Source: Mesaphorura yosii (taxonomy: Eukaryota; Arthropoda; Collembola; Poduromorpha; Tullbergiidae). From it: a DNA stretch of 54,382 nt. Position 1 is the first letter of the stretch. Every line of letters begins with the position of its first letter. The translations under genes were made by a program, and so were the position numbers. The DNA lies in contig WIXG01000454.1 in assembly GCA_009869945.1 (NCBI GenBank), positions 1 to 54,382 on the forward strand. Reading direction: 5' to 3'. A model generated the notes under the pieces. The model made no database searches and was not told where the DNA came from. It worked only from the letters and a program-made list of their open reading frames with translations. Shown here piece after piece: positions 1-54,382 of the stretch.

Positions 1-1
1 T

Positions 2-109
2 GCACTCTTGCATGAGGCTTTTATGAAATTCGCATTCGAGAACGAGAGCGATGCCGTGAACATGATGAAATTGTTGGGTACCAGATCGAGTCGAACCTGT
101 ACTTTATGA
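2..109 (+). CDS. possible 3' end of an upstream gene
   Basis: An open frame runs in from the left edge for 35 codons and stops at TGA 107-109. Its composition is protein-like (acidic and hydrophobic residues, ending in a Ser/Arg/Thr/Cys-rich tail), but no family is recognised. It could be the last exon of a gene lying left of the window or simply chance. Nothing else convincing is seen between 110 and 752 apart from the small repeats listed separately. Confidence 0.2.
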   Translation, partial: ALLHEAFMKFAFENESDAVNMMKLLGTRSSRTCTL

Positions 110-142
110 TTGTAGACTTCAGCCTTCATGAACCCACGGTTT

Positions 143-176
143 GTTTGCTGTGGATCCGGTCGGATCCCCAGCAAAC
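143..176. repeat. inverted repeat (hairpin)
   Basis: Two 15-nt arms (143-157 and 162-176) are reverse complements with one mismatch around a 4-nt loop, each carrying a GGATCC core. It could fold as a hairpin in RNA or cruciform DNA. No gene context gives it a role. Confidence 0.6.
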
Positions 177-253
177 ACCAAAACTACAAACGGAAAGGAC
201 CACAGGAGGCTCCAATGCATGCAGTAGGATTTTTCATAAGCACCATGTGACAG

Positions 254-321
254 GATTTCCCATATAAACTCCGGCTAAGCTGAACCCAACGCGATTTCTC
301 ACGTAAACTCCAGCCAAGCTG
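254..321. repeat. imperfect direct repeat, two 29-nt units
   Basis: Units at 254-282 and 293-321 share 24 of 29 bases, including the core TAAACTCC, at a period of 39 bp. Probably a small local duplication; no function is suggested. Confidence 0.5.
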
Positions 322-752
322 GTTTCCACAGATTTTTCATACCCCTTCCCGTCATTGGCTGGTGACTGGTCATTGTATTCATGCGCTCTCCCAAGCACCA
401 CTTTTTCCTTGAAGCACGACGTGCCGCCATCGAATTACGAAATTGTATGAAGTAACCTTCCTTCGCCGTCCCATAGCAGTACAGTCGTAGGGATGACTCA
501 GCACGAACGAAGAGCAGCAAAGTAATGGTCATCTGCCTGCAAGCAAGAAAGTGTGAGTCATGAGCTTTCATTCTTCGTTGCGACCGCCGTCAAGTCAATC
601 ACGATCGAGCCATTGAAGTGGAAAGAGTGCTTTTGAAACAGTGTACTCTTGAGCTTTATTTATCCATCAGTCATCCGCACAGAATTTCACGCAGATTAAA
701 GAATATAAGAATTTAAATATTGTTTAGTGTCTGGTCCCCGTCGTTGTCAGAA

Positions 753-1331
753 ATGGATCTGCAAGCGCAAGGTATGTTCTTTTCGGGTAACTTCGTGAAC
801 ATCGACTTTGTGACCAAAGGCCCCTGGTCATTGCTCTGCCTATTTTCAGAAGAATTCCTCCTCATTGACATAAAGAACATCTACGAAAATGATCCAACAC
901 CGACATTTCACGCGTACTTCAATCAATCTTTTCAACAACCACTCGAGTGGCTCGGCCTGGAGTTCGAAGGAGACGAGACGCCAGCTCTCGCCCAGCAGCA
1001 GCAGGGTACCAACAATCCACCGCCGGCAGCACCTGCAAAAAAGAAGCGCGATCGAAACCGAAGATTCAAGAGGAACGAGCCCCCAATGCACACCCTGAAC
1101 CCGGTCGACGATCCAAGAGTCAAGAACGCCGTTGCGGCACGCCGCCAGCGTGACCGGAAGAAGGCCGAAACAGCCGCCCACCTCCGTCGCATCGCTGAAT
1201 TGGAGGAGCAGCTCGCCGCTGCCAATAGAAAACTGGAGGAGGTCGAGGCAGACCGCGAAGCAAATTATTTGCATAAGAGTTACATTGTAATGGAAGAAAT
1301 TTCATCTTTGTATCCGTATCTCAGTACATAA
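753..1331 (+). CDS. bZIP transcription factor-like protein
   Basis: A basic region matching the bZIP pattern N-x2-A-A-x3-R (residues about 99-107) is followed by a charged helix with heptad hydrophobics (about 115-145), so a DNA-binding, dimerising nuclear protein is likely. A basic Lys/Arg stretch near residues 70-81 could be a nuclear signal, and a Gln run lies near 55-58. The start chosen is ATG 753; the frame is open further upstream but without an ATG. A consensus donor AAG|GTATGT at 771/772 and acceptor TTTTCAG at 849 define a probable 78-nt intron whose length is a multiple of three, so both spliced (166 aa) and unspliced (192 aa) readings stay in frame. The bZIP subfamily cannot be assigned. 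The stop lies 27 bp from the stop of the convergent DUF229 gene. Confidence 0.65.
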   Translation: MDLQAQGMFFSGNFVNIDFVTKGPWSLLCLFSEEFLLIDIKNIYENDPTPTFHAYFNQSFQQPLEWLGLEFEGDETPALAQQQQGTNNPPPAAPAKKKRDRNRRFKRNEPPMHTLNPVDDPRVKNAVAARRQRDRKKAETAAHLRRIAELEEQLAAANRKLEEVEADREANYLHKSYIVMEEISSLYPYLST

Positions 1332-1357
1332 CCAATATATATATAACATAAGTGGAA

Positions 1358-3333
1358 CTACGTACAGTAACAAAGATTCTTTAATTTGTACTCGTGTACG
1401 CATTCACTCTGCTTTCCGTACAGGTTTAATCTGCTTACTCCACCGACCACGGTCCATCCACTGCTCTCCTGCAGCATTGTAGCCTCGAAAATTGCTCTGC
1501 TCGGCGTAGTTTCGAAGGAGACGCGGAGAACTTGTCCGGTCCCTTTATAGAGTTGGTGAGCAGTTCGGATCCTTTCAAGCACGAGCACTGCGCACTGCGG
1601 GTGAGCACTTAATTTCTTGTTGATCTCCTCCACAGCAGCTCTCGTCGCTTCTACCACGGACGAATCTTCGGTTGACAACGGCACGGGTGCGGCGCACGCA
1701 CACGAGTGAAACAAAATCCCAGCCGCGTAGCAGCTTCGTGGGTTCGGGAGTGGTGTGAAGAGACTCAGGCCCCGTGCTGACTCTTTCCGCTTCAGCACCG
1801 CCCCGTCTTTAATCCTTCCCATATCCAGCAGGTCAACCAGCACTTCGTGCACGTCGTACGGAGTAGTTCTCGTCTCGGCATTCCTCCTCAAATTCCCAAC
1901 CGCAACGGAGTATTCACGCTGAAACCAGTCGGGGAGTAAAAACCACACGAAAGGCATCCTCGCTTCGATTGCCCCCTGCTCCGTCTGCCTTAATCCGCCT
2001 TCCCTCGAGCCGTGGTCACTCAACAGGATCACAATCGTCTCGTTCAAGTAGCTACCGTCCCTGAGCCAACTCAGCAACTCGACCAGATGCCCATCCGCAG
2101 CTGCCGGGTAATTATTATCGCTATGCGTGAGTGAAGTGGCCCACGTAAACTGGAAGAATGGGCGGCCGCTTTGGCGTGCCCCCGCCGCCACCTTCCTCAC
2201 ATTAGAAAAGATCACCTCCCACCCAAGTCTCGGCCCGTAGCAGACGTAGTCCCCTGACGGCCCGTCCCCAGCATGGTAGAGCCCATGACCTTCCATCGCA
2301 TTCACTAAGGGGATCGTGTAGAAATCAGTTGGTTGTAGTTTGAACCCAACTTTGTTGTACAGAAAATTCCCGTAGTTGCTCGCGTCCTCCCCGTACGAAG
2401 TCAAGTACCCTGCACGGCTGTAATTCTTCCAGATGAAGGGGCAGGAGTCAAAGTGAGTCTCCGCATCATGCCAGCATACAGACTTGAGTTCCTTTTCATT
2501 GTACCCAGTCAGGATCGGTATTATATTAGTGAATGTGTTCTCCTCGACTAGGTTGTGGCCGAGAAATTCTACTGCGCCGAGTTCTTGGAGGAGTTGTCGA
2601 CTTGCGGGCATCGTTCTAATCTGATTCATCCGGGAGACTGAGTCCAGGCCAAGGAGGAGGACGGATGGCTTCCGAAGACTCGAGTGTTCTGTCGGACGGG
2701 TTGTTGGCTGCCGCTGCGGTTTCGTGTGTGCGAAGTTAAACATGTCAACGAGGGTTCGGTCGTCCCCCATCGCCAGCCCTTTCAGAGCATTCCAGAGCAC
2801 TCCATCCCTCCTGCAGTAGACGGCAATGTAGTCGTAATCGTGATCGATCCGCCACCTCTTTGCATTGTGGGTGTCCAGCCTGTGGCACTCCTCACTGAAA
2901 ACCTGCTCCGTATCAGATCTGCCCATCTTAAAATGCTTGTAGCAGCAGTCACTGTACCCCAGTGGCTGTGGAGGCTGCAGGAGAATGAGCTCATCGGCGC
3001 CAGACCCGTCCTTTTCAAGGACCACGTCGAATAGGAGCGGATACGAGCTCGAATTGCACTGAATATGCTGGACGGGGTTCACGAAAGGAAGAACTGATGA
3101 GTGGAACGGGTCGAGTGCGGGCAGTGTGCAGGGGACGTTCAGATTCGGGGGCTCCTTTCCTAGAAATCAATAAAAATTTAATTGAATCACTCACCAGCCG
3201 ATTTAATAATCGACTCCGAACTCGGAAACTCACCCTCGTGGTTAAACCACCTCCACGCACCGTAGAATGCGATGACCACCGCCGCGAGGAGGAGCAGTCG
3301 CTGCCTGCGGCGGAGGGCGAGCAGCCGGAACAT
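1358..3333 (-). CDS. DUF229 (alkaline phosphatase/sulfatase-like fold) membrane protein
   Basis: Family call from the LLLGLDSVSR motif (residues about 202-211), the following TMP segment and the LLSDHG motif (about 412-417), all typical of DUF229 proteins of insects and nematodes. These resemble metal-binding positions of the alkaline-phosphatase superfamily, although the substrate of DUF229 proteins is unknown. The first exon (3333-3234) encodes an Arg-rich start and one hydrophobic segment (about residues 13-24), suggesting a type II membrane protein or signal anchor. A 74-nt intron (3233-3160, GTGAGT...CTAG) joins it in phase to exon 2 (3159-1358). A second GTGAGT at 3194 would leave only 35 nt and is less likely. 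The predicted length of 633 aa is normal for the family. The gene converges on the bZIP gene with almost no spacer. Confidence 0.85.
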
Positions 3334-4130
3334 TGCACGGCGGAGTTTCACTGCCACTGCCACTTTGTGATCATTGCAGAAGTTGTGTGTATCTGCTTTT
3401 TTACTTTGCTTGTTCGCAGTTTGGAGTTGGCGGAGTTGGCAAGGGAAATGTGTCACAGATAAGCCAGCTGACTACTGTGCCCGACTCACTAGCTCGTATC
3501 TTATCTTGGTAATAACTGAAACTGTAAACGGTGCTCCTGCTCTCATGTACCCCTGCTCATCTGCTGCAGCAATTCGAGAGCGGCTCGTAAAAACTCATGC
3601 AATGAAAGAAGGCCGGCGACTGAATCCAAGCCGACAGCAACGGCTCACGTCAACGAAAGCACTGCTGACCCGCCAATTAGGTCGATTAATTGGACTTTTG
3701 TGGGTGGTACTCGAATGCATTCAATAATTTTCCAATTTCTCAATAAAGAATCAGCACAAGACAGCTACTCGTAGTAATTTTGATGTCAATTACATATTTT
3801 TGTTCTGGAATACAGAGATTAATTAGTACAATTACATATTCGGAAGATGCATGGACTCGATTCTGATCATTGCTCGCTTTGTCGCACGTGCGTTGCTCAA
3901 TTTCACAGATAATCCATTTTCCAGAGTTTCAGCTCTGGATCGCGGGGAGCTTGCCTACTCGTTTCGCGGGTGCCACTGTTTCGTCTCATTAATTTGCAAC
4001 AAACAGTATGCTGGTTGTGGAATAATTTCTCCCATGCAGCAAGTGTGCAAGCTTCAACTTTATTTAAACAAATGGCTCGAATTAAGAGCGGCCCTGCCGG
4101 TATCGTTAATCATTACTTGATGAAGCATCA
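3334..4130. other. gene-poor interval
   Basis: Upstream of the DUF229 start. Several 70-120-codon frames are open on the plus strand but show no domain, splice structure or recognisable motif, and I treat them as chance. Presumably it holds the DUF229 promoter; no clear TATA box was picked out. Confidence 0.5.
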
Positions 4131-4144
4131 CCATCAATAATAGA

Positions 4145-4975
4145 AGCAGTCTTCCGTAATTTCCCCGAACTTGCCTCCACGTGGACGATGCAGAGTCCAA
4201 TCAGTTGTAATTCGAAGGCTGGCCTTCCATGTTCGCAAATTCACCGGGCATTCAGTTAACTGCTGTCATTATCTCGTAATTATTGATCATGTAATCTCTT
4301 CAAACGCTTCTGCAAAGTTTTACAGGGTTTACAGCGTGCCAGAACGAATTTTGAGTGATTGGGTCACGCATTATTGGTAATTTGGATGCATTGATATAAA
4401 TAGCTCCCGACTTAATGACAAAAGCTCCAGTCTATAAAGGTAAAACACTGAAACGAATGCACCGCGAAAGTTCGCGACACCAAAATGAAACCTACCAATA
4501 TAATTGCTGGTGGAGTACCATGAATAATACAAGCAGGCCTTCATAATTTCCCCGAACTTTCCGTGGCCTGGCTCCACGTGTGTGGGCCGTGGACGATTTG
4601 AAATCCAGCCATCGTAATTACAGCCGAGGGTAGTCAACAGTTTACAATAATCGCCGATCCAACGGTGGTCTACTTCAGTTAATTGTACCACGATTATAAA
4701 AAAAACTGGTCATAATGTCATTCATTGACGCTCACGGCTCTTTCAAAGTTTTGCAAACATTTAGCAGGGTTTACAGCGTCAGTACAAGTTTTCGATTGTT
4801 GCACAATTAGGCCACGATCGGTGGTCGATAATTTGAATGTATTGATATTTCTGTCATGAGTAGCTCCCGATTCGGCGACAAAGGCTCCAGTCCATTAAAG
4901 GTGCTAAAGCAAGCACACCAAAGACCAAATTGACGACGATTCCCAGTCATGAAACCCACAACTTCAAAACTAAAG
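4145..4975. repeat. tandem duplication of a chemoreceptor 5' region
   Basis: Two diverged copies lie head to tail, about 4145-4505 and 4530-4975. Matching anchors in order are TAATTTCCCCGAACTT (4157 and 4544), AGGGTTTACAGCG (4324 and 4766), TAGCTCCCGA (4401 and 4861) and ATGAAACC (4485 and 4949). The spacing between copies grows from 387 to 464 bp, so indels have accumulated. The second copy leads into the gustatory receptor. The first copy keeps a start codon and a few similar codons, then stops after 12 codons, so it is the stump of a duplicated gene or a duplicated promoter. Confidence 0.8.
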
Positions 4976-6255
4976 AAACTAAAGATCCCCAGCTCGCTAT
5001 CAGTCGCCTTCTTTATAGGGAAACTTGTCGGCTGCATCCCATTCCACAAACCTATACCGAGCGAAAAACGCTGCCCACGCCTATTAAGCATCTCATACTT
5101 GATCCTAACCACGTCCGCCGAGCTCTCCGTGTTCACATACTACGTCCTGATCACCATCCCTTTCAATTTCCGCCCTTCAATCCAGATCTCGGAGGGGATC
5201 GTCCTGTCCACGGCGATGGTGGTGGTTGTGGGCTTCGAGACAGCAAAGAGGCTGTACTACATTGCGAGATACAAAATGGTCTATGAATTGGTGGAGAGGG
5301 TCCGTGCACTGGAGACGCTCGTAAAAGGCCGGGGATTCTGCAGCAGCGGCGGCAAATGGGCGGTCATCACCTTTGTTTGGTGGGCCTTCTTGGCGCTAAT
5401 CGCTGCATCGGTCGTGCTGCAGGCGCTCCAGATCGGAGGCCAAAGTAAATGGTCCCCAAGGGCGGTCGTGCAGATAACAGCCGGCATTCGGAAGGCATCG
5501 ACCGTGTTCTCGACGGTGCTGTTCATTCGATTGGGGCAGAAGTTGCTGTCATGTTATGGTGGGGTGGCCGCTGAGATTACGGCTACAATCGGGGGCAGGG
5601 GTTGGAGCCAGGAAGGAACGGCCACCGCACTTCGGGAGACACAAGGGTGCTTTGCACTGTACAACAAAATGGCAGGGTTCATCGCCCTCGTTTCCGTATT
5701 CGAGTCGAGCGTCTTGTGTATCCTCTTACCCTACATAGGGGTTTACTACTGGATGGAGGAGAATAGATTCTGGGTCTGTGAGATGGTGCTGCTAGGGGTC
5801 ATGCATGTGCTGAGGGTCGTGCTGATTGCCGGCATGGGGCAGGCTTTTGAGGATCGGGTGAGTAATGCCAGCCTGACCCAGATTAGTTGGCAAATTATTA
5901 AGAAATCTGAAATTCCTGTGAGGAAGATGAAGGAGGCGAAAGCAGGGGTTCGATTGAGAATGCTGTTGGTGAAAACGCAGAACAACTTTCTGCACTGCAA
6001 ATCCACCGACCAAATTCTCGGGGAGCACATCCTCGCTTGGAACTGGCGCCTCACAGCTTGCAACCTGTTTGACATCAACTACAGAATGTTTTCGCTGGTG
6101 AGGAGTTGGAATTGGAATTCAATAGCGAGCATAAATCTTACATGCCTCCTTTGATGCTTTTGCAGGTCCTCAGCACGATGATGACGTACGTCATGTTCAT
6201 GTTCCAGCTCCGGATAGCTGAGGACACGAGTGGGCTGGGATGCGGGAGGGGCTGA
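4949..6255 (+). CDS. gustatory receptor (7tm_7 family), copy 1
   Basis: A hydrophobic multi-pass protein with the insect gustatory-receptor C-terminal signature: an FDINYR segment before the last intron and TYVMFMFQL in the last exon (family motif TYxxxxQ). Exons inferred: 4949-5857, 5927-6097 and 6166-6255, giving 389 aa. The last intron (6098-6165, GTGAGG...TTTGCAG) is clear. The first intron (5858-5926) is inferred because the related gene at 22084-23481 is spliced at the same place; here it is 69 nt, in frame and stop-free, with an AAG acceptor, so it is less certain. Shared blocks with the other copy include GKLVGCIP, SEGIVL, CFALY, LRVVLIAG and LAWNW. It is a probable sensory membrane receptor; ligand unknown. 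Confidence 0.85.
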
Positions 6256-7148
6256 GGGGATCATTAAATTCATGCTTCGTGTCATCGCTATTAGATTCAG
6301 CGATCACGATATATCCTTTGCTAATTAGCCTTTGCTTAAATCGCCATTTCAGTCTTTCCCTTTAATCTTTTATTATATTCTCTCAGAGTGGAAGTGTTAA
6401 TAAAATGAACGGATGGCCCGCCTCAACGAATGCTGATTTGGAAATTGCGTGCTCGTCCCTTTCCTGAAAACGGAGATGTATATCACCGAAGGAAAATTGT
6501 TTGCTACCCTTTCCTATGCTAATGCTGCAAAAAAAAACCTCGATAATTTCATCTCCTGGGCTTACGAAGGACATTAACGGTAGACAACGGTAAGGCAGAG
6601 GTACGCTTTACAGTGTAACCACACAAGAAGGACAACATGAGCATGCAGCCACTCGGTGGAAACACTGTTGAGGTGATAACCAGCCTCTCCACCAGACCTT
6701 TGCGTAAATTCCATTCCCGGCAACATAAAGCCACGAAGATGGGAAAGTGCATGACACCAAAAGGCACGTTATATAGTACTTGTATCAACATTTCCTCAAA
6801 ACTGCAACTCTTCATCGTCTTTTTGCAATGGATTAGTAAATTGTTTCTTTATATTCCATTTACTGAGAGGAAATGCAAAATTATTTATTATGGATTTGGT
6901 CTTCTGGTCTGTGCTGTCTTTATGAGACCGACACATTTTTTACTTATCAAATAGCAGTGCATCCATTAGTTGACCAGCAGAAGCGGGACAAATGCATAAA
7001 TATTTTTATTTTCCTGGAGAGTTCAAACATTTGTAGCGAAACCTATGCAATTTTTATTTTGCCATTCTGAGAAGCGGTGGTCCACAAACGAATTGTCGTA
7101 TCGCATCCCGGATCGTATCACGGAAAATCCTGCCCTAAATTCAGACCT
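6256..7148. other. interval with one weak hydrophobic frame
   Basis: The minus-strand frame 6815-6549 (88 codons) is rich in hydrophobic segments and Cys and could be an exon of a membrane protein, but no motif, partner exon or clear splice pair was found. The overlapping plus-strand frame 6637-6954 is no better. The rest is AT-rich without recognisable content. Confidence 0.3.
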
Positions 7149-7156
7149 ATAAATAT
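7149..7156 (+). promoter_or_regulatory. TATA box of small peptide gene
   Basis: TATAAATA lies 93 bp upstream of the ATG at 7242, with a CAGTTTTACA stretch about 30 bp downstream where a start site would be expected. This spacing fits a strong TATA-type promoter driving the peptide gene. Confidence 0.5.
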
Positions 7157-7241
7157 AACCTGCACTTCACAGCAGTTTTACACATTGATTTCCCTTGCTG
7201 TTCAAAATTCCAAGTCCAAAATCTCACACGCAAATATTGAA

Positions 7242-7491
7242 ATGGCGTCTGTTCTCATAAACGTCCTTCTTTTTGCTCTGATGTGCGTCATTTTGATGGC
7301 CCAAGTGGTAAGATGAATTTAAATTTTATTTACCCCATTAGCACTGCCAGAGTCGTAAAATGTATGTACCGAATTCATAGGAGTCGCGCTGGTCTCCGAT
7401 TGACGGATGGGCACGGCACGACGGAAGCTGCAAGAGCCATAGCGACTGTCCAGGGTCTGCTACTTGCAGTCGCTGGGGCTGGTGTGGCTAA
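7242..7491 (+). CDS. small secreted cysteine-rich peptide precursor
   Basis: Two exons are inferred: 7242-7307 (22 codons, ending at CAAGTG|GTAAGA) and 7381-7491, separated by a 73-nt intron ending TTCATAG. Phase is kept, giving 58 aa. The first exon is an almost pure hydrophobic signal peptide. The second ends in four cysteines each separated by exactly five residues (C-x5-C-x5-C-x5-C) with a WGWCG end. The final Gly directly before the stop could allow C-terminal amidation, which is known for neuropeptides and venom-type peptides; this is inference. The family is not recognised. Possible roles are signalling, defence or structural peptide. An earlier acceptor would leave a 34-nt intron and a Cys-poor product. 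Confidence 0.55.
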
Positions 7492-8381
7492 GCACATAGC
7501 AGGGCAAGCAAAAAGCAAATCGGAAGGCGGTCTGGACTGGAAACCTGTGGCAAATAGCATCAAACTAAAATTATTCTCATGGATATTCCTATGAATTCCA
7601 TTTTTCATGTCAAATTAAAATTGAACGCGAATTAAATGAAATTGGTTTCACTGCAGTCTCGCTTCGAAGTAGTTACGAAATAGCTTAGCAGTGCCTGCCA
7701 TCTAAACAGTCAAAAATCAGTAGTACAATTTCAAAGAAGAAATATGACCGGATGCAGCGTGAGACTCAAAAACTGTGGATAAGATAACTGTCGCCGTGGG
7801 ACTCAGCGTGAAGTCTGACAAAAAACGTTGTCACTTTTGCCATTTCTGTTTCTGTGCAGCAGGCAGTGAAATTGTGTTTCTGCCTTTCGCTTCGTCTTTG
7901 TCTAAAATTTTAGTTGCGTGTAATTTTACTCCGTAGAGTAAAGGAAAAAATTCTGTTCTCGACCTTAACTCGTCTGTTAGTAAAATTAATCACTTCTGTC
8001 ATTAAACTTGTGCGGTCAGCACATTCTCAGTGAAGTGATACAGTCCAGTGACAAGATTATTGCCATCTCCTTCGACGACACGGACCGACATTCGAAAATT
8101 GTCCTTTCAGACCCGGATCTTAGTTAATTAACAGTCATAGTCATACAGGTAAGCAAGTCAACAACAACCGTAACTAACCAACCTGAGTCAAGTAAAGTCT
8201 TGGTCTTGGATTGGCGCTAACCACGGGCAACGTTCATTGTTTACTGCATGATAATTGATCAAACCGGCTCGCCGGTTCAGATTAAGCTGGGATTCGCTCC
8301 TGCAGCTTGTCGAAAGCTGAGAGTGTCATTAAGGGTCCGCATTAAGTATATCATGTGCGTCATTTCCAAATAACCTGCACA
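7492..8381. other. intergenic or 5' UTR sequence
   Basis: No convincing coding frame. A strong donor-like CAG|GTAAGC at about 8148-8156 follows a stretch with many plus-strand stops, so 7800-8150 could be a non-coding first exon of a downstream plus-strand gene. This is unproven. Confidence 0.3.
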
Positions 8382-8588
8382 ATGAAGGTACGAACTTTGT
8401 TTGCTGTGGTCATGCTTTTCGCACTGCTCCAAATTGAGCCAGCATTCTGTCCCAAACTCGGAGTGCAGTGCACTCCATTAATAATGTGCTGTCATTACTG
8501 TGTAATTCTGTACTTGATTGATACGGCCTCGATTAATTCTTCTGTTATTGCAAAAGATAATTATTCAATGTGGTTGCTTTCCGAGTGA
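8382..8588 (+). CDS. possible second small secreted cysteine-containing peptide
   Basis: ATG 8382 opens a 68-codon frame starting with a good signal peptide (basic start, hydrophobic core, probable cleavage after about residue 22), followed by Cys spacing C-x6-C-x5-CC-x2-C. The C-x6-C-x5-CC start resembles inhibitor-knot peptides, but the last expected cysteines are missing. After the Cys cluster the sequence becomes ordinary, so a downstream exon may replace this tail; a weak donor GTAATT directly follows the last Cys codon. It lies 0.9 kb from the first peptide gene on the same strand, but the two share no obvious residues beyond general design. Confidence 0.35.
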   Translation: MKVRTLFAVVMLFALLQIEPAFCPKLGVQCTPLIMCCHYCVILYLIDTASINSSVIAKDNYSMWLLSE

Positions 8589-8889
8589 CTAAGCTGAAAT
8601 TCAGCTGTATTTAAAAAAATAATCAAGATTGTCGTCACTAATTCCTTTATCAGTGCGCGCGGCTTCAACCCTTGACAATTGATGTGCGCATGCCTTTTCC
8701 ACTAACATAGCACATTTGTTACTGATAAGTCGCAGCATCCGCAGCCTGACGCAGCTCAATCTCGGTGCAAAAGAAAACACCCTCACTAGGCGATTAGTCA
8801 TAAACGGGCAGTTCGCGCTCGCAGTTCATTCGAACGTTGACGAACTCTTAACTGTGCGAGTTTTGAAAAATTGAAGAATTGAAGGTTTA

Positions 8890-10506
8890 ATGGCCATCAC
8901 AATTTTCACATTGTTCTCACTTTTTGTTCAAAACTTAATTTATCGATTATATCACAAAATCGTGGCCTCGTGGCTTTCCAGGGAACAAAATTCTGTTCCA
9001 TCGGCGAGGGCGGGCACTGAGATATCCGTAAGAATATTTTATTCAGTAGCAATTACGACCCTTTATTAATTGGCAATTGCGTAATGACAGAAACGGCTGG
9101 AGTTAACCTGTGGCGTCAGCACAAATGCTAACAAAATTCGCCAGCAGTTACTCGAGTTTACACCAGATCTTGCCGATTTGACTCTCTACCTTCAGCTTCA
9201 TTCGGAGCCGCACGAAGAGTTGTCTAATCCTCCTTGTGGGACCCGCTGCGAGAGGCCGCCACAATGCCTAGCAAATGAGATTCCAAACTTACGAGGGCTT
9301 GCTCTGCACTTCACCGGAGGAGCGGCTGGAGTTGGGCAGGCGCACATTGTAGTTGCATTTACTGCTGACTTGTTGAATTTCGCATCTGGGCTTGAAAGCC
9401 TGTGTGTTTCGGGGCTGGATTGTTATGTGGATCTTTTAGCAACCGTTCATGAGACCGTGCCACACCTTCACAAGCTGAAGAAGTTGAGCATCGATCGCCT
9501 GGGATTTCCAGAGCTCCATCTGCTTAAACAGTTGTCGATTCGGACCGAGGACCCGCTCCAGCTGCAAGAATTCGGAGCATGCATCGCTCAAAATCCACCG
9601 ACAGAGGTAGACGAGGTTAAGTTAGGTTTGACAGAGTTACCCGCTTTTCTGCAGAGTCAGGCGGCGACCCTGCGCAGTGTCACAATCAAAATTGACCCGT
9701 CCTGGCTCGCTTTGTGTCTCCCACTCATGCCTGAGCTCCGAAGCTTTCGGTTAAGTCATGGCAAGCTACTGTACTCGGCGCTCAGCTTCGAAGGCGGCTC
9801 CCTGGGCAGCACTTTTCCAAAACTGAAGCGATTCGAATACGACACTACGCTTAATAAAATTCTGCAAGGTAATGGTGATGAGGATCTGCAAGCTTTGGCT
9901 CACGTGTCGCTCAGTGATTTGACTCTGGTTACGCCAACTGAGGATGCCAAGACGTGTCCCGACTTTTACATCTTGGCGGCAAGATTCCCTGCCCTCGCAA
10001 GTCTCGAGATTGTCGTGCCTGACACACTGATACGAGTGGATCTCACCCAAATCTGGACTGCCTTTCCGCAGTTGACTGAATTAACACTGCGATACCATGA
10101 TAATGATAACCAAATTTTCTTAGAATTGCTTGACAATTTGCTGACGGGAATTCCAGGTGACAAAATGAGCAACTTGGAGGAAGAAATGGAAGAGCAGCGG
10201 CCCTCGAGCTCTGACCCGGGGCTGACATTGGGTACTCTTCGAGAGCTCCAAGCACGCTACAAAATTAAACCGGGTCTCAGCAACCTGAAGAACTTGCGCC
10301 GTTTCGTCCTGGATGACCAGGAAATGGCCGCGATGGGGCTCTCAGATATTGGAGGTTACTTCGGACTCGCGCTGGCCAGCCCATGTATGCAACACATGGA
10401 GATTCGAGCCTCGGATAAGGATCCAGGGCTTCAAAACAGCCTTTCTGATGAATGTCGCCAAATGATTCGAAGTGTATTTCATCCTTCTGCAGTGATAATC
10501 TTGTAA
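8890..10506 (+). CDS. leucine-rich-repeat-like protein, unassigned
   Basis: Two exons are inferred: 8890-9027 (46 codons) and 9091-10506, joined in phase 0 across a 63-nt intron (GTAAGA...GACAG), total 517 aa. Extending to ATG 8890 adds a short hydrophobic start that could be a signal or anchor. The long second exon has irregular leucine-rich units of the kind L-x2-L-x-L (for example KRLELTCG, ADLTLYLQL, FPQLTELTLRY), as in the LRR half of F-box/LRR proteins. No F-box is visible, so either it lies in an unrecognised upstream exon or the protein lacks it. A fragment of similar character is at 52575-53108. Function unknown. Confidence 0.6.
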
Positions 10507-10559
10507 TTCTTTAATCATGTTTCGAGTGTTCTTATCTTAACCACTGATTAAGCGCTTAA

Positions 10560-11015
10560 TTAATTGTATCTTAGATATCTTAGACGCTTTGTACATTTCC
10601 TGATTTGAAATTCCTGCTGCCCAATATTTTCAGTTAAATAGAGCGACAAACTAGCTCCAATGGCCTCGCAGGAGTTTGTTAGCGCCATCACAAGCGTAGC
10701 CTGCAGAGTCCCCAGACGTGTTAGAGCATCGTACGTGACGAACGTACTGGAAATGAAGTCTTCTCCAATCCTGGCCAATAAAGACAACCATGCGAGCAGA
10801 TTGAATGTGAAGGATAATTGTCTGTTGCGTAAACTCTATGCATGAACATAATCCAGTCGACGTCTTGTGATTTTAGACAAATTCGTCCTCAATCTCTCTA
10901 ACGTACGTCGGTGCTAAAGCACAACAGAACATACATAAGCCGTGAATCGCTGTCGTAAATGCGTTCACAATTGCAGATTGCGAACACCACGTTGCCATTC
11001 TTAATGTTTCTCTTT
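10560..11015 (-). CDS. possible small multi-pass membrane protein, exon structure unresolved
   Basis: Two hydrophobic minus-strand stretches could belong to one tetraspan-like gene. One starts at an ATG near 11003 (beginning MATWCSQ, Cys-rich and hydrophobic). The other occupies 10787-10560, with two membrane-like helices ending at a stop. A GTACGT donor and a CATAG acceptor lie between them, but using both shifts the frame, so either the true junction was missed or the gene is broken. No family is recognised. Confidence 0.25.
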
Positions 11016-11163
11016 GTACTCAAGTTGTCCGAAACCGAGACAGGATAAAAATGATCAGGAAACCGCCATATGTGAAGAAATTAAACTAACGAAGTAGTAG
11101 CTTTAGCCCAAACTAATATTAATACAAATACTCACATTGTACAATCACAAGTTTAGTTCAGTA

Positions 11164-13635
11164 CTAACATTTTTCAGTATTTGTGATGAGAGAATTGTAC
11201 AAAATGTAACCCGAACTTGGAATCGTTGATATTGGTCCGTGCTTGCCGTCCTGAGGAAGTGCGGTGGGTTCATATCTATATTCGCACTCAGTTAGCGTCA
11301 GCGGATTCGGATTTGGCTTCGGGTCTCCGATTGTGCAACACATCACATCATAGACTGTGCGCAACTGTTCCGTGAGGCTCTCGAACCCAGGCCGTTCACC
11401 CGGATTCAGCCTCCAGCAAGATTTCATGATCTCGTATATTTCGTTACTCGCACAGTGCTGAGGTTTGATCGGAAATGGAATCACGGCCTCATTCAGCCGC
11501 AGGAGATGCAACAAAGCTATCTCATCGGCGATGTCTGCCCACGGAAGGGCACCGAGATTAAATATTTCCCAGAGCACCATACCGAAGCTCCACGCATCAG
11601 ATTTTAAGTTGTACACCCTCGCGTTGCTCTCCAGCGTCTCAGGCGCAGCCCAACGCCAAGGGAATTCCAAACGTGTTGTCGTCGTGTACACATTCGACTG
11701 GCCAAAAAGTCGATGTGATAGTCCAAAGTCGCACAACTTTGCGGTGAGACCAGCGTCCAGCAGTACATTGCGAGCGGCGAGGTCACCGTGCACGATTCGT
11801 TTTCCAGACAGGAACGTCATGCCCTGGGCAATCTGCATCGACCACTTGACCAAATCGACGGCGCTGAAGGTGTTGTCGCCTGGGGCAACGAAACCCATGA
11901 AATCCGACCACGTACGTGTTGCCGTGTGACTAAATCCTCCTCTCTGCACCCCGACCCGCAAGAACTCTTCGAGACTCCCGTTTGAGCAGTACTCCATCGC
12001 AATCTGAAGCTCACACTCTCGGATGCGTGCTGTGCAGGCTCCGACGAATCGTACCACATTTTCATGTCCTCCCTCCTTTTCGATGTACATCATTGTTTTA
12101 AGCTCAGCGAGTAGCGCGATGAATGTAGACGGTCCGACGCTGCCGCTGTCCTTGGAATTTAAGGTTTTCACTGCAACGGCTCCGCACCCCTTTAGGCTGG
12201 CCAGGCGCACGGCCCCGAAGCGACCTTCGCCAAGATGGCGCTCAAGCACGCAGTCCTCCGCGTCGTACTCATACATAGTGTCGTACTTCAGCCGCCGAAC
12301 GTCGTCTTCGTTCAGGCTTTCGTCTCCGTTGAGAAATTCATCCACGGCTCGCTGTGTCAACACCGCATTTCGCCGTCTCAGAAGAACGAAAAGCGCCGCC
12401 GCTGCCGTGAAGATGGCGAGAAGCACAGCCGCGCCGACGCTGAACAGCGCGTCACGTAGGCGTGATCCCGACTCCGCCCCGGTCGGACACGTCTCCTCGT
12501 CTTCGTCCTCCCCGTATGGACAATCCTGCACTCCGTTGCAGAATCCGACGTCGCTCGTGTTCTGGATGCAGACGCCCGTCACACCACAGGCGAGTTCTTC
12601 CCCACGCACGCAACAATTGCGCGGAGTGCAGCGTTGCAAAATGTTTGGAGGTTCGTCTTCATCGCTTCCATCCGCGCAATCTGCTCGACCATCGCAAATT
12701 TGGTCCAAGCGCAGACACCTTCCATCGCCACAAGCATGCGCTTGGGCACCGCAGGTGACTGCACGCCTGATCCAGGCCACGTCGTTGGCATTTAGCGTCG
12801 CGATGTACTGCAAGGCGCCCTCGTCGCATCGGCGAGTGGCTCTGTTCTCCAGGAAGTTGTTGGTGAACCCGACGAGCACGGTTCGGTTGTCCTGCCTGAT
12901 GTACGACCCGCTTCCTCGGATGATGCACTTCATTTCGGTGTTCGTAACGGTTCCGGTGGCGGTGTTGAACCCGCAGGCGCGATCCCCGAATGGCAGGGAA
13001 GTTATGACACGCCAATGGCGCAGGCACTCGTCTTCAGACTGGAACACAAGGTTGAGCGTGATGGGGTTGAAGGTCTCGTTTCGAGATGGCCACCCGGATT
13101 GCAGGATCCCTGAGCCCGGCCCAGGCTTGGGTGTGGGGTTGGAGGCGCCGGGTAGGCAGACGGAGCGTAGGTGGGAACCCGAATCGAAGTGCAGAGGCAG
13201 CGGTTGACGCAGATGGATGAGCACGAGGTTGTATTCCTCCTCCCACCACGGCGACTTGCCGTCGGGGTTAATTTTCCAGACGATGCCAGGGTGCGGTGTA
13301 ACATGAGCCACGCTCAGTTCGAGCACATGCGCAGGATTAATCTGCACGTGCACCGTGAAATTTGCATTCATACAAAGTCGCCACGTTGGTGGTCCCGGAG
13401 CGACGACGAACTGAACAAACGAAGTGATCAACAAGTCCCGGCTCAGAATTGTGGCTGGGAAATACTCAACTTTACCGCTGAGCGACATACGACGGACAGA
13501 CACAGTCCAAGGAGCTAGTTGGAACTCGTCGTACGTCATTTCACAATCTGAGTCTGGCACGGACCCTGCTGCAATGCGAGTCAGGAAAGTTGCCAAAATA
13601 AAGAAGAAGAAGCACAAATACGAAGACGTCGACAT
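11164..13635 (-). CDS. receptor tyrosine kinase with trypsin-like pseudoprotease and LDLa ectodomain
   Basis: Intronless, 823 aa from ATG 13635; the frame is open further upstream but only with non-ATG codons. Signal peptide about 1-23. Residues about 36-295 follow the chymotrypsin-fold order: APWTVSV start, a LITS strand where LTAAHC is expected, YNLVLI for DIALL, VCLPG, SGW, RGSGSYI where GDSGGPL is expected, and a closing WIRRAV helix. Catalytic His is absent, Asp is replaced by Asn136, and the Ser242 context is altered, so it should be inactive. Two LDLa-like Cys modules follow (about 295-336 and 342-383), then a membrane helix (about 396-420). The tyrosine kinase spans about 464-760: GEGRFG 469-474, Lys490, Glu511, HGDLAARN 616-623 (Gly for the usual Arg), DFG 636-638, APE 664-666, and a kinase insert near 560-590. 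It should be catalytically active. Ligand unknown. Confidence 0.85.
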   Translation of the reverse strand: MSTSSYLCFFFFILATFLTRIAAGSVPDSDCEMTYDEFQLAPWTVSVRRMSLSGKVEYFPATILSRDLLITSFVQFVVAPGPPTWRLCMNANFTVHVQINPAHVLELSVAHVTPHPGIVWKINPDGKSPWWEEEYNLVLIHLRQPLPLHFDSGSHLRSVCLPGASNPTPKPGPGSGILQSGWPSRNETFNPITLNLVFQSEDECLRHWRVITSLPFGDRACGFNTATGTVTNTEMKCIIRGSGSYIRQDNRTVLVGFTNNFLENRATRRCDEGALQYIATLNANDVAWIRRAVTCGAQAHACGDGRCLRLDQICDGRADCADGSDEDEPPNILQRCTPRNCCVRGEELACGVTGVCIQNTSDVGFCNGVQDCPYGEDEDEETCPTGAESGSRLRDALFSVGAAVLLAIFTAAAALFVLLRRRNAVLTQRAVDEFLNGDESLNEDDVRRLKYDTMYEYDAEDCVLERHLGEGRFGAVRLASLKGCGAVAVKTLNSKDSGSVGPSTFIALLAELKTMMYIEKEGGHENVVRFVGACTARIRECELQIAMEYCSNGSLEEFLRVGVQRGGFSHTATRTWSDFMGFVAPGDNTFSAVDLVKWSMQIAQGMTFLSGKRIVHGDLAARNVLLDAGLTAKLCDFGLSHRLFGQSNVYTTTTRLEFPWRWAAPETLESNARVYNLKSDAWSFGMVLWEIFNLGALPWADIADEIALLHLLRLNEAVIPFPIKPQHCASNEIYEIMKSCWRLNPGERPGFESLTEQLRTVYDVMCCTIGDPKPNPNPLTLTECEYRYEPTALPQDGKHGPISTIPSSGYILYNSLITNTEKC

Positions 13636-14253
13636 GGCGACGGTGACCGAAAAATTAATTACTAAGTTAATAATAATTCTTGTCAAGTTGCGGTTGGCGA
13701 TTTTAACGTACTGCCTGGCAGGAAACCTGGCTTCTGTTTGCGAATTCGCAAACTGCGCGTGAAAGTGTCTTATCGTATAAACGAACAAACCTCCCTTCTG
13801 TTTGTGTTTATGCTTCCGTTGTTCTGTTACGTTCTCGTGAATTATGAATATGAATGAAACTGGAATTCATCATCTGCTTCATGCTCTTACTACTGTTTCT
13901 CTCTTTGACACTAACAACATTCCATTAGCATTTCGCATTTAGTTATTTAGCATTTAGCCGGGATTAGTAACAGAAAAGTTTCATTACGTCAATACGTTTG
14001 ATAAGAATTTATTGTCAACGTCAGCTGTGTTTGCATGACTCGCATCTAATAAGCACTTGTATTTGTGGACGTCGATTCGACTCGACGTGTGTATTCAAGT
14101 GCAAATTGTAAAGTGAGAGTAAGTGTAATAGCAAGATAATTTGTTGCATGGATTTACATAGAAATATAACAATTGAGTATATTATGAGTGTGACTTAATT
14201 TGGAAATCAATTACAGCATCAAAATGCTTAAATTGGAGTTGGAGAAGTGTTTC
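13636..14253. other. intergenic, upstream of the kinase gene
   Basis: AT-rich with no coding frame that I trust. Presumably holds the kinase promoter and the 3' end of the neighbouring minus-strand gene. Confidence 0.5.
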
Positions 14254-14959
14254 TTAAGGCTTCATCACATTGATCATTAATTGCATGGCTCGGCACGAAC
14301 TTCCAAACTCAAAATGACTGCTTGGAGTAAGCCTGCAAAATAGTGCGTATTCAGAATTCAGGAGCTTTGAACGCAGTTGGCCCCACGAACGCCAAATGGC
14401 AGATGTCAACAACATACCGTCCCATTTAATCCTAAGCTTCGATTCTTGCTTGTCTGCTGGGTCCATTGTTGCAATGGCTGATTCGCACACGAAGCGCAAC
14501 AGGCGGGGCACGTTATCCTGAGTCCTATTCAATTCTAACTGGAGAGCCACCGAGTAGAAGAACGGGGATGGACCACTGTAGTTGGCGTTATCTGGGCGGA
14601 TCCACCTCGACACTCTGCATGCAGCAATGACAAGCCATAAAAGGATAGGCTTATATTGATAAGTCGGCTATTTAAAACTGTGTATTTATAAAATGACTTA
14701 CGGGGTACTTCATTGAATACTGGTTCCAAGTCACGGCGCAATTAGCTTTGCATCTTAGGGTGGTATTGACGGCGCTGGATGAAAGAATATAATGCGGGCA
14801 TTCAGCATTCAGGGTCACCATCCCAGTAACATCTTCTTCAATGATCGTGATTTCCGGAGGAGCCACGACGGTGTCGCTGTCGTTTGAAATGGCTCCATGT
14901 CCCATCGACTTGACGGAGGCGACGAAGGTCAGACACAGGTACGGTAGGAAGGCATTCAT
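14254..14959 (-). CDS. putative secreted protein, two exons, unassigned
   Basis: Exon A starts at ATG 14959 with a hydrophobic signal peptide, then a Cys-containing segment with two N-glycosylation sites (NDS, NTT). Exon B (14614-14254) is a 119-codon frame with Cys and NYS/NRT sites. The strongest donor (GTAAGT at 14701) would join them out of frame. A weaker donor at 14708 (GTACCC) with the acceptor before 14614 keeps the frame and gives about 203 aa. Either the weaker site is used or the gene is damaged. No family is recognised. The stretch 14960-15664 upstream shows no further coding evidence. Confidence 0.4.
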
Positions 14960-15664
14960 CGTACTTCTTGATAAGAAATGAAAGATAGACACAGAAATTT
15001 GACTTTGAGGAAATTTTTAAATCTTAGAAATAAAAGTTGGACTTTACTAGTCGGAGGCAACTGACTGAAGGAATGGACTGGACAGAAGCAAGACGACGAC
15101 TGAAAGGCGAATGGTTGAGGGGACAGGGGCTTCGAACAAGCGTCCCGAGTTCGTGCTCTGTTCAGGTACTGGTGAAGGGTCACATAACCACTTTGAGTCA
15201 TCGAGCAGGTAGAACGCACTAAAACAAAGGACTTCTTCGTGTGAAATCGGAATGAGTCATTAGTTCCAGGTTATAGCCCTTATTTTTGGACATAAATGTA
15301 GTAAAATCACACCAATTTTTGTTAAATATGACCAAAACGACAAAATTAGCTTGCAAAGCTGAATTTTTGGCAGTGAGTCATGGCCACTTAAACATAATCA
15401 CAACACCGAGAACAAGCGAATTCCAATTTTTCAGAAGTTTAGCACGGGAATTTCTTGCAAAGGACTTTACTATGCTGCTAATAGGTTCATATTTAATACA
15501 AACTCATACAAATTGCAATTAAGAAAGCTTCTGGACCGCATAACAAGATTATCGCAGCGTTTGGATGGTTTCCCACATTTCATGGACGAATTCCATCCAA
15601 TAATGCATAATTTTTCACAACTGGGGGACTGGGAATCCTCTCGATCACTTGCAACCTAATTTAT

Positions 15665-16621
15665 TCACATCTTAGAATTATTAAAGATAAAATCGGTAAA
15701 ATTCACATTCCTCGTCTGGCAATAATCCGTGCAACTGGACGGCCAAATCGTTTTCACTTCATTCCGTTCATTCGTGTACCACGAACCGCAGTCTTCTGTT
15801 CCCCAGACTCTTCCCTGAATCTCAGCCTGGACAGCGGCCATCCAGCGATCCTGCGCTGCCGTCCGTATTTGGCAAAGACGTGCGTCTCGCCGCATCATTT
15901 CCCCGATTGCTTGCACGATGAAGGTCACTTGGCACTCGGACATGAAGACGACCGAGTTATGACCAAGAAGCTGGAAAGAAAGCAATGAATTTTGAAATTA
16001 CACATTTCAGGAGTGAAATTACTTTATCGTATTCGATCCCAGGAGCATAAACATGTTCGGCATGGCATCGCTCACAACCCCGTTATGAGTTCTCGGCACG
16101 TTCTTCCGCCAAAGAGCTAGCACGTCCACTTCATTCCGCCCCTTAACATTCATCGGGGCAAAGAAATTGTATCCCAACACCACAGAAACTTACATAATGT
16201 AAAAATGTTGAGTCTTGGCTCCGCCAACGGCCCTCGTGGTCAGCATCCATTTCTTACTTTTTCCATTCCAGACACACGACTCAACTAGAATCCCGAACTT
16301 GATCTTGGAGTAGAGTCCGTCTTTCTTCGCCACGCCTCGCAAATAGTCCCAAATCTCGGCCTGACTCGAGTACGCTTGACTCCAGCCAGGGTTTGGTTGG
16401 AAGGGGAGGCTGTAAAGATGACTTGGGATGTCACAGGCGCAGCCCGGGTACGTATTTGTGAGCAACGTTCCGCCCACGTCGTGGTTTGCCGCCAGAACCG
16501 CAAAGGAGTCAAGCCCAAGCTGCTTTTGTAGTTGAATTGCGGCGCAGAGCCCTGAGAAACCGGCTCCGGTGATTGCCACAGTCGGGGTGGACCCACCAGG
16601 GTAGGTTATTTTAGGAGTCAT
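15665..16621 (-). pseudogene. flavin monooxygenase (Baeyer-Villiger type) with internal deletion
   Basis: The first exon (16621 to about 16190) encodes the N-terminus of a flavin monooxygenase: FAD-binding GAGFSG and the TYPGCACDIPSHLY block typical of cyclohexanone/phenylacetone monooxygenase relatives. The end of the enzyme is also present: about 16175-16000 (NVKGRNEV to MPNMFMLLG) and about 15973-15665 (LGHNSVVF onward). The central part, including the NADPH-binding fold and the FxGxxxHxxxWP fingerprint, is missing; only about 10-50 bp separate the two ends. The final splice junction is also out of frame. Loss of the centre should abolish activity, so I call a pseudogene; an assembly collapse is the alternative. 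Confidence 0.7.
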
Positions 16622-17272
16622 ACTTTAGGTGAGGCACGATGAAAATCTCGTGGTGGATTAAACCGCCTGACAAGGTGATGTGCAGGCTTTTATTTCGCGT
16701 CTGCCGATGCCAATTAAGAGACGTGACACAAAAGAGCTTGTGATGTTGATCTTGTTCTTGTCGCCGTGTTTGATGTTTGGGAGTCACGTCAACTCTGGAC
16801 TCTGGCCCTGAACCTCCTCCTGGCCAGCTATACCGCCTACCGAATCATTTAGGATTAACCTGACCTGAATCGTCATTCATCACATTGCATCCAAATAGAG
16901 ATTTTAGAATTAAACATGGACCACGTGGGTGGCAAAGAACGGGGTTCGAAACCTTGCAATTTGTGGTGATTAACTGAATATTAATCTCATTCACCTGCCT
17001 GCACCGCCCCCACCACCACCACTTCCAAAAGAGTGCAAGTTGTGTAAGCAGATTAATTAATTCAATTATTTATCAATTCGATTCTTGTGATCACGACTGC
17101 ATAGGCTGTGGAATTGACACTGATTCGTATATCCCGACAATACAGCACAGTTGTGAGTTTTCAATTAACAATAAAGTGTTTTGATTTGATAATTAATAAG
17201 CTGCTCGAATAGAAAACTATTTCTTGTGCATTAATTTAATTCTCATCACTTTTTCGCATGACATAAGCATCC
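16622..17272. other. intergenic
   Basis: No coding frame, RNA gene or repeat recognised, apart from a short CCACCACCACCACTT run near 17009-17025. Confidence 0.5.
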
Positions 17273-18025
17273 TTATACAACGAGCTGATTAAAGAGTGGG
17301 TTCATCGTATCAGCCCATTTCTGATACCCGAGGGTGGTCAGATGCACGCCATCTGTAAAGTATTCCTCTCTGATCTGTCCCCAGCCATCTGAGAACGCTC
17401 CTATCATATCCACGTAGTACACAGTGGTCGCATTGTGTAGTGGTTGAATGTAGCCATTGATCTCCACAATGTTCTCATAGCCCCATTCGCCACAGCATGG
17501 CAGAAGTCCGAGCAGAAGGATTTTAGTGTTTGGCAGCATTTGTCGTAGCGTAGCAACGACAGTCTTGACTCCGTCTGCTGTAGCCACATTCTCGTCCGTC
17601 CCGCCAACTAAAAACAAACCAATTCAATCAGTTCACCATGTTAGGTTAGCCTATTCTTACATACACAAATTGTTGACGCCAATTTCTAACACGACCAGCT
17701 TCGGGTTCAATCCGGTAATTTCCCCATTGAGCATCCGCCATAAGACATGTTCGGTCTTATCCCCACCAATTGCATAGTTGACTGCGCCCAAAGGTGCGTA
17801 GTACCGGTTAAACACCGAAAGGCCCTCATTAGCCCATCCTTGAGTGATACTGTCGCCATAAAAGATGATTGGAATGTTTGGGTTGCTGGCCGTATTGGCG
17901 ACAAATTGGTCATGATTCCACCACCACCAGTCTTCAGGGCGGGTTTCGGGATCGCTTGGCCCTGCGTGGGCGTCGTTAATGGCAAGGGCTGCCACAAGAG
18001 AAACTGCAGTGATCAGCTTCATCAT
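17273..18025 (-). CDS. secreted SGNH/GDSL hydrolase (PAF acetylhydrolase subunit-like)
   Basis: Two exons (18025-17665 and 17607-17273) join in phase across a 57-nt intron (GTATGT...TTTTTAG), giving 231 aa, the usual size. ATG 18025 starts a signal peptide of about 22 residues, so the enzyme is probably secreted. Family blocks are present in order: GDS with nucleophile Ser59 (FYGDSITQGW), the block II glycine in YAIGGDKTEHV, block III as IGVNN (usually GxND), and block V TDGVHL with Asp206 and His209 completing the triad. The family hydrolyses ester bonds; this layout resembles the alpha subunits of PAF acetylhydrolase 1b and bacterial or invertebrate relatives. Substrate not predictable. Confidence 0.85.
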
Positions 18026-18242
18026 TTTGCTTTCGGAATTGTGCAACTAAGTTGCAGTGCGAGCTTAAATATTGAAATCATGAGTTACATGGCAGGTGTG
18101 AGTCAAGAGTGCTTAAGGTTATCAATCAACTCAAGGCTTCTGTCACGTCACATGAAATTGCGCACGCGCAGTTGATCCTCATTACTCAATGCTTGTCTTG
18201 TGATATGAGCAGCAGCTGTCGACCACTTTAAAGGCAGATGCC

Positions 18243-20401
18243 GTGAATGGAATTCAGAGCGGGCCAGAAGAATTTTTAACCTTTAATTTTGTTAATTTTT
18301 TAAATGTTTTATTAGCATTAAGAAAAGGTGATATCAATGAGATTGATCGGTGCTCGCTGTTCCGGCCTCGCGGCCCACAATTCGCCAGCATCATTCCGCT
18401 CCAAGTGGCAATTGGCAATTCAACACTCGCAATTCGCAAACTGACAGAAAAGCCAAAGCAAAGCCTTGGCCATGTCAAGTCAGCAGTTAAAAGTGCACGC
18501 AAGCCAAAATCCTGCGCCAAATGGAAGGGTTGTGGTTAAAATCTTCCTTTGTCTTTCCCCTGCTGACTCTAATTGGCACCAATACAAGCGAGAGCGAAAA
18601 TGCGAGATTGGCAAAGTTTACAGGAGGAAAAGAAGTGCTTTTGGATGTTCTGGTCTTAATACTGCACCAGCTACAACTTCATTATCTGTCTGAATTTGAT
18701 TTGGCCTTTGGAGACATGGGAAATCACCTTCACATTTCAGTTCAAAAGTAGTCAAAGGTTTCTGACACTCCCTAAATACATTGGCTTGAGCCAGGACCAG
18801 TTCGCTGATCTCCTAATCAACGAATTCAAGCAAATTGAATTGACCAAGCCCTCCAGTAATGCCACAGTCTTACTATCCGAGCCGCTGTGATTGCTAATGC
18901 GGGGCTCGTAACCCTGGATTCCATCGCTAAAATTTTCACTGTGCGGTCCACGGACAACAAGCAAGTGTATTGTATCCAATACGACTGCGGAAAAGCATTC
19001 TACACCGGTAGTTGCGATGCGAAAGGTATGTGCGTGCACACCCGTGCTGTGCTGATTGCACAAGGAATAGACATCAGCGAAGAGAAGAAAACCGTCCTTT
19101 TCCAGCTTAACACATTGAATAAACTTGTAAGGAAAGGGAAAGGCAGGTCAGGTCGGAAGCGGCCGAAAGTTGGAGATGACAATACGTCTTCCAGAATGGA
19201 AGGCAGTGGATTGCACTGATGTTCCACAGCAAACAAATTCAAATGATTGCGGTATTCATGTGATGTTGATATCAAAGGCAATTGCAACCGGCACGCCTGT
19301 AGGGAAGCAGTGACCAACGTTGACTCAAGGGAATGGTTCGACAGTAACTTCCAAAACAGAAAATACCGCGTGAGGCAGACTAACAGACCATTTATGAGAT
19401 CAGCTGAGCCGGCGATTAGAGAGTGCGAGAAATCCATCCCGGAAAACTTCGCAGGCAATGACGTCGACATGCCACGCGTAAGGGAGGCCGAAATAGAACC
19501 GGTACTTGCTTTTGAGTGGCAGTTGCGTGGAAGAGTTGGTGTGAGTTGTGACGCTGATCAGCTCTGTCGTATTGGTGGAACTCAAGAAAAGGTCATGTGC
19601 GTTCGATGCAGGTAAGAAGTCGTCAAATAGATTTCAAATTTGGAAGCGAGATTCAGTTCGCTTATATGTCTCGTACTTTTCATATCAGGAAATTCTTTCA
19701 CGCTAAGTACAAAACGATGAGTGGTCTAGCAAGGCCCTGGCCATCGTCACGCTTCTGTGAGCAGTGTAAACCGAGGTATGAAGTGTGAAATGTATCTTAT
19801 ATGTTTGAAAACTAACGGCGAATTTCTGAAAGGTAATACTAGATTAGTACAAGCATAGCGAGCGATTCTGGATAGACTTATTTGTCTACTTCTGATTAAT
19901 TCGCTCGCATGAACACCTTCTAATATCAAAATTCATTTCACTAAATGATGGGTCCTATTTTATTAATTTCGGTTCAATACAAACAGTAGTATTTTGTAGC
20001 GGTTTTGTTAGCCCCGGATGGTTCCATGTTCAACTTATCATACACAGTAATATGGAATTGCATGCACTATCTCAAATCAATCGATTCTATTTTATTCTAT
20101 TTCAATTTCAGCTCCACCTTCGAGTTTTTCAACCCTCCAGAATGTGGTCCTTTGGGAATTGGACATACACCACGTACCTCTTGAATTAAAGTACAAATCC
20201 CAGAACCGTCAAATATATGCTCTTCGTCCATTCAGCGAAGTTGAAGAGGAAGATATGGAGGATAGCACCGATAGCGAAGAAATTGGCGATCGGAATAATA
20301 GCCGTCAGAACAGCGGTGAAAGCACAACTGATGAAGACCAATATGAGGATAGCGATGGCAACAACACTGAAGCGAACAGCGAAAGTGAAGCCGATCCGTA
20401 G
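18243..20401 (+). mobile_element. transposon-like relic with SWIM-type and Ulp1-type motifs
   Basis: Scattered plus-strand exons or fragments suggest a transposon-derived gene. Segment 18887-19130 holds a Cys/His cluster ending MCVHTRAV, like SWIM zinc fingers of MULE-type transposases. A 68-nt gap with GTAAGG and CTTCCAG borders leads to 19197-19309, which reads VPQQTNSNDCGIHV, the Gln...Asp-Cys-Gly signature of Ulp1/SENP (C48) proteases. The upstream catalytic His and Asp of a C48 protease are not visible. Further frames at 19247-19615 and 20144-20401 look protein-like, the latter ending in a long Asp/Glu/Ser tail. Frames do not connect cleanly, so decay is likely. No terminal repeats were identified. 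Confidence 0.35.
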
Positions 20402-20801
20402 TACTCACCCTTAATGGCAAATCGGACGAAAGCATTCGATTCGATTCTCACCAATAAAATGATTCATCGATTTACACAATTTTTCCGTGTGTTTAATAAT
20501 ATTAATAACAGTGTTTGTTTGTGTGTGTTAATAATTTACTGTATTATAAATCGTAAGTACGAATGTTTCTGTTTTCTATAATGGCCATTCATTCACTTGT
20601 CGTATTTCATTTGTCTGTTCGAAATACAACCATTTCTTATAACTTCGAACGATGTAGCGCAATGCAGACCCGAATTTACGGTGCTACAGAGTACTTGAGC
20701 CGTTCAAGGGCCAACAGGACACCATGAGTAACATGGGCAAGTTACATTTATGGAATTTCGCGTATTGAACGTTTGCCAAGATTGCAGCCCTCGATTTCGC
20801 A

Positions 20802-20864
20802 GACGTCCGTACTTTCACCTCGGACGTCCGTATTTTCGCTTCGGACGTCCGACCTGGAGGTTCG
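20802..20864. repeat. three 21-bp tandem units with GGACGTCC palindrome
   Basis: Units at 20802-20822, 20823-20843 and 20844-20864 each begin with GACGTCCG; the repeated junction forms the palindrome CGGACGTCCG. The GACGTC core resembles a CRE/ATF-type half-site pair, but no promoter is known here. The surrounding 20402-21236 shows no gene. Confidence 0.6.
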
Positions 20865-21236
20865 TATTTTCACCTTACCCGGCCCAACCCCATGAAACTG
20901 GATGAGCTTTGCAATGATGAGATAGACAATCACCTTCAAATCTCACGGATACTTTTTAAAGATATCAATCGGGAGCCTGTGACCGTAAACGGACAGTGGT
21001 CGTCCAACTCTACCCCTCCGATCAAAATCAGTCAAGTCTTCAGTGACGTTTAATTTTGCTATTTTTTTCTATTTAGGCCGTAAAGCTCTTCTGTAAATTG
21101 AAAATGAATAAAAATGAGTCCTTCAAGTGCTAAATGCAATCGAACACAATTGTCCAGTTCAGGCGATTGTGAATTCAGTCCTCTTGGCCTGTACCACGAC
21201 CGGAGGCAGTAAAATCTCGCAAAAAGTAAAAAGTAT

Positions 21237-21308
21237 GGGCTCAACCGGGATTTGAACCCGGGACCTCCTGCACCCAAAGCAGGAATCATACCCCTAGACC
21301 ACTGAGCC
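21237..21308 (-). tRNA. tRNA-Pro (anticodon TGG)
   Basis: A 72-nt cloverleaf on the minus strand. The acceptor arm GGCTCAG pairs with TTGAGCC with one G-T pair. The A box is TGGTCTAGGGG. The anticodon stem TCCTGC/GCAGGA encloses the loop TTTGGGT, giving anticodon TGG for proline. The T arm contains the B box GGTTCAAATCC. No intron is needed. T-runs (TTTTT) directly after the 3' end suit polymerase III termination. It looks intact. Confidence 0.95.
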
Positions 21309-21508
21309 GCTGTTGGAAATCAGTAGCGAAAAAATGCTTAATCAGTCACAGCACGGATTTGAATTAAATTAGAGCATCAATTTAAAATTATATTGCATAG
21401 TTCCAGATGAGACACCACAGCGTACCCACCATTGCCGCTGCCACCATAAATCCATAAAACCATAAATGAATGAAAGCTGATAACTTATACGTAGGCTTGC
21501 TATTTATA

Positions 21509-21731
21509 CAATGAGCTCAAAAAGTCGGGGAACCAGAGAAAGTGAAGGGAAAGAAACTGACTCCTTCTTCTTTCTTTTTTTTCTTCGTTCAGCTTGTCGT
21601 TCTCCCTTTCGTTAGCCTAGTCCCTAAGAAAATCTTCCGAGGAGCGAGGAAGCATTAAAGCTTACTGGTATCGTGTCGGTCTAATATCTTTCCTTTAACT
21701 TTCTCTGGTTCCCCGACTTTTTAGCTCACTG
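21509..21731. mobile_element. MITE with long terminal inverted repeats and TA target duplication
   Basis: The ends are inverted copies of about 40 bp sharing the core AAAAAGTCGGGGAACCAGAG, at about 21509-21550 and 21690-21731. TA flanks both sides (21507-21508 and 21732-21733), and the termini begin CAATG/CAGTG, as in Tc1/mariner elements. The 223-bp body has no coding capacity and carries a pyrimidine-rich centre. It is therefore a non-autonomous Tc1/mariner-type MITE, inferred from structure. The next 350 bp up to 22083 show nothing else. Confidence 0.85.
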
Positions 21732-22083
21732 TACAGTGTAAGACTATCAGTGGAAACATTACATAAATACAAAATCTTCTGCCGCTAAAAGCGGCTAATG
21801 CTCACGCCAATGTTCAGTTAACCGGCTACACGCACACAACAAAGCATGAGCGGCTACTTTCTAATTCTTCCATGCTTTTAGGCAATTCCCCCAAACAGCA
21901 GGTTTGAATTTATTTTCTGAATTTGCAAAGTATAATTGAATAGGAAGATGTGGGAGTCAGTGGGAGTGAGAAAGTGTACAATTATCAAGAATTAAAAGGT
22001 GATCGTGCTCAAAGAGAAATTATTGAGACGTGGACCCGTGGTACTCGAATGTACGAAAAAAAAATGGAGGAGCCGTCAATCAT

Positions 22084-23481
22084 TCACTTTCCGCCCCTCT
22101 TCTCTGTAAGGGCGCTCGTGTCCTCTGCGATCCGGAGCTGGAACATGAACATGACATACGTCATCCCTGTGCCGATGATCTGTGAAAGAGGAGAATATAA
22201 TCGGGACACGAATTTCAAGGCTAAGAGATAAATTCGCTGCTCACCATCGAAAACAACCTGTAATTAATGTCAAACAGGCCGCATGCACTCAGTTGCCAGT
22301 TCCAGGCGAGGAGGTGTTTGGCCAGGATCCACTCGGTGGATTTGGTTTTCATTTCCTGACTCATTTCCAGCCACAGCATCCTCGAGGGAATCTGCTCTTT
22401 CGTCCTGGTCATCTGCAACAATGCATTTCAGCTTACTGGAGCATCCAAGCATTAGCGCCGGCGGACTCACTGAATCCCCCACAGCCTGCCCCAGACCCGC
22501 AATCAGAACGACTCGCAATGCGTACAGCACCCCAGCGACGAGCATCTCACTCGTGGTGTACGAATTATTGACCCCCGCGTAGTAAACAGCCATGTAGACA
22601 CTGAGTGGGCTGAGGATCGAGGACTCGAGCACGGAGATTAACGCGAGGAACCCAACTATTTTGCCGTAAAGAGCAAAGCACTCTTTCATTTCTTCAAATA
22701 TGGAGGCGAGGTCTTTTGTGTTGTCTGACGACCTGTCTCCACTTCCAAACCCATCCAGGAACTCGGCTGCAAATCCATCATAACACGCTAGCAGCTTGTC
22801 TCCCAGCCCAACGAGCAGCGCGGTCGAGAACGCACCCGTCGCCTTCCAGGTGAGCAACAGCAGAGTCGCGATCGTGTCGTCGAAGCGGTCCTTGCCAGAG
22901 CTGCCGACGATTTGGAGGGCCATTGAGGCGAGCATAAGAGACCAGAATGCCCACACGCCGTATTTGTTCAGAGGGCGGTTGCTGCTTTTGGAGAACCCCC
23001 GGGCAATGACCCTTTCTTTCAGTGCCCTCACTTTTTCCAAAATTTCAAAGAGAAGTTGATGTCTGCCCATGAAGTAAAGCCTCTTCACTACTTCGGAGCA
23101 TGAAAGGACAATCACCGTCGCTGTTAGGACGATTCCCTCGGAGACCTTGACGGTAGGCGAGAAGGTTGCGGGGATGATGCGGAAGGTGAAGTTTAACAGA
23201 GCTGCGATGTTTACGAGGAGTGTGAGCGTGACGTAGGCGAGAGCGGGGAGGCGGCGACAGGGTTTCTTCTTGCTCTGTAGTTGGGGGACGCAGCCAATCA
23301 ACTTTCCAATCAATACGGAGATGGATAGCGAGGTTGGAGTGGCGGGTCTCCATCTCGTCCATCTCGACAGCTTTGTTCTTGGTGATGTGGTGCCAGATTG
23401 GGCGTCTTCTCTATTGTGCAGATGCATTTGTGCGGAAGGAGAGAACTGAATCACTCTGAGCGCTTTGGGCGATTTCGACAT
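22084..23481 (-). CDS. gustatory receptor (7tm_7 family), copy 2
   Basis: Three exons: 23481-22471, 22412-22245 and 22179-22084, with introns of 58 nt (GTGAGT...TTGCAG) and 65 nt (GTGAGC...TCACAG), both phase 0; predicted 424 aa. The last exon carries MTYVMFMFQLRIAEDTS, almost identical to copy 1 at 4949-6255. Other shared blocks are GKLIGCVP, VSEGIVL, CFALYGK, LRVVLIAGLGQA and FDINYR. The N-terminus is longer than in copy 1 by about 35 residues. A likely intact chemosensory receptor; the two copies sit 16 kb apart on opposite strands, so they are an older dispersed duplicate. Confidence 0.88.
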
Positions 23482-24035
23482 GACCTTTGTGGCGGCTCCA
23501 TGAGGTCATTCCTTAAAACGGAGTCAACACGAGGAAACTCGAGGCACGCAAAGTCATGCTTTGTGCCGTGTTAATTCGATAGATTCGGTTAATGCTTTCC
23601 GAAATTCATGTCCTCGAGGGATCTCGAAAATCGAAGAAGTACATCATGTTGATCACATACTAAGCGACTTTACTAAGAACAATTCAGAGTTAGAGCACGC
23701 AATTCCCATTTCCAAGGCGAATAATCCAGGGACCTGTCTTGGAAAACAATTCCTCTGAAAACCGTCGGCAAATCGGCAGTTCTCATTCATGCATTATATT
23801 AGCTGTTGTTTTCGAACGGGACTTGCTCGAGATGCTCGGCTAGTTTCGCCCATGACGATGAGACGCTTTTACTCATAGATAATTTTGTCTGACTCCATTG
23901 CCATTCTCCTCATACTCTTTATTCTCCAAGTTTCTTAGATTTTGGTCGCTGCTCACGGCAAATGACGATGTTTTACCGAAACCGGACTTAAACAATTGAG
24001 TATTCATTTTCGAATCTGAGAAACATACAATATAC
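23482..24035. other. intergenic
   Basis: Between the gustatory receptor start and the DJ-1-like stop. No coding or RNA feature recognised. Confidence 0.5.
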
Positions 24036-24853
24036 CTAACTATTCAGCCTCTCCAGTATAGTCTCCCCAAAGAGCCTCGCGTCCCCGGGCCACCTCGCCG
24101 AAACATAATTGCCATCCACACAGACGCTAGCATAACTCTCATCCAAACTCCCAAACCAATTACACACACCAGGCTCGTACTGTTTATGCGAATCCTGCAT
24201 ACTCGCTCTAACCTCCTCTTCAACGTACTCCTCGTAAGTCCTGTAGTATCGCCCTAGTTTCCATGCTGATAGGAAGTAGGCTGATCGTTCCATGTACTTT
24301 GGGAGGCAGGAGGAGCGCCTTTTATATAGGAGAGACTTCCCTGTCGATGGGTCGACTGTCCGGGAGAGGACGAGGACTCCGTGGCAGATGGCGGCCACAA
24401 TCTTTGACTTGTCGTTCATGAATTGGGGCAGTTTTTCCCGGATTGTTCGGTCTTCGAGGTAGGGTATCATTCCTTCAAAGGTGGAGATCCGCTTTTTAAA
24501 AAGATGCGTATTTGACAGCCGAAATAAAAAGCACTGGACTCACCCTTCGCGTGTCCACCCGGCAGAATGACCCCGTCGTACTGCATGAAATCAACTTCCT
24601 CATAACTTACAGGGTTCCTGAACTCTTGGCACTCCTCCATTTCTCTGTAATAACTCTTAGCCTCCTCCGACGCGCCGAGCTTGCCAAACACGACCGGGGC
24701 GAGGAGGATTGGGTCGCACTTGCCTGGGTGGCCGTTGCTGGTAGCGAAGTGCACTGCAATTCCCGCCTGAGTTAAAATGCGCCAGGGGGTTCCAGTCTCC
24801 GTGACGTCAAAGTCGCGGTTTGGGAGGAGGAAGAGGACCTTTTTGCTCTGCAT
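24036..24853 (-). CDS. DJ-1/PfpI family (class I glutamine amidotransferase-like) protein
   Basis: Two exons (24853-24544 and 24472-24036) join in phase across a 71-nt intron (GTGAGT...TTGAAG), 248 aa. An N-terminal strand KKVLFLLP, the GGHAKG loop at residues 99-104 and the nucleophile elbow AAICHG with Cys133-His134 identify the fold. Relatives include chaperone/glyoxalase-type DJ-1 proteins and PfpI-like hydrolases. A cytosolic stress or metabolite-repair role is a family-based guess. The C-terminus has the DGNYVSARWPGD loop seen in larger family members. No signal peptide. Confidence 0.85.
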
Positions 24854-25575
24854 TCTGACAGCAGGTTCTGAAGGTGTGAATGCGAATGAGCACTGGATGG
24901 GAATCCAGCGGGCTTTTGTACACGCGATTTTTTACTCGCACTGAGCAAAGTGCAAACAATTCAAGTGCACGATTTGCAAGCAGTGATTCATTGGGTCCAA
25001 AGTGCGCTCCGTCTCTTCAGTTGCTCACACTCGAGTCGATCCTCACCATCACATGATTGGGTTATTATTAGCAGTGGATGGCTGCTCGAGAGTGATAAAA
25101 AATGCTGCACTTGTTCTCTTCGCACTGGACTGATTGGACGCATACCTATTCCCAACCTTTTGAATCATGATCAAATACCACAAGAACTTAGAACTATAAA
25201 CCGTGGAAGCCTACTTTGCTGATGACTGGAAGACGAATACTCGTGTTCCAATGCTGACTGCTGCATTAATTTCTACAGTGATCATAAGGACGTCTGGCAG
25301 TTTTGAAGAAAGCAATAAGCTCAGGGACCCTTCAACTTTGCTAAAACTACCCTTCTTCAACTTCAAAGAAACCGCCCCCTCGGCAGTTCTCAACAAAGAC
25401 TGCTCGCGTTCAAGGCTCCAGCTTCCCGGACCCTTTCAAAAACTCCATTTCGTGTTGCGCTCATTTATTTCATTGTCAGCAGCTCACTCAAACCAAACCT
25501 AAAGCAATTAATTCTGCAGCTTGCTTTGTGACCAGCAAATTATAATCGCCCGACTCAAATTCACAATCAGCCCGC
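24854..25575. other. intergenic
   Basis: No convincing gene. Plus-strand frames of 80-100 codons at 24950-25502 lack motifs and splice support. Confidence 0.5.
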
Positions 25576-26290
25576 TATGCTCTTCGTCTGTGCAGTGTGC
25601 CAGAAGATATCAAGTGCCAAATCTGACCTCAACCCTTACGTTGCCCGAATGCACGGCGACTCATCGACAAGAAAACCGTACATTTGCGACTAATAGAAAG
25701 GCATTCCACACCCTACCCGAGTTGATGGGGCACACGGAAGTTCATACTGGGGAAAAGCCTTACAAGTGTGGTCAGTGCGAGTTTACCGCTGCCCGTCAGT
25801 CCGATCTTTTAGCATAAGAGAGTTCACTCGTATTCCAAGCCGTACTCGTGTCTACAGCCCAACTGCGATAAAACCTACAAGGCTTCTGACCACCTGCGAA
25901 GGCACGCCATCGTTCATGCCGGCGAGAAACCATGCCAGTGCGGGAAATCCTATTGGTCCAACCTCGACATGAAACCGCACGTGATGGCGGCTCATACGGG
26001 GGAGAAGCCGTCTCGCTGCACGTACTACGACTACGCCACCTCTTCAAACGGTATGCTGAGCGTTTGCTTGCAAGAGTAGCCTCACCGCACATGTCAAGAC
26101 TCATACTGGGGAGAAGCCGCACACGTGCGAATTGTGCGATAAAAAGTTCACGAAATCGTATTGCCTCGAAAAGCATTTGAAGGACAGCCACAGCAGCGCC
26201 GGGCAGGCCGTCCCCTGCAAAATCTACGGACAAGTCATGAAGAGAGCCGAGTACATGCGTACGCATAAGGGCTGCAAATCTGCAGAAGCG
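25576..26290 (+). pseudogene. C2H2 zinc-finger protein pseudogene
   Basis: At least seven C2H2-like fingers can be read, with TGEKP-type linkers (HTGEKPYKC, HTGEKPHTC). The first finger starts at ATG 25576 and has Tyr instead of its first His. A stop follows soon after (near 25687), the frame shifts near 25817 and again near 26077, and several fingers have lost Cys or His. It probably derives from a DNA-binding zinc-finger gene and cannot make the full protein. A similar remnant lies at 53247-53620. Confidence 0.85.
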
Positions 26291-26389
26291 GTACAAGTCT
26301 TATATCGGCTACAGGACTCACCTGAACAACGTTCACACGCAGTATGCCCAAACGCGGTTATGAGCGGAGAAACCGGATTCTTCTCAGCC

Positions 26390-26454
26390 CCATCACCATG
26401 ACTTCTGCTCGTAGATGAAGCTGGAGCGGATGAAGCTGGAACTGGTTGAGCCAT
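26390..26454 (-). pseudogene. orphan copy of the first exon of the Death/NB-ARC gene
   Basis: ATG 26454 on the minus strand starts MAQPVPASS..., closely matching the first exon of the gene at 27997-30128 (MAQPAPAPS...). The bases around the ATG and the Ser/Ala/Pro-rich codons match, followed by a GTGATGGGG where the intact copy has its donor GTGGGG. No second exon follows; downstream is the zinc-finger pseudogene on the other strand. So only the 5' end of a duplicated gene remains. Confidence 0.65.
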
Positions 26455-27726
26455 ATCAAGAATCAGTTATCAACGTTAGTGTTGAAGAGCTTTTATTAGT
26501 TGCGCTTGGTTACTTGGAGGTACAATAATTAATCACAGGTTAAGATGATGATTATAAGCTCTTATCAAAATTAAAATCACTAAATCACAGACAAAAGGTT
26601 AAAATTAAATTAATTTAACTACTCTGCCACTTTCTTCCGTGCAAATATTTTCATTTCATGAGAAATCCGCCTTACTTTCAAAACGATCCTCTTCCTTTCC
26701 TTGTTCTCTTCATGGGCATGGTCCTCTACATGCCCGAGTTAAGTTTGGGACATTTTTACGGACAGCGGACACTTCAGAACACTCTCAACAAACTTTTGTC
26801 CAGTTTAATTTCAATGTTAGGGGCGACGGGCTCGTTCCGTATGATAAGAAGGGACGCGGTTCATTTTTGCACTGATTTTGTATCAAGAATCATATGCAAA
26901 ACATTTTTCATTACCTTTTATTTAACATAATACATACTTGATGAAATAAACTGGGAATTCTCAATCGAAATGTAGTATTCCACCCCAAAACACAAAATTT
27001 CACAAATCCAACATTCCAAGGTCCATTTTACCCAACTCATTCAACTCACCCAGATCTGAAGGAGGGCATGCGGAATCTACTACTTCGAATTGGAACCTCC
27101 AAACGAGACGGCGCCACTGCCACTTGCTGCAGCGGCCTACTTCTGTAGTATCTTCTAAGTTCATTGACTTTGCTCTCGAAATGCTGCAAGTTGGAATGAG
27201 TTCAGAAATATTATGTACATAGAAAACAAAGGAAAAAAATTTAAATCACACAGAAATAGAAAATGGTTCTCACCGCACGTCCGGATGTGTAATTTTTCCC
27301 ATGTCCCTTCCACTTCCAACAAACTCTTTCGGTTCCACTACAAAGCAAAGCATTATGAACAAGAAGCAGGTTTTGGTGAAGCATTTGGTCGGATGCTAAT
27401 ACGGCTTGGGTCAAGGACCAAACTTATATTGGTGCTTGGTGCTGTGACCATGATAAATTACAAACTATAATCATTTTTAGGTTTTAATTTCATTACTTTT
27501 TAATATACTCAATGAATTTACCAATGCAATTATTCCAAAAAAAGTTATTAATATTATAAAGCGTAATTTGTATATTTTTAAAAATGCACTGGTGGCAGAT
27601 TTGATTGACCAACTTTAGGCCACCAATTTTTCCAACACCTCAATTTTATCCTTCATCCTTCGATTTGTGTCCAAATCGTATCTGGAGGCAAATTACCAAA
27701 TAATTGTATTCACCGAGCACACAGGG
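26455..27726. other. AT-rich interval, possible stray exons
   Basis: No secure gene. The minus strand at about 27187-27060 has acceptor- and donor-like borders around about 43 codons, open in two frames, and another possible exon end lies near 27270. The plus frame 26658-26930 is hydrophobic but without motif. I cannot assemble these into a gene. Confidence 0.3.
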
Positions 27727-27950
27727 GGGGCAGACTACTTGATCAACAGACTACCGACTCCAGACTACTTATAACTTTAAAAAAATTCGCACTACAAACT
27801 GCAGACTACAGACTACTCTAAAGAATTTTTAAGACTTCAAACTAAGAATTGAGACTACTTTCCCAAAAATTCTAACTGCAGACTACAAATCCAAACTACT
27901 TTCCTGAAAAATCTGACTGCAGACTACTTTCTCAAGTAACTACTATTAGG
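27727..27950. repeat. degenerate tandem repeat around CAGACTAC
   Basis: About eight imperfect occurrences of an ACTGCAGACTACTTTC-like unit with A/T-rich spacers. It begins after a run of G (27726-27732). A decayed simple or satellite-like array. Confidence 0.6.
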
Positions 27951-27996
27951 CCATTCACGCATAATTTGTTTGTCTTTGAGAGAGCCTCAAACTACA

Positions 27997-30128
27997 TTAC
28001 AGACGGGGTACAAAGTCGAAGTACTGTGCCATTGCATAAACATTTCCTACTTTTGCCAGTGCTTCAGTTAGTGTCGGAAGTCTGAGAAAGGACTTATTCT
28101 CTTCATTCATACCAATTGTTGGCAAGGTTTTCGACTTCAGAGAGAGAAGATTCAGAGTGAGGTCATTTTTAGGACCAAGATGTGATTCCGCCACTGGAAT
28201 TGTGGTGTTGAGTATCTTCAATGTAGTTTCATAATTCTTCAACTAATAATGTGCATCAGCAAGACAAAATTTCATTCGTATCGTGGCCTCATCCAATCAA
28301 TTCTCTAAGAAATGCCACCGAGCTAGATGCGATTTGTAATGCCTCCGCAAAATTCCCATGTTGCAACATATGATAGCAGAGTTTAGACAAATAGGCGCCC
28401 TTGAAGCTTATCAGGAGATCATTTTTTTTCTGAAATCGAAACAAATGATGGCCATGTGACAAACATTCTCTTATAAACTCACTAGACTCTACAAGGGCTG
28501 GCTCCAATGCTTCCAAAATGGACCCCATAACTATTACTTCATTTAGCATGCTTGACCTATAACGTAACCATTTCAGCAGCCTTGATATAATCCCAGTTTT
28601 CAAACTTAATCTCACAACTTGCTGCACCAGTCGATGAATTGAAATTCGATTCAGATTTCTGTCTATCATTGAGTACTTCTCAAGAAGTGTCAACCGGATT
28701 CAATTTCCGCTTCTGTTTCATCTTTCAGCACTTTCTTTAAAAATTCCGTGGTTGTGTTCTGAGGATGAAGATAACCAAGGTGATTGATTATTTTGATTGC
28801 TACTCTACCAACTTTCATGCACTGAATTCTCTTCAGCGTAATTTTCCAGACATTGTAAATTGTAAGTGAGTAATCATGGGTGTTTAAAACGTTCTTGAAT
28901 CTGTCATCGTTCAGTAACTCCATCTCTGATTCTTCAAACCTCTCCAGGTATTTTGGCACACACTTGTCATCGTTGCTGGAATACTTCTGCTTCATGTATG
29001 CCACGGATTGTTGTAATGCCAGTGGTAGTCGTTGCAATTTATCAGCCAATTCCTCCGCATGGGAATCTGCTGTATTCGGAAGACCAGTCGCTGGATTCAG
29101 AATGAAGTTAAGAGCTTCCTGTTTTGTCAGAACATCCAGATTCAGTTGATTCCTGCGTAGGACACCACCCAAATCACTTCGTCGAGTGGTTATCAATATT
29201 CGAGGGACATTGTAGCCTGTGTCAACTGTGACCGGCTGAAATTCATTGAAGTGCGCTTCTTCTTCCAAATTATCATACACGAACAAGCATTCCATGTTTT
29301 TGGTTATCTCTTGAACACGTTCTGCAATCTCTGCGCTAGATACCTTCTTATCTACGTGAATGCCATGGTTGCTTAGGAATTTAACCAATGATGACCGCAT
29401 CGAATCGATACTATCTCCATTAATCCAAATCACATTCATACGTTTGCAGTGTTCGTGTATGTATTTTCTGACCAATGCAGATTTTCCAACACCACCTAAC
29501 CCTCTTACACAATGTTCCCCGTACTGGATTCGGAAGATGAGTCCAGAAACATTTGGTCTATTCTATTCACCTGCTCTTCTCTTCCAGTAAAGTTGTACGG
29601 TAGTCTACCGACATCAAATCGGAAATAATGGCTTGAACTTTTGGAGTGAAATTGGAATCCAGGAATTTCTGTCTGGATCTTTTCTGGAAACAAACACAAT
29701 GCCAGAAGTTTTTTCTCCGTTCTGCAACGTAAAATAATTCGAGGTGTACTACTTACCAACAAATTGAGAGAGTCCAACCTCGTTAAGCACTTGTAATAAA
29801 TCAACTTGCCTCCCTTCTTGATTCCAAACTTTGAGTGTCCAGCGTACGGAACTCATAACACTCGGATAATTACTTCCTAATTCCTTCTTAATTTGATATA
29901 TCTGATCTTCAGATTTGATGAGTTGATCTACCACTTGATGCCATTTCCTGAACACCACCTCGTCTGCAAGACCTCCGATTTTGACCAGGTCGTCTACAAA
30001 TGAGTTGAATACGAGTTAGTTCCAAATGAATACTCAGAGATGACACGATCGGAGTGATAGAAGTAACTTGCCCCACCTTTACAATGACTGCTTCTACGAG
30101 CAGACGGAGCTGGAGCTGGTTGAGCCAT
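27997..30128 (-). pseudogene. Death domain / NB-ARC / TPR-like STAND protein, frame-disrupted
   Basis: Exon 1 (30128-30077) encodes a Ser/Pro/Ala-rich start. An 83-nt intron leads to exon 2 (29993-29757), a Death-like domain with the closing pattern W-x11-LLQVLNEVGL. A 73-nt intron (29756-29684) leads to exon 3 with NB-ARC: FTGREEQ, P-loop GLGGVGKSALV (about 29499-29467), Walker B region LFVYDNLEE, sensor LITTRR and GLP-LAL motif. Then come a helical spacer with SIHRLVQ and TPR-like repeats to 27997. Such STAND ATPases act as immune or apoptosis switches (compare Apaf-1). Damage: the frame shifts just before the P-loop (near 29505), again near 28690, and stops separate 28289 from 28242. Assembly errors could mimic this; otherwise it is a recent pseudogene. 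Confidence 0.75.
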
Positions 30129-30599
30129 TGATCAAGATATTAGCAATTAGCAGTGTAATGGTTCTATTTGAATTTTCTTATTTGTTGGGAGAGGTAGAAG
30201 GCACAATTTATCAAAGGCCACAGTATGATAATTATAATGATTACCCTTAAAATTAACACTAAACTCGCATAAAAGGCTTTAAAGATAAAGAATAACAAAA
30301 GTTGCTTAAAGCTATCTTATCAGATGAAAGATATTTCTTTCGATTTGATTCACTCAAAGCCGTTACAAATACAAAAAATCGGATTCAGTTTTGGATTTCT
30401 TTTCTAATTCTCGCTGCAAACAAAGAACGTACGAAAATTCCTGAGAAAATTTCTGTTTCTAAATGCGAATTTGATTCATTCAAAGCACTTTCGTATTTTT
30501 CGCTGCATGGATTTCACTGGTCACTGACCGAGTGCCTGAAAATGTAAAAACACAGTAGTAACTAAATATTAGTTATTTATTAGTGACAAACAGTAAGCT
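30129..30599. other. intergenic, promoter side of the Death/NB-ARC gene
   Basis: AT-rich. The first 60 bp resemble the bases upstream of the orphan exon copy at 26454. No gene. Confidence 0.4.
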
Positions 30600-30609
30600 A
30601 TCGGTTATC

Positions 30610-31180
30610 TCATATATGTCCCACATACAATGAAATTGATGAATGAAGATTTTGCTTGTTTTTCGATGTCATGCAATCCACCAATTATACACAGTCGCTC
30701 CCATAAAATCAAAGTACGTATTATGGACCAGGAACAGGATTAGCAGTGCCTAAGTTTCATCCCATTTCAGGATAAATTTCCAGACAACTGCCATTATGGT
30801 TATAGTAGTTGAAATCGTGTAGTAAAAATATCGAACATAATGAAAACAATTTCCTCTGGTATTTATATTCGTGGAAATTCCAATTTTAGCGAGTACATCA
30901 TTTCATTGCATAAATGCCCTTTTTTCGCCAAACAAAATTAATGCATATCATACTATGTCAAGAAATATGCTGAAAAAACTCTGGAATTTTGAAGATGTTC
31001 TTTTTGCTTTATGTAATATTCTTATTTTTAACATTCATCAATTCCAATTTTATTGTGTACAATCTTTGTCCAATTTTGTTTCCATTTGCTTTCCAAATAC
31101 CCAGAACTATCATATATTTCATTTTAATACCTTCGAATTAGTTATTAGGCCATATTCTGTTGTTTAATACTTAATACTAA
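30610..31180 (-). pseudogene. gustatory-receptor-like pseudogene fragment
   Basis: Minus-strand translation matches the neighbouring receptor frame (31219-32412) in blocks. One block corresponds to FLWRRKDLAGLFNQM (here FGEKRAFMQ...). The next corresponds to NTRAQLYRYSLYFFY (here NTRGNCFHYVRYFYY). The third corresponds to FLAHNAYFDCMG (here FLVHNTYFDFMG). It then jumps straight to the C-terminal GLHDIEKQAKSSFINF, so about 130 codons are deleted. It also contains internal stops. It keeps CAA where the neighbour has its third TAA. Confidence 0.75.
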
Positions 31181-31218
31181 CCTCTACTATGATTATAAAT
31201 CATACAATCGATACAAGT

Positions 31219-32412
31219 TTATATATTCGCTAATACAAGCATTAAATTCGCTAATACAAGCATTAAATTCATTGTACCCACAAATATGAAATTGATGAGT
31301 GTACATTTGGCTTATTTCTTCATATCATACAGTCCACTAATTTGCATTCGTATTCGAGGTAAAGATTTGATGACCATTTTTGCAATTTTTGCTTCTACAG
31401 CTTCGTACGTATATTCAACCATTTGCAGTGTTAACCCTTCCAATTACCGTACATATGCTTGTCCTGAGTACCAAATTGAACTCATCAAATTCCCACCAAT
31501 TATTACAGCACCCCAAATATAAATCGATGCAGTGGTCCAAAAACTTTTGAATACTATCGCAGAAATTGATATGGGTTCCAGTTGCATTCCAAGACTGAAT
31601 CCAATCATACCCATCAAACAAAATAAGTATTTGAAGGATGGTATGATTTCTTTGCAAATTGTATGGTTAAAGAATCCACTAAGTATGAATACAGATTTGT
31701 AATTATGTACCATGCTCAAGAATTTTATCTCAGACGGGATTTCTTCGTCTTTCTCGATCTCTGGAACTCGTAATCCATCATTAGCTGTTACTTAGAAGAA
31801 ATACATATAAATTTGTCCAATACTGAGAGCCAAGACTCCCATGCAATCAAAGTATGCATTATGAGCCAGAAACAATCCAAAAATCATTTTGGACCAATTT
31901 TCGTCCCGTTTTTGTAAATATACACCTGCCACAGCCAGCGGAACGACCATAACCTCCAGCATGTAGAAAAAATACAGACTATAGCGATAAAGTTGTGCTC
32001 TGGTATTAATTTCTGGACAAATACCATTCGTACATGAGTACACCATCATTTGATTGAATAAACCAGCCAAATCTTTCCTCCTCCATAAAAATGCCGCATA
32101 CAAACTGTACACCAAAAAATACGCAGGAAGGACACAAAATGCCATAAGTTTCAACCCTTGATGAAAGATTTGGTCCGCCGACAGAATGTTGACCGCTGAT
32201 CTGGATAGGAGCCACACTTGAATGGGTGCAGTGAGCATGAAGAATCCAGCGTTCATACTCTTCAGCCATGATTTGGTAGGATATAAGGTTTTAGACACAG
32301 GATTCCAGTCTAATAGAAATGCACCAGATTTACTTATCACAGCTGCATGACGCTCAATTATGTCCAGCTCGGTTTGGCTCAACATTTTGGGCAGCTTTAT
32401 GCTTTGGGCCAT
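31219..32412 (-). pseudogene. gustatory-receptor-like gene with three in-frame TAA codons
   Basis: From ATG 32412 one frame of 397 codons runs to the TAA at 31219-31221 and has multi-pass receptor character throughout, including the conserved C-terminal block GLYDMKK...INFIF. It is interrupted only by TAA at 31792-31794 (codon 207), 31444-31446 (codon 323) and 31312-31314 (codon 367). There are no frameshifts and no splice sites able to remove these codons. The neighbouring fragment has CAA at the third site, so that stop is best explained by C-to-T change. Most likely a young pseudogene; stop readthrough or a polymorphic allele is possible. Confidence 0.75.
31229..31270. repeat. perfect 21-bp tandem duplication
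   Basis: GCTAATACAAGCATTAAATTC occurs twice (31229-31249, 31250-31270). It adds seven codons in frame to the C-terminus of the receptor pseudogene, so it is a recent slippage duplication. Confidence 0.9.
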
Positions 32413-33313
32413 TCTATGGGCAGCTTTATGCTACATTTACTGGTCTTATCTACAAGGCAGTGTTCCCCGTGTCACTATGGAGGCAGAGCAAAGCGTTTGA
32501 GGCAGTGCTGAATCAAGAAAGTGAGGTCAGAAGCCCTATGAATCCATTGGCGATCAGACTCTGCCTCTCTAGCCTGTTTTTTCTCCATTTTATTGACGGT
32601 GATTGGGTCCGGATTGATAACAACTTCGGAATAGACTTGGAACAAATATTTGGAAAAGCACTCTAACCTTGCCCGGCGGTTATTCTTCATCGAAGCCGAA
32701 TTTTGCAGCTCCTCCAACCAAATCTTGGCTGCGGAGCCATGAGAACACTCATAGGGAGGTTGGAGAGAGGAGCGGAAGAACAAAGAAGAAGAGACAGGCT
32801 GTGTTAACGACTTAATTTGTATTTCTTCCGTCTCTTTTCAGCGTCAAATCATCTGTGTCTTGTAATTAATTTACCTGTAATCTTCTCCTGTTTGCGTTTG
32901 TAATAAAGCCGTATCACATTTTTCACCTGTCAAAACGCATTTGAGAATTTGGGAATTTCCAGCTGCATGGCAACTAGCCAATCCGTTGACGTTAGCGGCA
33001 CTGCACTGCCCTGTCAACTCCAACTGCTCTCTTTGTCCTCACTCCGCTTGCATGCATCATCCTCGACTCTCGACTTCTCTCGTCTCAGGCGCTGCTGCTG
33101 CAGTGCAGCGAAATTACGAAATCAGCAGCAGAGCAGAGCAGAAAGAAGAGGAAAGAGAGTCTCTTCTTTTCTTTTTTGTGCATTGTCATAATAGGTTCAT
33201 TTCATCCAATCCGATTGACGACTGAATCTATGTTAGTTTAATTTCTAAAATTACTATTACAGTCCACGTGTTTAGTGCCAAGACTAATTTCCAAGTCTGA
33301 AGCAGATAGAAGA
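32413..33313. other. intergenic, upstream of FAF1
   Basis: A 15-bp sequence GGGCAGCTTTATGCT is repeated near 32390 and 32420. A minus frame (32783-32475, 102 codons) has no motif. The part nearest FAF1 (33000-33300) contains CTG/CAG-rich stretches and probably its promoter and 5' UTR. Confidence 0.4.
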
Positions 33314-35060
33314 ATGTCGGAGCAAGATGGAGGAGTGCACGGGGGCGCGAACCGGGACGAGATACTCATCGATTTTCAGGTGAGTGGAATTTAATTACCT
33401 ATACCTTTTATTTCTAGATTTGTTATCATTCAACGCTCTGTAATTTCCAATTTGCAGTCCTGCACCGGAATTGAGGATGTGGACGAGGCGATTCGGTTCC
33501 TGGAGCAGTGTAACTGGAATCTGGTGGTGAGTTTCCCATACGAATATGGATTTACAATAATCTGAATCCTTAATGGAAATTCGTTTTTGACTGACCTCCC
33601 GTAGGAGGCGATCAACAACGCGATCCCCTCCGAATCACAAACGCTCCCAAGCGAGCGCCTGGCCACCGCAGCGAACGACTCCACAGACGACGTGCAGATA
33701 ATCTCAGATAACCACGTCCCAAAGCCAAAAGCAGCTCAGCCGCCAGCCCCACTCGTAAAAGACGACGAGTCCGAGTCGAGCTCAATCGAAGACTTCCCCA
33801 TTCTGGACGACGACTACGCGCTTCCATCCACTCCACCCTCATCGAGCAATAGTAGTCGTCGCTATTTGATTGATGAGCACGTTAAAGATGAGGAGCTCGG
33901 GACGATTCAGTTTACGGAGAATTTCGCCGCACGGTACGGCCCATGCCACCCGATGTTCTACCACGGGACGCTGGACGAGGCGCTGAAGGAGGCGACTGGG
34001 AAGCCTGTGAGGGAGAGGAGACTCCTCGCCGTTTACCTGCACCACGATGGGTCTGTGCTTACGAATGTCTTTTGCCAGCAAGTGCTCTGCTCCGAGTCTG
34101 TCGTTGGGTTCCTCAGCTCGAACTTTGTTGTTTGGGGATGGGACGTGACGAAGGAGGCGGCGAGGGAGATGTGAGTCGAGTACTATTGCTGTATTTTTTA
34201 AACCTATTGAAAATGGAGTCTTAAGTATAATCTCTTTTCCAGGCTCCTCGCCTCAATCAGTCGCAGTTTTGGTGCGTCTGGCGTTGGGACCGTCCGGAGC
34301 CTCGACATTGACCGCTATCCAGTCATCATCGTCATCGGGCGTCGGGGTGGAACAAGCGAGATTTGCTCCGTTATTCATGGTGAGCTGTTATTAACTTCTT
34401 AAACTGAAGTCGTACTAATTGATCAGACCGTTCACTGCTTGCAGCCGGGACAACCGCCACCATTGACTCTCTTGTCTCCTCCCTCCTCCACACGAACGAA
34501 CTCTACAGAGCCCAGCAAGTGATAGAAGCGCACGAGGAAGACGAACGTCTCGCCCGCGAGCAAGTCATCCTCGAGCAGAACGCGGCGTACGAGGCGAGCC
34601 TCGCCGCAGACATTGCGAAGGACGAGGCGAAGAGGGCGGCGCAGACGGAGCTCAAGTCGAGGGAGGTGGCGGCGGCGGAGGCGGCTGCGAGGGAGGAGGA
34701 AGAGCGGGCCCAGCTCAAAGCCCGACTCCCGCCCGAGCCGGTGGAGGGGGTTGTATGTACGCTGCGCGTGCGGGGACCGAAGGGGATGGTTGTGAGGAAG
34801 TTCCGGGGGGAGGATCGGGTTGGAGTTTTATTGGATTATTTGTACTGCGAGGGGTACGGGAGGGAGGAGTACCGGTTCCTCTTTTCTTACCCCAAGAAGG
34901 ATGTGAGTGACTGGTTTATTTGGTTTATTAATTGTTAAGTAATTGACTGATATGAACCCTGCTGCTTCTCTGCCCACAGCTCCTGGAGACTCACGCGGAA
35001 GGCACGGAGCTCGGCGCCGTGTTCAGCGCTCAAGACACGCTCATCGTGGAGAGGAGATAA
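33314..35060 (+). CDS. FAF1: FAS-associated factor 1 (UBA-UAS-UBX), short form
   Basis: Six exons: 33314-33379, 33458-33526, 33605-34170, 34243-34379, 34445-34902 and 34980-35060, all with GT-AG borders and matching phases; 458 aa. The N-terminal UBA (SCTGIEDVDEAIRFLEQ, about 23-55) closely matches animal FAF1, as does the UAS/thioredoxin-like region (FAARYGPCHPMFYHG onward). A long Ala/Glu/Arg coiled coil and a C-terminal UBX (about 375-458) follow. FAF1 binds ubiquitin through UBA and the p97/VCP ATPase through UBX, acting in ER-associated degradation and death signalling. Vertebrate FAF1 is about 650 aa with two ubiquitin-like domains between UBA and UAS. Here only about 60 acidic/Pro-rich residues stand there, so these domains appear absent. 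Confidence 0.92.
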
Positions 35061-35191
35061 CTCACTGATGTTGCTGCTGTAATAAGATATGATGATATTA
35101 ATCGGCAACCTAAATTTAATACCGTACACGTTTCGAAATTCCCCTGTCTGTCTTTTGGTAATCGTACTTCATAAATCCATTCAAGTACTGA

Positions 35192-35197
35192 AATAAA
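35192..35197 (+). promoter_or_regulatory. poly(A) signal of FAF1
   Basis: AATAAA 132 bp after the FAF1 stop, the first canonical signal on this strand. Confidence 0.6.
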
Positions 35198-35864
35198 TGG
35201 CAAAATTACAATTTGCAAAGGCTGTCAGGAGTCTGGCGACTGCGCCTGCCAGTGTGTGCGATTTAACAAAGACGCGGAATGCTGCGTACGTACGGAGAAA
35301 TGTGCCACTGTACATTTTATGGGTTTATGGCCCGTGTACGCTCACTACTCACTTCTGCTGCTCACTGCTCTTTGGTGGTCTGGCAGCCATCTTCTTTTTT
35401 TCGACCCGTTCCACAGCCGTAGCAGTAACAACTTACGCACTGTTTACCTTCTTGTACGGTCGATCCTGTAGCACGTTACTCGAGAGGAGCCTATTCGTGC
35501 TTGTGCACGCAACTCGCTCGCACTGCTACTGCCTGGCTGCTGCTGCTGTATGGAGTGAGGTTCAATAATCTCCACCACACTTGCTGTGCGAGCAGGCAGA
35601 GCCAAGTGGAGAGGGAAGGCGAAGGCGAGCGCAAAATCCATTAAATTCAGATTTAATTCGGGTGCTTACTCGTCGAAGTAGTAGGAAGGCAATTGGCCAA
35701 GTACTCAATTTCATCAGTCATGGATTCTTGACAGTGTAGAAGTAAATTAAGTAAATTTTAATAGAGTACCGAGCCGTGTGCAGTGTGCGAGTTTTTTGTA
35801 GTTGGTTGAGTTAGTTTCGAGCGTGTGGCGGTGCCCAAGCAGGAAGACGCAGGCATCACCCGCC
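35198..35864. other. intergenic, upstream of DOT1L
   Basis: No gene recognised; open frames here lack motifs. CTG/GCT-rich around 35520-35560. Likely carries the DOT1L promoter. Confidence 0.5.
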
Positions 35865-38800
35865 ATGGGTAAAAGCCACTCCAACGCGTCTTCAGCCGGT
35901 TCAGCCAGCCAAGGCCCGACCACCTCCGATCAGCTCCTCAAACTCCACAGCCCCGTCGGCTCCGAGCCACTGATCTGGCCTTTCCCGGGCGATCAACGCC
36001 AGCAGCACTACCACAGCCGGGGTGGGAATCCGAGCGAGGGCGGAGTCGGTGCGGAGATCGCAGACACAATCAAGTGAGTGAGGTTCAAAGTTGGGTCGGT
36101 GTAATTAGTTGGTTAATAGATTTGCTAATTCATCTATTCCATCATTCCCTTTTCTAGGTGGGTCTGCGACGACTTCCCAACACTCAAGCAAGCCCTTGAC
36201 GTGAATGACGTTCTCAAATCGTATGATGTCAAGAGTTACGACTCGATGAAGACATTATGCACAAAGTACAATCAGAGTATCGACGCAATTCTCCAGTTGG
36301 TAGGTTTTACCATCCTTAAATGGCTACAGCCTCTCATAAATTCCATTTTAAAACGCCAATCAATTATGTAAACAGGAGAAGGGCACCTCAACACTCCTCC
36401 ATCGCCTCCAGCAACGCCCCTCCCGCGGTCTCCTCAAGCACATCATCCAAAAAGTGTATAATACAGCAGTCACCGACCCCGAGAAGTTGAATCAGTACGA
36501 ACCTTTCTCCCCAGAAGTGTACGGGGAGACGAGCTACGATCTCGTTTGTAAAATCATCGACCAAGTCGACCTGAACGAGGAGGACGTATTCATTGATCTT
36601 GGGTCCGGCGTTGGCCAGGTCGTCCTCCAGATTGCAGGGCTCACAAAGTGCAAGACCTGCCTCGGGATCGAGAAGGCGGATGTGCCGAGCTCGTACGCGT
36701 TGGTGAGTGGCGAGCAATTTCTTGGATATTTGAAAAGTTTGGTTAGTAAATTCGCCCTTATTTTTCCTCGCAGGCGATGGACGTCAACTTCCGCAAGTGG
36801 ATGAAGTGGTTCGGGAAAAAGTTCTCCGAGTACAAACTCATCAAAGGCGACTTTCTGGACACGGCGAATCGCGAGAAGATCACCGGCTCCACAATCGTGT
36901 TTGTGAATAATTATGCGTTCGGGCCGATCGTTGATCACGAGCTGAAGGAGCGGTTCCAGGACTTGAAGGATGGTAATTCCTTACTATCGATCAATTTCCA
37001 CAGGTGTCTATAGCCGTATCTAATCCAAAACGCAGGCGCCCGTGTCGTGTCCTCCCGTGCATTCTGCCCACTCCAATTCCGGATAACGGAGCGAACCCTC
37101 GGAGACATCGGAGCCATCATCCACATTCAGGAGCTCGAGTCAACGAATGGAAACGTGAGCTGGACCAACAAGCCAGTCAGTTATTATTGCCACACAATCG
37201 ACCGCTCAAAGCTCCAGCGCTACTTTGAGTCAATCAAGAAGAAGCGGAAGCATGACACGAGCTCGAATGAAGGAGGTGCAGATGAGAACACCGGGCCAAC
37301 CACACGCCGAGCCTGGTCCGACTGGTGCTCAAAGTCGAATAAAACTTCAGAGGAAGACGAGGATGAGGAGCCTCTCAAGCGAAGAAGAAAGGGTAACAAG
37401 ACAAAGGCGAGAAACAGACTACGGAGAGCAAAAGGAAAGAAGCGCAAGCCAATCAAGATTATTGGGCTCGACCTCCTCCATCAATCAACCCTAAACTCAA
37501 CAACGAATGCTGACCACTCCCCCGCCAGAGGTACAATCGACCAGAAACTCACGCAGCTGACGACGATCGCTACAACTGGTTTGTTTCACCACGAAGAACT
37601 ACCTCCGAGCTCAGACACGCCGTACGCACTTCAAAAGTTGCTCGAGCTGTACAGGAAACAGATGCTCGGGATCATTCAGGGAATGAAATCTGACGAGTTT
37701 AGACAGCAAGTCCAGGATCAGATCGAGATGGAGAAGGAAAAGCGGGTTTATTTATTGAGCAGGGCGGAGGCTCTGAACAGCTCTATTAAGAAGCTCATTG
37801 AGGACAGCACGGAGCTTTTAAAGCTTAAGTTAGAAGAGTTGAACATCAAGTCGGATGGGGCGACGGCGGATACTTTACTTTCAGAGGCCCGCTCGATAGT
37901 CATCAAACACAAAGAGATTCAGTCCAGGGCAGAGTCGCTCCAGTCGGAGGTTGACGAGCTGGAGAAGAAGAACGCACACCTCGTCGAGCTCCATAAGAAA
38001 GAGATACTCAAGCGTGCTGGGCTTGACGGAGGAAAAATGGAAGAAACAACTGCAAACGAGTACTGCCACAATTTCTTACTGAAGGAGCTCGTCCACACTC
38101 TTGAAGAGAGGAAAAGGCTGCAGAGGGATGCGAGCCGGTTTGGGGTTGAGGTGGAGCGGCTAGAGGAGGTCGTGAAGGAGCAGGAGAAGAAGAAGAAGAG
38201 GACAAGGAGCCAGCATCAGTACCCCGACATCCCGAGACAGGAGAAGATCAATGAGGAGGACCCTGACCTTCTTGCGAAGAAGTTACTCGAGATTGGGCGG
38301 CTTGTGGAGAGGCAGCAGCAGCAGCAGCAGAAGAGGGTGCCGGCTTCTAACGCAATAGTGGGTAGTAAAGTCCCGGCCGGCCCTCCGAGCGGCGGAGGCT
38401 ACCCGACCGCAGCCGCCCCACGCGTCAATTACCTCGAAGACCGGCTCGAGATGCTCATCACAAACTGCTTGAAGGAGGACAACCCCGCAGCAGCATCGGA
38501 CAAGAGGCGCCCAAAGACACCACCGCCGCCGCCGGTTTTGAGCGAGCACAAAAAGGTGCTGCAGCTGAGCCCCGACATTGCGTCTGGGCCGCCAACTACA
38601 ACAAAGAACGCACTCCGGGCTCATTTGGGGAGCAAGACGGCATCGAGTGCGGGCGGGACGGAGAAGGTGAATGAGCCACGGGCCTCAGGGCACGCGCAGA
38701 AGCACCAGCAGCAGGACGCCGGCACAAAGCGAACAATCGGCGACATTGTCAACACGGAAGTGGACCGGTGCCTGAAGCAAGAGCGCCGTGCTTCGGTCCT

Positions 38801-40817
38801 CGTCGCCGGGCCCGGGATGGAAGGACTCGGGGCGGTGCTTCAAATGCAATACGGCCAGCAGCCGCAGACACAAAAAGAGTCGCAGCCACAGCAGCGCCCT
38901 CCCTCCAGCGGTGGCGGTTTCGTCACAGAAGTCGTCCTAGGAGAAAAGGAGCCGAATGTCAACTCGGTCCTCCGCGTCGTCCGAAAGCGGGTGGACGAGT
39001 CACAGGAGTCCCCTCCAGCAACAAAGCGGTCTCTCTCAAGCCCGTGCCCGACGCAGCCCTGCAGCACGGCAGCCATCACGCGGATCCCGACGCCTGGCTC
39101 GCGTGTGCACACGCCACCCGCACCAGTACAGGACGCAAAGGCCACCGTGCAGCAACCCCGATCCCAGTCCCAACCCCCACCCGCAGACTCACCCCACCAG
39201 TGGCAGTCAAAGATCCAGCACAATTTCGACAAACTGTTTTTCCACGCGGCGGAGGCGAGGCGCAAGTCGACCGAGGCGAAGCAGAGGGAAAAGGAAACTG
39301 GTGTTGCGTCGGCAACGCCAGCGAGCAGCAGCGGAGGAGACGGCGAAAGCCCCGATTCAGGGCTCGGGAAGGATTTGCCGTTGCACGATTGTAAGAGGTC
39401 AGAGTTGGCCAGCGGTTTGCCAAGAACCCCGTCCCCATCGCATGCGGACGAGGAGGACGAGCTCGTGTTTGGTGGCGGGTATAAAGAGTGGGTGGATGAT
39501 GACGAGCCGCCGCCAACTCCGAGGCTCGTGAAGCAGGAGAGTACAGGGAGCAGTGCCAGTGGGGGGCAAGAGAAGGAGGAGATTAAAGAGGAGATTCCTG
39601 AAGTGCAGTCAAATCAAAAGCAGACGACGCCGGTAGCAGAACCACCTTCAGCTCCTCCAGCCTCTACAGCAGCAGCTCCCGCCCCTTTAGAGAGAGAACG
39701 CCCTCCCTCAACAGCCTCCTCCACCTGCTCGGAGCACGGCCCGCACCGCCCCAGCTCGACCGCTTCCAGCGCGGCGTCTGAGGCCCAGCACAACACGCCA
39801 CAGCACTTTAAGAAGCGCTGGCATCAGACGCAGCAGATGGAGGCTACTATTAGCAGCACGAGCATTGGTGAGGTTGCTGCTGGAAAGACAGAGACTCCAA
39901 CGAGCACAGCAGCCAGCAGCGGTGGAGGTGCTCCAGAAGATTCACAACTGAGCAAGTTCAGACCGAAGGGGAAGCTGTACATTCAGCAGCAGCAGCAGAA
40001 TGAGGCGGGTGGAGGCACTCCACCACCCCCACAGCAGCAGCAGTCGCACGGCTCCGTTGCAGACTACCAGCCCATAAGCACCGCCAGCATCGATCAGAAA
40101 CATCCGCAGCAGATGCACTACAACTCACAGCCTCAGACTCCGCCGCAGCCTCACGCCAAACCCCAACTAAAGAACATTGTCCTCAACGGAGGCCAACCCG
40201 TGTACAATAAAGCGAATGGGAGCGTGACGACCGCTGGAGTCCAGCAGCATCCACAGCAGTTCGGAAATGGAGTCATAGCCCAGCAGCAGCAGCACTACGG
40301 CCAGCCACACAATTACACGCAGCAGCAGGCGGCGCCTCCGCTCCCGCCTCCGCCGCCACCTCAGCACTACGGTCAGCCGCCGCCTCCTCCACCGCCAAGC
40401 ACAGCTCACGGCTACGGCCATGGCAGCGGCGGAGGGCAGTATTACAATCAAGGAGGGGCGAGGTTCCAGCAGCAGCAGCAGTATGGAGGCTCGAGCGCGA
40501 TGGGGCCGTCGCAGCAGCAGGCGTACCACCACCAGCCTCCTCCACCGAGTGCCTCCATGTCGCAGCAGCAGCAGCACTACGGCTACATGCAGCCGCAAAA
40601 GATGCACCCGGGCTACCACCAGCAGCCGGAGACTGGGCGCTACCCCGCCGCAGCAGCAGCCGCCGTGCCAGTCCACCAACTCCCGCCGAGGGGCTACGCC
40701 TACAACCAGCAGCAGCCACAGCGGTATGGTCATTATAATCGCTATCGAGGAGGAGGAGGGCAGCAGCCGCCTTATGGTGGAGGAGGTTATTATGGAGGTG
40801 GTCAGCAGCGGAGGTAG
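35865..40817 (+). CDS. DOT1L: histone H3-K79 methyltransferase DOT1-like
   Basis: Five exons: 35865-36073, 36158-36299, 36376-36702, 36774-36972 and 37036-40817; all phases agree, 1552 aa. The catalytic DOT1 fold occupies roughly residues 60-370: SAM-binding DLGSGVGQ (191-198), substrate/SAM loop VNNYAFGP (about 270-277), and the closing VSWTNKPVSYYCHTIDR. It methylates lysine 79 of histone H3 on nucleosomes without a SET domain. A Lys/Arg-rich stretch follows (DNA/nucleosome contact), then coiled coils (about 480-660, the region that in human DOT1L binds AF9/AF10-type partners), and then a very long Ser/Pro/Gln-rich tail ending in Gln/Pro/Tyr/Gly repeats. The whole C-terminal three quarters is one exon. 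Convergent with the exchange-factor gene. Confidence 0.95.
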
Positions 40818-41256
40818 TCGAATAGGAGATGGAGTTATCATTAAGTATTTAGTGTGCAAGACAAGTGTTTTTCACTGCCACACGAGAGTCGTCGCGAATG
40901 CGACGCGTCCTCTCATTTTTCGCCGACGATGTGTACAGTTTGTGAATTTGTACAAATTCCTACTACATTTCGTTGTATTCTTGTATCATTGTTTTGTTTT
41001 TCGTTGTGTTTCACTCGACTGTAAAGTACAACAAATATGAATCACGAGGAGGAAACGGATCACTGCCCAGCCCACTTTTTGTAAAATGTTGTCATTAAAG
41101 TGAGTGAGTCTTTTGTTAATACGTCGACGTTCTTCGTGTAATAATTCACGTGTAGTCTAGTGGCGACTAATCGCCTTGTATAAAACAAGGAATTGGGGTT
41201 CTAGCAGTAGTAAATTATTATTAACGTGCATTTGTTGATGAAATATTGTTGACTAA

Positions 41257-41262
41257 AATAAA
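41257..41262 (+). promoter_or_regulatory. poly(A) signal of DOT1L
   Basis: AATAAA 440 bp after the DOT1L stop. It lies 41 bp from the opposite-strand signal at 41304-41309, so transcript ends from the two genes probably overlap. Confidence 0.6.
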
Positions 41263-41303
41263 ACAGCACGAGAGATAAAAACCACGTTCGAAAGAGTACC
41301 AAA

Positions 41304-41309
41304 TTTATT
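41304..41309 (-). promoter_or_regulatory. poly(A) signal of the PDZ-GEF gene
   Basis: AATAAA on the minus strand, 48 bp after the stop at 41357. Confidence 0.6.
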
Positions 41310-41356
41310 AACAAAGTAGACAAATTCCCACTGAGATTCCTGTACAAAAGAAGTGG

Positions 41357-44300
41357 TCATTTCCCATTCCCGCCGCCCCTCGCCATCGTCCCCGGAAGCA
41401 CACTCGAAGACTCCTGGCTGAGGAGCATCGACCCGGGCGGAGGGGGCAAGCTCGCCGTCGTGCTGCAGCTCGAGTCGGACCCCGTCCGCTGGTGCGGCTG
41501 CTTTCTAGAAGCGGGAGGCTCTTTGATTGTGCACTTTTCACTAAGACTCATGAGTTTCTGGTAATTCTCGACAGAGCCCCGCACTTGAATCCCAGAGCCA
41601 CCGAGGGAGCTGGCTGTGGAGGGAGTTGGGCTGGGCGCTTTCTTGATCGTTGCCGTGTTGTTAACAGCAGCAGGCCTCCCTCCCTCACAGCCATAACTCA
41701 TCTCGTACAGCCGCTCCTCGTCCCCAACAACTTCCAACCTCCCCAAATAAGTTTTAATTCTCCGAATCATGTTCATCTCCTCGTACATCCGCTTCGCGTT
41801 CACTCCAACTCCTCCCCTTCCCTTCCCCTTTGTCGTAGTAACAGCCTCGAGCTGGTTCATACTCGCCAGGTTCGGCATCTGACTCGTGTCGAAGGGAAGG
41901 TTGCTCATTTCGAGTATTGAACGGACTTCTTTAGCGAGCATCCGCATCTTTTCGAAATTCACCAATTCTTGGAGGTTGGAGGAGTTTCCGAGGTGGATGA
42001 AGGTCAGATCTTTGCGGATGACTGGGTAGAAGGGGATTAATGGAGAGGTTGAGGGGGCGTTTAAAAGAGTCCTGTACTTGCCCATATTGCGTGTTGGATC
42101 CATGAGCAACTGCATTTCCTGGTAGGCACGTGCGTACTTTCTTCCTAGTCTCTCCCACGTGCTCTTTAATCTGGAAACTGCTCCATGGCCAAGACCGGAT
42201 ACGATAGCAAACATGCTGTTGTAGTTCCGGCACTCTTTGCACTGCATTGCTATTTTGATGAACCTCTTGATTATAGCTGACCTCCTCTGCATTGAAGGCT
42301 CACGAGTGATTTCGGTCACGACCCAGAACGTTTCTTTATTAACCAGTTGCGCGAACCGGTCCAGATTCGTAGTTGGGCCAATCTCAAATAGGTCGTTTAT
42401 GAACTCTGTGCTGTCGATCCTCCTGAAAATCGTGTAGTCTTCGAGTGTGAGTTGGAGGGCGAGTTCGAGGGGGTTCAATTGCAAGAAATTAACTTCAGAT
42501 TCGGATTGGAGTGATGGAATCGACTCATCCGGGAGGAGCGACAACGTATTCGAGCTGGGGCGAAGATAATACCTGGCGCCGAGGGGGATCCTCTCCGCCA
42601 GAGAGTCGAGTGTGTCTGGGAGACGGCCCTGCTTTAAGATTCCATTGATGGCAGAGACCTGATAAAGGCTGTAGTCTCGGGAGTTTGACTGCTGCAGGTC
42701 GGGGAACTCGGAGAGGGCGAGCATGACGACTTCACGTGCGGTGGTTTCTTTGTTCACTAAAAAGTACTTGTACGATTGGTCTGGGCGGTAGATTTTGAGC
42801 ACGTTCTCGGGAAAGTCGATGCGGCCAGGGCTCTGAGAGCTCGATTCGGGTGTGACGCGTGGGGAGACTCCATCCGAAGCAGGCCTCCCCATTAAGTTAA
42901 CCCTCCACCAGTTTTTAATGTCGTGGAACCTCCTGCGGTGTTCTTTTTTACTCGACGCTCCTCCAGCTGAGGAGTGAATCACGTGCACTTGACTCTGCAA
43001 TTTAGGAATCAAAGGAGCCTTGCTGTGGATGCACTCGTGGTGGCCGAGAAAATTGCACTTGACTTGGAGGACGAGGTGGGTTGAAGATCTGAGCATCTCC
43101 ACCGCTCTAGCAAGAGTGGAACACTGCTGTCCATTAATAGAGATTAACTCGTCTCCAACTCGGAGTCCCTGCACGGACTCCGCCACCTGACTCACGTACA
43201 CTCCATACCCGTTCTCGCTCCCGCCCATCACCTGGAACTGGAGTGGCTCTTCTCTGTCGGAGCGGGTGAGTGTTATCGATCGTGGACGGGATTTTGCTGA
43301 GCAGGCGATTTGTAGGAGCCTCAGTTGTCCATTCATTCCCTCTTCGTCCAATAAACATTGGAATCCAGTAAGAAACCTCATTAAATCCCGACTACCTTCA
43401 AAGTCCACAAAGTGGTTGTTGACCCATAGTAAAACTACTCGAGTGACCCTGTCTTTGATGCTCTCATCCCCTTCTTTGAACCACTCTAGTAATTTCTCAG
43501 CTAGCAGTTCTCCTCCAGTGAAGATCCTGTACGTGAGGAGAAAGTCTTCAATATACGTAGGGTCACTCGCCGAGTTCTCTTGGTGGATGAGTTGGCTCAT
43601 TAATTCAAGTGCTGTGCCTCTTATGATTATTCTGCTCGTATTTCCATCAACCTGCTTCAATTCAGTTATGAGAACTGGTGTGTTGTTGACGGTGTGCGTG
43701 ATTTGGCACTCTTGCCCTTGGCGGAGGATCCTAAAGTAGTCTTCTTGCGTGACGCAGATGAATTGGCAGTCATCGACACGGGTTCGCATCTCCCCATCGA
43801 ACCACTGCGTGTCGAGTGTTGGGGGAAGGCCGAATGAGTCGCCAGGACTCAGTACTTGAATTTGGTCACCACGCTCAATCTGCACGGAGCCGTGGACGAC
43901 GACGGACCAGGAGTCGAGTTCTTCTCCGTGGTTCAACACGACTGTGCCCGCCCTGTCGACGACTGCGAAGACCATCACGGAGCAGAGCGCCCTCCTCGTC
44001 GTGGTTGTCAAATCATTGAAAGCGGAGAGATGCTGAGTGAACTCGAGCAGGATTTGAATGTCTTCTGGAGTGCGTTCGAGTGGATCCCTCTCTAGGCAGT
44101 CGCGAACGGCGTCCCTGAGCACTATGCTCGTAGTATCATCGAATTCCCCATCCGCGTCCAGATCCTCATCGTCACTGTCAACTGTAGATTCGACCAGCCC
44201 ATCCAAATCCATCAAGTCCGAGCCAGAGTACCCAGCAGAGCTCGACTCCTCCGAACTCGTCGTCGAATAAATCGATCCCCTGTCAATCTCACTCGGAATG

Positions 44301-44692
44301 CAGAGCATGTCGCTTGGCTCGAGGATAAGGCACTCGTTTGGCCTGCGACTGTGGCTCGGATGGCGCCCGAACGTCGTCACCGGGAGAAACATGTTCATGT
44401 CGATAAAGACGGAGCCGGTGAGGAGGATGTAAGAGTAGTTGGCCACCTCACCCCTGCAGTACAGAATGTCGTTGGCTGCTTTGTGCTCGTACTCTGCCTG
44501 TCTCCCAATCTGGTGGAGGTAGCCATCGTCGTAAGAGCGGAGGCAGTCGAATTGGCGGAGTGTGGCATGGATTGTGTTGAGGTCCGACTCGGCCCGCTTC
44601 CATGGTGGCTTCTGTATTGAGGTAATGAAGGGCGGTGGGAAGTTTCGGTGGAGTTGGACAGTCGGGATTTGGGACGAGTCGGTAGTGGTCAT
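41357..44692 (-). CDS. RAPGEF2: Rap guanine nucleotide exchange factor, PDZ-GEF (RAPGEF2/6, fly Gef26)
   Basis: One uninterrupted frame of 1111 aa from ATG 44692. Domains in order: a degenerate cyclic-nucleotide-binding-like fold (about 60-130), a second one (about 210-325, SPGDSFGLPP), the REM/RasGEF-N domain (about 347-450), PDZ (about 468-545, GYGVYVSQVAE), Ras-association (about 625-712) and catalytic RasGEF (about 735-930, with FIKIAMQC and NYNSMFAIVSGL). This order is diagnostic of PDZ-GEFs, which load GTP onto Rap1 and control cell adhesion and junctions. The usual long C-terminal tail is shortened to about 180 residues. No intron is seen, unlike the flanking genes. The start lies 500 bp from the divergent RRP5 gene. 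Confidence 0.93.
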   Translation of the reverse strand: MTTTDSSQIPTVQLHRNFPPPFITSIQKPPWKRAESDLNTIHATLRQFDCLRSYDDGYLHQIGRQAEYEHKAANDILYCRGEVANYSYILLTGSVFIDMNMFLPVTTFGRHPSHSRRPNECLILEPSDMLCIPSEIDRGSIYSTTSSEESSSAGYSGSDLMDLDGLVESTVDSDDEDLDADGEFDDTTSIVLRDAVRDCLERDPLERTPEDIQILLEFTQHLSAFNDLTTTTRRALCSVMVFAVVDRAGTVVLNHGEELDSWSVVVHGSVQIERGDQIQVLSPGDSFGLPPTLDTQWFDGEMRTRVDDCQFICVTQEDYFRILRQGQECQITHTVNNTPVLITELKQVDGNTSRIIIRGTALELMSQLIHQENSASDPTYIEDFLLTYRIFTGGELLAEKLLEWFKEGDESIKDRVTRVVLLWVNNHFVDFEGSRDLMRFLTGFQCLLDEEGMNGQLRLLQIACSAKSRPRSITLTRSDREEPLQFQVMGGSENGYGVYVSQVAESVQGLRVGDELISINGQQCSTLARAVEMLRSSTHLVLQVKCNFLGHHECIHSKAPLIPKLQSQVHVIHSSAGGASSKKEHRRRFHDIKNWWRVNLMGRPASDGVSPRVTPESSSQSPGRIDFPENVLKIYRPDQSYKYFLVNKETTAREVVMLALSEFPDLQQSNSRDYSLYQVSAINGILKQGRLPDTLDSLAERIPLGARYYLRPSSNTLSLLPDESIPSLQSESEVNFLQLNPLELALQLTLEDYTIFRRIDSTEFINDLFEIGPTTNLDRFAQLVNKETFWVVTEITREPSMQRRSAIIKRFIKIAMQCKECRNYNSMFAIVSGLGHGAVSRLKSTWERLGRKYARAYQEMQLLMDPTRNMGKYRTLLNAPSTSPLIPFYPVIRKDLTFIHLGNSSNLQELVNFEKMRMLAKEVRSILEMSNLPFDTSQMPNLASMNQLEAVTTTKGKGRGGVGVNAKRMYEEMNMIRRIKTYLGRLEVVGDEERLYEMSYGCEGGRPAAVNNTATIKKAPSPTPSTASSLGGSGIQVRGSVENYQKLMSLSEKCTIKEPPASRKQPHQRTGSDSSCSTTASLPPPPGSMLLSQESSSVLPGTMARGGGNGK

Positions 44693-45191
44693 TTTCTAGG
44701 TAGGTTGGCGTTGGCTGTGGGTATAAAAACAACTCCACATTAATTATGCGGTTTGAAGCTGCATTTACTAGTCAGCTGTACTATTGATAAAGACTTACGA
44801 TTCGCTCTGGCGCTGGCTGTGGCGGGGCTGTGTGGCTGTGGCCGAGCAAGATGAAAGTTAGCCTTTGGGAGGTGTTTTGAAATTTGCCTTGGAGCGGAAG
44901 TGGGCAAGTTGATTACGTGGTGTGCATTGAACTCGACTCGGCTGAGCTGCAAGGAAGGCAGCAAGGACAAGCGGGCGACCGCGTTCAAACGTGCACGCAC
45001 GTTCCTTACACGGATTTGTGAAAGTGGCTCAGAGAGACGGCAAGAGTACAGACGAGGCACTGAATTAAGTGGTTTATTTTTTGGTTGAAATTCTTTTTAG
45101 TCAATTAACGCATAATTAACAGAGCTGACGTGTTTTCGAGGCGCCTGACTACCCAAACTCCACTTTTACAACTTAAATCCTCCCGTTTCAA
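44693..45191. promoter_or_regulatory. shared upstream region of RAPGEF2 and RRP5
   Basis: The two start codons face away from each other across 499 bp with no intervening gene. A TATAAAA on the minus strand side of RAPGEF2 is seen near 44720 (GGGTATAAAAACAA in plus orientation). The interval is likely to contain both promoters; a bidirectional element is inferred from layout only. Confidence 0.45.
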
Positions 45192-48100
45192 ATGCCGATC
45201 GCGATGGAGCAAGACTTCCCACGTGGCGGTGGGGGCGGCTGGACGACTCGAACTAATGAAGCTGGGGGAAGACACGGCGAATCGAAGAAGAAGCGGAGAT
45301 CCAAAAAGACAATTATCGACTCGATTGAAGCGGAGCACAGCAAAGACGATTTGATCGCTGGAGATGAGGGCGGGCGTGAGGACGGTTCGGATGATGAGTT
45401 GCTGGACACGGCGAGGGAGAGTTTGTTTAAGGTATGAATGAGTAATAACTCCTGGACAAGCCAGGCGAGTCGAATATTCTTTGCGCTAACCAAGTCAATT
45501 TCCCATTCTGCCTCCAGGTTCCCAAGAAGGCGAACCCCACAAAAAAGCTGCGTGATCGGGCACGGGCCGCCGCCGAGGCTACTGCAAAGGAGAAGGAGGG
45601 CGAGGAGGAGGGTGAATTTGTCGTGGAGCCATTAACTTATGATGTAAGTGCGGGTGTCACGTGCCAATTCATTTTGCCGCAGTAGAATAGCCACAAATTA
45701 TGTATTCCTTTCCAGGCCATCCAAGTCGGTCTCCTCTCCCTCGGAGTCGTGCACGAGATTCGCGAGCACGAAGTCATTGTGAGCCTACCCGGCCGGACGG
45801 TTGGCGCCATTCCACTCACGGCCGTCAGCACTCCGTACGCGAATTTACTGGCGAAGGTCGAGTCGGGAGCGGAAGAGATTCGAGTGAGTGGAATAATCTA
45901 TTTTAAATGGCTCAATTTGCAAATTCCGCCGGTTTTTGACACTAAATATCACAATGTCTCCTCTCCCACAGGCCCTCAAACCCCTCTCATCCCTCTTCAC
46001 CCTCAACCAACTCATCATCGTCCGCGTCACGCACATCAACGAGGCCCTGACTGCAACCAACTCGATTCGCCGCAAAATCATCCTCTCCTCCAACCCAGCC
46101 GACCTGCACTCAAACTACAACGCTACTGTGATTGAAGAAGGGATGCAGCTCACAGCAGCCGTGCAGAGCGTCGAAGACCACGGGCTCGTCTTGGACGTTG
46201 GAGTGAAGGGAGTGCGGTCATTTTTGCCAAAGAACAGATTAACAGCGAAGGCTTACAATGAAGCTGCTGTTGGTCAATTGCTGCAGTGCAAAGTGGTGCT
46301 CGCTAAAGTACAGCGCCTTCTCTGCAATGTTACATTCCAAGCGCTGCCGAGCGGAGGCCGTGTGAGCCAGAATATTGTGGAGAACCTGAACGCCGCTCTC
46401 CTCCTCCCTGGAATGACAGTGGATTGTCACGTGATGCAGACGCACAAGACGGGGATGAAAGTGTATTTTATGGAGCTCATGGGCTCCGTGCACCAGGACC
46501 ACACTGGGAAGCCTTGGGAGCTTCCATTCGATCATGAGCGGTATACTCGAGTAGAGGCGACTGTTCTCTACATACAGCCTTCAGTCGGGTCGCTCCCCGC
46601 ACTCAGCCTCCGCCGCGACCTGTGCCCGGGACGAGTTAAGGTGGGTGCTTCGCTTCAGCGTGGCGTGTCCTACACCGTGACTGTTGAGCGGTTCGAGAAG
46701 AGGGGACTGATTGTCAAATTCGACGGTGGGGCAAAAGGGATCGTGAGCACGAGGCGGTGCTTCCCTCCAGAAGATAGGAGAAAGGGCAAGGACACGAATA
46801 TGACGAACATCAGCGCCGCCTTCCCGCCTGGGTCAAAGCACCGCTGCAGGATTTTAGAGTACAGCGAGTTGGACGAACTTTATGTGGGGTCTTTTGCGCA
46901 TGCAGACGCTCCAACAGAAGGAGAAGGACAGCTCCGAGCTGGAGCAGTCGTCAAGTGCGAGGTGGTCGAGTGGAAGAAGGGAGGAGCGCTCGTCCGAGTG
47001 CGAGCTGGACCCGGCAGCCAATCATGCATGGCCTTCATCACAAACCTCCACTTTGACAAGTACGAAGAGACCAAGACACGGAAACGACATCACCCGGAAG
47101 GATCCATTTTGAAGGCGAGAGTGCTCCGTTCGGAAACAGGCAAAATCCTCCTCACTGCGAGGAAGAAGCTCTTACAATCCCAAGAAGACCCCGTCGAGAA
47201 GGTCGCAGACTGCCACGTGGGTATGAAAATGAATGGACTGGTATTTAGAGCTGGCCCAAAAGGCTTGCATGTGGCTGTCCTTGGAGGAGTCGTGGGGTTC
47301 GTACCCGCGAGCCAGCTCGGAGTCCCTTCGTGCTATATTGAGAGAAGGTATCCAGCTGGGGAGATTTTGCGGGTACGGGTTGTGGAAGTGGAGCCGGAAC
47401 GGCCTACCCTCATCTTTCAGTTGGAGGAGGAGGGAGTGGAAAGTTCTTTACCGCTGGAGGAGATGAAGTCTGAGCCGCCGGAAACGACGGAAGAGTCGCA
47501 GCCTAAAGCGAAAGCGAAGAAACGCCGCCAGAAGCCTGAAAAAGACAACGTCGAGGTAAAAAAAGAACTTGACTTGCCTCCAACCACCCTAAAACGCCCC
47601 GTCAAAGAACTCCGCCCTCCCACCTCATTCTGGGACGTGGAGGAGGCCTTTGAAAAGCAAGAAAAAGCCGAGGAGTCGCAACCCCCTCCAAAAAAGAAGT
47701 CAAAGCGCCAGCGCGCCCTCGAAAGAGAAGAATCCATCCGCTTTCAAGAGTCTGCCCTCGCCGACCCCACCCGCCCTCCCTCCTCCGCTAACGAATACGA
47801 ACTCCTTCTCGTCGCCTCCCCCTCCTCATCAATGGCCTGGATCAAGTACATGAGCATGCAGCTGGAGGCGGGGAATTTGGAAGAGGCGAGGGCGATTGGA
47901 GAGCGCGCACTCTCCACGATTCCCTGCACGGAGGAGCGCGAGCGGTTCAACGTGTGGACTGCGGTGCTGAATCTAGAAAACGAGCACGGGACGGCGGAGA
48001 GCCTGAAAACCAAGTTTACGGCAGCCCTCCGCAACTGCGACGAGCTCGCAACTTACAAGCAGATGGCCCAAATCTACATGACAACGAAGAAGAATGAGGA

Positions 48101-48614
48101 GGCCCGCTCTCTCCTTAGGCTGATGACAAAAAAGTTCCCCAGCCACGTTCAAGTATGGAGCATGGCCGCCCAGCATCTTTATCGCACCCACCAATTCGAT
48201 GAGGCCCGGTCTTTATACACCCGAGCCGTCGCCGCCCTCCCCCCACGCGCCCACGTCGAGATCATCTCAAAGTTCGCCCAGCTCGAGCTCACATTTGGCG
48301 ACTTTGAGCAGGGGCGGTCATTATACGAGAAACTCGTCTGCACCTACTCGGCGCGCGTCGACATTTGGCTCGTGTACATTAACCAGTTAATCAAGCAGAA
48401 GGACAGCAGTGGGGCGAGAGCTTTATTTGAAAGAGTTGTAGCGAGCGGGGCTGTCAACCCACGCAAGATGCAGCCTGTGTTCAAGAGGTGGCTCGAGTTT
48501 GAAAGGGAGGAGGGGACACTGGAGAGTGTTTGTGCGGTGGAGGAGACGTGTGCGGGGTACTATAAAGAGAGGTTGGGGTTAAGTGTGCTGGATGGCGGGG
48601 AGCAGTTGGATTAG
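45192..48614 (+). CDS. PDCD11: RRP5/PDCD11 ribosome biogenesis protein, short
   Basis: Four exons: 45192-45431, 45518-45643, 45716-45883 and 45972-48614, in phase; 1058 aa. A lysine-rich acidic start is followed by S1 RNA-binding repeats: about six can be picked out by the G-x-V...GV-G-F/S pattern between residues about 120 and 640. A charged Lys/Glu linker and C-terminal HAT (half-a-TPR) repeats follow (about 780-1040, with paired Trp/Tyr helices). In yeast and human, RRP5 acts in the nucleolus, binding pre-rRNA for both subunits; S1 repeats serve 60S and the C-terminal S1/HAT part serves 40S processing. Human PDCD11 has 12 S1 repeats and about 1870 aa, so roughly half the S1 array is missing or unrecognised. 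An alternative ATG lies at 45204. Confidence 0.9.
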
Positions 48615-48651
48615 AATTCTTGTATTCCTCTTTCAGATTTTGATTTTTGTT

Positions 48652-48657
48652 AATAAA
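48652..48657 (+). promoter_or_regulatory. poly(A) signal of RRP5
   Basis: AATAAA 37 bp after the RRP5 stop, six bases from the AASS signal on the other strand. Confidence 0.65.
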
Positions 48658-48663
48658 ATAACA

Positions 48664-48669
48664 TTTATT
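48664..48669 (-). promoter_or_regulatory. poly(A) signal of AASS
   Basis: AATAAA on the minus strand 30 bp after the AASS stop at 48700; the two mRNA 3' ends must overlap if both signals are used. Confidence 0.65.
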
Positions 48670-48699
48670 CCATAAATCCTTGATTTGCTCTCGATTCCC

Positions 48700-51600
48700 T
48701 CATAAAAAGTGACTCCTCTCCACCGCCTGAATCCCCTCCAGCTTAAGCCTATTAAGCATCGGCCTGTAAATATCCGCTTTGAAAGGGTAGACGAGCCCCT
48801 TGTCTTGGATCTCCCCGTCCAGGACCATTTTAGTAGCGATCGCCGCAGGGTAGCCGACCGTCTTGGCCATGGCCGAGTAACCATTCGTTTCTCCGTACGT
48901 GACGAGGTTTATTCCACGAAACTCGCGCTTCCCGTCCTGCCAGCGGGCGATGATTTCGTGGCGGAGGATGACGAGGTCTCGTTCGCCTTTTTCTAGGGAG
49001 CAAGTACAAGAGGGTTTTTAGTATCCTGAACTAGAAAAACATGGGAAAATAGAAACAACTCACCATACGACAATTTTTTAGACAAAAAGCTAGAAAGAGT
49101 ATCCAGCGGACTGTCCCTCTTCTCCACAGGCTTTTCATCTAACAATCCAAGCCCCTCGACCGCCTCCATCTGCTCCGAGTCACCATCAAACTGCTTCAGC
49201 AGCAAACCCCTCAGGTTGTCATAGAAGATATTCGCGTCCAGCTGCCCGAGCATGTGGCAGATGAGCTGGCGCCATGTTATTTCAGGCCCCTTTGGATGGA
49301 GAATTGGATGGGGGTTCGGGTCGATCAGATGGAGTTTGTGGAGTGCTCGGAGAGTGTTTGTGCAGCCTTGGAAACGAAGCGTGCCACGGAGGACTGTCTG
49401 GGCTTCTGGGATTCCGTATAGGTTCTTGTATAATATGCTGTCCCTGTTTGGAAAGCCTTCTAGATTAAATCCTGGGATGAAATTCTGCTTCCGGGTCGCT
49501 TCTAGTAGATCTCCGCCAGCAGAGACTTCTATTACTTCATTATTGAGTAGATACCGCGCACTCGAGAGGGTATTCAATAAAACTCCACGCGGACTCCAGG
49601 AAAACTTATACCTCAGCGGGTTATCAGAGCACTCTGGAGCAGGCAGACCCCCACAATAACTCGTAAAAGATTCCACCTTCCCTCCATGCGAATGGATCTC
49701 GTCAAAGCACTCCATCGCCAATAAATGATCGATCCCAGGGTCGAGTCCAACTTCATTCACAAGACTAACCCCCGCCTCCTTTGCAGCAGAGTCCAATTTC
49801 CCCATCTCTGGAGTGCAGTAGCTCGCAGTGACCATGTCCACTTTGTGCTTGATGCACTCTGCAGCTACTTTCCCATGTAGATTGTAAGGGAGTAATGATA
49901 CAACCACATCGGAGGTTTGGATCAGGTTTGAAAGTAAATCTGGTCTTCCTACGACGTCTAGCAAGACTGGTTCAACTCCAGGGAATTGGGTAGCAAGAGC
50001 GTCGGCCTCGTCTTTGAGAGCTGCAGCCACCACCACGTTCAGATTCCCTCTGTTTAAGTACTCTACCAAAGGAGCAGACACGTAGCCAGCCCCCAGGACG
50101 AGGGCGGTGCGGCTGGAAGCCTCTGCCGACGCAGGGACTTTATTCCTTGACCTGTTTGCGTTTCGGAGCTCCGAAATGTACTCGAAACTGGGTGTTAGCT
50201 TCCCATTACTCGTTATAATAGCGCCTTTAACCGAAGTAGAAAAATCGTGCTCATCAAAATCTTTCTTAGCGTCCGACTGCAGAATGTCGGGGATGTACGG
50301 GTAGAGTAGGTCCCCAAAGAAATCTGTAGCCTCCCGTGGGAGCTGAGTGGGCATGTTGTCGATGGAGCAGACTAATACACCCGGTCCCTTGAAGCTCGTA
50401 ATGTCCTTGTTCCTATCAGCGTCGTACAGGCAGAAGGGGTTGTCTATGGTTGTACACTCGTTCATGAATTCGATCGAGCCGCCCGGGTCGGCGGAGATGT
50501 CGCAGATGGCAAGGAGTTTGTGTGGGAGGGAGGGGGAGCCGGCTGCGTATTACACAGAGAAGTGAACTGCTTAATTCTGCATTGAAAGTAGAAAAAAGTT
50601 TCCTCACCCGAACTCGGCAGCCATGGAGTACTCGTCGGCTGCAGCAGATGCTTCGCATCGGGAATAGTTAAAAGTTTAGGAGAGTTCACAGCCCAGTAAA
50701 TCCCATTAACAATCACACTCGCGTACGGCGCAATCTTCTTTGAAAACGTGCTCCTGTACTCACCCGGGTTCTCTTCATACTCTTTAGCGTTGTACTTGCC
50801 ACTCTCTTTGTGTATGAAATGGTCGTGTCGGGAGACTTCACAGGCGTATAATTTTTTCATTGAGCCTTGTGCGGAGACTTTGTGCAATGCATCCGGGGAG
50901 ACGTACTCGTGCGGGAGCTCCTGGAACATTTCTTGGGCGCCCTGGCTTACGTTCCCAGAGCCGGTGAATACAAATGTTAGGGGGCCGATGGACTTTGGCA
51001 TCATTCCGAGGGCGATTTCGTAGCCGGCGTCTCGGATAGCTTGGCGGGCCATACCAGAGTTGCGGTAGTTGTGGGCGGGGCCGATGTGCTGTGGTAGAGT
51101 TCGAATTAAGGGCGTAGTACAAAATTTGTAAGAAAAATATTATAGAAAATCTCACCATAAAAGGAGTATGATGCCCGAGCGCGAGCAACCTCAACCCCAG
51201 CCCATGCAGAATGTTCACCATCCCCGCCACCCCAGCAAAGATCCCAAACGCCACGACCCTCTGCCCACTCTCATCACAGAGCTTTTCATAGTCAAGTAGC
51301 CTAATATTCTTCTCCAGCACAGCATCCAGCAAAGGCATGTTGGCCTCCTGCGCTTTAATCGTGTGCGAGAAGAAGCAGTAGGTTTTTGATTCTATTAAAC
51401 TATCAATCGGGACTTGTTTGACTCCAACGATAACGTCAGCGTCGCGAATGTCTTCTTGGATTGTCGCCCCTGCGGCGGCGTACGACTGCATTGGGTAGGC
51501 TCGGCGGTTGGAGGGCTGGACGAGGACGCGGACGCCGGAGCGGACGAGGCGTTTCACATTTGAAGGGGAGAGCGGGGCTCGGCGTTCCCAGACTGATTGC

Positions 51601-51740
51601 TCTTCGCGGCGGATGGCGAGGGTTTTTCCGCGGATGTCGTGGCGGAGGATTGGTCGGGTGGTGTTGTGGCGGATGGAGAGGGTCGAGCGGAGGAGGGTGG
51701 AGTGGAGGAGGTGAGGGCGGGGGAGCCGGAGGAGCAGCAT
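48700..51740 (-). CDS. AASS: alpha-aminoadipic semialdehyde synthase (LKR/SDH), mitochondrial
   Basis: Four exons: 51740-51156, 51088-50608, 50542-49064 and 48992-48700, introns of 65-71 nt, all in phase; 945 aa (human 926). The first about 30 residues are Arg/Leu/Ser-rich without acids, as in mitochondrial import signals. The N-terminal half is lysine-ketoglutarate reductase: [44 protein letters not shown]. The C-terminal half is saccharopine dehydrogenase, with NAD-binding GAGYVSAP at about 506-513, [11 protein letters not shown], and the closing [14 protein letters not shown] and [11 protein letters not shown]. The bifunctional enzyme converts lysine plus 2-oxoglutarate to saccharopine and then to aminoadipate semialdehyde and glutamate, the first two steps of lysine breakdown. 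Fusion of both activities is standard in animals. Confidence 0.96.
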
Positions 51741-52574
51741 CTTGATGTCGGGCACCCAGAAGGTAATCTCTCCAGAAGCTCCAGCTGACGGTTAATAACG
51801 TGGCGACGGTCTCGAAGCGAGCACGTCGCGTCTCCAGTAAGAAAGACAGCGGAATGATGGATCAGCAGCAGCCACGGCCACACATCTTCTTGTATAGTTT
51901 CCTTGAGATACGGCCGACCCGAAGATGACCCCTCCACCGCTGCTGCTCCTGCTTCTGACCCGTACGCCTCGCATTACTCAATAACCTTGAGTGACATGTC
52001 ATTTGAAAGAGAGGTATTTCATCCGTTGTTTCGCAATCACGGGGTCGGTCGGGGTCACGCTGGTTTGCTCCTACTATCGTCTCCATCGTTGATTGTGGCA
52101 AGTGGCAGCCAGTCATCCTGCCCACTCGGAAGCGGAACTTTCCATCTGGAATTAGAAAAGATTTGAGAATGCACATGAAATTCCATTTCGATCTTGATTT
52201 CTCGCGGCCATCCGCGTGACCTGCATTGCATTTCTAACAAAACTGACGGCGCACTCATTCATAAGAAAATTCAGAGGAAATTGAATCGATTGGCATGCAG
52301 TCAGGTTGGATTCTGCCGGGCGAGTTCGATGAGGTCTTCAGGCATGATGAAGCATTGAGGGCAGGAGAGTCTAGTTGGTGTAATGCGAAGAGAACAAGTG
52401 CAGCATTTTTATCACTCCCAGCTGTAGCCATTCACCGCTAATTCCGATTACGTAACGGCTGTGGAACTTGAGTGAGACCAACAAGTGAGTGAAGCACGCG
52501 ATTCAATTTCGGAGGTTCGGACCCATTGAATCAATGCCTGCAACTCAGGGACTTGAATCACTCGCGCTTTGCCC
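51741..52574. other. intergenic, upstream of AASS
   Basis: No gene recognised. Contains the AASS promoter by position and the 3' flank of the LRR fragment. Confidence 0.45.
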
Positions 52575-53108
52575 TCAGTTTCGAGCACAATTCATGTATT
52601 TCTGATTTCGATTCCCCAACTCCAGCAGAATTCGTTGGTCGGTTATTGCAACAGCTTCCCTGACCTCCAAGTTCTTTAATTTCTTTAGATTAACTGCCGA
52701 ATCTCGCATTATTGAAATGATTGGTATGTAAACGGGTAACACATCGAATGAGAAGTATTCGAGTTGTACTGCGTGTCTGAACAAGTCCACCAGCAAATCT
52801 CCGTACACCCGAAGAAGGAGCATGCGTAGGGGACTGAGCATGTAACTCCAGCGGTCGAATATAAATGTCAGACGACGCAAGTTGTGAAAATCCTGTGGCA
52901 CCGCAACTGCAACTTCCTGCACGATTTTTAGTTTCTGCTTGTCGCTGACCACGATGTAAAGCTCGGCTAGATTTGGAGCTAACGGAAAAATGAGGTCGCG
53001 AAATTTGTCAACGTCAGCGCTTTCCGAGTTAAGGTCATACAAGGAGAAACTTAAAGAGTGCAGACCTTTCATTACGCTATTGGCTTCACGGAGACATATT
53101 CTGATCAT
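52575..53108 (-). CDS. leucine-rich-repeat fragment, 5' end missing
   Basis: A 177-codon minus-strand frame with irregular leucine-rich units (HSLSFSLYDL, NLAELYIVV, NLRRLTFIF, LKKLKNLEV) and a stop at 52575. The character resembles the LRR half of F-box/LRR proteins and the gene at 8890-10506. Just upstream of the first ATG a stop occurs in frame, and the nearest acceptor-like TTTTTCAG does not restore the frame, so no N-terminal part was found. Either an exon was missed or this is a decayed copy. Confidence 0.4.
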   Translation of the reverse strand: MIRICLREANSVMKGLHSLSFSLYDLNSESADVDKFRDLIFPLAPNLAELYIVVSDKQKLKIVQEVAVAVPQDFHNLRRLTFIFDRWSYMLSPLRMLLLRVYGDLLVDLFRHAVQLEYFSFDVLPVYIPIISIMRDSAVNLKKLKNLEVREAVAITDQRILLELGNRNQKYMNCARN

Positions 53109-53201
53109 TCTCCAGACGGGTCAATGCCTGAAAAACTTCTTCAGATAAGTACGGCGAGGGTTTCGAAGTATCGAGCAGCGAAATGTGGATGTGGAGGCGC
53201 C

Positions 53202-53230
53202 GGGGGTGGGGGGTGGGGGGGTGGAAGGGG
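53202..53230 (+). other. G-quadruplex-prone tract
   Basis: Runs of 5, 6, 7 and 4 G separated by 1-4 bases (G5-T-G6-T-G7-TGGAA-G4) satisfy the usual four-run G4 pattern on the plus strand. It sits just past the stop of the zinc-finger pseudogene, on its template side. Confidence 0.75.
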
Positions 53231-53246
53231 ATGGTGCTGGCGCGAT

Positions 53247-53620
53247 TCATATTCCGTAGTCGCCTTCGGAGTGTCCCGTTGTAGCCGTCCCTTTGGCGTG
53301 ATTCCTTTTGTGTTGCTTGAGATGATGCTCTCTCTGGAACGCCAACCCACACTCGTCACAAATGTGTGGCTTGCCCATATGAAGGACTGAATGAACACGA
53401 AGGGCCTTAGCCACCGGGAATCGCTTCCCGCACTCTTCAACTGGGCAGGGGAAGGGTCATTTTCCCCTGTGGACGCGTTGGTGGCTCCGAAATCCGCTCC
53501 GATGAAGAAATTCCTTGCCGCAAAGACCGCCAGACTTGTGGAGACCGCCAGTGTAGCCGACAACGTGTGCTTTGGGTGCACATTTAGAACTACCACGGCC
53601 GGTTTACTCACGAATTCTTG
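53247..53620 (-). pseudogene. C2H2 zinc-finger 3' remnant
   Basis: Three finger-like units end at the stop 53247-53249. The first (CGKEFLHRSGFRSHQRVH) has lost its first Cys. A TGA follows in frame in the linker (RGK-stop-PF). The second (CPVEECGKRF...) and third (CDECGLAFQREHHLKQH) are good C2H2 fingers. With an internal stop and a damaged finger it is probably a pseudogene tail, related in kind to 25576-26290. Confidence 0.7.
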
Positions 53621-54104
53621 ACTTACAACTCCACAGCTACAATTATAAATAGATCAAACCATCAAAGCAAAGTCGAAAGGTAGGTTTACTTTTTGATGCT
53701 TTCAAAAATATCAACCATGCAAGCGAATGGGAGATCCGAGCCCGTACCGCCAATTGAGTTACTCATTGCAATGATAGCAAGCAGGTCATGGGGATAAGTG
53801 GAAACATTAGAGGAGTGCAGATTAAAACCAGACAACTTTTGTCATTCGTAATCAAGCCTTTATTCACGAAACATGTCACTTATCAAATCGCTAGACCTGA
53901 CCGCCGCTGATGGCAACGGCGAAGGGGAGACCAGTCTTTTGCTTCTGCCACATTTGCCTGTCTCCTCTAACCACCAGGACCGGTGGCTGTGATCGTGATG
54001 ACCCGGTTTCACAAGCCTTAGTTGTATTCGGTCACATAACCGCGAGGATCTCCGAGCCTCAAGTGATGGACCAATTTGACCAGCAGACGAATCCACGACT
54101 CTGT
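53621..54104. other. intergenic
   Basis: No gene recognised. A long minus-strand frame over 53860-54375 is open only because of the minisatellite. Confidence 0.5.
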
Positions 54105-54266
54105 CGGCCCGACACTGGCGGCCTGCGACACTGGCGGCCCGACACTGGCGGCCCGTGACACTGGCGGCCCGTGACACTGGCGGCCCGTGACACTGGCGGC
54201 CCGCGACATTGGCGGCCCGCGACACTGGCGGCCCGCGACATTGGCGGCCCGCGACACTGGCAGCCC
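54105..54266. repeat. GC-rich minisatellite, about 16-bp unit
   Basis: About ten units of the form GACA(C/T)TGGCGGCCCG(T/C), with occasional 14- or 18-bp units at the left. The right end decays into CAGCCC. It is a local tandem array; copy number is likely polymorphic. The remaining 116 bp to the window end contain a GATAAGATAATAAGATAAGA-like simple run but no gene. Confidence 0.9.
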
Positions 54267-54382
54267 TAATTTCGCGATAGTCGTGTACTGACTCTGTGTG
54301 AGTGCAGGTCCACGGCCTGGACATCGCGAGCACAAGACCTTGATAAGATAATAAGATAAGACGAGATAAAATCATCCTTCAC

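Follow-up and report, generated by a model that had tools for sequence, protein, structure and literature searches.

The known ligand-binding domains of receptor tyrosine kinases (RTKs) include the Ig, Cys-rich, Sema and cadherin types and others comparable to them. A catalytically dead S1 protease fold is known from the growth factors HGF and MSP, which signal through the RTKs MET and RON, respectively, and the Venus kinase receptors combine a Venus flytrap head with an insulin-receptor-like kinase. LDLa modules are present in the ectodomain of ALK and LTK, which the portion of PMC9953206 consulted gives as the only human RTK ectodomain families with LDLa, and the portion of PMC8662651 consulted likewise describes LDLa as unique to ALK among the kinases compared. 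The word trypsin is absent from PMC9953206 as consulted, and no RTK with a protease head was recognised in the open-licence literature searched (mostly titles and abstracts), in agreement with an initial annotation of the present locus, according to which no RTK with this ectodomain was known to have been described.

The locus lies in a 54,382-nucleotide stretch of the springtail Mesaphorura yosii (contig WIXG01000454.1, here C454), referred to below as the window. The coordinates given in the initial annotation were correct, and the gene is now placed on the minus strand (Table 1), reading from 13635 to 11164 with its TAG stop at 11166-11164, within a stop-to-stop frame of 900 codons (13866-11167) in which the first ATG is at 13635 and none lies upstream.

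Table 1. Features of the S1-LDLa receptor tyrosine kinase gene in the window (aa, residues of the encoded protein).
Feature	Position	Strand	Evidence
Complete CDS, intronless, 823 aa + TAG	11164..13635	-	Self-alignment with spliced aligner: 0 introns
Signal peptide, aa 1-24 (MSTSSYLCFFFFILATFLTRIAAG)	13564..13635	-	Hydropathy only
Dead S1 (trypsin-fold) domain, aa 31-294	12754..13545	-	Profile alignment, paralog family
Site of lost catalytic His57, aa 69-76	13408..13431	-	His in 0/9 aligned heads
Asp102 site = Asn136	13228..13230	-	MAFFT column, D in the 29 other rows
Cys191-Ser195 region, aa 237-245, CIIRGSGSY	12901..12927	-	S242 = Ser195 site; Gly241 = Asp194 site
LDLa module 1, aa 294-336	12628..12756	-	Pfam PF00057 2.9e-8, above curated cut-off
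LDLa module 2, aa 341-384	12484..12615	-	Second PF00057 stretch; Cys pattern kept in aligned paralogs
Transmembrane helix, about aa 397-419, then RRR stop-transfer	12379..12447	-	Kyte-Doolittle maximum 2.6
Juxtamembrane segment, aa 420-460, YD..YE motif	12256..12378	-	Comparison with P0009, P0011, P0019 and paralogs
Tyrosine kinase domain, aa 464-758, VEGFR/PVR-like	11362..12246	-	Pfam PF07714 2.1e-63; trees
C-terminal tail, aa 759-823, YDVM at Y762	11167..11361	-	Sequence

The encoded protein has the architecture of an RTK, with a signal peptide and a single membrane helix (both by hydropathy) and a cytoplasmic tyrosine kinase. Pfam and hydropathy agree with the earlier description of a signal peptide, two LDLa modules, a membrane helix and a kinase in one uninterrupted frame; the Pfam LDLa match spans aa 294-327, and the ectodomain scanned alone gives two LDLa stretches. 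The kinase motifs that had been described as kept were all located (K490, HGD at 616-618, DFG at 636-638 and APE at 664-666). Third-position GC is similar along the gene, being 0.69 in the head, 0.60 from LDLa to helix and 0.62 in the kinase. The tail carries a YxxM, a motif for the SH2 domains of PI3K; its position just behind the kinase would fit PI3K coupling, and the tails of three paralogs (L090, L092 and L095), like that of the decayed L097, have YDRM or YIRM. Pfam scans of the whole protein and of the ectodomain gave no Ig match, so the protein lacks the Ig ectodomain of VEGFR/PVR-like RTKs. Judged from its sequence, the architecture is that of an RTK and the kinase is VEGFR/PVR-like, without an Ig head.

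The affinity of the kinase was read from two trees. The first placed it in a 14-row group with arthropod kinases named VEGFR-like (support 87/85). The second, of 43 kinases and without L097, L109, L121, L125 and L126, united the 31 M. yosii rows, P0010 of Folsomia and P0012 of Orchesella in a clade (100/99) that stands apart from, and next to, the insect and crustacean VEGFR/PVR-like kinases; L109 is missing because the pattern used did not match its catalytic loop. Phylogenetically, the window kinase is thus VEGFR/PVR-like and grouped with springtail kinases. The constraint-defined PVR subgroup of PMC8662651 is reported, in the portion consulted, only in deuterostomes, so 'VEGFR/PVR-like' here denotes grouping with arthropod kinases so named.

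The head was described in the initial annotation as trypsin-like, which ordinary single-sequence searches miss. The window protein has no Pfam Trypsin match at E<=10, and when the S1-like region alone was searched against 880 candidates, nothing reached E<=10. Region 1-395 gave eight matches at E<=1, spanning 20-24% of the query, which were discarded as S1 evidence because all eight have LDLa listed and were read as LDLa-driven. A PDB search with the window head alone ranked designed proteins alongside hepsin (0.25) and tonin (0.85). Pairwise Smith-Waterman alignment of the head with single S1 domains reached z <=2.0, an S1 profile made up mostly of bacterial sequences missed it (181 of 1,343 reported shuffles scored equal or higher), and a single-sequence AlphaFold model of the ectodomain had a pLDDT of 30.2. 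An eight-sequence animal S1 profile scored the head at 7.8 bits, against 6.8 for the best of 1,518 reported shuffles (3,000 made). With hhalign, head and profile aligned over 220 columns with a score of 41.0, which none of 400 shuffles reached (maximum 24.8), nor any of 126 natural segments from outside S1 (maximum 21.4); the score of the C-terminal half of the head alone against this profile was reached by 19 of 100 shuffles.

The S1 fold of the window head is settled by its paralogs, which carry the same kind of head in the same genome. A nine-row profile of the heads of this family retrieved C1s (3e-11) and thrombin (2e-10) from the PDB and 387 distinct sequences at E<=1, the 60 listed being all S1 proteases, and it aligned with two insect modular proteases over 237 columns in hhalign (98.0%, P 2.3e-13). 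Pfam Trypsin is matched at E<=10 by six of the nine family members (best 2.9e-7), the window copy not being among them. A fold comparison had been proposed as a check on the trypsin-like region; an AF2 model built from an S1-containing alignment, which is conditioned on S1 sequences and without negative control, gave S1 proteases, and the paralog profile backs this independently. Together with the hhalign scores against shuffles, this profile bears out the region, and by homology the window head is an S1 domain along its length.

The positions of the catalytic residues are given in chymotrypsin numbering. TSFVQF occupies the position of the S1 TAAHC motif, with loss of His57, and only the Ser of the His57-Asp102-Ser195 triad is kept. 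The alignment confirms the description of a dead protease with no catalytic His, Asn for Asp and RGSGSY in place of GDSGGP, and adds that the Ser195 site within RGSGSY is still Ser. Cysteines 168, 182, 191, 220 and 122 are also kept, and the pairs 42-58 and 136-201 have lost both members. S1 proteases are activated by cleavage at R/K-IVGG; this site is absent from the window head, whose N-terminus is CEMTYDEFQLAPW. His57 is absent from all nine aligned heads, which therefore cannot work as S1 enzymes. The other sites were altered differently between family members: the Asp102 site is Asp in three, Asn in five and Phe in one, the Ser195 site is Ser in six and otherwise Gly, Asn or His, and the Asp194 site is Asp in seven. 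The pocket is not uniformly conserved, since three of the nine heads have lost Ser at the Ser195 site. On these residues the window head is an S1 fold and not an S1 enzyme.

A search of the M. yosii genome (93.0 Mb, 1,127 contigs) with the window protein gave 69 matches, which grouped by position into 54 loci. Gene models were obtained with a spliced aligner written for this analysis (GT-AG introns) and not from cDNA. Eight multi-exon paralogs (L089-L096) have no stops or frameshifts in the aligned part, and the head of L091 as query led to two further paralogs, L125 and L126, bringing the S1-LDLa-kinase genes that are likewise uninterrupted to eleven, including the window gene. The family also includes L097, an intronless and decayed copy, aligned from residue 326 on, whose three stops and two frameshifts indicate that decay is visible where it happens. 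Identity to the window head is 41-46% in five of the eight aligned paralogs and 25-26% in the other three, and even for the closest paralogs the identity does not exceed 46% in the head or 57% in the kinase. Of the 11 gene models, 10 have a hydrophobic helix separating LDLa from kinase. The exception is L092, in which the intron at 424 is unsafe because the predicted intron itself contains a hydrophobic stretch, in a different frame. L126 has one LDLa, not two, and L125, whose kinase has HLD and DFS, may be a pseudokinase.

Eight intron positions occur in the paralogs in the same phase (window residues 73, 424, 465, 541, 613, 655, 733 and 763, in a table that omits introns of 1,000 bases or more), each common to two to six of the ten paralogs, and the window gene has none of them. 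The intron at 424 is safe in two paralogs, L089 and L091; with L092 counted there, every position occurs in 3 to 6 of the ten. Introns 541 and 733 are shared by members of the window's clade with L096, whose kinase is outside that clade, and with L126, which is not in the tree, and are therefore probably older than the window copy. Lacking all eight shared introns, the window gene is probably an intact retrogene that arose by reverse transcription of spliced mRNA from one of the intron-bearing paralogs, in which case the template mRNA already ran head, LDLa, helix and kinase, including the helix-kinase junction at 424. No poly-A tract, target-site duplication or flanking repeat was found in about 460 bases either side of the ORF, as expected for an old copy, so that it is the introns that carry the retrogene claim. 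The pN/pS of the window gene against the eight paralogs, for which pS is saturated, is 0.49-0.74 in the head, 0.31-0.41 in LDLa and 0.36-0.60 in the kinase, the kinase being below the head in seven of eight comparisons (the exception is L094).

The S1 domains that scored best for the family profile, among those tested, are those of the insect modular proteases P0001 (42.9 bits) and P0002 (42.8 bits). Two genes of this genome, on C298 and C961, begin with a degenerate S1-like half and end with an S1 domain that looks active, with an LDLa-like stretch between the two. The degenerate half matches Trypsin at 3.9e-5 in C961 and, below cut-off, at 0.0012 in C298; LDLa is below cut-off in C298 and seen by eye in C961, which also has a Sushi match. 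Their domain order fits that of the receptor head and would suit a direct donor, but their profile scores (31.4 and 29.7 against 42.9 bits) do not set them apart. On contig C251 a modular protease gene adjoins Ig-type VEGFR-like genes; an origin by read-through from these neighbours was set aside, as their modules run LDLa, Sushi, S1 and those of the receptors S1, LDLa, kinase. A scan of viral contigs with P0002 gave no match.

The head and kinase trees are in conflict for L094 and for L093/L095 (AU p 0.0075 and 0.034), in tests whose groups were named after the trees were seen, which suggests that heads were exchanged between kinase branches. The data do not reject a single clade uniting the nine S1 kinases (p 0.055; 0.26 without L096 and 0.095 without L094), nor do they reject a single Kelch clade (p 0.106).

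The same kinase type carries other heads, which were surveyed in 36 loci comprising 34 of the 54 from the genome search together with L125 and L126. Besides the 11 dead-S1 loci and the decayed L097, these include five Kelch heads (L102, L104, L105, L106 and L112), two subtilase heads (L107, 7.5e-30; L109, 7e-28), three CLCA heads (L098, L100 and L101) and two C-type lysozyme heads (L099, 1.1e-12; L111, 3.1e-4, below cut-off, with an additional Ig domain). Seven heads are of Ig type: L115 and L121 pass a Pfam cut-off, L116, L117 and L119 fall short of it, and L118 and L120 were assigned by kinship only. Three are small Cys-rich heads, of which L103 and L108 match Antifungal_pept and L114 was assigned by eye only, and two loci (L110 and L113) have no assignment. 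A single open frame joins Kelch and kinase in L102, L104 and L106, subtilase and kinase in L109, and lysozyme and kinase in L099 and L111; in the three CLCA loci, L105, L107 and L112 we infer the joining from neighbouring frames.

At the subtilase catalytic positions, placed by eye against the known motifs, His is replaced by Gln in L107 and by Ile in L109, in which the catalytic Ser is Asn. In spliced alignment to hen lysozyme, Asp52 is Asn in both L099 and L111, and Glu35 is Ala in L111, the claim for Glu35 being confined to L111 as the position in L099 spans a doubtful exon join. No HExxH was seen near the tentatively delimited CLCA exons. Three unrelated hydrolase folds thus seem to sit on related kinases without catalysis. 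On balance, one VEGFR/PVR-like kinase appears to have given rise to a combinatorial receptor repertoire with at least seven head kinds, among them three separately recruited dead hydrolases, with exchange of heads and partial retroposition. Pseudo-enzymes would then serve these tyrosine kinases, in a systematic way, as the heads that bind ligand, the window gene being one intact retroposed member.

For the window gene itself, the likely reading, which we hold with some confidence, is a VEGFR/PVR-like RTK whose Ig-type head was replaced by a dead S1 domain and two LDLa modules that bind a ligand, the window copy being a retrogene. The dead protease groove, together with exosites, could form the ligand-binding surface, and the LDLa pair could serve, in a Ca-dependent manner, as a stalk or as a further contact site. 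A soluble partner, once bound, would dimerise the receptor and start a PVR-type signal (YxxM, PI3K), the partner most likely being a protein of a protease cascade, such as a serpin or other inhibitor or an active modular protease. The joining of two neighbouring genes by chance, or an assembly chimera, is extremely improbable. The initial annotation had allowed for protease-like and kinase parts belonging to separate genes, and at DNA level this is refuted by the continuous frame and by the ten multi-exon paralogs, each on a different contig, which repeat the head-then-kinase order. The absence from the window gene of all eight introns shared among the paralogs, and the decay of the second intronless copy, would also fit a processed copy that is turning into a pseudogene, leaving only the multi-exon paralogs to matter. 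This is unlikely, as 823 codons have stayed open despite the low identity to the closest paralogs, the kinase motifs are retained and pN is well under the saturated pS.

An alternative use of the head would be as a sink or decoy that titrates inhibitors or proteases, with kinase output secondary or constitutive. The loss of His57 in every aligned head while most S1 cysteines are kept is what a binding-only domain would show, but a mere sink would not need the kinase pN/pS to be lower than that of the head in all comparisons except that with L094, and we give this explanation little credence. It is conceivable, though doubtful, that the trypsin, subtilase and lysozyme pseudo-hydrolase heads are worn-out immune effectors that sense microbial inhibitors or wall fragments, forming a repertoire of blood cells or gut. 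Such an innate-immune role is favoured by the many paralogs, by one conflict between head and kinase histories and by the fact that related kinases of one genome bear hydrolase heads of three unrelated folds, all lacking catalytic residues; the Kelch, CLCA and Ig heads have no obvious place in it, and the S1 heads resemble several kinds of S1 protease, not only immune ones. The ligand-binding receptor set out above remains the preferred reading.

The new element in this family is the use of catalytically dead hydrolase folds as RTK heads, in multigene form. The insect and crustacean relatives compared have Ig heads on this kinase type, which in the present genome bears hydrolase heads, raising the testable question of whether the substrate groove of a dead enzyme can become the ligand pocket of a receptor, and a second one of how receptors acquire new heads, for which intronless and intron-bearing members within one genome provide a natural record of the spread of a fusion.

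Among described proteins, the VEGFR/PVR-like receptors of Tenebrio (P0009), Anopheles (P0011) and crustaceans (P0018 and P0019) resemble the window receptor in kinase group, HGDLAARN loop and YD..YE motif; P0009, P0011 and P0018 have Ig domains, and S1 or LDLa is listed for none of the four. The Folsomia (P0010) and Orchesella dallaii (P0012) proteins, whose kinases fall inside the clade of this genome's receptors, differ in having no Pfam match outside the kinase, hence no S1 or LDLa. The insect modular proteases P0001 and P0002 and the genes on C298 and C961 share S1 plus LDLa with the receptors, but have an active C-terminal S1 domain and no kinase in the stretches read. ALK and LTK differ from the window receptor in their MAM domains, in belonging to another kinase family and in having no S1. 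The Venus kinase receptors are alike in being RTKs that took their head from a binding protein of another kind, although the types of head and kinase differ, and whereas in HGF/MET the dead protease is in the ligand, in the window family it is the head of the receptor.

Receptors with VEGFR/PVR-like kinases in the genome of M. yosii are not confined to S1-like heads, as 12 loci carry Kelch (L102, L104, L105, L106 and L112), subtilase (L107 and L109), CLCA (L098, L100 and L101) or C-type lysozyme (L099 and L111) heads on this kinase type. At the three CLCA loci, and also at L105, L107 and L112, head and kinase lie in neighbouring frames and are putatively joined. The subtilase and lysozyme heads appear to lack their catalytic residues, judged by eye against known motifs for the subtilases and by spliced alignment to hen lysozyme for the lysozymes.

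The S1-LDLa receptor family, which includes the window gene, is itself variable. L097 is a second intronless member, decayed by three stops and two frameshifts, and retroposition may therefore have affected the family at least twice. In L125, the catalytic loop of the kinase reads HLD and DFS replaces DFG, and this receptor is possibly a pseudokinase under a pseudoprotease. The ectodomain of the window protein contains 20 cysteines in total; within amino acids 31-384, seven fall in the S1-like part and one extra cysteine precedes LDLa 2, so that an additional disulfide between domains would be possible. This cysteine pattern varies among paralogs.

Proteases with related modules were also present as genes in their own right. 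At L121, an Ig-type VEGFR-like receptor gene has as its immediate upstream neighbour, on the same strand, a separate protease gene of the ordinary LDLa-Sushi-trypsin type. The modular serine protease genes L127 and L128 each pair an S1-like half that is degenerate with an LDLa-like stretch and a C-terminal S1 domain that looks active.

Coordinates of the features discussed
Feature	Location	Strand	Remarks
Multi-pass protein resembling chemosensory receptors	window 4934-6151	+	7tm_7 4e-4, below cut-off
Multi-pass protein resembling chemosensory receptors	window 22273-23505	-	no Pfam match
Open frame after NB-ARC frame	window 28292-28699		
NB-ARC open frame	window 28693-29562	-	Pfam 3.9e-10
Ordinary conserved genes	window 36352-51791		DOT1-type methyltransferase, PDZ-GEF, RRP5-like, saccharopine dehydrogenase/AASS
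L121, protease and receptor genes	C251:71900-77900		
L097, decayed S1-LDLa receptor copy	C826:5500-13000		
L125, S1-LDLa receptor	C1030		
L127, modular serine protease gene	C298:39700-42600		
L128, modular serine protease gene	C961:5500-8600		Sushi match

Elsewhere in the window, the ordinary conserved genes, including a PDZ-GEF gene with RasGEF, cNMP-binding, PDZ and RA domains, show that the gene content of their stretch is normal for an animal and that its exons are long. The NB-ARC domain is unusual in animals except in APAF1-type proteins.
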